Shown in pieces: positions 1-44,729 of a DNA stretch of 44,729 nt. The stretch comes from a virus. The translations under genes and the position numbers were made by a program. The DNA lies in the IMG/VR virus record IMGVR_UViG_3300038415_000032, positions 1 to 44,729 of that record. One strand, written 5' to 3'. The notes under the pieces were generated by a model. That model did not search any database and was not told where the DNA came from. It saw nothing but the letters and a program-made list of their open reading frames with translations. The number at the start of each line of letters is the position of its first letter. Within the stretch, counting starts at the first letter, position 1.

Positions 1-149
1 GCCTTTTGTGTGTGTTCCTTTGTAACCACTTGCTTCTCATTAAAGTCTATGCCATCAAACGAGAAAGCCGTTTGAGGAGTAACGAGGCGAGCGGGAACGA
101 GCGACGGCGCAACGGGCGCGGGCGCGAAGGTGTTAACTTTGTTAGCCAT
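1..149 (-). CDS. Small protein, runs off the left edge (partial)
   Basis: Forty-nine codons are open from ATG at 149 to the window edge. The product starts MANKVNTFAPAPVAPSLVPA, a Pro/Ala-rich N-terminus, and continues to ...NEKQVVTKEHTQK. I do not recognise the family. The preceding micro-ORF (142..210) ends inside this gene, so translation is probably coupled. If the molecule is circular, the last two bases (GC) join the final base of the window to give GCG-TAA. That would end the protein at 50 residues, with an ATG one base later (44724), which fits a continuous leftward operon. Codon usage is GC-rich, like its neighbours. The function is unknown. Confidence 0.6.
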   Translation of the reverse strand, partial: MANKVNTFAPAPVAPSLVPARLVTPQTAFSFDGIDFNEKQVVTKEHTQK

Positions 150-210
150 ATGTTTTATTTGGATATTCACTCACGCTCGACTTGCCACGCGCTAAAGGTT
201 GCCACGTCAT
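142..210 (-). CDS. Micro-ORF of 22 aa, translationally coupled
   Basis: ATG at 210 shares its A with the TGA of the upstream ORF (TGATG), and the TAA stop at 142-144 overlaps the start of the next gene (149). The predicted peptide begins MTWQPLARGKSSVSEYPNK. It has no recognised motif. The tight start/stop coupling on both sides is the main argument that it is translated; on length alone it would not be called. Confidence 0.35.
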   Translation of the reverse strand: MTWQPLARGKSSVSEYPNKTYG

Positions 211-362
211 CAAGTCTCACGCTTGCTTTCTCCACAAGTAATCCGCGCCACACCCAAAGGCATCTCTTTTTTCTCCGACCCGTCACCGCCCCGCCCACCC
301 GACGCCCACTTGCGCTGATGGTGATGAGGATAACATCCCTGCCTCTCCCTCCCCATCCTCAC
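210..362 (-). CDS. Small hypothetical protein, His/Cys-containing (48-50 aa)
   Basis: The frame runs from GTG at 362 (GTGA overlap with the preceding stop) or ATG at 356 to TGA at 210-212. The peptide contains C-Y-P-H-H-H near residue 8, a Gly-rich middle and a plausible C-terminal half (ARITCGESKRET). Another frame is also open here (167..286, GTG start). I prefer this one because of the stop/start overlaps at both ends. The function is unknown, and the region may contain further single-base errors like those in the next gene upstream. Confidence 0.35.
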   Translation of the reverse strand: MRMGRERQGCYPHHHQRKWASGGRGGDGSEKKEMPLGVARITCGESKRET

Positions 363-614
363 TTCCAGTTCATTTCCACAAGCGACGTAGGTTCGTTGGG
401 AATCCGAAGGGTGATGGCGGTTTCATTTCCAACTCGATTCCAGAAGGGACTCCAGTTCGATTATCCAGAGGGTAAGGGCGGTCAGGGACTCACTCTGCTG
501 CGTCTGGGCATGGCCTGGGCGCTTTGCCTTTTGCGAGGAGAACATGGTTGCGCGACCTATGCGGCGGGGAAAGCTTCGCCAGATTGTGAGGTTGTTGTCG
601 TGTAGATACACCAC
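359..614 (-). pseudogene. Small protein gene with two apparent one-base frameshifts (about 85 aa if repaired)
   Basis: A GTG at 614 opens a 63-codon frame, but the protein-like signal moves between frames. After residues ...HAQTQQSE the sequence reads best one frame over as PDRPYPLDNRTGVPSGIELE. After ELEMK it reads best one frame over again as AITLRIPNEPTSLVEMNWK, ending at TGA 359-361. Both changes are explained by one missing base in short runs (CCC near 482-484, AAA near 421-424). The span is 256 bases, which is 258 minus two, so the arithmetic fits two deletions. Either these are sequencing errors in an intact gene or the gene is decayed. The product family is not recognised. Confidence 0.45.
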
Positions 615-631
615 CCCCTTGTATGTTTCTG

Positions 632-674
632 GCGGAACCTGTTTGCCGGAGGGCTTCCGGACGGGTGGTTCCGC
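632..674. repeat. Nested inverted repeat between two leftward genes
   Basis: An outer 8-bp stem (GCGGAACC at 632-639, GGTTCCGC at 667-674) encloses an inner 5-bp stem (CCGGA 646-650, TCCGG 656-660), with unpaired 6-base sides. It fills the gap between the stop of the 114-aa gene (679) and the start of the next gene (614). There is no T-tract on either strand, so it is not a clear rho-independent terminator. It could be an RNA processing, attenuation or protein-binding site. Confidence 0.5.
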
Positions 675-678
675 TGGG

Positions 679-1023
679 TCAGTCCTTGCCGTATGCGGCC
701 GTCACCGGACGCACGGAGAACCCAGCTTGCTGCGATAGGCCTTCGACGGCTTGTTCAAACGCGGGGGTGTGTTCCCTGGCCATCGCTGCCGGAGAACCGG
801 ATTGTATCAGCATGGGGGTAGCCGTCAGCATGGACGGCAACACTGGCAGGTCTGACTGCCTTGGGCTGGTTTGCCTCAGCCGAGGGTGCTTGATTTTATC
901 GAAGACCGAAAGGAAACGGCCAGCGCCGATTGCTCGACACTGGCCGCTAGTCATTACGATGGACGCCAATCCACTCCCGTTTGAGACGAGATTTCTAAAT
1001 TGTTCTGATATGGCGTTTGTCAT
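679..1023 (-). CDS. Hypothetical early protein, 114 aa
   Basis: The ORF starts at ATG 1023 (MTNAISEQFRNLVSNGSG) and ends ...RPVTAAYGKD. It has a mixed, soluble composition with no membrane segment. I see no catalytic motif and do not recognise the family. It lies in the leftward early operon after the XRE regulator, between a 38-aa gene (1039-1155) and a frameshifted small gene (359-614). A nested hairpin follows its stop. The location suggests a host-takeover or accessory early function, but nothing in the sequence shows it. Confidence 0.6.
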   Translation of the reverse strand: MTNAISEQFRNLVSNGSGLASIVMTSGQCRAIGAGRFLSVFDKIKHPRLRQTSPRQSDLPVLPSMLTATPMLIQSGSPAAMAREHTPAFEQAVEGLSQQAGFSVRPVTAAYGKD

Positions 1024-1038
1024 AAGACTACCAAACTT

Positions 1039-1155
1039 CTAAGCCATGTCCGTAATCCTGTCAACACCTTTTCTTCTCCGGTGCCAGAATATGCCATTTT
1101 CAGGCACCACATCTCTACCTTCCCACACGCCTTTGTCCGCATTGAATGTTTTCAT
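1039..1155 (-). CDS. Small hypothetical protein, 38 aa
   Basis: ATG at 1155 lies 6 bases after the stop of the 99-aa gene, and TAG at 1039-1041 lies 15 bases before the next start. The product begins MKTFNADKGVWEGRDVVPEN and ends ...RKGVDRITDMA. It is charged and soluble, with no recognised motif. Tight spacing in a co-directional gene train and a natural-looking amino-acid composition are the support. Confidence 0.5.
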   Translation of the reverse strand: MKTFNADKGVWEGRDVVPENGIFWHRRRKGVDRITDMA

Positions 1156-1161
1156 AAGTTG

Positions 1162-1461
1162 TTACGCCGTAGTTAATTGTTCGCAGTCCACACACTGGAA
1201 CAGGCCCGGGAACTTGGTCGCCAGCAGTGAGACGTGCTCGCAGCCATTGACCATGCAGCCCGCCTCCACCAGCAGCCGCTCCAGCAGGACTGAGTTGTTC
1301 AGCTTAGAATCGAGCGCCATCGCCGGCACACGATCAGCCAGGTCAGCGGCCAGAGAGTGCAGGTTCATTTTTAGGCGCTGGTGCGTGAATGGTGCGTGTT
1401 CACGCACCATATTATCGTTAAAGCCTAGGGTTCCCGGTGTATCATTTTTGTGCATATTCAT
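1162..1461 (-). CDS. Hypothetical early protein, 99 aa, four cysteines near the C-terminus
   Basis: The gene starts at ATG 1461, six bases after the TAA of the upstream gene. The middle of the protein is a leucine-rich, probably helical stretch (residues about 33-66, NLHSLAADLADRVPAMALDS then LLERLLVEAG). The C-terminal part holds C-x4-C (VEAGCMVNGCEH) and a second C-x2-C (LFQCVDCEQ), which could form a small zinc site. It is expressed in the leftward operon between the SSB-like protein and a 38-aa protein. The family is not recognised. Confidence 0.6.
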   Translation of the reverse strand: MNMHKNDTPGTLGFNDNMVREHAPFTHQRLKMNLHSLAADLADRVPAMALDSKLNNSVLLERLLVEAGCMVNGCEHVSLLATKFPGLFQCVDCEQLTTA

Positions 1462-1467
1462 AAGTGG

Positions 1468-1752
1468 TTAAAACTTAACGTCATCTGACTCTGTTGACTC
1501 GGAGTCGGCGGCAGGAGATTGCTCCTTCTTCTTGAAGTCCAGCACCTTACCGTTGCCAAGTATAGGCATTTCCAGCCTCGCTGCGCGCTCCTCCTTCGTC
1601 ACCTGCTGCTTCACGATGTAGTCGCCGTAGTCAGAGTTCGGAGAGTCAATCAGAATCAGGTCGCAGAAGACGGCCTTCGCGCCGTTCTTGCGGGTCACGG
1701 TCTTGAACCTGGCTTTTTGGAGCAGGGTCACGTCCACGGATATGGCAATCAT
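1468..1752 (-). CDS. Small phage protein, possibly OB-fold/SSB-like (94 aa)
   Basis: The start is set at ATG 1752, which overlaps the stop of the XRE gene (ATGA); the frame is open further upstream but that part is antisense to the regulator. The product begins MIAISVDVTLLQKARFKTV and contains AVFCDLILIDSPNSDYGDYI followed by VKQQVTKEERAARLEMPILG. It ends in an acidic Ser/Glu/Asp tail (STESDDVKF). The pattern of a compact basic beta-rich core plus acidic tail, and this sequence type, recur in small phage proteins near single-strand annealing proteins. The acidic C-terminus resembles that of SSBs. Assignment as an ssDNA-binding protein is an inference and needs structure prediction. Confidence 0.7.
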   Translation of the reverse strand: MIAISVDVTLLQKARFKTVTRKNGAKAVFCDLILIDSPNSDYGDYIVKQQVTKEERAARLEMPILGNGKVLDFKKKEQSPAADSESTESDDVKF

Positions 1753-1973
1753 TCGTTCCTTTCGTTGCAGGCCGCTGCGTATTTGTTGAGCAGGAACTCG
1801 GGCCAGCGGCGTCGTCCGTTCTCCAGCTGTGAGAGAAATGAGTGCGACCTCCCGACCAGCACGGCCATCTGCCGCAGCGACAGCTCTGCCGACAGCCGGC
1901 GATTCTTCATCGTCTGGCCTACCGCCGCGCTGTCCTGTTCTTTTCCAGTTCCGCCGCATCGCACACATTTCAT
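1749..1973 (-). CDS. Small XRE-type helix-turn-helix regulator
   Basis: This is the first gene of the leftward arm. The 74-aa product opens with a half zinc knuckle (M-K-C-V-R-C-G-G-T-G) and then has an XRE/Cro-type HTH at residues about 25-70 (LSLRQMAVLVGRSHSFLSQL then ENGRRRW). It probably binds DNA in the divergent region 1974-2050 and controls the two arms, as Cro/CI-type proteins do. It is short for a full repressor because it has no oligomerisation or cleavage domain, so a Cro-like or excisionase-like role is more likely than a CI-like one. Its stop overlaps the next start by four bases. Start ATG at 1973; an internal ATG at residue 22 is a less likely alternative. Confidence 0.8.
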   Translation of the reverse strand: MKCVRCGGTGKEQDSAAVGQTMKNRRLSAELSLRQMAVLVGRSHSFLSQLENGRRRWPEFLLNKYAAACNERNE

Positions 1974-2001
1974 GAGGCCATCATCCCATGCCGTTCACGC
2001 C

Positions 2002-2046
2002 TTTGCAAACAAATAATTGACTCGGAATCCGGCTGTGGCATTATAT
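2002..2046. promoter_or_regulatory. Divergent promoter/operator region
   Basis: The 77-bp gap between the regulator (start 1973) and the rightward gene (start 2051) holds a plus-strand promoter, TTGACT (2017-2022), 18 bases, TTATAT (2041-2046). On the minus strand a perfect TATAAT lies at 2040-2045, so the two -10 elements overlap, although I see no good -35 for the minus strand. An 8-bp palindrome TTTGCAAA (2002-2009) lies between the promoter and the regulator gene and is a candidate operator. The plus -10 is only four bases from the ATG at 2051, which implies a leaderless or nearly leaderless transcript. Confidence 0.5.
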
Positions 2047-2050
2047 CCGC

Positions 2051-2536
2051 ATGGCAAGATTAAAAGACCGTCAAAGACAGATACCCGGAGGCTTCCGCTT
2101 CTCATTGCCAGAGGCCGGCTACGAGTCCAGCCCGTTCTCCTCGTTCACCCAGATCGCCAACAGCGTCATCAAGCTCACCAACGCGAATCCAAACCTCGCC
2201 CAGAAATACGGTTGGCCGATTGATCGCGCCGCCGTAGAGGACTGGGTGGACGACTTCAACGCCTCCATCTGCAAGATGAACGGCTGGCGGGAATACTACG
2301 TCGATGGAGGATCGGACAAGCACACGTCCACCATCCACCGCGACCACTGGCCGCTCTGGGCCAAGAGCGTAGCCACCATGAAGCATCCTGACGACAATGG
2401 AGTTGGCGACACCGTTGAGCGCATCATCGGCTCCGACAACTCCGACGCCCTGAAGGACTGGTATCAAAAAGTGTTTCACCGGGTCTGTGGTTGTGATGGC
2501 CGCAAGCAGACCTGGAACATCAAATACCCCTATTGA
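2051..2536 (+). CDS. Hypothetical protein, 161 aa, first rightward gene
   Basis: ATG at 2051 is placed directly after a promoter. The product (MARLKDRQRQIPGGFRFSLP...) is soluble, rich in Trp and Asp, and contains PFSSFTQIANSVIKLTNANP and an AVEDWVDDFNASICKMNGW segment. It ends with a Cys-containing tail (VCGCDGRKQTWNIKYPY). I do not recognise a catalytic motif. The TGA stop (2534-2536) falls where the first R box of the attC-like site that follows should be. This is the arrangement of an integron gene cassette, gene then attC in the same direction. It may therefore be a captured cassette gene. Confidence 0.75.
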   Translation: MARLKDRQRQIPGGFRFSLPEAGYESSPFSSFTQIANSVIKLTNANPNLAQKYGWPIDRAAVEDWVDDFNASICKMNGWREYYVDGGSDKHTSTIHRDHWPLWAKSVATMKHPDDNGVGDTVERIIGSDNSDALKDWYQKVFHRVCGCDGRKQTWNIKYPY

Positions 2537-2624
2537 CGCCTCAAGCTGAGCCAAGCCGCCAATGAAACCTCAAGAAAAACAGACTGACGCACGCGGCGGC
2601 TTTGGCTCCGGCGATGTGTTAGGC
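2531..2624 (+). other. attC-like recombination site with a degenerate first R box
   Basis: The L box GAGCCA (2548-2553) and its complement TGGCTC (2603-2608) flank a central segment. The latter is followed by a 9-base spacer and the R box GTTAGGC (2618-2624). This is the same spacing and nearly the same sequence as the right-hand sites at 42842-43364, in the opposite orientation. Ten bases before GAGCCA an R box RYYYAAC is expected, but the window has TATTGAC (2531-2537), which includes the stop of the upstream gene. The site is therefore probably inactivated on one side. Gene-then-site order matches an integron cassette. Confidence 0.65.
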
Positions 2625-2698
2625 GCCATGTAATGTAACATAACATAATCATGTCACATGACGCACGCGGCGGCTTTGGCTCCGGCGATGTGTTAGGC
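2585..2698 (+). repeat. Two identical 40-bp direct repeats, each the 3' half of the attC-like site
   Basis: Bases 2585-2624 and 2659-2698 are identical, starting TGACGCACGCGGCGGCTTTG and ending TGTTAGGC, with a 34-bp AT-rich spacer. Each copy contains L box TGGCTC, a 9-base spacer and R box GTTAGGC. The second copy has no matching 5' half. The structure looks like repeated recombination or tandem duplication at an attC site. With only two copies and no further periodicity it is not a CRISPR. Confidence 0.85.
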
Positions 2699-2741
2699 CG
2701 GGTGCTTGTGGCGTGCGAATTGATGACGACGTGACCACACG

Positions 2742-2791
2742 GCCTAACAAATAGTTCAGCGGCGGCACGTCCGCTGCAACGTAAGTTAAAT
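2742..2791 (+). other. Compact attC-like site
   Basis: R-type box GCCTAAC (2742-2748) and GTTAAAT (2785-2791, fits GTTRRRY) enclose TTCAGCGG (2755-2762) and CCGCTG-C-AA (2771-2779). The inner arms pair apart from one extra C, the kind of unpaired base that integron integrases use for strand choice. At 50 bp it is near the short end for attC. It lies 19 bp before the first glycosyltransferase gene. The whole interval 2537-2809 is otherwise non-coding and consists of these sites. Confidence 0.5.
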
Positions 2792-2809
2792 GGTAGTAGA
2801 GATTAAATT

Positions 2810-3547
2810 ATGTCAAAAATCCTCACTTGTATTCCAGTGAAACCTGGAATGAACCCTGGTCTGATGGCGAAGTGCCTGTCCTTGGCCGGCTCAATGCCGT
2901 CCTTCAATCCGGTTCATTCGATGGCCACCTACTACGACCACACACCAATCGCCAGGGAGCTGTCTGACCATACACCATGGAGCCGGGTGTGCCGCGCCAG
3001 GAACATGATGCTTGACCGAATCAAACTCGACCAGTGGGACTATCTTCTGTGGGTGGATGCCGACGTGGTGGATTATCCAATGGATATGCCGACACGCCTA
3101 ATCGCCGGGAATCCCGGAGGAGTAAGCGCGCCGATGGTTTTGATTGAAGGCCGGAAGGAGTTCTACGACTGGGCGGCGTTCGTGATGAAGGGCAAGGACA
3201 CCGTGAAACCCACCAACCGCCATCGCGTATGGGGCCGCAATCTGCAACATGAAGTCCCGTATTGGAACGAGTGCGACGCACACACTGAAGATGACCCGCC
3301 ATCGCTTGCGAAGCCGTTCTGGTATCAGCCCAAAGAGACCGTGGTGGAGATGGACTGCGTTGGCACGATCACCATGGTTCCCTCCATCCTATACCAGCAT
3401 GGCGCAAGGTATGAAGATCATCCGGCGTTCACCGACCATCATCCAATCTGCAAGTATGCGCGCAGCCAAAACCTGAAGGTCACGGTTGACCGAAGCATTA
3501 TCGCGCACCACGCAGACCTTCCGAAATGGGGTGAAGCATGGCATTGA
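2810..3547 (+). CDS. GT-A fold glycosyltransferase (Anp1/GT62-like)
   Basis: The 245-aa product contains SRVCRARNMMLDRIKLDQWD followed by YLLWVDADVVDYP. This is the DxD-type metal/nucleotide-sugar site (D83, D85) after a conserved Arg-Asn-rich helix, as in Anp1-like and related GT-A enzymes. The rest is His/Trp-rich (HHPICKYARSQNLKVTVDRS) and consistent with a compact single-domain cytosolic enzyme with no signal or membrane anchor. It overlaps the next glycosyltransferase by ten bases, so the pair is co-translated and may act in sequence. Substrate unknown. Likely roles are decoration of virion proteins or of a host surface glycan. Start ATG 2810, with no strong ribosome site. Confidence 0.75.
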   Translation: MSKILTCIPVKPGMNPGLMAKCLSLAGSMPSFNPVHSMATYYDHTPIARELSDHTPWSRVCRARNMMLDRIKLDQWDYLLWVDADVVDYPMDMPTRLIAGNPGGVSAPMVLIEGRKEFYDWAAFVMKGKDTVKPTNRHRVWGRNLQHEVPYWNECDAHTEDDPPSLAKPFWYQPKETVVEMDCVGTITMVPSILYQHGARYEDHPAFTDHHPICKYARSQNLKVTVDRSIIAHHADLPKWGEAWH

Positions 3548-4398
3548 AGGAGTCATGCTGCATCCACCTCGGAAAGTATGGCGACCTGATGGTTCTGATG
3601 CCTGGATGGAAGCACTCCTTCGACAAGACCGGCATCAGGCCGCTGGTGATGGTATCCCAGGAGTTTGCAAATCTGTTTGACGGGGTGTCCTACGTCAGGC
3701 CGTGGGCTGTCCCACTTCACTGGTATGGCGAGTGCGGCAAGGCCCGCATCATCGCCGATAAGGAGTTCGGCGCGGAGAACGTGACGTTCCCGAAGTGGTG
3801 GGACGACCCGACGTTCGTGCCGCCTCCAGTTCCCTCCGAGAAGGTGAACCTTACCATCCGCGACAAGAAGGTCTGCGTCCCGAAGAAATCATGGTTCTCC
3901 TACATGAGCAGCCAGTGGACTAGCGCCGGGTTCGACATTGACCGGCTGTTCGAGCCGGTGGTGTTCGACAGGCGCGACATGGCGCGCGAGCAGAAGCTTG
4001 TCGCCGACACCTTCAAGACGCGGAATCCGAAGATTCTGGTGTGCTGCCAGAAGTCCGGCAGTTCAAGTCCGTTCCCATTTGAGCCGGAAGTCCACGCCCT
4101 GCTGCGGAAATACTCTGACACGCATGAGGTGGTGGACATCTCCACGCTCAAGGCGCACCGCATCTACGACCTGCTGGGGCTATACGACCGGGCGGCGCTG
4201 CTCATCACCTCCGACACGGCGACGCTGCATCTGGCCAGCTCGTCGTTCATTCCCTATATCGCCTTTATTCAAAACGGAGGCGGAGGCTCTCTGCCGCGCG
4301 GCCAGTGCCACCTGACAGTCCGCTATGCTGACGCCGTAAAAAGGATGCCGGAAGTGGATTACGTCGTTGCAAATCTCGTGAACAGGACTAGAGTCTGA
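3538..4398 (+). CDS. GT9-like glycosyltransferase (heptosyltransferase family)
   Basis: The 286-aa product starts MALKESCCIHLGKYGDLMVL, the N-terminal 'lGdl' loop of GT-B enzymes of the ADP-heptose:LPS heptosyltransferase family. Near residues 220-240 it has LLITSDTATLHLASSSFIPY, the donor-binding segment of the same family (usual form D-T/S-G-x-x-H-l-A). It is shorter than bacterial WaaC/WaaF (about 320-350 aa). The start inside the preceding gene (3538 against stop 3547) indicates translational coupling. The donor and acceptor are unknown. Six bases separate it from the portal gene, so it belongs to the head operon. Confidence 0.75.
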   Translation: MALKESCCIHLGKYGDLMVLMPGWKHSFDKTGIRPLVMVSQEFANLFDGVSYVRPWAVPLHWYGECGKARIIADKEFGAENVTFPKWWDDPTFVPPPVPSEKVNLTIRDKKVCVPKKSWFSYMSSQWTSAGFDIDRLFEPVVFDRRDMAREQKLVADTFKTRNPKILVCCQKSGSSSPFPFEPEVHALLRKYSDTHEVVDISTLKAHRIYDLLGLYDRAALLITSDTATLHLASSSFIPYIAFIQNGGGGSLPRGQCHLTVRYADAVKRMPEVDYVVANLVNRTRV

Positions 4399-4403
4399 AT
4401 TAT

Positions 4404-6665
4404 ATGCGCTTCGACAACAACCGCGTGGTGGAGGAAATCTGCGACCAGCTGCGAATGGCGGACTACCCGCGCGGCCTGAACCGGAAACGAATCAACGACC
4501 TGTTCAACGGAGTCAAGCCATTCGAGGACGACGACGCCAACCCGGTCAATGTGAACTTCCTGGAGGGAACCCGACTGGCGCACGACGCGCGCGCACAGTT
4601 CTACGGCGCGTTCCTGAAACCGGGCAGGTTCTTCAATATCACCGTTGACTCCGGCCCCAAGCACAAGCGGCGCACCTACTCGGATGTCATCACCGCGCAG
4701 ATGAACAAGGTGGTCAAGCGCTCCATCCCCTACTTTGAAACCTTCCGAAGCAAGTTCGCCATGGACGTGCTGCACGGCATCGGGCCGTCAGCGTGGCGCG
4801 ACGCCGACAGCTGGCAGCCGTCCGCTATCGGCATCGAGGACGTGGGCATCCCCGCGAACACCCTGCTCTCAATGGAGAACCTTCCGTTCTTCTACATCTA
4901 CCGCAGCTACACCACGCCGGAGCTGATGAAGCTGACGCGAGACCGCAAGAATGCGGCTGAGGCCGGATGGAACATGGCTCTGGTTGACCAGGTTGTGAAG
5001 TGGGTTGACAAGCAGATGGTGGACTTGATGGGAACTAACCAGCCGGAAATCTGGTCGCCGGAGAAAATGTCCGAGCGCATCAAGGGCGACGGCGGATTCT
5101 ACGCCTCCGACAAGGTTCCGACCATTGACTGCTTCGACTTTTATTTCTGGAGCGACGAGGGCGGCACGGCCGGCTGGAACCGGCGCATCATCCTCGACGC
5201 CTGGAGCACCCCGTCCGGCGCGGGCGGTCAGGTGGAAAGCCGGCAGCAGAAAAAGGATTCCGACTTCATGCGGACAGGGTTCCTGTTCAACCCCGGCAAG
5301 CGCAAGTATGCCGACAAGCTGTCCGAGCTCATCAGCTTCCAGTTCGCCGACCTCAGTTCGGTGGCACCCTTCCGATACCATTCAGTCAGGTCGCTCGGGT
5401 TCCTCACCTACGCGGCCTGTCATCTTCAGAACCGGATGCGCTGCCGGTTCACCATGTCCGCCTTCGAGGCGGCGATGAACTACTTCCGGGTCAACTCGTC
5501 CGACTCCGCAGAGCGCGCGCTGAAAGTCGAGATGATCAACATGGGGGTCATTGACGACACGGTGAAGTTCGTTCCGGCTGCGGAGCGGTGGCAGGTCAAC
5601 GCCGATCTCATCGAGCTGTTCCTGCGCGAGAACAAGTCCATCATTGACTCAAATTCCGCGTCATTCACAGCGCAGGCGGCGAACACCCCCGGCGACCGAA
5701 AGACCAAGTTTCAGGTCATGGCCGAGGCCGGCCAGGCCACCTCGCTGGTGAGCGGCGCCCTGAACCAGGCCTACCACTACCAGGTTCCTGAATACCGTGA
5801 AATCATCCGCCGGTTTATGAAGGCGAATTCCGGCGACCCTGAGGTGCGCGAGTTCCGAGCGGCCTGCCTTCTGCGCGGTGTTCCTGATTCAGTCCTGGAT
5901 GCCGACAGCTGCGAGGTGGAGCCGGAGCGCGTGATGGGTGCGGGCAACAAGACCATGGAGATGGCGATTGCCGAGCAGCTCATGCAGATGCGCCACCTCT
6001 ACGACCCGGAGCCGCAGCGAGACATCCTGCGCCGCGTTACCACCGCCATCACCGACGACCCCGACTGGGCGATGACGCTCGTGCCGGAGGAGCCGCTGAA
6101 GATTTCCGACACCGTCCACGACGCGCAGCTGTCCATCTCCGTGCTCATGGCCGGCTATCCCGTCGCCGTCAAGACCGGCCAGAACCACAAGGAGTTCATC
6201 CAGGTTCTGCTCACCGAGATGTCGCAGGAAATCCAGGGCATTGAGAAGCAGGGCGGCATGGCGTCCGCCGACAAGATCAAAGGATTCAACATGGTGGCCA
6301 ACTGCATCAGCCAGCACCTGAAACTTCTGTCGCAGGACAAGGAGGAGAAGGAGTTTGTCACCGAGATTGGCAAGCAGCTCGGCAAGGTGATGAACCTCGT
6401 GCGCGCGTTCCAGCAGCGGCTCGAGGAGCAGATGAAGAAGAAGCAGCAGCAACAGCAGGCTCCCGACCCAAAGGTTCAGTCAACGCTCATGCTTGCGAAG
6501 GTCAAGGCGAAGAACGCCACCGAGACCCACGCGCAGAAGATGGCGCAGAAGGAGCTGGCCTTCCAGCAGTCGCAGAAACTTGAGAGCCAGAAGACCACGG
6601 CTGAAATCAACCGTGAGAACTTGAGGGCGGTGCACGAGTTCAAACGTGGAGGGCTCAAGTCCTGA
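4404..6665 (+). CDS. Portal protein (head-tail connector)
   Basis: The 753-aa protein has the size and composition of podovirus portals: an alpha-helical N-terminus, a central region with FRSKFAMDVLHGIGPSAWRD, and a long C-terminal half. The last 150 residues are Gln/Lys-rich coiled coil (EEQMKKKQQQQQAPDPKVQS), corresponding to the barrel/crown of long portals. It forms the dodecameric channel at the capsid vertex and docks the terminase and tail. Position at the head of the morphogenesis operon, followed by scaffold and capsid, fits. No sequence signature is decisive for portals, so the call rests on size, helical content and context. The stop overlaps the next ATG (TGATG). Confidence 0.8.
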   Translation: MRFDNNRVVEEICDQLRMADYPRGLNRKRINDLFNGVKPFEDDDANPVNVNFLEGTRLAHDARAQFYGAFLKPGRFFNITVDSGPKHKRRTYSDVITAQMNKVVKRSIPYFETFRSKFAMDVLHGIGPSAWRDADSWQPSAIGIEDVGIPANTLLSMENLPFFYIYRSYTTPELMKLTRDRKNAAEAGWNMALVDQVVKWVDKQMVDLMGTNQPEIWSPEKMSERIKGDGGFYASDKVPTIDCFDFYFWSDEGGTAGWNRRIILDAWSTPSGAGGQVESRQQKKDSDFMRTGFLFNPGKRKYADKLSELISFQFADLSSVAPFRYHSVRSLGFLTYAACHLQNRMRCRFTMSAFEAAMNYFRVNSSDSAERALKVEMINMGVIDDTVKFVPAAERWQVNADLIELFLRENKSIIDSNSASFTAQAANTPGDRKTKFQVMAEAGQATSLVSGALNQAYHYQVPEYREIIRRFMKANSGDPEVREFRAACLLRGVPDSVLDADSCEVEPERVMGAGNKTMEMAIAEQLMQMRHLYDPEPQRDILRRVTTAITDDPDWAMTLVPEEPLKISDTVHDAQLSISVLMAGYPVAVKTGQNHKEFIQVLLTEMSQEIQGIEKQGGMASADKIKGFNMVANCISQHLKLLSQDKEEKEFVTEIGKQLGKVMNLVRAFQQRLEEQMKKKQQQQQAPDPKVQSTLMLAKVKAKNATETHAQKMAQKELAFQQSQKLESQKTTAEINRENLRAVHEFKRGGLKS

Positions 6666-6844
6666 TGCCGCCTGAGTGCTCCATCCAGGACATTGAGGAG
6701 CTGCGGATGCGGCGCGAGGTTGAACGCCGCCTAAAGTCCGAGTCCTCATGGCGCAAGACACACGACACCAGCCCGGCGCTGAAAGAACTGGCAGTCAAGA
6801 TCGCAGGAGACAAACTTAAAGAACCATGCCAGAAGGCGCAATAA
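6665..6844 (+). CDS. Small charged helical protein, 59 aa
   Basis: ATG 6665 overlaps the portal stop (TGATG). The product (MPPECSIQDIEELRMRREVE...) is strongly charged and predicted helical, ending ...GDKLKEPCQKAQ. It is likely translated by coupling from the portal. A second, overlapping acidic mini-ORF (6826-6894, PEGAITEDGEFIGEGDEDEE) may be a leader for the next gene or chance. The function is unknown; small head accessory proteins at this position are common. Confidence 0.55.
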   Translation: MPPECSIQDIEELRMRREVERRLKSESSWRKTHDTSPALKELAVKIAGDKLKEPCQKAQ

Positions 6845-6874
6845 CTGAAGACGGCGAATTCATTGGAGAAGGTG

Positions 6875-8167
6875 ATGAAGATGAAGAAGACTGAAGACAT
6901 CGTCTGCCTTGTCATTGACAGCGGCATTTTCACCCACGTCGCCCGCCGACTGGCTCGCGATTACGCCCGGACTTTCTATTGGTCGCCATGGGAAACCGCC
7001 TTCCCCAAGTTCAAGGATGCCGTCATCGGTGATGGCTACGGCGACATCGAGCGCGTGGAGTCCATCTGGGATGTGATTCCATTCTGCGACTTGGTGGTGT
7101 TCACGGACATCGGCATGGCATCGCTCCAGAAGCAGCTCATCAGCATGGGCAAGGCCGTCTGGGGATGCCGTGATGCGGACGAGCTGGAGGCCCGGCGCGG
7201 CAAGTTCCTTGAGGTGCTCGCCACCACAAACCTACCCGTTCCCAAGTGTGACGAGGTGAAAGGCCTCAAAGCGCTGAAGGAATACCTATCAGAGAACCCC
7301 GACCGCTTCATAAAGGTAAGCACCTATCGCGGCGACTTCGAGACCTGCCACTTCCGCACCATGGAGGAGGACGAGGGGATGCTCGACGCGTGGGCGGTGA
7401 AGCTCGGCCCGCTCCGTGACGAGTTCACATTTTATGCGTTCCACCCCATTGACACAGAAATTGAAGACGGCATTGATACCTACTGCATTGATGGCCGTTG
7501 GCCTGAAACCGTTATTCACGGAATGGAGGCTAAAGATTCCGCCTACATTGGAGCCTTTCAGTCCATGGCCGAAGTCCCGGAGGAAGTCCGAATCGTAAAT
7601 AAGGAGTTCGGCCCGGTGCTGGCCAAGTATGGCTATCGCTCGGCGTTCTCCACGGAAGTCCGAATCACCAAGGAAGGCGAGAGTTTCTTCATTGACCCGA
7701 CCTGCCGCTTCCCGTCTCCGCCGTCACAGGTCATGTGCGAAATGGTTGGCAACCTCGGTGAAATCATGTGGCTGGGCGCGAACGGAATCCTTGTCGAGCC
7801 GGAGCAGGTGGCAGCGTTCGGGGTGCAGGCCATCATCAAGGTTGACCGGGATGACTGGGGCATCTTCATCATCCCCGACGAGCTTGACCAGTGGTTCAAG
7901 ATGTCCTTCTCCTGCAAGGTGGATGGAAAGATTTGCGTCCCGCCCGACCCGGCCGGCGTCAGTGAAATCGGCTGGCTATGCGCCATCGGCGACACCATCG
8001 AGGAGGCTGTCGAGTCCTTGCGCGAGAAGAAGGAGCTGCTACCGGAGGGCTGCCACTGCGAGTTTCAATCGCTTGCCGACCTGCTCTCCGAGATGGAAAA
8101 GGCCAAGGAATCCGGCATGGCCATGGCTGACCAGGAGATTCCAGACCCCTCCTCAATCATCGGTTGA
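6875..8167 (+). CDS. ATP-grasp-fold ligase-like protein
   Basis: The 430-aa product starts MKMKKTEDIVCLVIDSGIFT. It has a Rossmann-like pre-ATP-grasp region (residues about 7-110), then an ATP-grasp-like region with RFIKVSTYRGDFETCHFRTM (nucleotide-binding beta strands). Later comes ESFFIDPTCRFPSPPSQVMC, which resembles the metal/ATP-binding 'E-x-N-x-R' strand of PurD/D-Ala ligases but lacks the usual E-x-N. Such enzymes form amide or ester bonds through an acyl phosphate. Substrate unknown. The start is set at ATG 6875 because GGAGAAGG (6865-6872) is a good ribosome site at that spacing; a TTG at 6863 is in frame but poorly placed. An ATP-grasp gene between portal and scaffold is unusual. 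Confidence 0.65.
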   Translation: MKMKKTEDIVCLVIDSGIFTHVARRLARDYARTFYWSPWETAFPKFKDAVIGDGYGDIERVESIWDVIPFCDLVVFTDIGMASLQKQLISMGKAVWGCRDADELEARRGKFLEVLATTNLPVPKCDEVKGLKALKEYLSENPDRFIKVSTYRGDFETCHFRTMEEDEGMLDAWAVKLGPLRDEFTFYAFHPIDTEIEDGIDTYCIDGRWPETVIHGMEAKDSAYIGAFQSMAEVPEEVRIVNKEFGPVLAKYGYRSAFSTEVRITKEGESFFIDPTCRFPSPPSQVMCEMVGNLGEIMWLGANGILVEPEQVAAFGVQAIIKVDRDDWGIFIIPDELDQWFKMSFSCKVDGKICVPPDPAGVSEIGWLCAIGDTIEEAVESLREKKELLPEGCHCEFQSLADLLSEMEKAKESGMAMADQEIPDPSSIIG

Positions 8168-8181
8168 TTTCGGTTACAACC

Positions 8182-8209
8182 TTGACTACAAAACAATCGG
8201 TGCTATTGT
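8182..8209 (+). promoter_or_regulatory. Candidate promoter giving a leaderless transcript
   Basis: TTGACT (8182-8187), 16 bases, TATTGT (8204-8209). The next start codon, ATG 8216, lies where transcription would begin (about 7 bases after the -10), so the mRNA would have almost no leader. This repeats the arrangement at 2017-2051, where a TTGACT promoter is also followed directly by ATGGCAA. Confidence 0.5.
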
Positions 8210-8215
8210 CAACGC

Positions 8216-8356
8216 ATGGCAAATGCTCCAGCAAGTTCCGGCTGCAACTACGCACAGGCGATGTGCGACAGGACGCCTGTGTATGACAACGCCAAGCGCG
8301 CCCGCAAGTGCGGCAAGTGTGGCAAGAAACCCTGCGTATGCCGCCGGAAAAAGTAA
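8216..8356 (+). CDS. 46-aa cysteine-rich basic microprotein
   Basis: ATG 8216 to TAA 8354-8356. The product begins MANAPASSGCNYAQAMCDRT and ends with KCGKCGKKPCVCRRKK. This gives C-x2-C-x4-C-x-C, a compact metal-binding pattern in a basic tail that could bind nucleic acid. It is the first gene behind its own candidate promoter, within the head operon, and its 3' end overlaps the start of the next gene (8338). The role is not known; a small zinc-binding virion or assembly factor is one possibility. Confidence 0.6.
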   Translation: MANAPASSGCNYAQAMCDRTPVYDNAKRARKCGKCGKKPCVCRRKK

Positions 8357-8565
8357 CCATCCCGCCCGGGCTGCCGGTGTATAAAAAGCCGGTTGACCGT
8401 ATTCCGGCAACCGTGCCTGAATCGGTCAAGACCATGCATCCGCATGGCATCCTGAACAAGGCTCTGAGCCGGATGCTGCTGACCCACAAGAAACTTCCAA
8501 ACACGCTGAAGGGCAAACACGCCCCGAAGGTGCTGAAGAAAACCAAGAAACCAAAAGTCCTATGA
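8338..8565 (+). CDS. Basic small protein, 75 aa
   Basis: The start is placed at ATG 8338 (MPPEKVTIPPGLPVYKKPVD), since residues upstream of it in the same frame are antisense-like and overlap the Cys-rich protein. The C-terminus is very Lys-rich (GKHAPKVLKKTKKPKVL), suggesting DNA binding or packaging. The stop overlaps the next ATG (ATGA at 8562). It is not recognised. Confidence 0.55.
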   Translation: MPPEKVTIPPGLPVYKKPVDRIPATVPESVKTMHPHGILNKALSRMLLTHKKLPNTLKGKHAPKVLKKTKKPKVL

Positions 8566-8891
8566 CACAAACACTGCCAGTACCGCCTCCGCAAAAGAAC
8601 CCCAGCCCACGCGAACTGTTCCTGTCGTCCGCGCAGAACATTGATGAACACCACCGGATGATTGAGTCGGCTGCATTCCAGCGCGCTATCCAAGCAGCTC
8701 AGGCGCACTACGTCCGGGCCATGTGCGCCACCGCTCCGCCGGAGATTGGCACCGAGGAATACCAGCGAGCGTCCTCCACTGTGTTCAACCGCATACAGGG
8801 CATGAACGACTTCGTGTCGCTGCTGCTACAGCTTGCCGAGCTTCCGCAACCGCCGTCTGAAAAGAAGCAGCGCACTGACAACCTTTCCTGA
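8562..8891 (+). CDS. Hypothetical helical protein, 109 aa
   Basis: It is coupled to the preceding gene by ATGA. A Pro-rich N-terminus (MTQTLPVPPPQKNPSPRELF) is followed by two predicted helices (MIESAAFQRAIQAAQAHYVR and STVFNRIQGMNDFVSLLLQL). There is no enzyme motif. It lies directly before the scaffold gene, where small head-assembly proteins occur. The function is unassigned. Confidence 0.65.
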   Translation: MTQTLPVPPPQKNPSPRELFLSSAQNIDEHHRMIESAAFQRAIQAAQAHYVRAMCATAPPEIGTEEYQRASSTVFNRIQGMNDFVSLLLQLAELPQPPSEKKQRTDNLS

Positions 8892-8893
8892 TT

Positions 8894-10120
8894 ATGAGAA
8901 TCTTGAGAATGCCTGATGGCGATGGCGGCACTCCGCCACCGGCCGCGCCGCCGTCTTCACCAGCACAGCCGGCCGCTCCGGTCGCCGCGCCAGCCGGGTC
9001 AATTCCTCCGCCGGTCACGCCCACAGCTCCACCGGCCAAGGGTTCGGCTAAGTCCAGGATGTTCGGAGAACTGGGCAAGCTGGGTGACAAGGGTGCCACT
9101 CCGCCCGCCGCTCCAGCTCCTGCCGCTCCAAAGGCCGAGCCCCCTGTGGTCGAGCCAAGGGTTGAACCGAAGGATAAGCCGAATCCGTGGAAGCTATACG
9201 AGGAGTCCAAGACCAAAATCAAGGAATACGAAGGCAAGGTAGCCGAACTGGAGAAGCTTCGCATCACACCGGAGCGCCAGAAGGAAATCGAGCAGCTCAA
9301 TGCGCGCGCCGACGAACTGGAGAAGGAAATCCGCTACGTCAACTACACCAAGTCCAAGGAGTTTCAGGAGCAATACCAGCGCCCATACGACGACGCTTGG
9401 AAGCGCGCAATGGGCGATTTGGGTGAACTGACCGTTGCTTCTGGTGATGGCGGCGAGCGTTCCATGACTGCCGGTGACATCCTCGACTTGGTGAACCTTC
9501 CGCTCGGAGAAGCCCGCAAGCTGGCAGTAGAACGCTTCGGCGACTTCGCGGACGACGTAATGCAGCATCGCAAGGAAATCCGTCAGCTCTACGACAAGCA
9601 GTCGGCGCGGCTGGCGGAAGTCAAGGGTGAGGGCATTGAGCGCGACAAGCAGCGGCAGGTTGAAAACCAGCGGCGACACCTCGCGGCAACCAAGGAAATC
9701 AACGACACCTGGAACCAGGCCAACGAATCGCTCAAGACCCACGAGAAATACGGCGCTTACTTCAAGGAAGTGGACGGAGACCAGGAGGGCAACCAGCGTC
9801 TCGCCAAGGGTTTTGCACTGGCAGACCGGGCATTCTCCGAGAACCCTATGGCTCCCGGTCTGAAGCCGGAAGACCGCAAGGCCATCGTTGAGCGACACGC
9901 CGCCGTAAGGAACCGCGCCGCCGCCTTTGGTCGGCTGGTCTTCCGTAACCAGCAGAAGGATGCCCGCATCGCCGAGCTCGCCAAGGAGCTGGAAGGCTAC
10001 AAGCAGGCCGAGCCTCCGGGTGGCGGTGGTGGCGCGCCTCCGCCCAAGGGTGGAGCAGCCGCTCCTCGCCGGGGCATGGCCGGTCTCCATGACGCCATGG
10101 TGAAGAAGTTCGGTGGCTGA
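8894..10120 (+). CDS. Putative scaffolding protein
   Basis: The 408-aa product has a long disordered Pro/Ala N-terminus (residues about 10-100) and a coiled-coil region with KIKEYEGKVAELEKLRITPE and EQLNARADELEKEIRYVN. More helices follow, then a Gly/Pro linker and a short basic C-terminus (MAGLHDAMVKKFGG). This architecture, its position directly upstream of the capsid gene, and its size fit an internal scaffold, whose C-terminal helix usually contacts the coat protein. The assignment is by architecture and context only. Start ATG 8894; ATG 8909 (MPDGDGG) is an alternative. A terminator follows (10144-10180). Confidence 0.7.
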   Translation: MRILRMPDGDGGTPPPAAPPSSPAQPAAPVAAPAGSIPPPVTPTAPPAKGSAKSRMFGELGKLGDKGATPPAAPAPAAPKAEPPVVEPRVEPKDKPNPWKLYEESKTKIKEYEGKVAELEKLRITPERQKEIEQLNARADELEKEIRYVNYTKSKEFQEQYQRPYDDAWKRAMGDLGELTVASGDGGERSMTAGDILDLVNLPLGEARKLAVERFGDFADDVMQHRKEIRQLYDKQSARLAEVKGEGIERDKQRQVENQRRHLAATKEINDTWNQANESLKTHEKYGAYFKEVDGDQEGNQRLAKGFALADRAFSENPMAPGLKPEDRKAIVERHAAVRNRAAAFGRLVFRNQQKDARIAELAKELEGYKQAEPPGGGGGAPPPKGGAAAPRRGMAGLHDAMVKKFGG

Positions 10121-10143
10121 ACAATTATCGGGTGGGTGATGAG

Positions 10144-10180
10144 TCCCCGCTGGAGAAATCTGGCGGGGATTTTATTTTTT
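10144..10180 (+). terminator. Rho-independent terminator after the scaffold gene
   Basis: The stem TCCCCGC (10144-10150) pairs with GCGGGGA (10163-10169) around a 12-base loop, followed by a long T-rich tract to 10180. It separates the portal-scaffold unit from the capsid unit, whose own promoter starts three bases later. Confidence 0.8.
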
Positions 10181-10182
10181 AT

Positions 10183-10211
10183 TTGACAGTTATCGTTGAC
10201 GGGGGTAAGAC
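10183..10211 (+). promoter_or_regulatory. Candidate capsid promoter and long 5' leader
   Basis: TTGACA (10183-10188), 17 bases, TAAGAC (10206-10211), immediately downstream of a terminator. The predicted start near 10218 would leave a leader of about 180 bases before the capsid ATG at 10398. The leader ends in an AT-rich, probably unstructured stretch (10365-10397) just before the start, with no clear Shine-Dalgarno. The stretch 10121-10397 contains no gene that I support. Confidence 0.5.
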
Positions 10212-10397
10212 TTAAACATCGACCCTTCAATGGGCAAGAGTCCGTGAATGAGCGCGGCAAAGTCAGAGGCGTGACAAAATACGCCCTTCGGAAGCCGGGT
10301 CTTCTCAAAACCCACAATCAACAGCTTTGTCTCCCCGCTGTGTGGTGGTGTGAGTTCAAGCTGTTAAAATCAATCAATTTTTTAACATTACAAATTT

Positions 10398-11978
10398 ATG
10401 AGTTGCCCTACTGCGATAATTGCGGCCTGCGATTTTCCTAATTTTCTTGTCGATCAGACCCCGAAGTTTGACGAAATCATCATGGAAGACATCCGGCCCA
10501 CCGATGGCTGGCTGTTGAACGTATCCACCGGCACCACACCGATGGGAACCCCGACTGAAATCACCCAAGACCGTTTCCGCCATGTGTTTCCGAACACCAC
10601 GAAGGCGTGGAGCCGGGTCGTGGCCAATGGCCCCGGCTGCCAGGGCAACCCCTGCGACCCGACCGAACATCAAATCGGCTGGGGTGCTGACCGTCTGACT
10701 TATTACAGCGAACAGCAGACCTGGTCGACGCCCCTCATGTGCTACGACCAAGACATGCACATCACCCAGGCCGAGGCGCACATCTCCCAAATCATCAACG
10801 AAATCCTCCGGCCGGCGACGACCGACATTTCGAGCGCCTTCCTACGCAAACGCGCGCTGGTGTGGGCGAAACAGAAATGGGCTGCCAACAGCTCCATGAC
10901 CCCGTTCACGTTCCAGTGGACTTCCCCGGTCAGCGGCGCGCTCGGCGGGCCGAACGGCGACGAGGAAATCTACTTCTACACCAACATCAGCCCGGGCAAC
11001 GTCTATCTGCTGGCCCCGCAGATGTTGCAGGCCCGGTTCAGCCCGCTCATGCGGCGCGGCTATGCCGGCAAGAACCCGTTCAAGGAGACCACTGCGTTCA
11101 TCGAGCTGGTCACGGACATGGACACCTGCTTCCAGCTGGAAAGGCTGGCGAACAACGGCACCGGCGGAGCGCCCACCATCTCCGGCAACTGGCGCTTCAC
11201 CGAATGGAACGCGGCCAGCGAATACTGGCGCTATGGTTTCAGCGGCCAGATTGGCAACTTCCAGGTGCGCGTGGACGAGCTGGGTCTCCGGTTCAACTAC
11301 GTCAACGACCTTGGCGCGAGCTACACCAACCGCTACCAGTATCAGGTCATCCTGCCCTTCCGCAACGGCATCACCTCCGGCGCTGGCGGCTCTCCCGGCC
11401 TAGGCTCGGATGCCAACCCGGACTTCGATACGGCTCAGTTCGCCATGAGCTACATCTGGCACAAGAAGGCCATGGAGCTGCTCGTCCCGGACGCGGCCCC
11501 GCTCAACTCGGAACTGCCCTTCGGCCATCGCGACTTCGGCGGCAAATGGCAGTTCCAGATGCACGACCTTGGTGCCGATGTCAACGGCAACGCCATCAAG
11601 AACGCGTGGCAGAACAAGGGCCGGTTTGCGTCCTGGTTCAAGTATTACGTCCGCCCGCTCCACACGGAGTTTGCGGAAGCAATCTTCCACAAGCGCCAGC
11701 AGAGCGTCATCCCGAACATCCAGACCGCCAACACGGATGCGACGATGGGCTACCCGGTGCAGGAATACAACAGCGCGTTGCCGAACTGCCCGCTGCCCGG
11801 CAGCTGGCCGAACGGCCGCGTTGCGGTCGCCACCGGCTTCGGGGTTGACCCGGTTCCGTCGGTGAGCGTGGTCATCCAAGGCGTGTCGGTCGCCATCAGC
11901 GACGGCAGCACGGCGAACACGACCCCGGTGGACACGTTCCAGACCACTGCGCTGGACGCGAACACGCTCGACGCGTAA
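10398..11978 (+). CDS. Major capsid protein
   Basis: The 526-aa product starts MSCPTAIIAACDFPNFLVDQ. It has the long, mixed alpha/beta, Trp/Tyr/Asn-rich composition typical of coat proteins, for example GNWRFTEWNAASEYWRYGFS and NAIKNAWQNKGRFASWFKYY. It sits between scaffold and tail genes and is the only gene with both its own promoter and flanking hairpins, as expected for the most highly expressed structural gene. The C-terminal 50 residues (VSVVIQGVSVAISDGSTANT...) are Ser/Thr/Ala-rich and may be a surface extension. HK97-type fold is presumed, not shown. There is no strong ribosome-binding site. Confidence 0.8.
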   Translation: MSCPTAIIAACDFPNFLVDQTPKFDEIIMEDIRPTDGWLLNVSTGTTPMGTPTEITQDRFRHVFPNTTKAWSRVVANGPGCQGNPCDPTEHQIGWGADRLTYYSEQQTWSTPLMCYDQDMHITQAEAHISQIINEILRPATTDISSAFLRKRALVWAKQKWAANSSMTPFTFQWTSPVSGALGGPNGDEEIYFYTNISPGNVYLLAPQMLQARFSPLMRRGYAGKNPFKETTAFIELVTDMDTCFQLERLANNGTGGAPTISGNWRFTEWNAASEYWRYGFSGQIGNFQVRVDELGLRFNYVNDLGASYTNRYQYQVILPFRNGITSGAGGSPGLGSDANPDFDTAQFAMSYIWHKKAMELLVPDAAPLNSELPFGHRDFGGKWQFQMHDLGADVNGNAIKNAWQNKGRFASWFKYYVRPLHTEFAEAIFHKRQQSVIPNIQTANTDATMGYPVQEYNSALPNCPLPGSWPNGRVAVATGFGVDPVPSVSVVIQGVSVAISDGSTANTTPVDTFQTTALDANTLDA

Positions 11979-11985
11979 GGACGGT

Positions 11986-12025
11986 TTGACGCGCGGCTGC
12001 GGCGGGACTATCCTGCCGCAGCCGC
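11986..12025 (+). terminator. Strong hairpin after the capsid gene, overlapping a promoter-like sequence
   Basis: A 15-bp stem with one G-T pair, GCGGCTGCGGCGGGA (11993-12007) with TCCTGCCGCAGCCGC (12011-12025), and a 3-base loop follows the capsid stop by 14 bases. The T-tract is poor, so it may be a partial terminator, an mRNA-stability element or an RNase site that sets capsid expression above that of downstream genes. The same bases contain TTGACG (11986-11991), 17 bases, TATCCT (12009-12014), a possible promoter for the 12047 gene. Confidence 0.6.
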
Positions 12026-12046
12026 TTAACTGCGGATACCATCCTT

Positions 12047-12313
12047 ATGCCACAAGAAGACCTCTACGACGACTCGCCGGACGGCGGCGACAACGCACAA
12101 GCCGAGGCTCCCGCCTCTGGCAAGACCTGCCTGCTCCCCAAGTCCGCGTTCCCTGATGCCAAGCCTGGGGACACCATCTCAGTAGAGGTGGTTCGAGTCC
12201 ACGAGCAGGAGATTGAAGTCCAGCCCGCCGGCCAGAAGACCGAGGAGCCGGACGAACCCGCACAGGCTCCACCGCCGAAAGGTGACGGTCTCAGCTCCAT
12301 GTTGGAGGATTGA
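12047..12313 (+). CDS. Acidic, Pro-rich small protein, 88 aa
   Basis: Start ATG 12047. An acidic N-terminus (MPQEDLYDDSPDGGDNAQAE) precedes a short beta-like core (LLPKSAFPDAKPGDTISVEV) and a Pro-rich tail. The composition suggests a mostly disordered capsid-associated or decoration-type protein. No family is recognised. Two bases separate its stop from the next ATG (12315). Confidence 0.6.
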   Translation: MPQEDLYDDSPDGGDNAQAEAPASGKTCLLPKSAFPDAKPGDTISVEVVRVHEQEIEVQPAGQKTEEPDEPAQAPPPKGDGLSSMLED

Positions 12314-12314
12314 T

Positions 12315-12701
12315 ATGGCCTACGATTTCCAAACCCTGCTGTCCAGTGTGACGGACTACGCGGCCTCTGGAGAAGTCTCCGGCCCGCAGCTCTTAAAGCT
12401 GGCCTTGCTCAAATCCATCGCTGCAACGATGGCTCCTACCATGCCAACCGACTACCAATCTCTCCTGTCCAACACCAATGTCCCCGGCTGGCTGTCCTGC
12501 GCCTACCCCAGCGTTGGTCAGCTCCTTGAACTGTCGCTGCTGTCCATCATCGCCGGAGGTTCCGTCGGTGGCGGCGCGTCCATCACCACCGGCAACTACG
12601 CCGGAGGGACGCCAAACTTCACCCCCGCCAGCGGAACTGGCATCGCCATTGACACCAGCAACAACCGCGTCTGGTGGTATTTCAACGGCGGCTGGAATTG
12701 A
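12315..12701 (+). CDS. Structural protein with a C-terminal beta module, 128 aa
   Basis: The start is placed at ATG 12315, directly after the preceding stop; upstream in-frame sequence is antisense-like. The N-terminal two thirds are helical with hydrophobic repeats (LLKLALLKSIAATMAPTMPT, LLELSLLSIIAGG). The C-terminus, GTPNFTPASGTGIAIDTSNN then RVWWYFNGGWN, matches the module repeated three times at the end of the tail protein (20745-21191): G-x-P...P...G-x-x-x-D...W-x-x-x-G...W. It may be a head or tail accessory protein sharing that binding module. Confidence 0.6.
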   Translation: MAYDFQTLLSSVTDYAASGEVSGPQLLKLALLKSIAATMAPTMPTDYQSLLSNTNVPGWLSCAYPSVGQLLELSLLSIIAGGSVGGGASITTGNYAGGTPNFTPASGTGIAIDTSNNRVWWYFNGGWN

Positions 12702-12705
12702 TTTT

Positions 12706-14031
12706 ATGAAAAACTCACTCATCCTCATCTTCACACTGCTCTGCCTGAAATTATTAGGAGCGGTCTCATACTACGGCACTTTCACCGGCGACGGCGGCGG
12801 CCTGACGAATCTGCCGGCAGCCACCTCCTCCGGCGGCGGGGTGACGAACTTTTACGGCGCGGTTTCTACCAACACCGTCTGGCTTTCGTCGGCTGGATTT
12901 AGCGGAACCTATACTAATCTGGCATCAGCCATCGGCGCAGTCAGCAACTTAAACGGAGCACCTTGCTGGCTGACGTTTGCGCCCGGATTCAATTATCCAA
13001 CACCCGATGGGTTTCAATGCTGGATAACAAATGTCTCGTTTCATGCCTACGGTGCTTCCATCACCGCGTCCGGTATAGCGTCAAATAACTTTGGCAGCGA
13101 AGCGTGGTTTAACATTTATGGAGCATCTGCAATTTTGGGCGGTTCGTGGACTGACAATCCCACCAACGGCCTTTCATCGCAACCGTTCGCGTTTTATGAT
13201 AATCCATCGCAAGGGTTAAGGAGTTCGGTCGAGGTAGCTGACGGAACCTTCGCCGGCTGGACTGGCAACATTGGCGGTTTTTGGTTTGGAACAAATAATT
13301 ATGCCAACATCCATCGCAACACTTTCAATTCTTGGTCGACAACGTGCAACTTTTTTATAGCGGGAGCCGGCGTTACAAACAACCGCCCGAATTACAATAA
13401 CACGCTAAACTTTGATTACAATGTGGCGAACTTTATATTCACCAATAACACATACATGAATAGTATTTTGGTGGCTGGAATCTATCCGGTCGGAGTGGAA
13501 AGCAGCGTGGACTATCTAAACGCAACGCACAATACATTCAACTGTCTTGCGACAATTCCAACCAACTCGCTAGGAAACGCCAATTCAGTTTATTGTTTCT
13601 ACCTGCAAACACCGACTGGTAGTTCGACGGTCAACACCGCCAACCTTGGATTCAATAGCTTCACATCAATAACAAATAATCTTTTTCCGGGGCAATCTTG
13701 GGAAATCTTCGATCAGCTCGGTTCGTCATCAAGGGTTCGCCTGTTTATTGCCGGGCAATATGATGCGACCCTTTGCACAACTAACAGGTTCAGTCCGGTC
13801 AAAATTCAAGGCGGTTTTCAAATCAACCAAGGCACGACAAACGCATATGTCCTGACCTCTTTTACGGCTGTGTTTCAAAATGCCTTTTCAGATACCAATT
13901 ACACCGCGACAGAGACGGGCAACGGCTTTGCAATCGCGTCCAGCTATGTCTCGTCAAAGACCACTACGAACTGCGTGTTTAACATGACATCGTCAACTGG
14001 TTTAATTGATTGGATTGCGATTCACCCATGA
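12706..14031 (+). CDS. Appendage/fibre-like protein with an N-terminal signal peptide, 441 aa
   Basis: Start ATG 12706, five bases after the preceding stop. The N-terminus MKNSLILIFTLLCLKLLGAV is a Sec-type signal (basic n-region, hydrophobic core, small residues), followed by TFTGDGGGLTNLPAATSSGG. The GDG-x-GLTNL motif is common in phage fibres and bacterial surface proteins. The rest is Asn/Thr/Ser-rich with many short beta-type segments (right-handed beta-helix or spike-like). A signal peptide on a virion protein is unusual; see also 21191 and 22744. Its stop overlaps the next ATG. AT content rises here compared with the capsid genes, suggesting a separate origin. Confidence 0.65.
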   Translation: MKNSLILIFTLLCLKLLGAVSYYGTFTGDGGGLTNLPAATSSGGGVTNFYGAVSTNTVWLSSAGFSGTYTNLASAIGAVSNLNGAPCWLTFAPGFNYPTPDGFQCWITNVSFHAYGASITASGIASNNFGSEAWFNIYGASAILGGSWTDNPTNGLSSQPFAFYDNPSQGLRSSVEVADGTFAGWTGNIGGFWFGTNNYANIHRNTFNSWSTTCNFFIAGAGVTNNRPNYNNTLNFDYNVANFIFTNNTYMNSILVAGIYPVGVESSVDYLNATHNTFNCLATIPTNSLGNANSVYCFYLQTPTGSSTVNTANLGFNSFTSITNNLFPGQSWEIFDQLGSSSRVRLFIAGQYDATLCTTNRFSPVKIQGGFQINQGTTNAYVLTSFTAVFQNAFSDTNYTATETGNGFAIASSYVSSKTTTNCVFNMTSSTGLIDWIAIHP

Positions 14032-14169
14032 AACCGCTCCGCCCCGCCATCCTGATTCTGCTCTGCGTGGCGCTGGCACTGCTGCCCGGCCAACCCAAAC
14101 AACTGGATTGAGCAGGGCGGAAACCCTTATATCTGGCTTTGGCAGGACTCTGACATCTACGGAAAATGA
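14028..14169 (+). pseudogene. Small secreted-type protein with a one-base frameshift (46 aa if repaired)
   Basis: ATG 14028 overlaps the previous stop. The first frame gives a signal-like segment MKPLRPAILILLCVALALLP and stops after 27 codons. Removing one C of the CCC run near 14086-14089 continues the protein as ANPNNWIEQGGNPYIWLWQD and then SDIYGK, ending at TGA 14167-14169. The span of 142 bases is 141 plus one, as expected for one inserted base. It looks like a short exported or periplasmic peptide in the lysis region. Either a sequencing error or a recent mutation explains it. Confidence 0.5.
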
Positions 14170-14225
14170 AACACCCGACACCAAACCATTGCCTGCTGAC
14201 GAAACGGCGGCATAAGAAGAAATGA
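14166..14225 (+). CDS. 19-aa basic micro-ORF
   Basis: ATG 14166 overlaps the stop of the preceding frame by four bases (ATGA). The peptide MKHPTPNHCLLTKRRHKKK is very basic. It could be a translated coupling peptide between two lysis-region genes, or chance. Support is the overlap only. Confidence 0.2.
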   Translation: MKHPTPNHCLLTKRRHKKK

Positions 14226-14228
14226 CTT

Positions 14229-14634
14229 ATGAGCGAAATCCATCCAGAAAACAATGAGCGGCTGACAAAGTTTGAAAGACCGGATTGAATCTATGATGCT
14301 CGCCACTGAAACATCCGGCACCTCCATTGGGCAATGGGGGACGTTCATCTCCATCGTGCTGTTTGCCGTCGGCTCTCTGTATGCCAAGGTCAAGGACTCA
14401 AAGAAAGATTCCCTGGCGCAGCAGATTCAGAAAGAACAGAGGGACTGCCTGCGACAGATTGAGGTGGGTCAGTCCACTCAGAACGGAAAGCTAGCCAAGG
14501 TCACAGAGCTAAACGAAAGCCATTACACGGCGGTCATGGAAATCAGCCGGGCTCGGCATGAGGAGATGCTGCGGGCGTTGAACAACATCTGCAAGCATTC
14601 CCAGAGCGACGACTACCCCAAAAAACAAGTTTGA
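14229..14634 (+). pseudogene. Spanin-like inner-membrane protein with a one-base frameshift (134 aa if repaired)
   Basis: ATG 14229 gives MSEIHPENNERLTKFERPD and a stop. Dropping one T of the TTT run at 14271-14273 joins it in frame to LKDRIESMMLATETSGTSIG..., which runs to TGA 14632-14634. The span is 406 bases (405 plus one). The joined protein has a single N-terminal membrane helix (GTFISIVLFAVGSLYAKVKD). A charged coiled-coil domain follows (QQIQKEQRDCLRQIEVGQST and beyond), the topology of an i-spanin or Rz-like protein. It precedes the holin/lipoprotein gene. Without repair, translation could start only from TTG 14272. Confidence 0.6.
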
Positions 14635-14658
14635 CGATCCGCTGTTTGCTGCTATGTT
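14631..14658 (+). promoter_or_regulatory. Candidate promoter before the holin/lipoprotein gene
   Basis: TTGACG (14631-14636), 16 bases, TATGTT (14653-14658), overlapping the stop of the spanin-like gene. The start codon ATG 14686 lies 27 bases downstream of the -10. This would allow separate timing of lysis gene expression. Confidence 0.5.
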
Positions 14659-14685
14659 TCCACCGTCAGTCAACCAAACAAAATT

Positions 14686-15354
14686 ATGAACCAAGACCAA
14701 GCCGTATCTATAGTCACCAAACTCATAATCGCCGCCTGCGCCGGCATCGCAGCCAAGTTGGGCTTCAGCTCTGACCTTGCCGGCCTATCCGCCACCATTG
14801 CGCCAGCCATCGTTGCGCTCGCCGTGTTTGCCTATTCGCACTGGTATAACGGCCAGTCGCTTGGCCAGCCTCCGATTGTCTCGCCGCTCCCGGCTGGCTG
14901 GTCTGTGATCCAGTCCGGCGGGAGCGTGCCGCTTGGCCAGCCTCCGATTGTCTCGCCGCTCCCGAAGGTGCGCCGCCTGGTCACCCTGTTAGCGCTGGGC
15001 GCTATTGCGGTGTCGTTGACCGGCTGCACTTCGGTCTATACCAACGGCTGCGTGACGGTCGTACAGACGCGCGGGTTTGGCCTGCGTGTCACCGCCACCG
15101 GCAGCAGCACGTCCACTCCGGAGATTGACTTTGGGGCGTTCAGCTCCTACATGTCCGTCTATCCGACCAGCACCAACGCGCTAAGCTGCGCCCCGTTCTT
15201 CACCACGGCCACCGCGAACACGACCATCAATCCGTTTGATGTCGGCATCAATGAGACCATAGGCGCCGGCAACGTGACCGCCAACATCGGAACTAACGGC
15301 ACGAGCGGCGCCAGCACCATCATCCCTAAGGTGGCCAAGCCGCAGGTGAACTGA
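14686..15354 (+). CDS. Holin-like and lipoprotein (o-spanin-like) fusion, 222 aa
   Basis: Residues about 7-52 form two hydrophobic segments (TKLIIAACAGIAAKLGFSSD and IAPAIVALAVFAYSHWYN), like a small holin. A Pro-rich linker follows with a repeated LGQPPIVSPLP. After a basic stretch (KVRRLV) there is a second export signal ending in a lipobox, TLLALGAIAVSLTGC, and then a Ser/Thr/Asn-rich domain resembling an outer-membrane spanin or surface lipoprotein. One polypeptide thus carries two usually separate lysis functions. An internal start at the second signal is possible. It lies next to the spanin-like gene and the papain-like peptidase; the next start overlaps by coupling. Confidence 0.6.
   Translation: MNQDQAVSIVTKLIIAACAGIAAKLGFSSDLAGLSATIAPAIVALAVFAYSHWYNGQSLGQPPIVSPLPAGWSVIQSGGSVPLGQPPIVSPLPKVRRLVTLLALGAIAVSLTGCTSVYTNGCVTVVQTRGFGLRVTATGSSTSTPEIDFGAFSSYMSVYPTSTNALSCAPFFTTATANTTINPFDVGINETIGAGNVTANIGTNGTSGASTIIPKVAKPQVN
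14859..14963 (+). repeat. Two in-frame 33-bp direct repeats, period 72 bp
   Basis: Bases 14859-14891 and 14931-14963 are identical (starting GCTTGGCCAGCCTCCGATTG). The period of 72 bp is 24 codons, so the reading frame is kept and the peptide LGQPPIVSPLP appears twice in the linker between the holin-like and lipoprotein-like parts. It probably arose by tandem duplication. Confidence 0.9.
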
Positions 15355-15355
15355 C

Positions 15356-16117
15356 ATGAACAAATCCACCATCGGCCGCAAGTATGGATGGCGCGCGGAA
15401 CGCCCTGACCATCGCGACTTCAAGTTCATTCCCAAGCTTGACCGTGATGTTCAGCCGCTGCCGGTGGTGGTTGACCTACGGCCGTCCATGCCTCCAGTGT
15501 ATGACCAGGGCTCGCTGGGCTCCTGCACCGCGAACGCCATCGCCGCTGCCTATGACTATGAGCGTGGCAAACAAGGACTCGGGTTCATCACTCCGTCCCG
15601 CCTGTTCGTCTACGCCAACGAGCGCCTCAACGAATGCGTCCAGCTCACGGATGACTCTGGTGCTCAAATCCGCGACGGCGTGGCATCGGTGGCTAAGCAG
15701 GGCGTCTGCCCGGAATCCGAGTGGCCGTATGACATCAGCCAGTTCAGCGTGGTTCCACCACAGTCATGCTACGACGACGCACTGAAAGACCAAGTGCTCC
15801 AGTATCACGCCGTTGACCTTTACGACATCAAGGCGGCACTGGCGCAGGCTCAGCCCGTCATAATCGGTATCAGCGTGTTCGATTCGTTTGAAAACTCGCA
15901 GGTCAGCCAGACCGGCGTCGTCCCAATGCCGGGGCCGAACGAGTCCTGCCTCGGTGGCCATGCCGTCCTGATTGTCGGCTACGACTGCAACAAGGGTGTG
16001 TATATCGTGCGGAATTCATGGGGCAGTGGATGGGGACAGTCGGGCTACTTCACCCTCCCGTTCGCATATCTGGAGCAGAATGGCTCCGACTTCTGGACTT
16101 TGGTTCAGGTGGAATAA
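15356..16117 (+). CDS. Papain-like (C1 family) cysteine peptidase
   Basis: The 253-aa protein shows the C1 triad: Gln51 and Cys57 in VYDQGSLGSCTANAIAAAYD, His202 in GGHAVLIVGYD, and Asn220 in VRNSWGSGWGQSGYF. N-terminal residues (YGWRAERPDHRDFKF) match those of related bacterial and phage C1A-like proteins. No signal peptide is seen. It follows the holin/lipoprotein gene by one base, the place where a phage normally has its endolysin, and I recognise no muramidase, amidase or transglycosylase elsewhere. It may cleave peptidoglycan peptide bonds or process virion or host proteins. The 3' end overlaps the opposing terminase gene by 13 bases. Confidence 0.85.
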   Translation: MNKSTIGRKYGWRAERPDHRDFKFIPKLDRDVQPLPVVVDLRPSMPPVYDQGSLGSCTANAIAAAYDYERGKQGLGFITPSRLFVYANERLNECVQLTDDSGAQIRDGVASVAKQGVCPESEWPYDISQFSVVPPQSCYDDALKDQVLQYHAVDLYDIKAALAQAQPVIIGISVFDSFENSQVSQTGVVPMPGPNESCLGGHAVLIVGYDCNKGVYIVRNSWGSGWGQSGYFTLPFAYLEQNGSDFWTLVQVE

Positions 16118-17964
16118 TTCAGCGCGCCTTCTTTCCACGACTCGCGCGCCTTCGTTTTAAGCGTCTGCTTCCATGAGCCGCCCTGTTTCCGGGGTGTCTC
16201 TTTTAGTCTCAGGCTGGCGATGGTGAACCCGCGCCGGCGAGCGCCCTCGATGCCGATGGCCAGCGAGTCGAACAAGTCAGGCGAGCGGCCGGTCTTCTTC
16301 TTCATCTCCGACTTGGGCTCCACCTCAATCTTGTTGCCGGACACGGTAGTCCACTCACGCTGGCAGCCTTCCTGCATGACGGATTCAGTCAGTCCACGAA
16401 GCTGCTGCGCCTCGATGACAAGCCGAACGGAATACCACAGCTCGGTGATGAACTTGGAGTAGTGTTCGTCGCACCGCTTCGGCCGCACCGTCCCGTTCTT
16501 TTCGGTGATGGTCTCGGTCGAGGAGACTGGCCGTGCTGACGGCGAGCCGCCGCAATCAATCGAGTTGACCTGTGGCGACCAGAGCCGGCCAAACGCCGTG
16601 ACCAGCGTCGTCCTCATGCCCGAGTCGAAGAAGAAGCTCTCCGGCGGGATGTTGGCGGTGTCGCACTGGGTCTTGACGAAGGCGACAATCTGCTCCTCTG
16701 GCGGCACGTCAATCTTCACATTGACCGGGCAGAGGATGATGCGCGAAATGGCGATAATCTGGCGGTGCTTGGACTGGAAAGGATTCTGCTGGGCGATGTT
16801 CGGAATCAGGTCGTCCGAGCCCTCCGTCCACGCCTGCTGCCCAATCTCCAGCTCGCCGTAGATACAGCGGTCTCCGCCCACGCCAGAGTAGGCCGCGTCA
16901 AGGAAGGAAATCTTCGTACGCTGCTCGTTCAACCACTCCGGGTCGTCCAAAGCCTGATTCTTCAGGCAGAGCTGGCGGGTGATGACGCGGCGGCTGCCCT
17001 GTCCCTTGGGCATCATGCCTTGGTTCATCATCGTGAACTGAAGCGAGTCCTTGCCATACCGCTCGATGTCGCGGTCAATCGCTGCCTGAGTGATGAGCGG
17101 GATGCCCAGCTTGCCATCAAGGTTCGGTGAGTCGGTTCCCACGAGCTGCACACAGACCCCGCCGAACCGGGTAGGCCACGTCTTTGTCTCTGGAGACTGG
17201 TCAACACCGCCCTCCCATCCTCCGATGGCCTCAGCGGGCTCGCAGAGAACACCTAGGGCGTCCGTGGTCTCCTTCGGGTTGCCAAGCCCCATGACCTTGA
17301 AGTCCTCGTTCTTGTCCATGTTTGAGACGGAGAACACGAACATGGATGGCAGGAGCTGGAGCTCGTCCGCCGACAGCCTGACCCGCTTGTTCTTGATTCC
17401 GATGAACGAGCCGAGGCCTTGGTAGTTGCCACCGACAAGACAAGGGACGCCAATGATGCCGTTACGGAAGTCGCGGCCATCAACCGAGTCGGACTTGCTG
17501 TCGGTGACAATGCGCTGTTTGCCCTCAATCAGGTTGCCCGGAAGGCCAGGGAAGCGGCGTCGGGCAATCTTGTGGTATTTCTTGATTTCACCCCAGATGC
17601 GGTCTTCGAGGCGCTCGCGGGTGGTGGAGCAAATCAGGACGGTGGTGCATTCCGGCCAGACGTAGTAGTCGGCCAGCATGGTCACGCCGGCGGTGTTCGT
17701 CTTGCCGCTGGAGGCCGGCCCCATGACGCCGATGGCGCGATGGTCGAGGTAGCTCTGGAGCTGGAGCTCGTTCCAGCGGTGCCACGTAAGCTCGTCCGGC
17801 CAGAGAACGGACATCAGCTTCTTCATGTGCCAGAACATCCCGTTTCCGCGCGGCTGGCCATCCTTGCCAATCCACTGTCCACCCTTGCGGAGCATATATT
17901 TCTCCACCTCGAAGGCGCTGGTTCCCGCCCTGAAGGCGATTCCGTATCGGTTGAGTATGGCCAT
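16105..17964 (-). CDS. terL: Terminase large subunit (packaging ATPase/nuclease)
   Basis: The start is set at ATG 17964; TTG 17976 is in frame but poor. The 619-aa protein has a Walker A variant in VMGPASSGKTNTAG (residues about 80-93) and a Walker B-like VRLSADELQLLP. In the C-terminal nuclease domain it has SFLDAAYSGVGGDRCIYG (first acidic motif), FFFDSGMRTTLV, and a final SPDLFDSLAIGIEGARRRG (RNase H-like metal site). It cuts concatemeric DNA and pumps it through the portal. The gene is reversed relative to all other late genes. Its 5' end is 14 bp from the divergent tail gene and its 3' end overlaps the peptidase gene. No small subunit was recognised. Confidence 0.9.
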   Translation of the reverse strand: MAILNRYGIAFRAGTSAFEVEKYMLRKGGQWIGKDGQPRGNGMFWHMKKLMSVLWPDELTWHRWNELQLQSYLDHRAIGVMGPASSGKTNTAGVTMLADYYVWPECTTVLICSTTRERLEDRIWGEIKKYHKIARRRFPGLPGNLIEGKQRIVTDSKSDSVDGRDFRNGIIGVPCLVGGNYQGLGSFIGIKNKRVRLSADELQLLPSMFVFSVSNMDKNEDFKVMGLGNPKETTDALGVLCEPAEAIGGWEGGVDQSPETKTWPTRFGGVCVQLVGTDSPNLDGKLGIPLITQAAIDRDIERYGKDSLQFTMMNQGMMPKGQGSRRVITRQLCLKNQALDDPEWLNEQRTKISFLDAAYSGVGGDRCIYGELEIGQQAWTEGSDDLIPNIAQQNPFQSKHRQIIAISRIILCPVNVKIDVPPEEQIVAFVKTQCDTANIPPESFFFDSGMRTTLVTAFGRLWSPQVNSIDCGGSPSARPVSSTETITEKNGTVRPKRCDEHYSKFITELWYSVRLVIEAQQLRGLTESVMQEGCQREWTTVSGNKIEVEPKSEMKKKTGRSPDLFDSLAIGIEGARRRGFTIASLRLKETPRKQGGSWKQTLKTKARESWKEGALNYST

Positions 17965-17978
17965 ACCTGTTTGCAAGG

Positions 17979-20900
17979 ATGATAACAGTTGCAGGCCAAT
18001 CCTTCAAGGTGTATTACTGGGATGTGAGTTTTCTCAAAGATTTCATCGGCGGATTCCTTGGTGGAGTTGACTCCGGAGTTAATCCGCATCTTCTGCCGCG
18101 CAACAAGCTCGCATGGATGGTGAACGGAACCGTGCGTGGCGGCTACTGCTCGCCCCGGCCAAAGTTTCCCGCATACAACTTCACTGATGGCGGGGCGCTG
18201 GTCATCGGAGGATCCAACACCTGCGCCAACTTCGTCCAGAACGGAGTCTTCCAGGGTGCAACCGAGAAGTCGTATCACCCGAACAAAAGTTCAATCCTGC
18301 CCGGCCCGACGTTCTTCGCCCTGATAAGTGGACGGCTGTTCGGGTTCACGCCGGACTACATCGTCAGCAGCGTGGGCGTTTATTCCCCGTCCCCCGGCAG
18401 CATCGCGCTCAAGGAGTTCACACCGATTATTTCAGCTGGTGTTCCCGACCTGAATTCAATCACGGCAACGCAGGCATGGTTGGGTCAGGCGGAGAACTAC
18501 CTGATTATCCAGGATGGCTCGACTCCGAACCCGCTGGTGTTCGATGGCAACAATTCCTTCCGGTCGCTCTCGTTGCAGACGCAGATTGCGGTTTTTAACA
18601 CTGCTTCAACGAATGTCGCCCCGTCGGTCGGCTCGACTCTGACGGTTTCCAGCGCGAATTTTTCAACCGCACCAACCACCACAACGCCACAGCCGCTGTC
18701 TGTTTATTCAGGAGCAACAGGCGCGTTCATCGGCCAGATGTCCATTGGTTTTCCTCCTGCTGGTTTTTATGACGCCCTCTTGAATACGACAGGCGCTCAC
18801 ACATTCACAATAGGAGACGCTGTTTATCTTCAAAGCTACGCCACCATATACAGCAATCAAACATTGGCAATCAATGCGTCCTATCCGTTTGCCTACGCTA
18901 ACAATCTGACCGTTGGGACTTCGGACGCCAACAACGCGAATACCACCGCCGGCTTTGTTGCCGGCTCCCTGACGGCACTGGTGACGGTTCAGCAATACAA
19001 ATCCCAAAGTGGAGCACCTTTTGGAAGTCCGATGGTTCCAGGTGCTACAACGCAGGTCACTTCATCTCAAATCACGCCCTCGATGATTTCTTCCGGCAGC
19101 TTCAACATCATCCTGCCGTCAGACCCGTATGGCTCCAATTCAAAAATCACAGCCATCACGCTTCAATACCAGACTTCGGTTCAGTCCGTCAATGCGACCT
19201 ATACGCCGATTGGGGTGATTGCATCCACGACAAGCTCCGGCTCTCCTTACGGGGTCACTTTCACAAACAGCCAGCCATATCCCTCCACGTCTCCGTCAGG
19301 AGCAACCGTCTTCGTCGGCTCAAACTCCTCGTCGCCCGGCTCGAATTTCCAATGCACTATTTCAAGTGCTCCCGCTCCCGGAAGCGTTGCCAGCTACATT
19401 CTCACAAACCAGTCGGTAGTCTCTGGAACAAGCCTTTCTAATTGTGTCCTGCAAACTCTAGTCGGCATCCCCTGCGGCAAGCAGTGGGCATATTGCCAGG
19501 GTCGCATCTGGACTACGCTTCCAAGCGGGACGCAGTTTGTGGCCGGCGACATCGTGGGCGGTTCTAGCGGCACGGCGGCGAACAACTTCCTCGACGCAAT
19601 CCTATACACGATGCAGAACACGCTGCTATCGAATGGCGGCACATTTTCACTGCCTGGCAACTACGGCTCAATCCGGGCGATGGTCGTCGCACCGACAATG
19701 AACGTCGCGCTGGGTCAGGGGCCGTTGCAGGTGATGACCGCGCAGTGCATTTTCAGCGTGAATGCTCCGGCGGACATCACCACATGGGCGAGCCTGACGA
19801 CTCCGATTGTCACCGTCTCGCTGATTGGAGCGGGCGCACTCGGCCAGTGGTCGTCCATCCCGGTCAATGGGGACATCCTGTTCCGCGCTCCAGACGGCAT
19901 CCGGTCAATGACCATCGCCTCGCTGGACTTCTACAAGTGGAACAACACGCCATGCAGCCATGAAGTTGGCCGCGCCATCGATGGCGACCAGGAAAACCTG
20001 CTGGACTTCTGCTCTGCTGTGCAGTTTGACAACCGGATTATCTTCGGCTGCTCTCCAGTCTCCGGCGCGAACGGGACGACGTTTCAAAACGCCGTGGTGA
20101 TAAACCTAGATTCCGTCAGCAACCTGCAATCAAAGTCGCCCTCGGTCTGGGATGGGGTGTGGCAGTCCGTCAACGCCCTGCAACTGATGACGGGAGTGTT
20201 CCACAACACGGCGCGGTGCTTTATGTTCACGTCCAACGGAACATCCATCGGACTCTCGGAGATTCTGTCCACCACCGACGGTCAGGACATCGCTGGAACC
20301 GATGACACGCTTTTCCAGCTTGAATCTCCAGTCCTGTTCGACCCGAATGAAATCAAGGGAGAATATGACCTGCTGCGACTTGAGGATGGTGAGGTCTATT
20401 TCCAGAACCTGCTGGGCTTGGTCACGTTCACGGTGGAGTTCAGGCCGGACTACGACCCGAACTGGCATCTGTGGTATTCATGGACGGTGGACAACACCGG
20501 CGGCAACAAGCCTTATGCCACCCGCATGGGTCTTGGATGTCCCATTGGCTCCGGCGGCTCGACTTCTGGAAATCAGAACCGGGATGGCTACGACTTTCAG
20601 GTGAGAATCACCATTTCAACCGGCTCCGCTCAGTTCATGGGTGCGGCGTTCAAGGCGTCAAAAGTTCCAAAAAGCGAGTTTGCCATGCCGATTGTGAACG
20701 TCCCTGTGCCTCCGGCTCCGCCTGCCCCTCCACTGCTGAAGCAGATGTTCGCCGGGTTTGGAGCTCCGACGAACCAGAATCCGGGAGCGCAGGCAGGCAT
20801 TTATTTCGATGCGGCCAACCAGGAGTTTTATCTGTGGCTCGGAACACAATGGGACGGCGGCATCACGCCGACAGGAGCTACGGTGATTGCGGCCGGCTGC

Positions 20901-21194
20901 CAGGCGTTCGCCGGCTCAGGTGCGCCAACGCCAGCCACTCCAACGCCAGCGAACAACGCGGGTTCATATTTCGACTACACGAACTCGGCGGTTTATTTCT
21001 GGAATCCTCTTGGCTACTGGGGTGATGATGTCACCGCCAATGGCGGCGGCGCTGTGGCATCGCTGGGGCAGGATTATTTCAACGGCAACGGAGCTCCGAC
21101 CACCCAGAAACCGGCGGACGGTGCAGGGATGTATTACGATTTGACCACGCTGACCCTTTACAACTGGAACACAACGAACAATACTTGGATATGA
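17979..21194 (+). CDS. Large tail protein (nozzle/hub-like) with C-terminal repeat modules, 1071 aa
   Basis: ATG 17979 is preceded by AAGG. The N-terminal 850 residues are beta-rich, with segments such as AWLGQAENYLIIQDGSTPNP and CGKQWAYCQGRIWTTLPSGT. A further segment is GDILFRAPDGIRSMTIASLD. These are similar in style to tubular tail protein B / tail needle-hub proteins of podoviruses. After a Pro linker (VPVPPAPPAPPLL) there are three related modules of about 45 residues. The protein probably forms the tail tube or nozzle with the modules exposed at the tip. It is divergent from terL with only 14 bases between start codons. The exact homologue in T7 or P22 cannot be fixed from sequence alone. 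Confidence 0.7.
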   Translation: MITVAGQSFKVYYWDVSFLKDFIGGFLGGVDSGVNPHLLPRNKLAWMVNGTVRGGYCSPRPKFPAYNFTDGGALVIGGSNTCANFVQNGVFQGATEKSYHPNKSSILPGPTFFALISGRLFGFTPDYIVSSVGVYSPSPGSIALKEFTPIISAGVPDLNSITATQAWLGQAENYLIIQDGSTPNPLVFDGNNSFRSLSLQTQIAVFNTASTNVAPSVGSTLTVSSANFSTAPTTTTPQPLSVYSGATGAFIGQMSIGFPPAGFYDALLNTTGAHTFTIGDAVYLQSYATIYSNQTLAINASYPFAYANNLTVGTSDANNANTTAGFVAGSLTALVTVQQYKSQSGAPFGSPMVPGATTQVTSSQITPSMISSGSFNIILPSDPYGSNSKITAITLQYQTSVQSVNATYTPIGVIASTTSSGSPYGVTFTNSQPYPSTSPSGATVFVGSNSSSPGSNFQCTISSAPAPGSVASYILTNQSVVSGTSLSNCVLQTLVGIPCGKQWAYCQGRIWTTLPSGTQFVAGDIVGGSSGTAANNFLDAILYTMQNTLLSNGGTFSLPGNYGSIRAMVVAPTMNVALGQGPLQVMTAQCIFSVNAPADITTWASLTTPIVTVSLIGAGALGQWSSIPVNGDILFRAPDGIRSMTIASLDFYKWNNTPCSHEVGRAIDGDQENLLDFCSAVQFDNRIIFGCSPVSGANGTTFQNAVVINLDSVSNLQSKSPSVWDGVWQSVNALQLMTGVFHNTARCFMFTSNGTSIGLSEILSTTDGQDIAGTDDTLFQLESPVLFDPNEIKGEYDLLRLEDGEVYFQNLLGLVTFTVEFRPDYDPNWHLWYSWTVDNTGGNKPYATRMGLGCPIGSGGSTSGNQNRDGYDFQVRITISTGSAQFMGAAFKASKVPKSEFAMPIVNVPVPPAPPAPPLLKQMFAGFGAPTNQNPGAQAGIYFDAANQEFYLWLGTQWDGGITPTGATVIAAGCQAFAGSGAPTPATPTPANNAGSYFDYTNSAVYFWNPLGYWGDDVTANGGGAVASLGQDYFNGNGAPTTQKPADGAGMYYDLTTLTLYNWNTTNNTWI
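20745..21191 (+). repeat. Three degenerate protein modules G-x-G-A-P-T ... W at the tail-protein C-terminus
   Basis: Three consecutive segments start FAGFGAPTNQNPG, FAGSGAPTPATPT and FNGNGAPTTQKPA. Each continues with G-x-Y-F/Y-D, then an aromatic-x-W strand and a final W. The period is about 45-60 codons. A fourth related copy ends the 12315-12701 protein. The pattern resembles small beta modules of fibres and could mediate attachment. Confidence 0.65.
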
Positions 21195-22744
21195 GAAACT
21201 TCTTCATCGCGCTGGCAACGGCGTTAACGCTGGCTGCGAGCGCCACTCAGTTTTACTACAACTCGTTCACGACGAACACCGACGCCAATGCGCTCGCTAT
21301 GGCAACCAACATCGCCAACGCGGCTATTCAGAATCAGCTTTCCGTTTCGATTAACTCGCAGGTCATTGAGGCTGCGGGCGGGCTGGACACTAACAATTAC
21401 ACGCTTTTTACGGATACGAATGGTGCGGCTCTGTGGTGGTATCAGCAGGCGACGAACTTTGCCGGGACAAACCTACCGGCAAGCCTTGTCACCGTGCCGC
21501 AGCTTGCGTCAGCGACCAATTCACTGTGGACAAATTCAACAGCCTATCTTAACGGCGTGGCAACCACGGTGGCGAACACGGTATATTCTAACAATCCGTC
21601 CGGCTACCTGACACCATCGGCCACCAATGGACTGACCTATTTTGGAACCAACGTGGTGACATCTGTCGTCAGCGCGGGCGGTGTCACAATTACGCAGGTG
21701 AATACTTTGGCAGGAATTGCAGTAACCCTGACGGCCAGCGGAACCAACAACGTCAACGTTACCAACTTGAACGCGACCAGCCTTGCCTCCTACGGTGCAT
21801 TTACCACTCTGGCTTCTTCATGGACGAACTACGTTGCCCCGTATCTGGACTACACAAACGCCTCCACCTATACGAATCCACTGCTTTCAGCAGTCTCGGC
21901 GGCGGCTACCTATCAGACGACTGGAGCGTATCTAACAGCGCAATCGAATCTGGATTACAGCAACGTGACCAATCCTCCAGCAATCCCGTCCACCAACGGG
22001 CTCGTGACGGCGGCAATCACCAACGGGCTTGCAACGACGAACTGGGTGCAGTCGCAGGGTTACACCAACGCTGGAATCCTTGCTTCCTACGCCACCACCA
22101 ACTACGTCAACAATGCCATGCTGACTGTGGTTTCTCCGTCGCAGTTGAACAACGCCAGCAATGCACTTCAAACTGAAATCTCAGCGAACTCTGACAGCAT
22201 TGCCGCCGCATGGCCTACAAGCCAGCCGTTCATCGGAAGCATTCTCGTCGTGTCCAACATGACGGTCTCTCTGGCGACGACCAACGGCGTCATCACCGCA
22301 ACACTTGGAAGCTACGGTGGCGCAGTGGCAGGGTTCCAGCCGTCCAGCCAGAACCTAACCAACTGGTCGTCAATCCCCACGAACACCATCCTGCTGACAA
22401 CCAACGTAATCACTTCGATTACCGCCGGGACAACGGCAAGTGTTGCGCTGTCGAACAGCGTATCTGGTGGAATCATCGCCACGATTGGAGCCACCTACAC
22501 CGGCCAGTCTCCGGCAGCGTGGCAGTCAGTCACGTTCACCACTCCGGCGGTTTCTGGCAACTCATATTCTGGCACATGGTCATCGGCGCTGCTCGCCACG
22601 CCTACTTCCTTGAAGGTGTATTACGCTGGGGCGTCCTACACGGTTTCCACGCTGACTGCCACCACAACTGGATTCACATACGCCGACTCTGGAAACTCCA
22701 TCGGCACGAACAAAACAGTAACCGTGATTGGATTCTGCTACTGA
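21191..22744 (+). CDS. Tail fibre-like protein with signal peptide, paralogue 1 (517 aa)
   Basis: ATG 21191 overlaps the preceding stop (ATGA). The N-terminus MRNFFIALATALTLAASATQ is a good Sec signal with an A-S-A cleavage site, followed by FYYNSFTTNTDANALA. The body is Thr/Asn/Ser/Ala-rich with repeated motifs (VANTVYSNNPSGYLT, NLDYSNVTNPPAIPSTNGLV, QNLTNWSSIPTNTILLTTNV), a fibrous beta architecture. The next gene encodes a diverged copy of much of this sequence. It is probably a receptor-binding fibre; the signal peptide is unexpected for a cytoplasmically assembled virion. Confidence 0.7.
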   Translation: MRNFFIALATALTLAASATQFYYNSFTTNTDANALAMATNIANAAIQNQLSVSINSQVIEAAGGLDTNNYTLFTDTNGAALWWYQQATNFAGTNLPASLVTVPQLASATNSLWTNSTAYLNGVATTVANTVYSNNPSGYLTPSATNGLTYFGTNVVTSVVSAGGVTITQVNTLAGIAVTLTASGTNNVNVTNLNATSLASYGAFTTLASSWTNYVAPYLDYTNASTYTNPLLSAVSAAATYQTTGAYLTAQSNLDYSNVTNPPAIPSTNGLVTAAITNGLATTNWVQSQGYTNAGILASYATTNYVNNAMLTVVSPSQLNNASNALQTEISANSDSIAAAWPTSQPFIGSILVVSNMTVSLATTNGVITATLGSYGGAVAGFQPSSQNLTNWSSIPTNTILLTTNVITSITAGTTASVALSNSVSGGIIATIGATYTGQSPAAWQSVTFTTPAVSGNSYSGTWSSALLATPTSLKVYYAGASYTVSTLTATTTGFTYADSGNSIGTNKTVTVIGFCY

Positions 22745-24669
22745 TGAAAAACACATTTACATTCCTGCTGATGCTGGCCCTGAACGGATGCACACTCTGC
22801 CCGGCGCAGACCCCTATTGGAATCAAGCAAAACTCGTTCACCACAAACGGCGATGCGTATTGCGTTAATCTGGTTTCCACCATCGCGTCTGTCGTGGCGC
22901 TGGGAGACCCATTTTATACTGTCACCGGCTCTGGAGAGCCTCAATGTGATGGGAATTATTATCAGACTATTCTTCCTGTGTATGGTGGGGTTTTATGTTA
23001 TACGAACGGTAATGGAGCTAATTTCTTTCTGATAGGCCTTCCTTATCCATTTTTCAATGGATGGGGGTTTCTTGCGAACCTGAACGAATTTATTACGACT
23101 GGGAATATCTATCCCTATTATGTTAATACCAACTACGTCAACGCAAGCGGACTTTCAGGCCAGTGGGTCAGCCCTGATTCAGCTGACATATATCAGGCAT
23201 ATCCCGGAGCTCCGCCTTATCCGTTCTCTGTGCTTGGATTCACCGGCCCACAGCGGTTCGTCACCGCAGCAACACTGGCCGCAGCTGGAGGTCTGACCGT
23301 CAGCAACTACGCGAACTACGTTGACGTGGCTGGAGCGGCGAGCATGGCCTATCCTCCAATCTCAAACCCCAATCTGGCGACGCAGGTGCAGTTGTCTGGG
23401 GCGTCAAACGGATTTATCTCGTCGCTTCAATCCTACGCTCCACCGACAGCTACGGCGATTGCAAACGGTGTCTATTCAAATAATCCGTCGCACTACATTT
23501 CATACGTAGGAACCAACGCCACAAAATTTGGAAGCAATGTCGTCACCTCCATGTCCGCAGGAACCGGAGTCACTCTAGCGTCCAACCTGACTAGCGCGGG
23601 CTGGGCATACACGGTGAACCTTGCTGGCTCAAACGTGGTGTATATCACAAACATCAATGCCGTGAATCTGGCGGCCTGGGGAGCGTTCACGACCAACAAA
23701 TCTTCATGGCTAGGCACACTGGCGGCAAAGGGTGACTGGACAAACGCGGCAGTCTATTTCAGTGGAATCATTTCAACGTCCACAGCGGCAGCGACACTTC
23801 TTCCAAAGGGCGTGTATCTGACTGGAACGAGCAACCTGAATTATTCCAAGTTCACCAATCCTCCAGTCATTCCGAGCGTGGCTGGATTTACCACGGCGGC
23901 GGTGACAAACCCGCTGGCAAGCATGGCGTGGGTGTCGAACCAGAATTACCTTCAATCTGTCAATCTTTCATTCTACTCAATGACTGGTGACGTGGCATCC
24001 GCCCTATCCGGATACCCGACAAATCTCCAATTAACCACGAACGCATTGCAGCTTCAGGTGAACACCAACGCCACTAACATCCTTCTGTGCTGGGGAACGA
24101 ACCATGCGTTTGTTGGGGCCATCAATGTCAACTCCAACATGACGGCCAGCTACTCCACGAACGGAAGCGGAGTCATCACTGCCACGCTTGGCTCAACTAC
24201 GAATCTTTACACCTCTGGATACCAGCCTGCCACGAAGAATCTCACCAACTGGTCTGCGGTTGCAACCAACTCAATCCTGCTCACGACGAATCTGGTGACG
24301 AAGATTGTGCAGGGGAACAATGTCCTAATCACGTTCATCACGAACAAAACTGGCATCAATGCGACGGTCAACGCCTACTATGCCTACAATGCGCCAGTTC
24401 AGTTTGAAGGCGCCAGCGTTACATTTGTGAATAATTCCCCGTCAGGATATAAGGTTTCTGGCGCATCGTATTCCCATCCACTTCCTGCTCCAGGAACATC
24501 ATACAAGGTGTATAGTGCTTCCAGCCCATACACAGACCTCACATCCAGTTTTAACTCGTTTTTTGGTTCCTCAATCACAAACACGGCAAACGGAATAAAC
24601 GCAGGTTTCGTCGCTGGCACCCCGTCTCCATACGTCCAGAACATCATCATCGTAGGCGTCTGCCAATGA
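22744..24669 (+). CDS. Tail fibre-like protein with lipoprotein-like signal, paralogue 2 (641 aa)
   Basis: ATG 22744 overlaps the previous stop (TGATG). The open frame extends much further upstream, but that part is a shadow of paralogue 1. The N-terminus MKNTFTFLLMLALNGCTLCP resembles a lipoprotein signal with a slightly atypical lipobox (L-N-G-C). The central region repeats paralogue 1 motifs: GVYSNNPSHYIS, NLNYSKFTNPPVIPSVAGFT, KNLTNWSAVATNSILLTTNL. It ends VQNIIIVGVCQ, like VIGFCY in paralogue 1. Tandem duplication of a fibre gene followed by divergence is the simplest history. A 17-codon mini-ORF (24666-24719) overlaps its end. Confidence 0.7.
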   Translation: MKNTFTFLLMLALNGCTLCPAQTPIGIKQNSFTTNGDAYCVNLVSTIASVVALGDPFYTVTGSGEPQCDGNYYQTILPVYGGVLCYTNGNGANFFLIGLPYPFFNGWGFLANLNEFITTGNIYPYYVNTNYVNASGLSGQWVSPDSADIYQAYPGAPPYPFSVLGFTGPQRFVTAATLAAAGGLTVSNYANYVDVAGAASMAYPPISNPNLATQVQLSGASNGFISSLQSYAPPTATAIANGVYSNNPSHYISYVGTNATKFGSNVVTSMSAGTGVTLASNLTSAGWAYTVNLAGSNVVYITNINAVNLAAWGAFTTNKSSWLGTLAAKGDWTNAAVYFSGIISTSTAAATLLPKGVYLTGTSNLNYSKFTNPPVIPSVAGFTTAAVTNPLASMAWVSNQNYLQSVNLSFYSMTGDVASALSGYPTNLQLTTNALQLQVNTNATNILLCWGTNHAFVGAINVNSNMTASYSTNGSGVITATLGSTTNLYTSGYQPATKNLTNWSAVATNSILLTTNLVTKIVQGNNVLITFITNKTGINATVNAYYAYNAPVQFEGASVTFVNNSPSGYKVSGASYSHPLPAPGTSYKVYSASSPYTDLTSSFNSFFGSSITNTANGINAGFVAGTPSPYVQNIIIVGVCQ

Positions 24670-24709
24670 AAGCATTGACCCAAAACGAAATATGTGGGAA
24701 TGATTCAAT

Positions 24710-25666
24710 ATGTTATTGACGCTCGCACAAGTGAAGGCCGGACCGGTTGGCCGCTCCTGCGGCATCGCCACCACGTCGCCGGATTTCACCAGCATCGTCA
24801 ACGACGCCACGCGCCAGCTGATGACTCGCGGCAACTGGTGGTCGTCCGTGCAGCCGATGGCGCTAACAATCGGCCAGAACGGGACGATAATCTGCCCAAG
24901 GGAGGTGGCGACGGTGCTGGCCATGAACCTGACCTTGTTTGGTGGCCGCAGGATTCAGTCGAGGATGTCGAACCTCTGGTTTGAATACCTGCCGTGGACT
25001 GACGGAATCATAAGCTGGGCGGCATCTTGCAGGGGCAGTTTCCACGAGGTCGCAGCGTCCGACGGATACGTCGTGGTGACGAGCCAGTTCAAGTCGCCGA
25101 ACTACATCAGGGTCACATCCTCGTCGCCGCTCGACGCCGGCAAGAACATCTCCTTCTTCGGACTTGACCAGAACGGCGCACCGGCGTCTTGCACCATCCA
25201 GATGAGTTCCACGTTCGCATCCTCGTATCCGCAGCAGTTCTCTGTGGTCAGCCGCGTGGCCAAGGACATGACCTCCGGCTACGTCACCTGCCAGCAGGAT
25301 GACAACAACGGCAACCTGCTTCCGCTTTCCATCTACGAGCCGTCAGAGCAGTCCCCTGAATACGTCCTGATGAAGCTGATGATGCACGGAATGGTTTCGC
25401 TGGTGGCCAACGCGCTGGTGAAGCTGTCATTCATCCCGGTGGTCAACGATACCGACCGGGTGCTCATTGAGAATCAGGACGCGCTGCGGGACATGGTGCT
25501 GTCCATCCGAAAAAAGGAGTCCGGTGATTTGGCCTCTGCCGCCGGCCTTGAGAAGTCCGCCATGCTGGAGCTAAATCACCAGATGAGAAACCGATTCCCT
25601 GATGAGCAGTTTCAGGCGAGAATCCTTCCGTTTGGAAAACGTCCACAAAGCCTTTACACCTACTAA
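24710..25666 (+). CDS. Head-tail connector / tubular tail protein A-like
   Basis: The 318-aa product has DFTSIVNDATRQLMTRGNWW near its N-terminus, the 'N-x-A-x-R-x-L ... G-x-W' pattern seen in T7 gp11-like adaptor proteins. The C-terminal half is helical (EYVLMKLMMHGMVSLVANAL and the following Lys/Glu-rich region). Such proteins form a dodecameric ring between portal and nozzle. It fits next to the fibre and internal virion genes. The start ATG 24710 is preceded by a short mini-ORF (24666-24719) rather than a clear ribosome site. Confidence 0.65.
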   Translation: MLLTLAQVKAGPVGRSCGIATTSPDFTSIVNDATRQLMTRGNWWSSVQPMALTIGQNGTIICPREVATVLAMNLTLFGGRRIQSRMSNLWFEYLPWTDGIISWAASCRGSFHEVAASDGYVVVTSQFKSPNYIRVTSSSPLDAGKNISFFGLDQNGAPASCTIQMSSTFASSYPQQFSVVSRVAKDMTSGYVTCQQDDNNGNLLPLSIYEPSEQSPEYVLMKLMMHGMVSLVANALVKLSFIPVVNDTDRVLIENQDALRDMVLSIRKKESGDLASAAGLEKSAMLELNHQMRNRFPDEQFQARILPFGKRPQSLYTY

Positions 25667-25671
25667 ACAAA

Positions 25672-26667
25672 ATGAGCTACCAATTAACCCCTGAGCAGGC
25701 AGCCGTGAACAGCCTGAACTGGCAAAATTACAACCTCAATGAGGCGGCGTGGACTGGGATGGGAGGTGGAATTGGACTCCCAAACCCTCCGTCAGTTGAT
25801 TATGGCTACACCGATCCCAACGGTGGTTCAAACGCTGGCAGCTACATTGCCGGTGGCGCTGGCGGAGGCTACGCTGGTGGCTACGCATCTGGTGGCTACG
25901 CATCTGGAGGCGCTTCCGCTGGTGGCGCTGGTGGCTTCTCCTTGAACCCAGCTCCCACGCAAGGCAGTGGCACGACCTTCGGAATGGTTCCCGGTGCAAT
26001 CGGAGCTCCTCCGTCAATCTGGGACCAGACACAGGCCATACCCGGCATGGCGGCGAACACGTCTGCGGAGACCGGCCTGATTGGTTCCCAGCTAGCCGGC
26101 CAGCTCTCGGCGTCCACCATCCAGAATCTGACCAATACCGCAGCGTCGCGCGGGATGTCACTTGGACAGGGCGGAAACAGCGGACTGACGAATGAAACCC
26201 TGATGAGCACGATGGGGCTCTCGCAGGAGCAGCTCCAGCAGCAGGGGTCGTCCAACTACATGAACTTCCTTGGCGCATCCGGCCAGCAGCAGCAGAACCC
26301 GCAGCTGCTCGCGGACATCGCCTCTCGCAATGCAGCCATGGCTGCGGCCCCGAACCCGACTCTGGCAGCACAGGAGGCCATCGCACTGGGTCAGGGCAGC
26401 GGTCATCCATCCGGAGGCGGCACGAACCCATACGGGACTGGCTACAATACGACCCCTACCTATTCAAATGGCGCCTCAGGTCTTGGAACTCTGGCTGGTC
26501 TCGGAGGTTCAGCGGATTCCACCGCGACTGCAATGACTCCGCAAATTTACCAATATCTCTACGGGCAGCCTGCGGCTGGCAGCAGCGATGTCACCAGTCA
26601 AAATTACGACCCAACACAATTTGATGCTTGGGGCAGCCCAGACCCGAGTGGCAATTACCAATCCTGA
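25672..26667 (+). CDS. Gly/Ala/Ser-rich virion protein, 331 aa
   Basis: The product starts MSYQLTPEQAAVNSLNWQNY. It has a tandem Gly-Tyr-Ala repeat (GGGYAGGYASGGYASGGASA, residues about 62-85), then a helical region rich in Gln (MGLSQEQLQQQGSSNYMNFL) and a low-complexity C-terminus. It lacks catalytic motifs. Its position between the connector and the large internal protein suggests an internal virion or ejection protein, like the low-complexity inner-core proteins of podoviruses. Confidence 0.6.
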   Translation: MSYQLTPEQAAVNSLNWQNYNLNEAAWTGMGGGIGLPNPPSVDYGYTDPNGGSNAGSYIAGGAGGGYAGGYASGGYASGGASAGGAGGFSLNPAPTQGSGTTFGMVPGAIGAPPSIWDQTQAIPGMAANTSAETGLIGSQLAGQLSASTIQNLTNTAASRGMSLGQGGNSGLTNETLMSTMGLSQEQLQQQGSSNYMNFLGASGQQQQNPQLLADIASRNAAMAAAPNPTLAAQEAIALGQGSGHPSGGGTNPYGTGYNTTPTYSNGASGLGTLAGLGGSADSTATAMTPQIYQYLYGQPAAGSSDVTSQNYDPTQFDAWGSPDPSGNYQS

Positions 26668-26670
26668 TTT

Positions 26671-27627
26671 ATGGCACTCGACACCATCCCACCGTGGCTT
26701 CAGACCAACCCGCAAGAGTGGGGTAATCTTGCCAATGCCGGAGCGCGCCTAGACGTTGAGCGCCAGAACATCGCCAACGCCCAGCAGCAGGTGCAACGGG
26801 AGTCAGCACAGAAGCAGATGCAGATTCAGATGTTAAAAGACCAGCAGGACAGGGAGTATAACATGCAAGTTCAGCAACACGCTGTTGACACCCAGATGAA
26901 GCAGCAGCAGCTCCAGATGGCCACGCAGGCGGCGGCAAGGAAGTTCCAGGCGCAGCAGCAATACCAGCAGCTTGTCCAGTCTGGCGTTGACCCGGTTCAG
27001 GCAGCCATGAGGATTGGCCCGGAGATGGGTAGCATGGTTGGCATGGGGCAACTCGCTCGCGACGACCGGCCGATGCCCGCGCCGATGCCTTTTGACTTTG
27101 GCGAAAACGGCAAGGGCGTTGTGGATGGCCATGGCACTTGGCATCCGGCTCCGGTTGGAAAATATGGAAACGATAACAAAGACCTGTCCGATTCCGACAA
27201 GGCGTATCTAGGGGCGCTCCAGACCCAGCTCAAGGAAGAACTCGACCCGACGGAGAAGGAAAGAATCATGGAAGAAATCCGTGGCATCACCGGCCATCAG
27301 CCTAAAGTCGGTGGTGGAATGCCTCCAGGATATAGAGTTGTCACAAAACCGTCGGCAGTCGCAGCTCCAGCTCCTAGCGCAGCGCCAGCAGCTGCTCCAT
27401 CAAAGGCGGCAATCCCTGACGGTATCAGCCCGGGCAGTATTCCGTTTGAAGGCTCAACCGAATACCGTAAGCAGATTAAAAGCCTTCAAGATGAAGTTGA
27501 CAGCATGAAGGGAAATTCTATTGTGGGGACTTCCATGTGGAAGAACACGATTGGCTGGAGACTGAAAAAGATTTCAGAACTTGAGGATTTGGCAAACCAA
27601 ATTGACTCCGCAAAGTCGGGAAAATAA
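26671..27627 (+). CDS. Gln-rich coiled-coil internal virion protein, 318 aa
   Basis: Residues about 25-110 form a long Gln/Lys-rich coiled coil (RQNIANAQQQVQRESAQKQM then QLQMATQAAARKFQAQQQYQ). A Pro/Ala linker follows, then a second helical segment near the C-terminus (ADEV-type charged helices, KISELEDLANQIDSAKSGK). The architecture fits a core or ejection protein that assembles inside the capsid and passes into the cell with DNA. It starts three bases after the preceding stop and is followed 11 bases later by the giant protein. Confidence 0.6.
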   Translation: MALDTIPPWLQTNPQEWGNLANAGARLDVERQNIANAQQQVQRESAQKQMQIQMLKDQQDREYNMQVQQHAVDTQMKQQQLQMATQAAARKFQAQQQYQQLVQSGVDPVQAAMRIGPEMGSMVGMGQLARDDRPMPAPMPFDFGENGKGVVDGHGTWHPAPVGKYGNDNKDLSDSDKAYLGALQTQLKEELDPTEKERIMEEIRGITGHQPKVGGGMPPGYRVVTKPSAVAAPAPSAAPAAAPSKAAIPDGISPGSIPFEGSTEYRKQIKSLQDEVDSMKGNSIVGTSMWKNTIGWRLKKISELEDLANQIDSAKSGK

Positions 27628-27637
27628 TTGAACAATC

Positions 27638-30600
27638 ATGCCTCAATTTACCATACAAGACCCGACCGGAAGGAATCTGACGGTCGAGGGTGACGCGCCT
27701 CCGAACCCTGAACAAATCAAGCAGATTTTCGACGCGAACCCGGCTCCAGTTCCGGAGCCCAAGATGTCCGTCATCCAGTCCGCAGCCACCGGAGCCGCCT
27801 CTGCCGCCGTTCCAACGGTTGGCGCATGGGCTGGAGCAAAGGCGGCGGCATCGCTTACTGCCAAGTTCGCAGCCAAGAGGATTGCATCTGGAGCTGTCGG
27901 CGTTGGAATTGGTGAGCTGGCTGGCGGTGGCCCAGTTGACCCGGTGGCGGACGTTCTAGGAATTGGGCTTGGACTTGTGGGCGTCATTGGCGGCAGCTCT
28001 GCGCTCGACTGGGTGCAGAACAAGATTCTTCCTGACCGCATCAAGAACCTAATCAGCAAGGCGCACGAAGACCATCCCATCGCTTCAGATGTCGGCTCGG
28101 TGGCTGCGTCGCTGGGCGCGTTCGAGATGCAGTCGCCCAAGAAGCTGGCTGGTGGCGCATACGACCTGCTTCGCGGCAAGATGACCCGCGAAGCCAAGGG
28201 CGTGGCCATGGGCGCAGGCCTTGGTGCCGCTGTTTCTGTCGGTCAGCCGCTCGTAACTGGTCAGCCCATCACTGGCGAGAATGTCGCCATGGGCATCATC
28301 CAGTCCATGATTGCCGGCAATACCCGATTCTCCGAGAAGCATGGCGCAAACACGCCAGCCGCAGCCAAGGACGCCGCCGCGAAGATTGTGGCTCAGATGA
28401 CGCCCGAGGAAATCGCCCACGCCGAGCAGACCAAGAAGGATGGCGTCGCCCCAGAAATCAAGCAGGCGATGGACGAGACTGGGGTTCCCTACGTCCTGCA
28501 CAACGACACCGACCAAGTGGTCGCCAAGGAGACGGAGAAGGCCAAGACGGAAGCCGTCGAGACCGCCGCCGCCAAGCCGGCCGACGACATCAACGACCTG
28601 CTGGAAGGCAAGGTTCCTGCCGACACCAAGAAGGAAGAAGTGGTGACGGAGAAGGCTCCGGTTCCAGAGGTGAAGATTCCGACCAACTGGGACTTGGAGG
28701 CGCAGCTAAAGCAGCTCAAGTTCACCGAGAGCCAGAAGAAAAAGATTCGCACGATGTCGGCGGACGAGCAGCGCAAGGCAATCGAAGTCCGCAAGGCTGC
28801 CATGGATGTGGATGATGCCGCTTCCAAGACTGCTGCTGATGCACCCAAGACTGATGCCGCTCCAGCTCCGAAAGCTGAGGAAACTCCGGTGGCAACACCG
28901 AAGGAGAACACCAAGCCTCTGGAAGATTTCACCGCGCAGGTCAAGTCAGTCAAGACCATGGAGGAGCTGAACGCTCTTTATCCAAAGCTGATGGCCGACA
29001 CTGGCATGACGCCTGAGCACAAGAATCAGGCGGAGTCGGAGATGGTTGACAAGCAGAACGAGCTCATCCAACAGGAGTTGGAGTCTGGTGATGTTGACCG
29101 CCAGGAAGCCTCCACCCGAACCAAGGACAAAGAGGAGACTGGCACCGGCCATATGTGGTTCGACCGGCGCGACGGCAAGATTCATGTGTCCGCAGCAAGA
29201 CTGTCGCAGGTGGTCAACGCCATGCGCTACCACGGACACAGCGAGCGCGCCATCCGCAAGCAGGTGCAGAATCTGATTGCCCATGAGCAGATTCACAGTG
29301 CCACTCCTGATGATGCCGCCATTAGCCTGTGGGATGCCATGACGGCTCCGGAGAAATGGGCGGTAAAGAAGATTTACTCTGGCAGCGAGGGACGGTCAGA
29401 CCTCTACATGGCGCACGAGGCCTTCCGAATGAGGATGCAGGAAATCCTTGGCATGAAGCCTGACGAGCTGACTGAGATGGCCGGAACCGAGCGACTCAAG
29501 TTGGATGTAATCTACGGGATGCAGAAGGCTGTCCGACTCATCCGTGAGAACCTTGTCAGCCGTGGCATCAAAGGCCGAGCGTCGGCCACCATCCGTTCTG
29601 TCCAAATCCGACTCAACCATGCCGAGCAGGCTGCCAATGAGAAGGTTCAGGGGGCATCCAGCCGCCTTGCCGACTTCAGTAATCCCTACGAGAAGCTGGC
29701 GCTCGAGCATGAGGACTCTGCTGAGGAATACAGTCAGCTTGGTGACGTGGAAGGCCATGACGCCATGGTGGCACAGGCTCGTCAGCTCCGTGCGTGGGGC
29801 GACCAGAAGAATCTTGAAGGAACTCAAAACGCCCGCAGCCGACTCATCAACATCAAGAAGCTGAAGTCCACCGCGCAAGACCCTGACGCCGAGGCCTACG
29901 TCGCCTACCTGCGTCAGCAACAGCAGGAGCACCCTGAAGCGTTCATGGACAAGTCAACCCAGGTCGGCGATGCCGTCAGCGAAGTCGAGGCCACGCAGCG
30001 TATGGTCAATGGCCGTGTCGAGGACATGATGTCCAAGGCCATCGAAGACCTTGAGGCCGGTCGACGAACCGCCAGCCTGACCCACTCTGTCCGTGAGCTG
30101 GAGAAACATTATGAAGGCAGGCTTCAGAAGGGAGTCCTGCACGAGATGCTGGGGCAGGCTTTCTGGAAGCGCATTGAAGGACTCAAAGGCGCAGAGGTTG
30201 ACTCGCTCCTGAATTCCGAGCTGGCCAAGGATGTTCGCAAGGCTGGCGGAAAGAACGAGGCCAAGGGTCTCATCTCTCTGGAGAAGGGAATCACCTATCG
30301 CGGAACCGACGATGCTCCGCCGGCAGAGCTGACCAAGGAGCAGGCGATGGAAGTGTTTAAGCTGCTGTCTCCGGACGAGAAGAAGGCCGAGCTGGCCAAG
30401 CAGTCCGAGAAGCCCGACAAGGTGCTGGAACGCCAGGATGGCGAGACCATTGCCGCTTCCATGAGGAAGCGCCTGAAGCGTCAGGCAGACCTCTATATGC
30501 AGATGATGGAGCCAATCCTCGATGAGACCAACTTCAAGCGTGAGGTGACGCCGGAAGATGTCCGTCTTGGTGGTGGCAAGAACGAGGACTCAATCGTCAC

Positions 30601-33600
30601 GCTGCGCACCAGCGACCAGAAGAGCATCCACAAGCTTAAGTCTTCCCTTCTGGACTTCGCCAACCGGAGCAAGCACGACCCGCGCACGGCCAGCCGCCGC
30701 ATCGCCGTCCTGAAGTCCATGTCCAGCGACCGCGTGTTCATGGCGTCGGTCTATTCCAAGGACGGCCAACCGATGATTCTCGACCCCATAACGAAGGGTG
30801 AGCACATGGGTCTGCCAGCCATCCTAAAGCGGTATCAAATCATCCATAGCATCCTGCTCGATGAGCCGGTGCTGGGCTACTCCAAGACGTTCGCCAAGTA
30901 TGGCGACTTCAGCGAGCAGTTCTTGCAGCCGGCGCTTGCTCGCGAGTCTCGCGCGAATAAATACCAGCAGCAGACCATAAGCGACTCCGAAGCGATGCAG
31001 GCCATGACCGCGCGCTACACCAAGGGCAGCACTCCCATTGGTAGCCGAATTGTGGACGAGTTTGGGAATGAGGCAGACAAGCACGACCCTCTCGCCGAGG
31101 AGAAGATTAAGGAGATGCGAAAGATGGGCGCAGAGGAGCGCCGCAAGCAGCTCGATGAGATTGATGCCGAGCTGGAGAAGGGCTCCGACATAAACGAATC
31201 AGACCGCATCCGTCTGGAGCGCGAGATTGAAGCCTTCGAGAAAGACCCACAGCTGTCACAGGAAGCGGAAGGGTTTGGCTCCAACGTTGAGCGTGGCGGC
31301 GGAGGCCATGTCAGTGGCCCGGCGGCGGCCGAGACCCATGCCATGATTGGCACAGGCCGCTCCGGCATCCGCACCAAAGAGCCTCTGAAGGACTACGAGG
31401 CTGGCAAGCTTTACGACGCAATCAAGTGGACTGACTCGCCGGAGGTGGTGGCTCGAATCATTAAGCAGCTCAAGGAGTTCAAAGACCCTGTGCTGACCAA
31501 TGCGCTTGGGAAGTATGCCCGCAAGGTGTTCGTGGAATACCGCAAGGTCGCCCGAAAATACAACGCCAAGCAGCAGCAGCTGATGGGTGAATTGCTCATC
31601 AACCAGACCGCCCGCCTGCTGGTTGGAATCCGCGCAAAATCTGCCAGCCGCGCCGACTTCGTGCGCCGCATCCTGAAGGCCACCAACCCGAAGCCGACGG
31701 AACGCTGGAGCTCGCTGGAGCATCTGGACACCAAGAAGGAGCTGGAGATGCCGCTCGACCGGCGCGCGCCAACTGATGTCCAAGGAGCGCCACAGGGAAC
31801 TGGAGCACCAATGCCAGAGGCGTCAGCACAGCCGTCCATTGAGCCCGCCCTTGACCACCGCGACCTGCGCTGGATGGACGCCCTGATTGCGTTCACTTCC
31901 GACGCGCGGCCGTCGGAGTATCAGGACGTAAGAGACCCGTTCTCCGGAAAAGAGAGGGCGAAGATTTCACAAGAAACCAAGCAGTCTCTTGCCAAGGCTC
32001 GCGAGGATTACCTGTCTGGGAAAAGGGCTGACGCACCACAGGCAGCCCTGTCAGACCCGACGACTGGAATCTCTGGCGACATCCAAGAGCGCCTCGACTG
32101 GCTGGCTGACAAGAGCCGCAAGCTGCCCATCACCACCAAGCAGATTCAGGACTTGCAGAAGATGTCGCTGGAGGAGCGCAACCGCAAGCAGTTCGCCGCC
32201 ACGCGTCTCTGGGTGGAAGATGGCATCAACGATGTTAAGCGCGTCACTGGAGCCTACCTAAGCCGCCGTGAAGCCAAGGACATCCAGTCCCGCTACCTTG
32301 ATGCCGCCGGCAACCTTGCCGCCAATGGTGCGCGCGATGCTGGTTGGACGGTCAAGAACTGCTTCAACATGGCCTCCAATATGTTCGGCGTCCTGAAGGA
32401 CAAGTCCGTCGAGAAGAAGCTGGCCGGCGTCAACCCGCTGGTGGCTGCTAAAGCCATCGCCCGAAAGTTTGTCTGGAGCGATTCTGCCAAGGCGCGCGCC
32501 GTTGAGATTGCCAACAGCCAGCGTGAGTATCGGCTGGTGCGAGCCATGATGGACGGCGACATCACCAAGACCAAGGTCATCCTCGCTCAACTGGAGGCCG
32601 AACCGAATCTGCCCAAGAGCCAAGGCAAGAAGGTGTGGGACTCCAAGAAGCAGGAGATGGTTGAGGAACATCCCGGCAAGGCCGACTTGGGCGACACCAA
32701 CAGAAAATACATCCAAGGCCTGAAGGATAAACTTAACAACGGGCTCATCAAGACCGACCAGCTCGCCGCTCTTGGCAGCGAGTATGGAAAGATTCTTCGC
32801 GCCGGAGTGGAGCGCCAGCTAATCAACGAAGGTCAGCTCAAGTTCAAGGACGCTGAATACAGCTTCGACCCGTCACAGCTCAAGCGGCTCGACGTGTTCA
32901 AGCAGCAGGTGGCCGACGGCATCGAGAAGGCGAAGAAGCTTCTGGCTGGCCCCGACCGATTGCAGCACCTAAAGGCAAGGGCGTGGCTGGAGAGCAATGC
33001 CAAGCTGATGGAGGAGCTGGACTACGCAAAGACCCATTGGCGCGACGCCGAGATGCAGACTGCTTCCATCGCCGCCACGCGCGCCTACGACTCAGCCTTC
33101 GAGATTGGTAAGCAGAACGGGTATCAAGCCAAGTTCGACTACGGCTACCTGCCCGACCGATACAACGCCGAGTTCTTCAACAACGATACGGTGGACTTTG
33201 GCGAGAAGCGCATCCTTGGACGCCAGTGGACGAAGGGCAAGACCTTCGAGAACTACTACGAGGCCGCGTCAGTGGATGCCTACATCCCGACCACGCGAGA
33301 CTCCTCGGCTCTGGTGGAACACTCCACCCGGCAGGTGCTGAACAAGGTCAATGAGAAGCAGTGGCAGGAGGGCTGGTATGCCATGAAGGATTCAGTGACT
33401 GGAGCACCGCTCGCCGCGCCCATGAAGTCAGTCAATGGATACGAGGTGGCCGACCTTCCGCCTGAATACAGCGGAAACCAGTATGTCAATTTGAAGGGCG
33501 TGGACGGCAAGAACGTGGCGGTGCTGCACGGATACGACCGACTCTACCGACAGCTCACCGAGCCGAGCGCCATCACCTCATGGCTGCCGTCGCGCGGCGC

Positions 33601-35152
33601 ACTGATGCTGTCGCAGTTCATGAAGCACACCATGCTGGTGGGTGACTTCTTCCACGCCAGCCGCATCATGTTCTACTCTCGCGCAGTCATGGGCTTGAAC
33701 GCTGGCGCACATAAACCGGGCTGGGCTTGCCTTGAGTTCAGCGAGCATAACTTGGCGAAGGCGGTCGAGTCCGGAGCGGTGTCAAAGGAAGCGGCTGCAT
33801 GGTGCTTGGAGAAGGTGCCGACTAACTTCGATGGTCAGAAGAGCTTCATGACCCGCTCAGCTCTGGCGAAGGAGATGCAGAAGCGCGGTCTGAACGTCGG
33901 CCAGATTCAGGACGCCATCTACAAGGACTTGGTGCATCACTGGCCGCTCATTGGAGGAGTGCTGGACAAATACAACAAGTTCCTGTTCGACAAGCTGACG
34001 CGCGGCCTGATGACCCGCTCGGCCATCTCGGAGTTCGAGCGCATCTCCAAGCTAGACCCGGAGCTGGACTCGCACCGCATCGCCATGACAGTTTCGCGCG
34101 ACATCAACAACCTGTTCGGTAGCATCGGTCGCCAGGGTTGGGTCAAGAGCCGGACGTTCCAAGACATCTTCCGCATGGCGTTCCTTGCGCCACAGTGGGC
34201 GGAAGGACTAATCAAGAAGGATGCGGCCATCCCTTACAAGCTGCTGACCGGAGTCCGCAATGGCGAGGCTATGAGAATGCTGAAGGGACAGGAGACGCTT
34301 GGCCGTGGCATTGGCCGTGGTCTGCTGGCCATGGCTGTGCTTACGCAGGTGTTGAACATGATTACGAAGGGGAAGCCTACGTGGGATAACGAGGACAAAG
34401 ACCACAAGTTCGATGCCGACATCGGCAGCGGCCTGTTCCTGTCTCCGCTGGCGGTGTATAACGAAATCCTGCACGACCTCGTCCGCTACAACGAGACGAA
34501 GCCGAAGGCGTGGGACGCCCTGCAAACCATCGGTGAGAACAAGTTCAGCCCGTATTCGCGCGCGGCTCTGGTGCTGGCCACGGACAAGAGCCCGACTGGG
34601 GAATACCAGACTACTTCTGCCGGAGTTCTTGGCACGGCCGCAAAGCAGCTCATTCCAATTCCCATCACTGGACGCGGTTCGTTTAGGGCGATGTTGGCCA
34701 TTGCCCAAGGCAAGGAACCGAACCCGATGCAGATGAGGGGAGCCATGGCGATTGCCGGATTGAAGGCGGAGATTGGGCGATCGGTGATGGCTCGGGTGCG
34801 CTCAAGCGCGGAAGACTTCGTGAAGGAAAACCATTTGAAGACGGAGACCTCGGTGATTACCACCACCGATGAGCCAAACTATCAGAAGCTGCGCCACGCG
34901 CTGGAGATTGGCGACGTGTCTGGTGCGGAAGGATTGCTGACGGAGCTGCGGAAGGACAAAGGCGACCACGCCATCATCGACGCCATGAAGCTGTGGGAGA
35001 AGAAGCCGTTCACTGGCAGCCTGAAGAACGAGCGCAAGTGGCTCGGCTCCATGACCGACAATGAACGGGCTCAGTATGATGCCGCCCTCGTGGCGAGGCG
35101 TCAGCTTTACAACAAGTGGCACGAGTTCTTCATTGCCCACCGGCAGCAATGA
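27638..35152 (+). CDS. Giant internal virion / ejection protein with HExxH motif (2504 aa)
   Basis: This is the largest gene in the window. The N-terminus (residues about 45-190) has Gly/Ala-rich hydrophobic helices (VGVGIGELAGGGPVDPVADV, LGIGLGLVGVIGG) that could insert in membranes. A charged linker rich in Lys/Glu/Ala follows. At residues 549-553 the sequence HEQIH (in QNLIAHEQIHSATPDDAA) matches a zinc metalloprotease HExxH. The remaining about 1900 residues are mostly helical and charged. The C-terminal third resembles long podovirus ejection proteins (T7 gp16-like in size and place) that form a trans-envelope channel. One multidomain polypeptide may combine several ejection functions. 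Its end overlaps the opposing primase gene by 23 bp. Confidence 0.75.
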   Translation: MPQFTIQDPTGRNLTVEGDAPPNPEQIKQIFDANPAPVPEPKMSVIQSAATGAASAAVPTVGAWAGAKAAASLTAKFAAKRIASGAVGVGIGELAGGGPVDPVADVLGIGLGLVGVIGGSSALDWVQNKILPDRIKNLISKAHEDHPIASDVGSVAASLGAFEMQSPKKLAGGAYDLLRGKMTREAKGVAMGAGLGAAVSVGQPLVTGQPITGENVAMGIIQSMIAGNTRFSEKHGANTPAAAKDAAAKIVAQMTPEEIAHAEQTKKDGVAPEIKQAMDETGVPYVLHNDTDQVVAKETEKAKTEAVETAAAKPADDINDLLEGKVPADTKKEEVVTEKAPVPEVKIPTNWDLEAQLKQLKFTESQKKKIRTMSADEQRKAIEVRKAAMDVDDAASKTAADAPKTDAAPAPKAEETPVATPKENTKPLEDFTAQVKSVKTMEELNALYPKLMADTGMTPEHKNQAESEMVDKQNELIQQELESGDVDRQEASTRTKDKEETGTGHMWFDRRDGKIHVSAARLSQVVNAMRYHGHSERAIRKQVQNLIAHEQIHSATPDDAAISLWDAMTAPEKWAVKKIYSGSEGRSDLYMAHEAFRMRMQEILGMKPDELTEMAGTERLKLDVIYGMQKAVRLIRENLVSRGIKGRASATIRSVQIRLNHAEQAANEKVQGASSRLADFSNPYEKLALEHEDSAEEYSQLGDVEGHDAMVAQARQLRAWGDQKNLEGTQNARSRLINIKKLKSTAQDPDAEAYVAYLRQQQQEHPEAFMDKSTQVGDAVSEVEATQRMVNGRVEDMMSKAIEDLEAGRRTASLTHSVRELEKHYEGRLQKGVLHEMLGQAFWKRIEGLKGAEVDSLLNSELAKDVRKAGGKNEAKGLISLEKGITYRGTDDAPPAELTKEQAMEVFKLLSPDEKKAELAKQSEKPDKVLERQDGETIAASMRKRLKRQADLYMQMMEPILDETNFKREVTPEDVRLGGGKNEDSIVTLRTSDQKSIHKLKSSLLDFANRSKHDPRTASRRIAVLKSMSSDRVFMASVYSKDGQPMILDPITKGEHMGLPAILKRYQIIHSILLDEPVLGYSKTFAKYGDFSEQFLQPALARESRANKYQQQTISDSEAMQAMTARYTKGSTPIGSRIVDEFGNEADKHDPLAEEKIKEMRKMGAEERRKQLDEIDAELEKGSDINESDRIRLEREIEAFEKDPQLSQEAEGFGSNVERGGGGHVSGPAAAETHAMIGTGRSGIRTKEPLKDYEAGKLYDAIKWTDSPEVVARIIKQLKEFKDPVLTNALGKYARKVFVEYRKVARKYNAKQQQLMGELLINQTARLLVGIRAKSASRADFVRRILKATNPKPTERWSSLEHLDTKKELEMPLDRRAPTDVQGAPQGTGAPMPEASAQPSIEPALDHRDLRWMDALIAFTSDARPSEYQDVRDPFSGKERAKISQETKQSLAKAREDYLSGKRADAPQAALSDPTTGISGDIQERLDWLADKSRKLPITTKQIQDLQKMSLEERNRKQFAATRLWVEDGINDVKRVTGAYLSRREAKDIQSRYLDAAGNLAANGARDAGWTVKNCFNMASNMFGVLKDKSVEKKLAGVNPLVAAKAIARKFVWSDSAKARAVEIANSQREYRLVRAMMDGDITKTKVILAQLEAEPNLPKSQGKKVWDSKKQEMVEEHPGKADLGDTNRKYIQGLKDKLNNGLIKTDQLAALGSEYGKILRAGVERQLINEGQLKFKDAEYSFDPSQLKRLDVFKQQVADGIEKAKKLLAGPDRLQHLKARAWLESNAKLMEELDYAKTHWRDAEMQTASIAATRAYDSAFEIGKQNGYQAKFDYGYLPDRYNAEFFNNDTVDFGEKRILGRQWTKGKTFENYYEAASVDAYIPTTRDSSALVEHSTRQVLNKVNEKQWQEGWYAMKDSVTGAPLAAPMKSVNGYEVADLPPEYSGNQYVNLKGVDGKNVAVLHGYDRLYRQLTEPSAITSWLPSRGALMLSQFMKHTMLVGDFFHASRIMFYSRAVMGLNAGAHKPGWACLEFSEHNLAKAVESGAVSKEAAAWCLEKVPTNFDGQKSFMTRSALAKEMQKRGLNVGQIQDAIYKDLVHHWPLIGGVLDKYNKFLFDKLTRGLMTRSAISEFERISKLDPELDSHRIAMTVSRDINNLFGSIGRQGWVKSRTFQDIFRMAFLAPQWAEGLIKKDAAIPYKLLTGVRNGEAMRMLKGQETLGRGIGRGLLAMAVLTQVLNMITKGKPTWDNEDKDHKFDADIGSGLFLSPLAVYNEILHDLVRYNETKPKAWDALQTIGENKFSPYSRAALVLATDKSPTGEYQTTSAGVLGTAAKQLIPIPITGRGSFRAMLAIAQGKEPNPMQMRGAMAIAGLKAEIGRSVMARVRSSAEDFVKENHLKTETSVITTTDEPNYQKLRHALEIGDVSGAEGLLTELRKDKGDHAIIDAMKLWEKKPFTGSLKNERKWLGSMTDNERAQYDAALVARRQLYNKWHEFFIAHRQQ

Positions 35153-35951
35153 CTTGGTTCCAGACCATCGACTTGACGAGCGACATCAGCATTGCATCTG
35201 TCCCTCCGGTTGACACGAACTCCCTCATGTCCTTGCATGGCAGGGTAAGCACCGTGTTTGGGACTGGTAGGTGACGGGAAAGGACGGCTGCCCCATCCAG
35301 TCCCGGCTTGTCATTGTCAGCCACGATGACCACTTCCTTCACGGATTCGCGTTTAACGAACCGCACAAGGTCGAAGAGCCCGGACGAGCAGGACGGCCTG
35401 CCGATACAGCGCAGGCCTACGGTGAAGCCGGCGCAGGTGTCTGTGGGGCCTTCAAAGACAAACAGCGTCTGTCTCCGGTAGTCGTCCCTTGGGATGAACA
35501 GGGCGTTGGCGCTGCCGGTGACTGCCCACTTCTTGCCGTTGAATCCTCGCAACCGGATGCCGACCAGTTCTCCGAGACCGTCTCGCATGGGAAATGCCCA
35601 TGCCTGATGGAAGGTTGACCATGCCGCGCCGATGGACTTGACGCTGGAGAAGCTGACGGCAATCTCTCGAGCCAGCTTCTCCTGCCATTCCGGTTTCGTT
35701 GCCGAAAGCCAGTCGTAGTAGAGCGTATGCAGGTCAACCGCCGGCTTCTTGCGCTCCTGCTTGATGATGATGGGCTTGACCCGATGCTCGCCGTCCGCCT
35801 TGTGGATGTAGCCGACCGAGCCGTCCTTTAGGACGAACTGCTTTTCGGACTGCACCCTCATGCAGAGGAACTCGCGGCCTGAATCGGACACCATGCACCA
35901 GTCTTTCTTGCCGCAGACGCACTCGATTCCGCCCTTGAGTCTTATCCACAT
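35130..35951 (-). CDS. Primase-like protein: zinc-binding N-terminus plus TOPRIM domain
   Basis: The start is set at ATG 35951, overlapping the RusA-like gene end by ten bases. The 273-aa product has Cys11, Cys13, Cys19 and Cys30 in IECVCGKKDWCMVSDSGREF and the following LCMRV, a primase-type zinc site. It also has a TOPRIM domain: the acidic EGPTD (residues 167-171) and ADNDKPG (211-217), which hold the metal-binding Glu and Asp. It lacks a helicase domain, which may be supplied by the 37045 gene. It probably makes primers for replication by host polymerase. It is the last gene of the leftward arm. Confidence 0.8.
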   Translation of the reverse strand: MWIRLKGGIECVCGKKDWCMVSDSGREFLCMRVQSEKQFVLKDGSVGYIHKADGEHRVKPIIIKQERKKPAVDLHTLYYDWLSATKPEWQEKLAREIAVSFSSVKSIGAAWSTFHQAWAFPMRDGLGELVGIRLRGFNGKKWAVTGSANALFIPRDDYRRQTLFVFEGPTDTCAGFTVGLRCIGRPSCSSGLFDLVRFVKRESVKEVVIVADNDKPGLDGAAVLSRHLPVPNTVLTLPCKDMREFVSTGGTDAMLMSLVKSMVWNQVIAAGGQ

Positions 35952-36318
35952 ACTGTCTCCATTTTTACAATCACCCCTTCGGTGGACTTGGTTTCGACTT
36001 GTCCATATTCCCATCGGATGCGACCGTCTCCGTCGTCAATGGAGAGGTTGCAGGCGATGGCGTCCCTGAGAGGCTTGAGTGAAGCCACATTGTTATCGTC
36101 ATCAACTTCACGCCGCCGAGCTGCAACGAGTGTAATGCGGATGAGTTCTTTTGAGCGGCGTCTTTTGTGATACGATGGAACACGCGCCAATGCTTGTGAA
36201 GGTATTGGTTCGGGCTTACAGGCTTCCATGGGACGAAGTATGTTAGAGCCGTATAGGTGTGGGTTGAGCCTTCGGACTGACTCGCTGATTTTGGTTGGAA
36301 GCCTATTTGTTTTTTCAT
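35942..36318 (-). pseudogene. rusA: RusA-like Holliday junction resolvase, frameshifted
   Basis: ATG 36318 follows the preceding stop directly and encodes YFVPWKPVSPNQYLHKHWRV then FHRITKDAAQ, the N-terminal half of a RusA-type enzyme. The C-terminal half lies one frame over: ELIRITLVAARRREVDDDNN and ASLKPLRDAIACNLSIDDGD, carrying the conserved D-x-D-N, Lys and double Asp of the family. Adding one A to the AAAA run (plus-strand TTTT at 36149-36152) joins both. The span of 377 bases is 378 minus one. The repaired protein would have 125 aa. The enzyme resolves four-way junctions before packaging. Error, mutation or recoding at A-AAG are the options. Confidence 0.75.
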
Positions 36319-36660
36319 TCACACCTTCTCCTCCATGACGCTGTTGACTTCGATGAACGCCATCGGCTTCGTTTGCAGGGCAGATTTAGTTCTGACCAGC
36401 GCCGGAATCCTTGTGTTGTAGATGTAGTGGTAGTTCTGCGACAGGCGTTTTGCCTTCTTCTCGAACTTGCCGGACTCGTTCATCAGCTGCGTCTGATAGC
36501 CGGCAGAGCAAGCGGTCTCTGACTCGCGCATCTTGGCGTGATGTTTGACCATCATCTTCTCGCTGTCCTTCAGCTTCTTGGCCGCAAGACGTTTCAGCTT
36601 GATGATTTCGGAGTCAATCTCAAAGACCGCCGTGAATACTTTGCGTTTTCTGGGTGGCAT
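36319..36660 (-). CDS. Basic helical protein, 113 aa
   Basis: The product starts MPPRKRKVFTAVFEIDSEII and is dominated by Lys-rich helices (KLKRLAAKKLKDSEKMMVKH), probably a coiled coil. No enzyme motif is visible. It is encoded between the 58-aa protein and the RusA-like gene, so a role in DNA handling is possible. It is not recognised as a known family. Confidence 0.65.
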   Translation of the reverse strand: MPPRKRKVFTAVFEIDSEIIKLKRLAAKKLKDSEKMMVKHHAKMRESETACSAGYQTQLMNESGKFEKKAKRLSQNYHYIYNTRIPALVRTKSALQTKPMAFIEVNSVMEEKV

Positions 36661-36661
36661 A

Positions 36662-36838
36662 TCATTCCTTTCTCTTGGCTATTTGTTTGTGGCTGAATAT
36701 GTGAATCATTCCAGCCCCGTTGTCTCCAACCAGTTCGCAGGCATAGCGAACCAGTCCAGAGAGAGTCTTGAACTTTCCTATGATTACACCGTTAAACTTG
36801 TAGCCCTTTGGCTTTTTCATCTTTTCTCCAATGTTCAT
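36662..36838 (-). CDS. Small hypothetical protein, 58 aa
   Basis: ATG 36838 lies one base after the preceding stop, and TGA (36662-36664) one base before the next ATG. The upstream AAGAAAGGAG is a good ribosome site. The product MNIGEKMKKPKGYKFNGVII... continues with a compact domain (LVRYACELVGDNGAGMIHIF). An internal ATG (MKKPKG) is also possible. The family is not recognised, but the spacing and composition make it a convincing gene. Confidence 0.65.
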   Translation of the reverse strand: MNIGEKMKKPKGYKFNGVIIGKFKTLSGLVRYACELVGDNGAGMIHIFSHKQIAKRKE

Positions 36839-36839
36839 A

Positions 36840-37037
36840 TCATTCTCCTTTCTTGGGTTCCGTAACTCCGGCTGCCAGCCGCTCCAGTGTCTGCACGGCG
36901 CACATCGCCTTCTGCATATTGATTAAGGCCGAACGGACGCTGGCACTGTTCCTGCCTTCATCGCTTCCCTCCAGATGCGCCACGGCAATCTTCGCCGCAG
37001 CAATGGAGTTTCTTGTCAGTTCTTGTTTATGTGTCAT
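36840..37037 (-). CDS. Small helical protein, 65 aa
   Basis: The product MTHKQELTRNSIAAAKIAVA... is almost entirely predicted helix, with an Ala-rich face (ALINMQKAMCAVQTLERLAA). Three genes here are separated by one to seven bases, so they are co-translated with the helicase above. No motif is seen and the function is unknown. Confidence 0.6.
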   Translation of the reverse strand: MTHKQELTRNSIAAAKIAVAHLEGSDEGRNSASVRSALINMQKAMCAVQTLERLAAGVTEPKKGE

Positions 37038-37044
37038 ATTTGTT

Positions 37045-38817
37045 TCAGTTTAATTTGTTCTCCGTTGGTGAAATGGAAGAGAGCTCAACCCTCCTCCATC
37101 CATTTCCGGCGAGCGCATTCATTATGGCGCTCGCCCGTTTCATTGACAGGTCCTTCACTTCTAGTTCTGGATAGAACCTTTTGATCTGGTTGCATTGCTT
37201 GAAGGTGGCTAGTTTGTTTCCCCACCTTCTAAAGAGCTCGTTCAGGAGCTGCCTGCCCTGCGCGTAACCCATCTTGTCCGGGTCAATCCCCTGCTTCATC
37301 AGCAGCAGGCGCTGCGGCTCCGACAGGCTCTTTCCCTTGTCCCAGCCCTTATCCTGAACAGGAGACAGCGCAAATGCGTCGAACGGGTTGACCTTCGTGG
37401 CGGAGTATTTTACCTTGGCCACCAGCTTGTTCTTGCGGGCTTCCTCAAACGCGCGCCGGAGTTCAGCATCCTTGCGGATGCGCTCCTCCTCCTCGGCCAG
37501 AACCTCTCGCACCTGCATCTTTCCCTTCTCCCTTTTCATTCGCTCGATTGCGGCCTCGATGGCAGCCTCGCTGTTCTTGCCACCAAGGATGTCGGCGGTC
37601 GTCATCAGCTTGTGCTTTCCGCTGTTGCCCACCATGTCCAGCACCCGCATCTTTGGCTTTTCGCTGCCTGCAATAGCCAGCAGCCGCTCCTCCTTGTTGT
37701 CGAGTCCGTCCACTATGCCCGGCAGCGTCCTCGTTCCACGTCCGATCATTTGCGCGTAGAGTGAGCGGCTCTTGGTAGGCCGCGCAACTACGATGATTTC
37801 CACAGCCGGATTGTCGTAGCCCTCCGTGGTGACACCGCAGTTGACTAGGATGGATGATTCGCCCCGGCCAAAGCGGTCGAACACTTCCTGCCGTTCCTGG
37901 TCGCTCGTCTTGCCGCAGACCCAGTTGCTCAGGTTGGGGATGACACGGTTGAAGATGTTGCTCAACATCTCAGCCTGTGCCACGGATGCCGTGAATACGA
38001 TTGTCCGCTTCGGGGTGCATTCCAGATGCAACCGCTCCGCCCAGTGTTCCGTCGGCACGTCCAGCAGTGTGTTTGGATTTAGCCCATACATGGCCTCCAA
38101 CGTGGCCTGCACCACGCGCTGCACAGGCTCCTCGGCCTCCATGGCGGCGGCAAGGTCTGCTCCGTTCAGGTCGCCGGCCGTCGTCCTCATGTTCTCGAAG
38201 TTCAGCGAGCCAACCGCGATGAACTCCTGCTCTGGCTCAACCAGCCAGCCGTTGTCAACTCCGAACAAGATGTCGTAGTCGAAGGCGACCGTCTCGAAGA
38301 TGGCTCCCAATGCTTCCTCATCGGCTCGGTCAGGGGTCGCTGTTACCCCGAGCACCTTCAGCTCTGGGTTGCCATTCATGAAGTAGTCCACGATGGCCTT
38401 ATTGCCCTTGCTTACCGAGTGGTGTGATTCATCATACAGCAGTAGCCCGAAGTCTTTCGGGTTGAACCGCTGCATCCGCTTCTTGTCCGGTTCGCCGGAG
38501 CCAAGTGTCTGCACTGTAGCCAGCACCACCGGAGCCTGTGTGAACAAGTTGGTGGATGCTGTGAGTTCCGCCTTCTCAATCTCGCAGTCAATGCCATGGA
38601 TGGCGAAGGCGCGTCTTGCTTGGAAGATAAGTTCCGAGCGGTGGGCAAGGAAGATGGTTCGCTTGGGAACCATACGCGCAACCACCTCGGTCATTATCAC
38701 GGTCTTGCCCAAACCCGTCCCGGCGACGCCAAGCACAGAGCGGTGCTCGTCCCACTCTTTGTAGATTAAATCAACAGCCTCCTGTTGATAATCTCGCATC
38801 TTAAATTTACTACTCAT
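37045..38817 (-). CDS. SF2 DEAD/DEAH-type helicase
   Basis: The 590-aa protein has the SF2 motifs in order: Q-like MRDYQQEAVD, Walker A GTGLGKT (residues 33-39), DESHH (motif II), VTATPDR (III), VTTEGYDNP (V) and MIGRGTRTLPG (VI). It resembles the ResIII/Type III restriction-helicase branch used by many phages for replication or recombination. A Glu/Arg/Lys-rich coil follows (residues about 420-480). The C-terminal domain (LLMKQGIDPDKMGYAQGRQL and later) resembles DNA-binding extensions of phage helicases. It probably works with the TOPRIM primase-like protein. Its start overlaps the stop of the 66-aa gene (ATGA). Confidence 0.9.
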   Translation of the reverse strand: MSSKFKMRDYQQEAVDLIYKEWDEHRSVLGVAGTGLGKTVIMTEVVARMVPKRTIFLAHRSELIFQARRAFAIHGIDCEIEKAELTASTNLFTQAPVVLATVQTLGSGEPDKKRMQRFNPKDFGLLLYDESHHSVSKGNKAIVDYFMNGNPELKVLGVTATPDRADEEALGAIFETVAFDYDILFGVDNGWLVEPEQEFIAVGSLNFENMRTTAGDLNGADLAAAMEAEEPVQRVVQATLEAMYGLNPNTLLDVPTEHWAERLHLECTPKRTIVFTASVAQAEMLSNIFNRVIPNLSNWVCGKTSDQERQEVFDRFGRGESSILVNCGVTTEGYDNPAVEIIVVARPTKSRSLYAQMIGRGTRTLPGIVDGLDNKEERLLAIAGSEKPKMRVLDMVGNSGKHKLMTTADILGGKNSEAAIEAAIERMKREKGKMQVREVLAEEEERIRKDAELRRAFEEARKNKLVAKVKYSATKVNPFDAFALSPVQDKGWDKGKSLSEPQRLLLMKQGIDPDKMGYAQGRQLLNELFRRWGNKLATFKQCNQIKRFYPELEVKDLSMKRASAIMNALAGNGWRRVELSSISPTENKLN

Positions 38818-39014
38818 CGTTCAGCTCTCCAGTGAAGCTTGGCTAGGCGGATAACCCTATTCACGTCAATATCTTCTCGGTCGCAGAAGTGGAGTATGTT
38901 TGCTATTAGGTCTTGAGGAGTCATTCTGTTCAAGGCTTTGCCGCCACAATCTGCCCGATGATTGTTTGTAATATATCCGACCATCTTGCGCGGCTTGAAT
39001 TTGAATGTGCTCAC
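38814..39014 (-). CDS. Small hypothetical protein, 66 aa
   Basis: The product (MSTFKFKPRKMVGYITNNHR...) has a basic N-terminus and a helical C-terminus (MTPQDLIANILHFCDREDID). Four-base overlaps link it to the ParB-like gene upstream and the helicase downstream. The function is unknown; a helicase accessory factor is a guess from position alone. Confidence 0.65.
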   Translation of the reverse strand: MSTFKFKPRKMVGYITNNHRADCGGKALNRMTPQDLIANILHFCDREDIDVNRVIRLAKLHWRAER

Positions 39015-39985
39015 TTCTTCACCATCCTTTCACGCATCTCTTTGAACTCCTTCGGCACACAGGTCTTCCAGCGGAACTGGCTGATGACGCCACGGCCAGA
39101 GCACATCTTGCACTTCTCTGGCAATTTGCCTTGGCAAACGCTACAAGTAGCATACGGCAGGGCGAGCTTCACTCCGCTGTATAGCTTATCAAGGTCAGCG
39201 AGAATCCCGCTGAAGTTGACCTCCGCATAGAGAGGGTCTTTGTCGGACTGCGCCTTCGTGATACGACCCTTGATTCCAGAGACCATACCAAGGATTGAAT
39301 CCACCTCGCCAGCGCGCTCCCAGAACACCATCGCCTTTTCAGGGATGGGATATCCAGTGTCGTCGGTCTCAACTGGCGGTGTATTTTTGGCACGAACACT
39401 TGGAGCTGGATTTTCATCAACGGTATCTTTTTCTTCATGTTTCCCTTTGTTTTCATCATTTATGGTGCGTGTTCTTGCACCATCTTTGGTCTTGACAGCT
39501 GGTTGTGCAACTCCTTTTTTGTCGGTGACAGTGGTGCGTGATTCCACCTTTTTCACGCACTCCATCCCAGAGCGGACTTCCTTCACAAGGCTGTCGCTGA
39601 CGGAGCAGATTTCCGCAATCTCGCGCAGACTCTTGTCGGGGAACTCCATGATTGCCGTCTCGACACACTGGCGCTTGTCGGCGTTGGTGCGGCGCAGGCC
39701 GTGATGTATGTTTGCCTGAAGCGCGAAGATGATGGCGTGTTCTCGGTCGGCGTTGCGAACCTCGAACGTCGCCGCCTTGACACCTGCCGCCTTGAGCGCG
39801 TTGATTCGGTGGACACCGTCCGCAGTGATGTATTTTCCGCCCACTTGGTATAGCACCGGCATGGGCAGCTTCTCCTTCCGCTTGTAGGCGGAGGCGTAGT
39901 CAGACACTGTCTCCGGGCATATCTCAGCCCGCGTCTTGGGCGCGAGCGACAGGTCTATGTCCGCTAGGAATATGATTTTGTTCAT
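39011..39985 (-). CDS. ParB-like protein with C-terminal zinc knuckle
   Basis: The 324-aa product has an N-terminal ParB/sulfiredoxin-type fold (PVLYQVGGKYITADGVHRIN with D-G-x-H-R at residues 56-60; LQANIHHGLRRTNADKR). An HTH follows at residues about 120-140 (LREIAEICSVSDSLVKEVRS), then a charged linker. Near the C-terminus there are two CxxC pairs (ATCSVCQGKLPEKCKMCSGR), like a DnaJ-type or RNA-polymerase-type zinc knuckle. Phage ParB-like proteins can act in DNA binding, nicking or host regulation. No ParA or parS was seen, so partitioning is not indicated. Confidence 0.8.
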   Translation of the reverse strand: MNKIIFLADIDLSLAPKTRAEICPETVSDYASAYKRKEKLPMPVLYQVGGKYITADGVHRINALKAAGVKAATFEVRNADREHAIIFALQANIHHGLRRTNADKRQCVETAIMEFPDKSLREIAEICSVSDSLVKEVRSGMECVKKVESRTTVTDKKGVAQPAVKTKDGARTRTINDENKGKHEEKDTVDENPAPSVRAKNTPPVETDDTGYPIPEKAMVFWERAGEVDSILGMVSGIKGRITKAQSDKDPLYAEVNFSGILADLDKLYSGVKLALPYATCSVCQGKLPEKCKMCSGRGVISQFRWKTCVPKEFKEMRERMVKK

Positions 39986-40113
39986 GGCTTATTGAGGTTG
40001 CGTTTGATTTTGAGTCCGACCACCGGCTTGATGGCGTCGGCTACTCTTTTGTTGAGAGATGGGAACATGGAGCAAAGCCACTTTACACCAATTATTTTGA
40101 TTTCAGTTTTCAT
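39982..40113 (-). CDS. Small basic protein, 43 aa
   Basis: ATG 40113 to TGA 39982-39984, overlapping the ParB-like start (ATGA). The product begins MKTEIKIIGVKWLCSMFPSL and ends with KIKRNLNKP, basic with amphipathic segments. Its first 19 bases are identical to the start of the 43239 gene (positions 43221-43239). Function unknown. Confidence 0.5.
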   Translation of the reverse strand: MKTEIKIIGVKWLCSMFPSLNKRVADAIKPVVGLKIKRNLNKP

Positions 40114-40154
40114 GTGTGATATGGTGATTTGTCTGCGATGTTTGTTTGTTTCAT
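40110..40154 (-). CDS. 14-aa upstream mini-ORF
   Basis: ATG 40154 opens MKQTNIADKSPYHT and its TGA overlaps the next start by four bases (ATGA at 40110-40113). It directly follows the hairpin at 40165-40194 in the transcript and could couple translation of the 43-aa gene. Support is the overlap only. Confidence 0.25.
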   Translation of the reverse strand: MKQTNIADKSPYHT

Positions 40155-40164
40155 GGTTGAAAGG

Positions 40165-40194
40165 CCCGCCGGAGCCAGTGATGACTCCGGCGGG
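40165..40194 (-). terminator. Strong hairpin, possible (weak) terminator in the recombination operon
   Basis: A 10-bp perfect stem, CCCGCCGGAG (40165-40174) and CTCCGGCGGG (40185-40194), with a 10-base loop. In the leftward direction it is followed by CCTTTCA, so its termination signal is weak; on the plus strand it is followed by TTTGTTTAG. It separates the exonuclease/RecT unit from the ParB-helicase unit and may reduce read-through. Confidence 0.6.
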
Positions 40195-40199
40195 TTTGT

Positions 40200-40274
40200 T
40201 TAGTTCTTCCGTGTGAGCAGGAAGATGATGAAGCCGACTGCGGCCAGCATCAGGATGATAGGAATCCAGTTCAC
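40200..40274 (-). CDS. 24-aa membrane peptide
   Basis: GTG 40274 overlaps the stop of the exonuclease gene (GTGA), and TAA lies at 40200-40202. The product is essentially one transmembrane helix with a basic C-terminus: NWIPIILMLAAVGFIIFLLT then RKN. The topology would be N-out, C-in. Small membrane peptides in early operons can act on host membrane functions; nothing more specific can be said. Confidence 0.5.
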   Translation of the reverse strand: MNWIPIILMLAAVGFIIFLLTRKN

Positions 40275-41374
40275 GCCTTCACCTTCTTCAGCGAAGACTT
40301 TGCGACCGATGTGGTCACGTCCGCTCCGACGATTTCCTCCACAACGGCTTTCAATCCCTTGCCCTTCTGCTTGGTGGCCGCGCGCGTCATCTCCTCAAGC
40401 GCGGTCTTGGAGATGGTTGACTTCATCAGGAAGTCCGCCAGCGGGATGCCGTGCTTGGATGCGCGGTCGAACACCGACTGGAGGTTGATGATGGTTGAGC
40501 GGGTCGAGCCCGAAGCCATGGCATATCCCGGAACTGCGTCAGGCGTGGCTGTGGCGAGCTTCTCCATCTCGTCCCATGCTTGGTTGAGCCACTTCTGAGC
40601 GATGTCGAACTGGTCGCAGAACTGCTGTCGCTGCTCTGGTGTCCAGCTCGCCACCGGAACGTCCACCAGCGACTTCTGAACCGGCACGAGCGAGCCGGCG
40701 AACTGGTTGTATTCCTTGCAGGACGACTTCGCCTTGCAGAACTTGCACTGGATTTCACCCGCCGTCCGTGGTGCGCCCGGCTTATTGCTGGCATTGACAC
40801 GGTGATACATCTCCTCGCGCGCCCGCATGAGGTCGGGACGCTTGTAGATGCACAACTGCGGTGAGTGCGTCACAAGCGGCTGGATGACCGCCACGGCCAA
40901 TTCCTCGAGCAGCGCGGTGTTGATGTCATACAGGCAGGCTTGGTCGCGCAGCTGAATATTAGTGGGCGATTCAGGTATCTCGCCCACTAGCGACTTGATT
41001 TCCACGATGAGCGCCTTCGTGCCCTTGCGATGCACCCGGTCAAGCTGGCCGCTGTGCTGCAAACTGTCCGGCCACTTCGCCCAGAACCGCTTTTCGCACA
41101 CCGGCCTTGGAGTCAGGCCTTCCACTTCCTTGCCGAAGTATTGCACCAGCAGCTTCTTCTCAATCTCAAGGAATGAGAGGTAGATGTCCTGCTGTCGCAC
41201 CGTCAGCCCCTTGTCGTCACCGGCAGCCAGTGCCGCGTGGAGCTCGTTCCCGAACGTGGCGTCGTCGCTATTCTTGTCCGGAATGTTTGCCTGTGCCAGA
41301 TGCCGGCCAGCGCAGTTTGAGTCCGCCTGCGCGTTGCTGGCGCTTGTCCATGTTCCGCGTTCCTGTTCGCTCAT
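40271..41374 (-). CDS. PD-(D/E)XK exonuclease, RecB/Cas4-like (DUF2800 type)
   Basis: The 367-aa protein has the nuclease core SGQLDRVHRKGTKALIVEIK with Asp112 and E-x-K at 125-127. One Cys near the N-terminus (NCAGRHLA, Cys21) and three in CKFCKAKSSCKEYNQFAG give the 1+3 cysteine arrangement of iron-sulfur Cas4/AddB-type nucleases. The C-terminal 150 residues form a helical extension. Next to RecT it should resect dsDNA ends to give ssDNA for annealing. It overlaps the recT stop by four bases. Confidence 0.85.
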   Translation of the reverse strand: MSEQERGTWTSASNAQADSNCAGRHLAQANIPDKNSDDATFGNELHAALAAGDDKGLTVRQQDIYLSFLEIEKKLLVQYFGKEVEGLTPRPVCEKRFWAKWPDSLQHSGQLDRVHRKGTKALIVEIKSLVGEIPESPTNIQLRDQACLYDINTALLEELAVAVIQPLVTHSPQLCIYKRPDLMRAREEMYHRVNASNKPGAPRTAGEIQCKFCKAKSSCKEYNQFAGSLVPVQKSLVDVPVASWTPEQRQQFCDQFDIAQKWLNQAWDEMEKLATATPDAVPGYAMASGSTRSTIINLQSVFDRASKHGIPLADFLMKSTISKTALEEMTRAATKQKGKGLKAVVEEIVGADVTTSVAKSSLKKVKA

Positions 41375-42447
41375 TGCGACACCCCTTTCTGGTTCTTGAT
41401 GCGGTTGAAGATGTCAGCGCCCTGTTCGTAGAGCATATCCACGACCGACGAATCCATCTTGTCCAGCGCCTTTTCATTGGACACGCCCAAATCGGCGACG
41501 AACGCGACCACCTCGTCCTCGGTCAGGCTGGCGAGCTGAATCAGACCCTTAACAGCCTTCAGTTTGTTTAGACCGCTTTCTGGCTTGGACTCCTCCTTCT
41601 TGGGAGTGACGTTCTTCTTCACCGCCACATTCTCGTCAGTCGGAACCACAGTGGCCGGTTCGCGTTCTACCAGCTTCTTCGGCTCCTTGAACTCCGGTTC
41701 AGCCGCCACCGGCTCCCTGCCATTGTCCACATAGCTGACATCGCCAGTGTCGGCGTCAATCACAGCTCCGCCGTCCATCTTGATTGCTTTTTCCATCTGG
41801 ATGGACTTGGGGCCGTAGTGGTTCAGCAGAGACTTCTCGACGGTCTTAATGGCCATCTCGTCCCGCTTGGTTATCCATAGGCAGTTGGCCTCCTTGTCCG
41901 GCTTGCCCTTGGAGAACTTGTATTGCTTGGAATACATCATGGCGTGGCTCTCAATCTCCTCTGCCGTCCAGTATTCTCCCCGCTCAAAACCGTTGAGCAG
42001 GCGGAAACGCGCGGCATAGCCAATAACCTTGTCGCTGGTCTTCTTGGACTTGGCCAGCTTGAGAAGGCCGTCCAGCTCGTCGTATGATTCCAGCTCGCCT
42101 TCATAGACCACAGTGGAGCCGAACGACTTATACTTGCCGGAGCGCATCGCCAGCTGGATGAACCCCTTGAATCCTATTTGAAACTGGCACTTGTCTCCGT
42201 ATGGAATCAAATGTGCCTCTCCGATGTTTGGGTCAATGGATAGGTCGAGCGCAGCCGCAGTAAATGCTGCACCAATCACCGATGATGGGTCGCATTTCTG
42301 GAGCTGGAACGACTGATTGACTATCTGGACAAGCGCCGCCGCAAACTGCGGAGCGCGCTCACCAATCACTTCCTTGAGTCGGTTCTTGACCGTCTCGTTT
42401 TGAACCAAGTCCTTTAGGGACGAGGATTTTATCAATGCACTGCTCAT
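41371..42447 (-). CDS. recT: RecT-type single-strand annealing protein
   Basis: The 358-aa product shows the RecT core: NPxIGE-like region DPNIGEAHLIPYGDKCQFQI, GFKGFIQLAMRSGKYKSFGS, GYAARFRLLNGFERGEYWTA and EEIESHAMMYSKQYKFSKGK. It anneals complementary strands for recombination-dependent replication and repair with the exonuclease that follows. The C-terminal 120 residues (after VDNGREPVAAEPEFK) are Lys/Glu-rich and less conserved. Start ATG 42447, three bases after the stop of the small zinc-knuckle ORF. Confidence 0.93.
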   Translation of the reverse strand: MSSALIKSSSLKDLVQNETVKNRLKEVIGERAPQFAAALVQIVNQSFQLQKCDPSSVIGAAFTAAALDLSIDPNIGEAHLIPYGDKCQFQIGFKGFIQLAMRSGKYKSFGSTVVYEGELESYDELDGLLKLAKSKKTSDKVIGYAARFRLLNGFERGEYWTAEEIESHAMMYSKQYKFSKGKPDKEANCLWITKRDEMAIKTVEKSLLNHYGPKSIQMEKAIKMDGGAVIDADTGDVSYVDNGREPVAAEPEFKEPKKLVEREPATVVPTDENVAVKKNVTPKKEESKPESGLNKLKAVKGLIQLASLTEDEVVAFVADLGVSNEKALDKMDSSVVDMLYEQGADIFNRIKNQKGVSQ

Positions 42448-42450
42448 GTT

Positions 42451-42591
42451 TTATGTTTCCTTTTTGTTTTGGTTTTCTACACCACCCGGAATGGGTGGAA
42501 AATAATCTACTCTTGGCCTACCAATGGTCAAAGCCCGCTTACCACACTTCGGACATCGTCCAACGCTGTCAGTTCCGCTGTCGCGGTTCAC
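42451..42591 (-). CDS. Zinc-knuckle protein lacking a normal start (at least 46 aa)
   Basis: The frame is open from a TAG inside the attC-like site to TAA 42451-42453, three bases before recT. The only start is GTG 42591. The product contains SVGRCPKCGKRALTIGRPRV then DYFPPIPGG, with one CxxC and a possible partner Cys just upstream of the GTG (T-C-D-V-N-R). The gene looks 5'-truncated by the attC-like element rather than complete: that Cys would be lost if GTG is used. It may be a remnant of a native gene co-transcribed with recT. Confidence 0.45.
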   Translation of the reverse strand: MNRDSGTDSVGRCPKCGKRALTIGRPRVDYFPPIPGGVENQNKKET

Positions 42592-42629
42592 GTCGCAAGT
42601 CGGCGGTGGCTCAGCTTTCTACGTTAGGC
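42558..42629 (-). other. Truncated attC-like site at the end of the cassette block
   Basis: Read on the minus strand, R box GCCTAAC (plus 42623-42629), a 10-base spacer and L box GAGCCA (plus 42607-42612) match the other sites, and the upstream gene stops inside. The complementary L box TGGCTC is absent. A GTTGGAC (plus 42558-42564) fits the R consensus but has no paired L box, so I treat the 3' half as lost or replaced by the recT-side sequence. Confidence 0.55.
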
Positions 42630-42814
42630 GGCAATAGTTGCGTTTCGATAAACGAGCGAGTGCCGATTGCCAGATGACGCGCCCGGCGATTCCGTGGCAT
42701 GACCGAGATTTGTTCAAGAGCTTTGATGGCGACTTGAAGCGCGGCGCAGGTTCGTTGGATGCCGTTGTGGTCAGTCCATTTTACGCCGCAGGATTTGCAT
42801 TTTGTTTTTGTCAT
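42611..42814 (-). CDS. Cassette-type small zinc-binding protein, 67 aa
   Basis: Start ATG 42814. The N-terminus carries KCKSCGVKWTDHNGIQRTCA: C-x2-C-x6-H with a later Cys, a small metal site. The C-terminus QLLPPNVES is encoded by the attC-like site, whose spacer supplies the TGA. It is flanked by sites 42842-42949 (upstream) and 42558-42629 (downstream), so it is one cassette. Function unknown. Confidence 0.65.
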   Translation of the reverse strand: MTKTKCKSCGVKWTDHNGIQRTCAALQVAIKALEQISVMPRNRRARHLAIGTRSFIETQLLPPNVES

Positions 42815-42841
42815 AGATTTTATGTCAGTTCACGTTTTGCC

Positions 42842-42949
42842 GCCTAACAAGTCGCCGGAGCCAACCGCCGTTGGCGCTGGCCGTTTGGCGACAAGTCGCA
42901 GGTTGTTGGATGATTTAGTTCCACGGTGGCTCAGCTTTCTACGTTAGAC
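42842..42949 (-). other. attC-like recombination site (108 bp)
   Basis: Minus-strand order: R box GTCTAAC (plus 42943-42949), 10 bases, L box GAGCCA (42927-42932), variable centre, L box TGGCTC (42858-42863), 9 bases, R box GTTAGGC (42842-42848). Box pairing and the one-base difference between spacers match integron attC sites. The gene 42931-43239 stops within the first spacer. Confidence 0.8.
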
Positions 42950-43239
42950 ATCGCGGCGGACGCCTTCTCCGTCAGTGAGTCGAACACTGACACATTATGA
43001 TTGCCAACTTCCTCGGATGCTGCACAGACGGCGCAATCGCAATTCGCCTTGCACCGCCCCTGTTCCCACACGGCGTTGTAGAGTTCTATGAGATGCTTTA
43101 CCAAGTGCCCCTCGGCTTGGTTCAGAGATACCGTTTCTATTTTGCGGGCGATTGTGGCAGGTATTACATCGCGGTCGCCAAATCTATCGGCAGACCCGGT
43201 GCAGGAGTCGGTTATCGGTGTTTTGATTTCAGTTTTCAT
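42931..43239 (-). CDS. Cassette-type hypothetical protein, 102 aa, cysteine-rich centre
   Basis: ATG 43239. The product MKTEIKTPITDSCTGSADRF... has a helical middle (LNQAEGHLVKHLIELYNAVW) and RCKANCDCAVCAASEE (C-x3-C-x-C-x2-C), probably metal-binding. It ends SAAMSNVES, encoded by the attC-like site. The first 19 bases are identical to the start of the 40113 gene. Its role is not known. Confidence 0.65.
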   Translation of the reverse strand: MKTEIKTPITDSCTGSADRFGDRDVIPATIARKIETVSLNQAEGHLVKHLIELYNAVWEQGRCKANCDCAVCAASEEVGNHNVSVFDSLTEKASAAMSNVES

Positions 43240-43255
43240 ATTTGTGTATCGCTAT

Positions 43256-43364
43256 GCCTAACAAGACGCCGGAGCCAACGGGCGTTATCGCTTTCAGTTT
43301 TTCTCATAAGATTTCTGGTTGGCCGAGTCACGGGTCGCCCGTGGCTCAGCTTTTTTCGTTAGGC
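43256..43364 (-). other. attC-like recombination site (109 bp)
   Basis: Minus-strand order: R box GCCTAAC (plus 43358-43364), 10 bases, L box GAGCCA (43342-43347), variable centre, L box TGGCTC (43272-43277), 9 bases, R box GTTAGGC (43256-43262). R and L boxes are perfectly complementary. The gene 43346-43528 stops within the first spacer (TGA). Confidence 0.85.
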
Positions 43365-43528
43365 ATCGCGGCCACGTCGTTGATTTTACCATGATACATT
43401 CTGATGCCGCATTTAGGACATTTTGACCAGAGCGTGCTCATCTGCCGGAGTTCGGATTTGCACTGCGGGCAGATTGGCGGATTGTAGTCTTTCGGGCCAT
43501 TTAGCTGCATGTATCTTTTCTTTGTCAT
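43346..43528 (-). CDS. Cassette-type zinc-ribbon protein, 60 aa
   Basis: The product begins MTKKRYMQLNGPKDYNPPIC and has two CxxC pairs (ICPQCKSELR, KCPKCGIRMY), a zinc ribbon. It ends AAMPNEKS, encoded by the attC-like site. It shares its cassette with the PAPS-reductase-like gene, ten bases upstream, and no attC lies between them. A tiny ORF (ATG just before the PAPS-reductase stop) links the two genes. It may be a nucleic-acid-binding or partner protein of that enzyme. Confidence 0.65.
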   Translation of the reverse strand: MTKKRYMQLNGPKDYNPPICPQCKSELRQMSTLWSKCPKCGIRMYHGKINDVAAMPNEKS

Positions 43529-43538
43529 AATTCAGTTT

Positions 43539-44339
43539 TCATCTTGCACACCATGAGCACATTGTTTTCCGTTCTCTGCCGCGTGTTTCTTTCGGCACAC
43601 GCCCAGCCGCAAAGCATTTTGCCAGTTCTTCCATGCTCGCCGGCCACGAGTCCCGCTGGTCAGAGCGGAAGGTGTGGCCAGCCCATTTCTCGATTGCGAT
43701 TCCTTCTGCGTAGCGGTCGGGATGGTCGCGCCACAGTTCATACCATTCGATGAGCCGTTGGAAGAAGCACCAGTCACAGTCCGTCCGAGGTGGCGGCATC
43801 ATGTCGCGCTCTTTGAGGTAGGAGAGCACTTTGTTCAGTCCCCATCCCCATCGCACCAGCGGGAAGTCTTGAGTCATTCCATCGCGGCCAGTCCAGTCAG
43901 TTCCTTCACGCGGGTCATTGCCCAGCACTTCATCGGCGCGGATGCCGACGTAGGAGATTGCCGGTTTTAGCTTTTCCGCATACGACATAAATGGCTCGAT
44001 TTTTATGAGGCGCGTGCAGAAGCGCATCCGCCAGTTCGGCAGCGTCTTGAATTTTACGATGAGTTCGACCAGCGACGGTGCGGGGATTCTGACGAGCGGC
44101 TTGCCGAGTGCCTTTTCGAGCTTCGCCCAGTGTGCATCCATCGCCGGGAGTTCGCGCTTGGTTGGCGTGATACAGAATTGATAGTCGTCGCTCGGCTCGC
44201 GTTCGGCCAGTTCTATTGCCATCGCCGTTGAGTCTTTCCCGCCGGACAGTGCCACGATTCTAGCCGGACGTGCTAACAAGTCGCTGGAGACGACCCGGAT
44301 TGGCGCTGTCAGTTGTCCGTTGAGGTTTTCGGTTTGCAT
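43539..44339 (-). CDS. PAPS reductase/DndC-like ATP pyrophosphatase
   Basis: The 266-aa product has the PP-loop SGGKDST (residues 32-38). Further on are the family strand YVGIRADEVLGNDPREGTDW and an acidic/aromatic C-terminal region with two CxxC pairs (DCDWCFFQRL, TMCSWCAR) that could hold an Fe-S cluster. Such enzymes adenylate a substrate and transfer sulfur (sulfate assimilation, tRNA thiolation or DNA phosphorothioation by DndC). The phage partner genes of the Dnd system are absent. ATG 44339 lies in the centre of the attC-like site 44271-44379, so the first 24 codons come from that site. A downstream TTG is possible. Confidence 0.85.
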   Translation of the reverse strand: MQTENLNGQLTAPIRVVSSDLLARPARIVALSGGKDSTAMAIELAEREPSDDYQFCITPTKRELPAMDAHWAKLEKALGKPLVRIPAPSLVELIVKFKTLPNWRMRFCTRLIKIEPFMSYAEKLKPAISYVGIRADEVLGNDPREGTDWTGRDGMTQDFPLVRWGWGLNKVLSYLKERDMMPPPRTDCDWCFFQRLIEWYELWRDHPDRYAEGIAIEKWAGHTFRSDQRDSWPASMEELAKCFAAGRVPKETRGRERKTMCSWCAR

Positions 44340-44379
44340 AGATTTTTGGTTCCGGGCGTCTCAGCTCCGGTCGTTGGGC
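44271..44379 (-). other. attC-like recombination site with compensatory L boxes (109 bp)
   Basis: Minus-strand order: R box GCCCAAC (plus 44373-44379), 10 bases, L box GAGACG (44357-44362), centre, L box CGTCTC (44287-44292), 9 bases, R-like GTTAGCA (44271-44277). Both L boxes differ from those of the other sites, yet remain complementary. The last base of the R box departs from the GTTRRRY consensus. It contains the start codon of the PAPS-reductase-like gene and the stop of the 45-aa gene. Confidence 0.75.
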
Positions 44380-44498
44380 GTCATAGCAACGCGCTTTGGT
44401 TTGCGCGGGCGTCCGCCGAGCCTGCCGTTCTCGCGAGCAGCTTTCGACTTGGCCGCGCTTTTGATTTTACCGAGCGCCACGGCAGCGGGATTTTTCAT
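44361..44498 (-). CDS. Cassette-type basic protein with RENGRLGGRPRK motif, 45 aa
   Basis: ATG 44498 overlaps the stop of the upstream gene (ATGA). An in-frame start at 44546 is less likely, since it overlaps that gene fully. The product MKNPAAVALGKIKSAAKSKA then ARENGRLGGRPRKPKR has a Lys/Ala helix followed by a G-G-R-P-R-K segment, like an AT-hook-type DNA-binding tail. The C-terminus MTPNDRS and its TGA come from the attC-like site. Small proteins with this motif are widespread in mobile DNA; role unknown. Confidence 0.65.
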   Translation of the reverse strand: MKNPAAVALGKIKSAAKSKAARENGRLGGRPRKPKRVAMTPNDRS

Positions 44499-44724
44499 TC
44501 TGGTTCGATGACGTAGTTGTGTTTCATCTTCAATCCAGTCTCCCACGTTTTGAGAGCTTCGTTGAAGATGTCCTGCATGGAGTCATCCGGGCTGCGCTCT
44601 ATTTCACGCACAGCCTCGGTGATCGCATTCAGGAGTTTTGCGTTGGCGCTTATTTGGTTTCGTTGTTGATGCCAGCCGTCAGAAAGTAGTGGAGCATATC
44701 GCGCTGCCACCCGTTCATTTCCAT
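44495..44724 (-). pseudogene. Small hypothetical protein, probably frameshifted (76 aa if repaired), near the right edge
   Basis: ATG 44724 gives MEMNGWQRDMLHYFLTAGIN then NETK and a stop. Adding one A to the AAA of AAATAA (plus-strand near 44652-44655) continues as ISANAKLLNAITEAVREIER, ending ...NYVIEPE at TGA 44495-44497. The span of 230 bases is 231 minus one. Without repair, a GTG at 44710 opens a 71-codon frame with a less natural N-terminus. If circular, it follows the stop of the 1-149 gene by one base. Confidence 0.5.
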
Positions 44725-44729
44725 GTTAC

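Follow-up and report, generated by a model that had tools for sequence, protein, structure and literature searches.

The genes at 12706, 21191 and 22744 of the window, the whole 44,729-nucleotide stretch of viral DNA that was analysed, may encode appendages that are exported by Sec, cleaved by signal peptidase and docked through the new N-terminus, most likely on virions, a reading to which we give a probability of about 0.45. They would be local members of a modular class present across a little-known, uncultivated lineage of terminase-bearing tailed phages, whose hosts are probably Verrucomicrobiota bacteria of soil and water. In the textbook view, tail appendages are assembled in the cytoplasm. 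If this lineage as a whole exports them first, virions would be completed outside the cytoplasm, and disulfide bonding and periplasmic chaperones would be open to fibres; alternatively, phages would use exported fibre-like proteins as weapons or shields against or for the infected cell. The three genes and the neighbours that bear on them are the following:

12706..14031, plus strand: gp12706, appendage-type, 441 aa; tip match to L150, no Pfam or PHROGs match
12706..12768, plus strand: predicted signal peptide of gp12706, 21 aa, MKNSLILIFTLLCLKLLGAVS (rule-based test, shuffles, start position)
12769..12816, plus strand: mature N-terminal module of gp12706, YYGTFTGDGGGLTNLP (match to L129 12235-13347)
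about 13822-14028, plus strand: tip domain of gp12706, residues 373-441 (L150 match)
21191..22744, plus strand: gp21191, appendage-type, 517 aa (identity to gp22744)
21191..21244, plus strand: predicted signal peptide of gp21191, 18 aa (signal test, ATGA overlap with the gp17979 stop)
21254..21277, plus strand: epsilon module of gp21191, YYNSFTTN (motif common to relatives)
22744..24669, plus strand: gp22744, appendage-type, 641 aa, gp21191 paralogue (sequence identity)
22744..22806, plus strand: predicted signal peptide of gp22744, 21 aa by the SPase I site (signal test, TGATG overlap)
22828..22848, plus strand: epsilon module of gp22744, QNSFTTN (motif common to relatives)
12315..12701, plus strand: gp12315, stand-alone CFxC-domain protein with two domain copies (profile matches at residues 1-39 and 43-114)
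17979..21194, plus strand: gp17979, large, conserved and of structural type, encoded upstream of 21191 and 22744 (homologues in 46 loci)
24710..25666, plus strand: gp24710, conserved, closing the slot that holds 21191 and 22744 (homologues in 25 loci)
16105..17964, minus strand: terminase large subunit, from which the lineage was traced (phrog_2, E 2.3e-4)
10398..11978, plus strand: candidate major capsid protein, second lineage anchor (size, conservation with 57-71% identity, position)

The Sec signal peptides that a sequence-only reading had placed on the three genes were borne out by a rule-based test, by shuffles and by the tight gene junctions. The test, which is our own rule set with a cut-off score of 10 and not SignalP, passed OmpA, MalE, Lpp, PhoA and Bla, rejected LacZ and EF-Tu, and called 44 of 201 genes in one genome from the class of a Pedosphaera MAG. 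Just these three ATGs, among the 268 in the window with at least 150 open codons, scored 10 or more, and shuffles of the first 40 residues reached the observed score with p = 0.0005 (12706), 0.003 (21191) and 0.003 (22744). By this test each leader has the basic n-region, hydrophobic core, small residues at -3 and -1 and credible start of a Sec/SPase I signal. No twin arginine is present in the n-region of any of the three, and export by Tat was rejected on that ground. The predicted cuts follow MKNSLILIFTLLCLKLLGAVS in 12706, MRNFFIALATALTLAASA in 21191 and MKNTFTFLLMLALNGCTLCPA in 22744, leaving mature proteins that would begin with YYGTF, TQFYY and QTPIG, respectively.

The sites of 12706 and 21191 are of the SPase I type. 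The lipobox-like L-N-G-C that had been noticed on 22744 was probably misread, with Asn at -2 and no match of the PROSITE PS51257 kind; a lipobox is doubtful there, and an SPase I site, CPA/QTPIGIKQNSFTTN, appears to fit better. Alignment with relatives (L149, GAFG/QPILRNSFTTN) likewise favours an SPase I cut before Gln22. The lipobox reading would put the cut at Cys16.

Starts downstream of the signals are disfavoured, since the next in-frame Met codons lie too far in or would be damaging. ATG 12706 stands 4 nt past the gp12315 stop (12699-12701), ATG 21191 overlaps the gp17979 stop (ATGA) and ATG 22744 overlaps the gp21191 stop (TGATG); the same three starts were chosen by a codon-usage gene caller written for this analysis. 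The next in-frame Met is residue 251 in 12706, residue 37 in 21191 and residue 10, then 201, in 22744, where Met10 falls within the hydrophobic core. A downstream start would thus lose most of the protein or, in 21191, delete the conserved N-terminal motif. Two longer listed ORFs, 12478-14031 and 22210-24669, were rejected as mere read-through of overlapping genes in another frame.

Searches with the terminase large subunit gave 72 viral relatives, and the capsid anchor added 80 more loci; against genomes, the terminase profile found no relatives and the capsid profile found one contig, in the Pedosphaera MAG. In the related viral contigs, signals were called in 74 of 184 N/T/S/G-rich proteins (shuffled expectation: mean 6, maximum 13) versus 2 of 531 core proteins, and these two (L040, L062) were discounted as partial or edge-affected calls. 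On a strict count, 24 of 52 complete cassettes hold a signal-bearing appendage; absence from the other 28 counts against a lineage-wide exported-appendage reading. The appendages of relatives reach 1665 aa, and domains found in relatives include beta-helix, LamG, alpha-galactosidase-C and collagen-like stretches.

This domain content upholds the description of the three proteins as virion appendage-type as far as relatives go, but 12706, 21191 and 22744 themselves had no match in Pfam or PHROGs; gp21191 and gp12706 also had none in PDB, and these searches placed no window protein in any recognised fibre or spike family. Phage records gave no match to gp21191. A direct homologue search in IMG/VR found none for gp22744 or gp21191 and one for gp12706, confined to the tip, which shares 73% identity with the C-terminal end of L150 4352-6550, a signal-bearing protein. 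gp21191 and gp22744 share 43% identity across about 420 aa, and gp21191 has a short match to L137 14251, a large signal-less fibre-like protein. In relatives, the slot between gp17979 and gp24710 usually holds one signal-less structural-type gene, and in the window it is filled by the signal-bearing 21191 and 22744; the tested slot proteins of relatives have no counterpart anywhere in the window. By position only, gp17979 would be a tail nozzle. Its profile did not match T7 gp12 or crAss001 gp44, neither this role nor that of an adaptor for gp24710 was supported by the T7/crAss001 profile comparison or a PDB sequence search, and its structure model had a low mean pLDDT of 35.6.

A short conserved module adjoins the cleavage site and is common to proteins with unrelated bodies. 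That of gp12706 matches L129 12235-13347, a protein with an unrelated body, directly past the L129 cut. In the four more diverged module families, identity was 0.16-0.47 in the leader versus 0.65-0.92 in the first 24 mature residues, and a diverged leader that keeps its n/h/c pattern beside conserved post-cut residues points to a signal peptide and not to a fixed assembly domain. Two readings had been offered before, export ahead of lysis or another function of the leader in virion assembly. This contrast lends strong support to export and partial support to the proposal as a whole, in which decoy, exclusion factor or adhesin would be candidate roles. Pairs with unrelated bodies scored at least 50 in 10 cases at the cleavage site versus 0, 2 and 0 at three internal offsets, a test not tied to any chosen motif. 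The epsilon-motif test was post hoc; by it, a YYNSFTTN-type motif past the cleavage site occurs in 8 other proteins. IMG/VR scans found the alpha module at 9 loci (signal called in 8, the ninth with an obvious leader by eye) and the beta module at 17 (signal called in 16, the remaining one with a leader by eye). Two apparent signal-less carriers, L080 11515 and L076 12777, proved to be start errors: each has a signal once the start is moved slightly upstream or to an inner ATG. In behaviour, the conserved mature N-terminus resembles a docking peptide, and the architecture of a conserved N-terminal module, variable body and exchangeable tip is that of tail fibres and tailspikes. Such a peptide would provide a sequence handle in viral metagenomes for proteins that now pass as 'hypothetical' or as host proteins.

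Some of the same bodies and tips recur at the same locus on signal-less proteins, behind an N-terminal CFxC domain of the gp12315 family; this recurrence and the post-cleavage module go beyond the sequence-only reading. Residues 206-465 of the signal-bearing L095 match six signal-less proteins, most with CFxC (E 1e-44 to 1e-16), and the L116 tip is 46-54% identical to tips of large signal-less fibre-like proteins. No signal was called in the 135 proteins of the CFxC family. Among cassettes with a signal-bearing appendage, 22 of 24 also have a stand-alone CFxC gene, versus 17 of 28 among those without (p = 0.012); the fused/stand-alone pattern is a moderate skew only, the fused form alone not being clearly depleted where signals occur.

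From signal peptides, modules, shared bodies and tips, and gene positions, all present in the sequence, we infer a course of events in which the proteins probably cross the membrane before use. After translation from the structural operons they would be transferred to the periplasm and fold there; cleavage would free the short N-terminal module, which would dock on a partner, and the variable body with its exchangeable C-terminal tip would act on surface glycans, by binding or cleavage. The likeliest partner is a virion component: gp12315, a candidate base for appendages, or another CFxC protein in that role, or else gp17979. Holins and lysis would open the inner membrane, so that virions meet the exported appendages. 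Rather tentatively, the lineage may make some host-recognition appendages via Sec, keep the cleaved forms in the periplasm and add them to finished capsids during lysis by the cleavage-created N-terminus, sisters displaying the same bodies unexported, behind CFxC.

Because assembly of tailed phages is cytoplasmic, a Sec signal removes a protein from the assembly site, which counts against docking on virions. A strong rival, if one we hold somewhat improbable, is that the proteins act on the infected cell, in the periplasm or at the surface, before or at lysis and never in the virion, by shielding receptors from superinfecting phages, by decorating the cell or by cleaving capsule and other glycans for progeny spread. 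The signal peptide predicts this location directly, and the alpha-galactosidase-C, LamG and beta-helix domains of relatives are known from secreted glycan enzymes. T5 Llp, likewise phage-encoded and exported through the inner membrane, is a lipoprotein that acts from the periplasmic side to block the receptor used by T5 itself (PMC9586334); it is described as a small outer membrane lipoprotein, unlike the 441-641 aa proteins here, which have appendage-type bodies, mostly no lipobox and, in gp22744, none of the PS51257 type. Only 9 of 68 large appendages carry a PROSITE-like lipobox pattern, which argues that most are not lipoprotein exclusion factors. WceF of Pantoea stewartii, an exported trimeric beta-helix enzyme, has a tailspike-like fold made for export, and similar domain types occur in relatives here, so appendage domains are no proof of virion location; WceF differs in its Tat signal and in belonging to a bacterial exopolysaccharide operon, not a phage (PMC7949094). 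Against action on the infected cell, the genes sit within structural operons, with 1-4 bp overlaps with structural-type genes, and replace or swap with signal-less appendages of the same bodies, and a free enzyme needs no conserved non-lipid docking peptide at its mature N-terminus. Given the operons, the bodies and tips in common with signal-less appendages and the docking-like N-terminus, export followed by virion attachment seems at least as likely.

It is unlikely that the proteins are captured host surface adhesins or enzymes, with the signal a leftover or serving a moron function outside the infection cycle. The bodies are very variable and without phage matches, and their composition and GLTN-type repeats look like those of verrucomicrobial surface proteins; yet the signal pattern persists across highly diverged phages, and the alpha module was found only in phage cassettes and in 0 of 286 genomes from the Pedosphaera MAG's class, in a search with no positive control. 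Less probable still is an uncleaved leader, a hydrophobic N-terminus that would anchor or trimerise the protein in the virion or touch the membrane at DNA entry. In the AlphaFold2 model of gp12706 (mean pLDDT 36.5, low), confidence is limited to the leader, a helix spanning residues 2-20, which is compatible with cleavage too. The basic n-region and small residues at -3/-1 speak against an uncleaved leader, as do its poor conservation beside the strong conservation right past the cut and an excess of small-x-small/Gln sites at residues 13-34 (40 of 127 phage signal proteins versus 11 of 127 at the control position).

A search of the open-access literature turned up no account of tail fibres bearing Sec signals. 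Verrucomicrobia siphophage P8625 has a verrucomicrobial host, as this lineage probably does, but differs in lacking signal peptides, found by its authors in 0 of 52 proteins (PMC4642752). Unlike the proteins here, the tail or virion proteins tested from T7, crAss001, phi14:2 (structural proteins, most MS/MS-annotated) and P2559S (tail proteins) have no signal peptide. T7 gp17 and crAss001 gp22-gp26 otherwise share the N-terminal attachment module, variable body, exchangeable C-terminal tip and structural-operon genes, and the beta-helix, LamG and collagen-like content of relatives is also that of tail fibres and tailspikes. Filamentous phage pIII and pVIII are virion proteins with cleaved signal peptides and are assembled in the membrane; cleaved signals are likewise predicted here, whereas the lineage is one of terminase-bearing tailed phages.

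Signal peptides were predicted with our own rule set (not SignalP), which considers a basic n-region, a hydrophobic core and the residues at −3 and −1. Five classical signal proteins passed this test whereas LacZ and EF-Tu were rejected, and 44 of 201 genes were called in a genome from the same class as a Pedosphaera MAG, a rate judged reasonable. Among 268 ATGs of the window with at least 150 open codons, only those of genes 12706, 21191 and 22744 passed, and shuffled N-termini matched their scores with p = 0.0005 to 0.003. These genes start at tight junctions (12706 at 4 nt past a stop codon, 21191 in an ATGA overlap, 22744 in a TGATG overlap), and the same starts were picked by an independent codon-usage caller written for this analysis. 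Rule-based test, shuffles and junctions thus bear out the sequence-only reading that the three genes carry Sec signal peptides; that reading took their products for virion appendage-type proteins, either exported or with a leader that serves virion assembly. The lipobox proposed for 22744 proved weak: its Asn at −2 does not fit the PROSITE-like pattern, and an alignment that includes relatives, for example that of locus L149 (cut between GAFG and QPILRNSFTTN), suggests cleavage between CPA and QTPIGIKQNSFTTN rather than at the lipobox Cys. Export followed by cleavage is the simplest reading of the predicted signals.

The lineage was traced through the terminase, which has 72 viral relatives, and through the capsid candidate, for which 80 or more loci were found (overlapping the terminase set). 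Loci of the lineage were gene-called and signal-tested by the same method as the window. As many of the loci belong to related contigs and so lack independence, counts refer to sequences and not to evolutionary events. One capsid relative lies on a contig of the Pedosphaera MAG (Verrucomicrobiota), and the binning of this one contig points to that host group. In the related loci, N/T/S/G-rich proteins of 140 aa or longer numbered 184, of which 74 were signal-bearing, compared with a mean of 6 and a maximum of 13 calls after shuffling of the N-termini; among core-gene homologues signals were called in 2 of 531, both partial or edge-affected. Downstream of the capsid gene, 55 of 80 capsid-centred loci encoded a signal-bearing protein that was 140 aa or longer; by a stricter count, 24 of 52 distinct cassettes (capsid plus terminase) held one of appendage-like composition. 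No signal peptide was found on virion or tail proteins of T7, crAss001, phi14:2 (most of whose tested proteins have MS/MS-based annotation) or P2559S, the positives in crAss001 and phi14:2 being only Rz-type or unnamed membrane proteins. Verrucomicrobia phage P8625, unlike the window lineage, is reported to have no signal peptides at all (PMC4642752).

The bodies of the signal-bearing proteins are very unlike, yet many share a short module right after the cut.

Modules found just after the predicted cleavage site
alpha: QxSYFNxGFLRQPSAAADRAYLGI
beta: ANPPYEAFLGTNGIxIRSNPPxGKIxVDG
gamma: NTYDTNxEA
delta: PPPYVHNYWTTQAQAQVNSP
epsilon: QNSFTTN (window genes 21191 and 22744)
zeta: YVGNFTGNGAGLTNIP (window gene 12706)

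A score of 50 or more at the cleavage site was reached by ten pairs lacking detectable body similarity; the corresponding counts for three internal offsets were 0, 2 and 0. Leaders show far lower identity than the initial 24 residues of the mature proteins (0.16 vs 0.71 for alpha, 0.47 vs 0.76 for beta), yet the signal pattern is kept. IMG/VR scans found alpha in 9 loci and beta in 17, with a signal called in 8 and 16 of them; the two left without a call, L161 and L207, show an obvious leader by eye. Two early cases of a module without a signal were start errors. Small-x-small sites followed by Gln occurred within residues 13-34 in 40 of 127 phage signal proteins; a control position gave 11 of 127. 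In loci L162, L163 and L164 the terminase (−) is followed by an operon for an alpha-module, collagen-like protein of 149 aa, a 469-aa protein and a LamG-like protein of 243 aa, all with leaders, which in L163 and L164 continues directly into a homologue of the conserved gene gp17979.

Related bodies also occur without a signal. In the signal-bearing protein of L095 the body (residues 206-465) matches those of six signal-less proteins (E 1e-44 to 1e-16), most with a CFxC domain; the L116 tip shares 46-54% identity with tips of very large signal-less fibre-like proteins; and in L036 the signal precedes KTSEYPNIAAPDEL, which by eye closely resembles the start of signal-less fibre-like proteins of L016, L023, L071 and L127. 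The CFxC family, named from its consensus MACDPQTLLNAAKCYACLPPG, comprises small proteins adjoining signal genes, including gp12315. Its 135 proteins all lack a signal, 39 of them are fusions with larger bodies, and the members tested had no Pfam or PHROGs match. Stand-alone CFxC genes were present in 22 of the 24 cassettes that have a signal-bearing appendage vs 17 of the 28 that lack one (p = 0.012). Tandem CFxC genes interleaved with signal-bearing genes were observed at:
L006, 17526-18516 and 13752-14531 (−)
L019, 15436-15816 and 17293-17670 (−)

Two window proteins end, by eye, in a common repeat, GxGAPTxxPxxxxGxYxDxxxxxxYxWxxxxW, which may be a common attachment element:
12315-12701 (+), gp12315
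17979-21194 (+), gp17979

Most relatives have a signal-less structural-type gene between gp17979 and gp24710. In the window this slot is taken by genes 21191 and 22744, and a search for relatives of nine of the signal-less slot proteins found none in the window. Products of the three signal genes had no match in PHROGs or Pfam, two of them gave no PDB match when tested, that of 21191 had none among phage records, and that of 12706 had one in IMG/VR, in the tip only. Relatives contain beta-helix, LamG and alpha-galactosidase C-terminal domains and collagen-like stretches, which fits the proposed appendage-type, glycan-facing role.

We favour, at a probability of about 0.45, a reading in which the appendage proteins would be exported across the membrane and cleaved, the new N-terminal module then docking to a partner so that they attach to the virion at lysis. 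Docking is suggested because cleavage alone exposes the conserved peptide; in signal-less relatives a CFxC domain precedes the same bodies, suggesting that both kinds serve one end, and the stand-alone CFxC protein beside an exported protein suggests a pair. In vitro, tailless particles of P22 accept added tailspike, which makes late addition physically plausible.

That the exported proteins act instead on the infected cell is a strong rival and a serious possibility, with T5 Llp as nearest precedent (PMC9586334). WceF is a further caution for virion attachment, tailspike folds being found also in exported bacterial enzymes (PMC7949094). Captured host proteins fit less well and seem improbable; the alpha module was not found in the 286 host-class genomes searched, a search run without a positive control. 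An uncleaved leader serving as anchor also fits less well and is very unlikely.

The 44,729 bases are the complete IMG/VR record, which may itself be incomplete because relatives' contigs often reach 51-58 kb. Among its scanned head, tail and packaging genes only the terminase matched a phage family (phrog_2, E 2.3e-4), and we infer the names capsid, nozzle and adaptor from position and conservation. Other window genes were:
2810-4398 (+), a pair of glycosyltransferase-like genes preceding the structural block (weak match to Anp1), of which the second is heptosyltransferase-like by eye and has relatives in L036 and L037
27638-35152 (+), a 2504-aa protein after the late genes, with no family matches, likely to be a virion protein that is internal or ejected
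43539-44339 (−), a phosphoadenosine phosphosulfate reductase-like gene (phrog_424, E 8.4e-30)
15356-16117 (+), a papain-family cysteine protease (PF00112, E 1.4e-18; phrog_16701) adjoining lysis-type genes, without signal peptide
14686-15354 (+), an ORF that begins like a holin (weak match to Phage_holin_10) and continues into a second hydrophobic stretch with lipobox LTGC

This last ORF has LGQPPIVSPLP twice between its hydrophobic parts and an in-frame GTG that would begin a separate lipoprotein, and could be a lysis gene of fused or nested type.

Follow-up and report, generated by a model that had tools for sequence, protein, structure and literature searches.

Genes antiparallel to attC sites in a probable phage early operon suggest a flipped form of the integron

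The window analysed here, an IMG/VR virus record of 44,729 bases that is possibly incomplete, contains an array of integron attC sites with genes running in the opposite direction. It probably belongs to a phage version of the integron with flipped cassette genes, as a member that lacks the integrase. Judged by sequence, this flipped type would comprise the window and some 50 further viral contigs, many of which encode an integron integrase themselves, the integrase-bearing part being taken from the best 80 of at least 555 stretches. In such an arrangement the polarity of attC is uncoupled from that of the genes.

The sites were scored with R1, an attC covariance model built from 32 bacterial sites and containing zero phage sequence. 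Nearly all of the training sites come from Verrucomicrobia subdivision 3/Limisphaerales and their relatives. In the modelled structure 93.9% of cells are paired, 12 of the 22 pairs contain changes on both sides, and shuffles scored as high in 0 of 500 cases. R1 matches five stretches of the window, with E values from 1e-5 to 2.4e-23. A second, wider model (R2) was trained partly on phage arrays. The elements are as follows:

43256-43364, plus strand: attC site with R'' GCCTAAC, an L'' bearing two extrahelical bases, L' and R' GTTAGGC; R1 89.7 bits, E = 2.4e-23; fold z about -3 on both strands; pfold 0.18.
42842-42949, plus strand: attC site with R'' GCCTAAC and R' GTTAGAC; R1 74.4 bits, E = 5.2e-19; pfold 0.04.
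44271-44379, plus strand: attC site with covarying L boxes GAGACG/CGTCTC, a degenerate R'' (TGCTAAC) and an intact R' GTTGGGC; R1 match at 44272-44379, 60.2 bits, E = 5.2e-15; pfold 0.24.
42537-42629, plus strand: attC remnant, the L'-R' half kept and the L''-R'' half gone; R1 27.4 bits, E = 1e-5.
2528-2624, minus strand: old attC site with a degenerate R', absent from the preliminary description of the window; R1 41.2 bits, E = 1.2e-9.
2659-2698, minus strand: duplicate of the R''-L'' half of site 2528-2624, an exact 40-nt direct repeat.
2742-2791, minus strand: short attC-like element; R2 24.6 bits, E = 0.0016.

The preliminary description had placed three full sites and a truncated fourth in the plus-strand array, and R1 finds all four there. 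It had named attC models as a check; with the bacterial-only model, all sites score far above chance. Rfam and tRNA scans of the window gave no match. Chance repeats were considered as the origin of the sites and are ruled out by the covariance model scores. By these sequence criteria, the repeats qualify as true attC sites of the Verrucomicrobiota type and are in principle open to recombination.

The inverted R boxes RYYYAAC/GTTRRRY, previously ascribed to every full site, are present at 42842-42949 and 43256-43364; site 44271-44379 keeps only R', its 5' R box being the one that departs from the consensus. The covariation reported for that site, from GAGCCA/TGGCTC to GAGACG/CGTCTC, is real. 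A scripted search for intact R boxes and the inner base caught two of the three full sites, and the third was recognised by inspection and by R1. The sites are asymmetric, as had been proposed. The decisive feature is not the spacer difference, which had been given as 10 then 9 and on the plus strand is 9 on the left and 10 on the right, but a pair of extra bases on the left arm. These bases lie 6 bp apart in the L'' arm of all three full sites.

Single-strand folding, the other check that had been suggested, gives the bottom strands enforced-fold probabilities (pfold) for the attC hairpin of 0.04, 0.18 and 0.24, close to or inside the range for bacterial sites (median about 0.28, quartiles about 0.16 to 0.32). 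In plain DNA folding, 43256-43364 is better than shuffles and the other two of the three sites are not. With at least two attC sites and no intI nearby, the window, as a possibly incomplete record, is a CALIN and not a complete integron (intI, attI and array). Its genes also differ from canonical cassettes, in which gene and attC have the same direction. The missing integrase, the broken R'' of 44271-44379 and the presence of at least two remnant sites are features of the window that weigh against the preferred reading.

In attC sites, the arm adjoining R'' bears the extra unpaired bases, a rule that the aadA7 site follows. On the plus strand of the window, the extra bases are on the left arm (outer C/G, inner A): GCC[G]GAGCCA[A]C versus GCTGAGCCAC. 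The two bases place R''-L'' on the left, so that the attC polarity is plus. All credible genes of the array are on the minus strand and hence antiparallel to attC. The genes in and beside the array are:

41371-42447, minus strand: RecT-family annealing protein (PF03837, 3.8e-42), at the downstream end of the array.
42611-42814, minus strand: cassette gene for a CxxC protein, terminating within the attC remnant.
42931-43239, minus strand: cassette gene of 102 aa, ending within attC 42842-42949, with a phage-type leader ahead of its ATG.
43346-43528, minus strand: zinc-ribbon-like cassette gene, below Pfam cut-offs, ending MPNEKS* within the R'-L' side of attC 43256-43364.
43539-44339, minus strand: PAPS-reductase-domain cassette gene (PF01507, 6e-7; phrog_424, 8e-30), its longest start within attC 44271-44379.
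44361-44546, minus strand: small gene ending within attC 44271-44379; a homologue adjoins an attC in viral contig G005.

The minus strand of the region 41,371-44,729 encodes RecT, the zinc-ribbon-like and PAPS-reductase-domain proteins and several small proteins. Pfam or PHROG matches identify RecT, an exonuclease, a helicase and a primase among the window genes, and the large late proteins that were tested have no clear match in either database. The attC sites lie, as first described, within what is probably a phage early operon (RecT/exonuclease). The accompanying statement that each site follows a gene in the same direction is incorrect: the genes are on the minus strand, the attC sites on the plus strand, and the genes stop inside the sites (PNxxS*). 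Read on the minus strand, CCT AAC GAA AAA AGC TGA gives ...PNEKS*. The minus-strand sites at 2528-2791 also oppose their gene, which is located on the plus strand at 2051-2536.

The same orientation prevails in each of 12 viral contigs that share this attC type. Of the 57 cassettes between adjacent sites in them, 52 have their better-coding ORF reversed, and the strong cases are 29 reversed versus 2. Bacterial arrays of the same sites show the opposite: 91 of their 109 cassettes have the better-coding ORF in the attC direction and 18 have it reversed, and 50 of the 51 strong cases follow attC. The difference is significant by cassette (Fisher p = 9e-22) and by contig (p = 5e-7), the contig-level counts being safer because cassettes within one array are not independent. 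Contig G007 contains two arrays on opposite strands, each antiparallel to its own genes. Homology provides evidence that does not rely on codon statistics: the 48 reversed ORFs have matches in 13 Pfam and 31 PHROG families, including methyltransferases, sigma-70 region 4, radical SAM and PAPS reductase, and the 26 attC-direction ORFs have zero matches in Pfam or PHROG. Exceptions are five of the 57 viral cassettes and the IntI loci L141 and L132, which are not reversed. Other attC types in viral contigs are too few for comparison, with two stretches of Vibrio type, of which one is parallel and the other antiparallel to its neighbours, and none of class 1 type.

One alternative, in line with the preliminary description, is that the array consists of ordinary integron cassettes captured from a host chromosome, as in published phage CALINs. 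The window sites are indeed nearly identical to Verrucomicrobiota attC, such capture has a precedent in phages (PMC9892861), and the intI of Shewanella phage M16-3 and that of Vibrio phage p16 have neighbours that mostly diverge from them, in the manner of host integrons. We nevertheless find this origin very improbable, since the polarity of the 52 reversed viral cassettes is opposite to that of host cassettes and the cassette edges are found only in phages. A gene-strand leader after R'', like AGCGATTAACGACATACAAATATG, is present at 14 of 83 viral and 0 of 158 bacterial sites, and a tail before R', GCCGCGAT, at 7 of 83 and 0 of 158. The leader is absent from the 286 Verrucomicrobiota genomes searched, and a scan with the leader pattern gained no new contigs. 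The zinc-ribbon gene, the sole cassette gene searched, has one weak match across the same 286 genomes. With the edges and the tested gene essentially absent from these host genomes, the cargo looks like a phage pool. Of the original suggestion that the array is a path for integron cargo between hosts, the presence of attC sites in a phage stands; the antiparallel genes and the phage-only edges argue against the rest.

The zinc-ribbon gene is about 98% identical in DNA sequence, over 86 bp, to a gene of G005, and both genes end inside attC. Beyond this cassette, G005 and the window have almost nothing in common. The sharing supports cassette exchange between otherwise unlike phages, presumably by recombination. 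Identity within the shared gene is mosaic and not confined to R'. G005 (about 58.6 kb, 9 sites) is probably a complete genome, given its 127-bp terminal direct repeat, and has no tyrosine recombinase by Pfam. The viral contigs with the same attC bear portal, terminase, head, helicase and primase genes, and their arrays reach 16-19 sites in a single contig. Seven diverged window proteins are common to contig G011 and few are shared with the other same-attC contigs, which indicates that diverse phages harbour such arrays.

Two viral contigs without attC, L004 and L005, encode a RecT that is 61% identical to that of the window. In L004, a homologue of gene 42611-42814 is located immediately upstream of RecT, a gene order that is consistent with, though not proof of, attC insertion at gene ends. 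At this divergence the insertion cannot be dated or placed, and no exact empty/occupied pair of one phage was found.

Pfam detected no tyrosine recombinase in the window, nor in 10 of the 12 further viral contigs with the same attC. It could be argued that the array is a passive relic: attC would have reached the borders of phage genes on one or a few occasions and been passed between phages by ordinary homologous recombination, through the phage's own RecT/exonuclease, with no integrase action and no function. The degraded sites of the window, the RecT and exonuclease genes adjoining the array and the mosaic identity of the zinc-ribbon gene fit such a history as well. We consider it unlikely, because R boxes and extrahelical bases are kept across diverged L boxes, because single contigs hold as many sites as described above, and because integrase genes accompany mostly reversed arrays at many further loci.

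The two remaining same-attC contigs, G006 and G004, encode IntI-class proteins beside their arrays, together with portal, terminase or head proteins. The integrases score 263.6 and 259.4 bits against TIGR02249, just under the cut-off of 265. The best PDB match of the G006 integrase is VchIntIA (2a3v, 5.8e-48), with the integron-specific insertion aligned. Three flipped cassettes of G006 run straight into intI. By inspection, attI-like R boxes accompany both arrays; in G006 a lone R box, GCCTAAC, is found about 30 bases ahead of the intI ATG and would serve as a candidate attI.

Searching viral contigs with an IntI alignment confirmed at least 555 stretches, of which the best 80 were kept. Within these best 80, R2 identifies at least one cassette at 41 loci besides G006. 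Of these 41, 37 are mostly reversed, two forward and two tied, with 111 reversed cassettes to 11. An independent search for extrahelical bases agrees with the R2 polarity at most loci where both apply, L124 being in disagreement. At the 41 loci nearly all attC sites are upstream of intI and on the opposite strand, which is the canonical arrangement; the genes are flipped and run with intI. Terminase, portal, tail fibre and Mu-like transposition genes are among their neighbours. The cassettes encode, among other products, Dam and D12 methylases, DUF5131, Mom, a hairpin protein of the Acb2/Tad1 kind and a PAPS reductase. The IntI tree, which is narrowly sampled and whose bootstrap is not settled, contains at least three label changes between phage and cellular forms, indicating that the phage forms are probably not of single origin. 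Flipped phage integrons have thus probably arisen repeatedly.

The sites may alternatively have been kept for a role in RNA or translation, as one-way terminators against antisense transcription, as stop codons or as intergenic hairpins, with recombination incidental. Of the reversed phage ORFs, half have their stop codon in the first 21 nt of attC, as against 14 of 91 ORFs in bacteria. A clear terminator-like hairpin followed by T6 is present in the attC direction at 43325-43356. Runs of at least four T after the L' stem occur in this direction at 19 of the 83 viral sites and 45 of the 162 bacterial ones, and in the opposite direction at 0 and 1. We give this role little credence as the reason for the sites, as it leaves the R boxes, the extrahelical bases and the nearby IntI genes unexplained. 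A T run is present in only about a quarter of the sites, so termination is retained as only part of the picture of the flip.

We favour the flipped phage integron as the explanation, and its operation can be outlined as follows. Each gene begins just beyond R'' of one attC and finishes at or inside R'-L' of the next, where a TAA from the R box or a TGA from the L box often serves as its stop. Such an array would form one sense-strand early operon, which in intI-bearing relatives would read into intI. While the phage DNA is in single-stranded form, the bottom strand of attC may fold, allowing an integrase to cut at R' and exchange cassettes; this integrase would be the host's or another phage's in the window and the phage's own in the relatives. 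RecT-type annealing at the repeats of about 100 bp may contribute. It is possible that the flip originated when attC sites were inserted against transcription at the ends of existing phage genes. It might be maintained because a phage promoter can then read through the sites, transcription passing them in the direction without the T run, and also because phage and host cassettes would stay silent in each other's arrays.

These observations suggest that phage-adapted integrons swap small early genes, such as those for DNA methylases. A more far-reaching proposal, in which we place slightly less than even confidence, is that phages repeatedly built their own flipped-cassette integrons, with array and integrase in one early operon, and trade a phage-only counter-defence pool that the flip insulates from host integrons using the same attC. 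If this is true, many uncultured phages run their own integron with inverted gene polarity, carrying methylases, Mom and putative anti-signalling proteins. It would represent a testable modular mechanism for the exchange of counter-defence genes, and small reversed ORFs between attC sites in viral contigs would be candidate anti-defence proteins. The separability of attC and gene polarity also bears on how cassettes form. As integron finders give the attC strand, direct screening for the flipped class is possible.

Clusters of attC in phages are already known. Qi et al. 2023 (PMC9892861) described them in 17 phage genomes, virulent phages included, and found that five of six tested phage sites recombine with IntI1. 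The new element is the gene flip, which was not found in the literature searched: no report of flipped phage arrays came up in the open-access papers covered. A consensus-site search of isolate phages returned only chance-like matches, in mycobacteriophage tape-measure genes. R1 detected no site of the window kind in TJE1 and P12002L, and neither R1 nor a scripted site finder detects the published TJE1 sites.

The closest relatives of the window's sites are in sedentary chromosomal integrons of Verrucomicrobiota (Limisphaerales and relatives), whose attC sequence and fold are the same as those of the phage sites. An intI above the TIGR02249 cut-off is carried by 9 of the 13 genomes of this group that were tested and by 36 of the 141 that were sampled. 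The host genes run with attC, whereas the phage genes run against it, and the leader and tail motifs differ. The published phage CALINs (TJE1, PH101, P12002L and others; PMC9892861) resemble the window in being attC clusters without intI and in carrying methyltransferase cargo. For TJE1 and PH101 the authors report arrays that are typical of bacteria in structure and direction (PMC9892861), while in the window type the genes are antiparallel to attC. In virus Rctr41k (KX853513), where R2 detects no attC, a protein annotated 'xerD integrase-like' is an IntI relative within an all-plus gene block, as in the flipped type. Complete integrons of temperate phages (Shewanella M16-3, Vibrio anguillarum p16, P1 class 1) have intI in the phage genome, as do the IMG/VR relatives. 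In M16-3 and p16 the genes near intI mostly diverge from it, in the host-like manner, whereas the cassette genes of the IMG/VR phages run with intI.

Relatives of the integron integrase (IntI) are encoded in at least 555 IMG/VR stretches in a scan of viral contigs, and the integron-specific insertion is present in many of the best-matching relatives (L113-L192, the best 80 of these stretches). In the phage contig G004 (L103), which carries attC sites of the same type as the window, the IntI-class gene and its adjoining genes lie between two similar attI-like stretches (GCGAACYGTTAARGTGAA...CCTTGTTA):

L103, 10560-10610: attI-like stretch
L103, 12364-12412: attI-like stretch

The public Virus Rctr41k (KX853513, L193), which originates from a methane-oxidising enrichment, encodes an IntI relative annotated as xerD at 4680-5678. 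A search for attC sites in this sequence found none.

Contig 3300050029_000207 (L087/L088), which contains nine attC sites, is probably a complete phage genome, because it bears a 127-bp terminal direct repeat. Although the window record is classed as linear, it may constitute a nearly complete circular genome, since the minus strand across the joined ends (1-170 and 44700-44729) gives a natural stop (TAA) with an ATG close by. One gene comes directly after the attC remnants of its late region:

Window, 2810-3547: glycosyltransferase-like gene with an Anp1-like match that scores under the Pfam threshold

Reversed cassettes, in which the genes run antiparallel to attC, can also be observed in a few cellular contigs (L023, L041), which may represent prophages or phage DNA assigned to the wrong bin.

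In the tree of phage and cellular integron integrases (stretches L215 and L170), the class 1 integrase IntI1 is included, with moderate support and under narrow sampling, in a large clade otherwise formed by viral-contig integrases.
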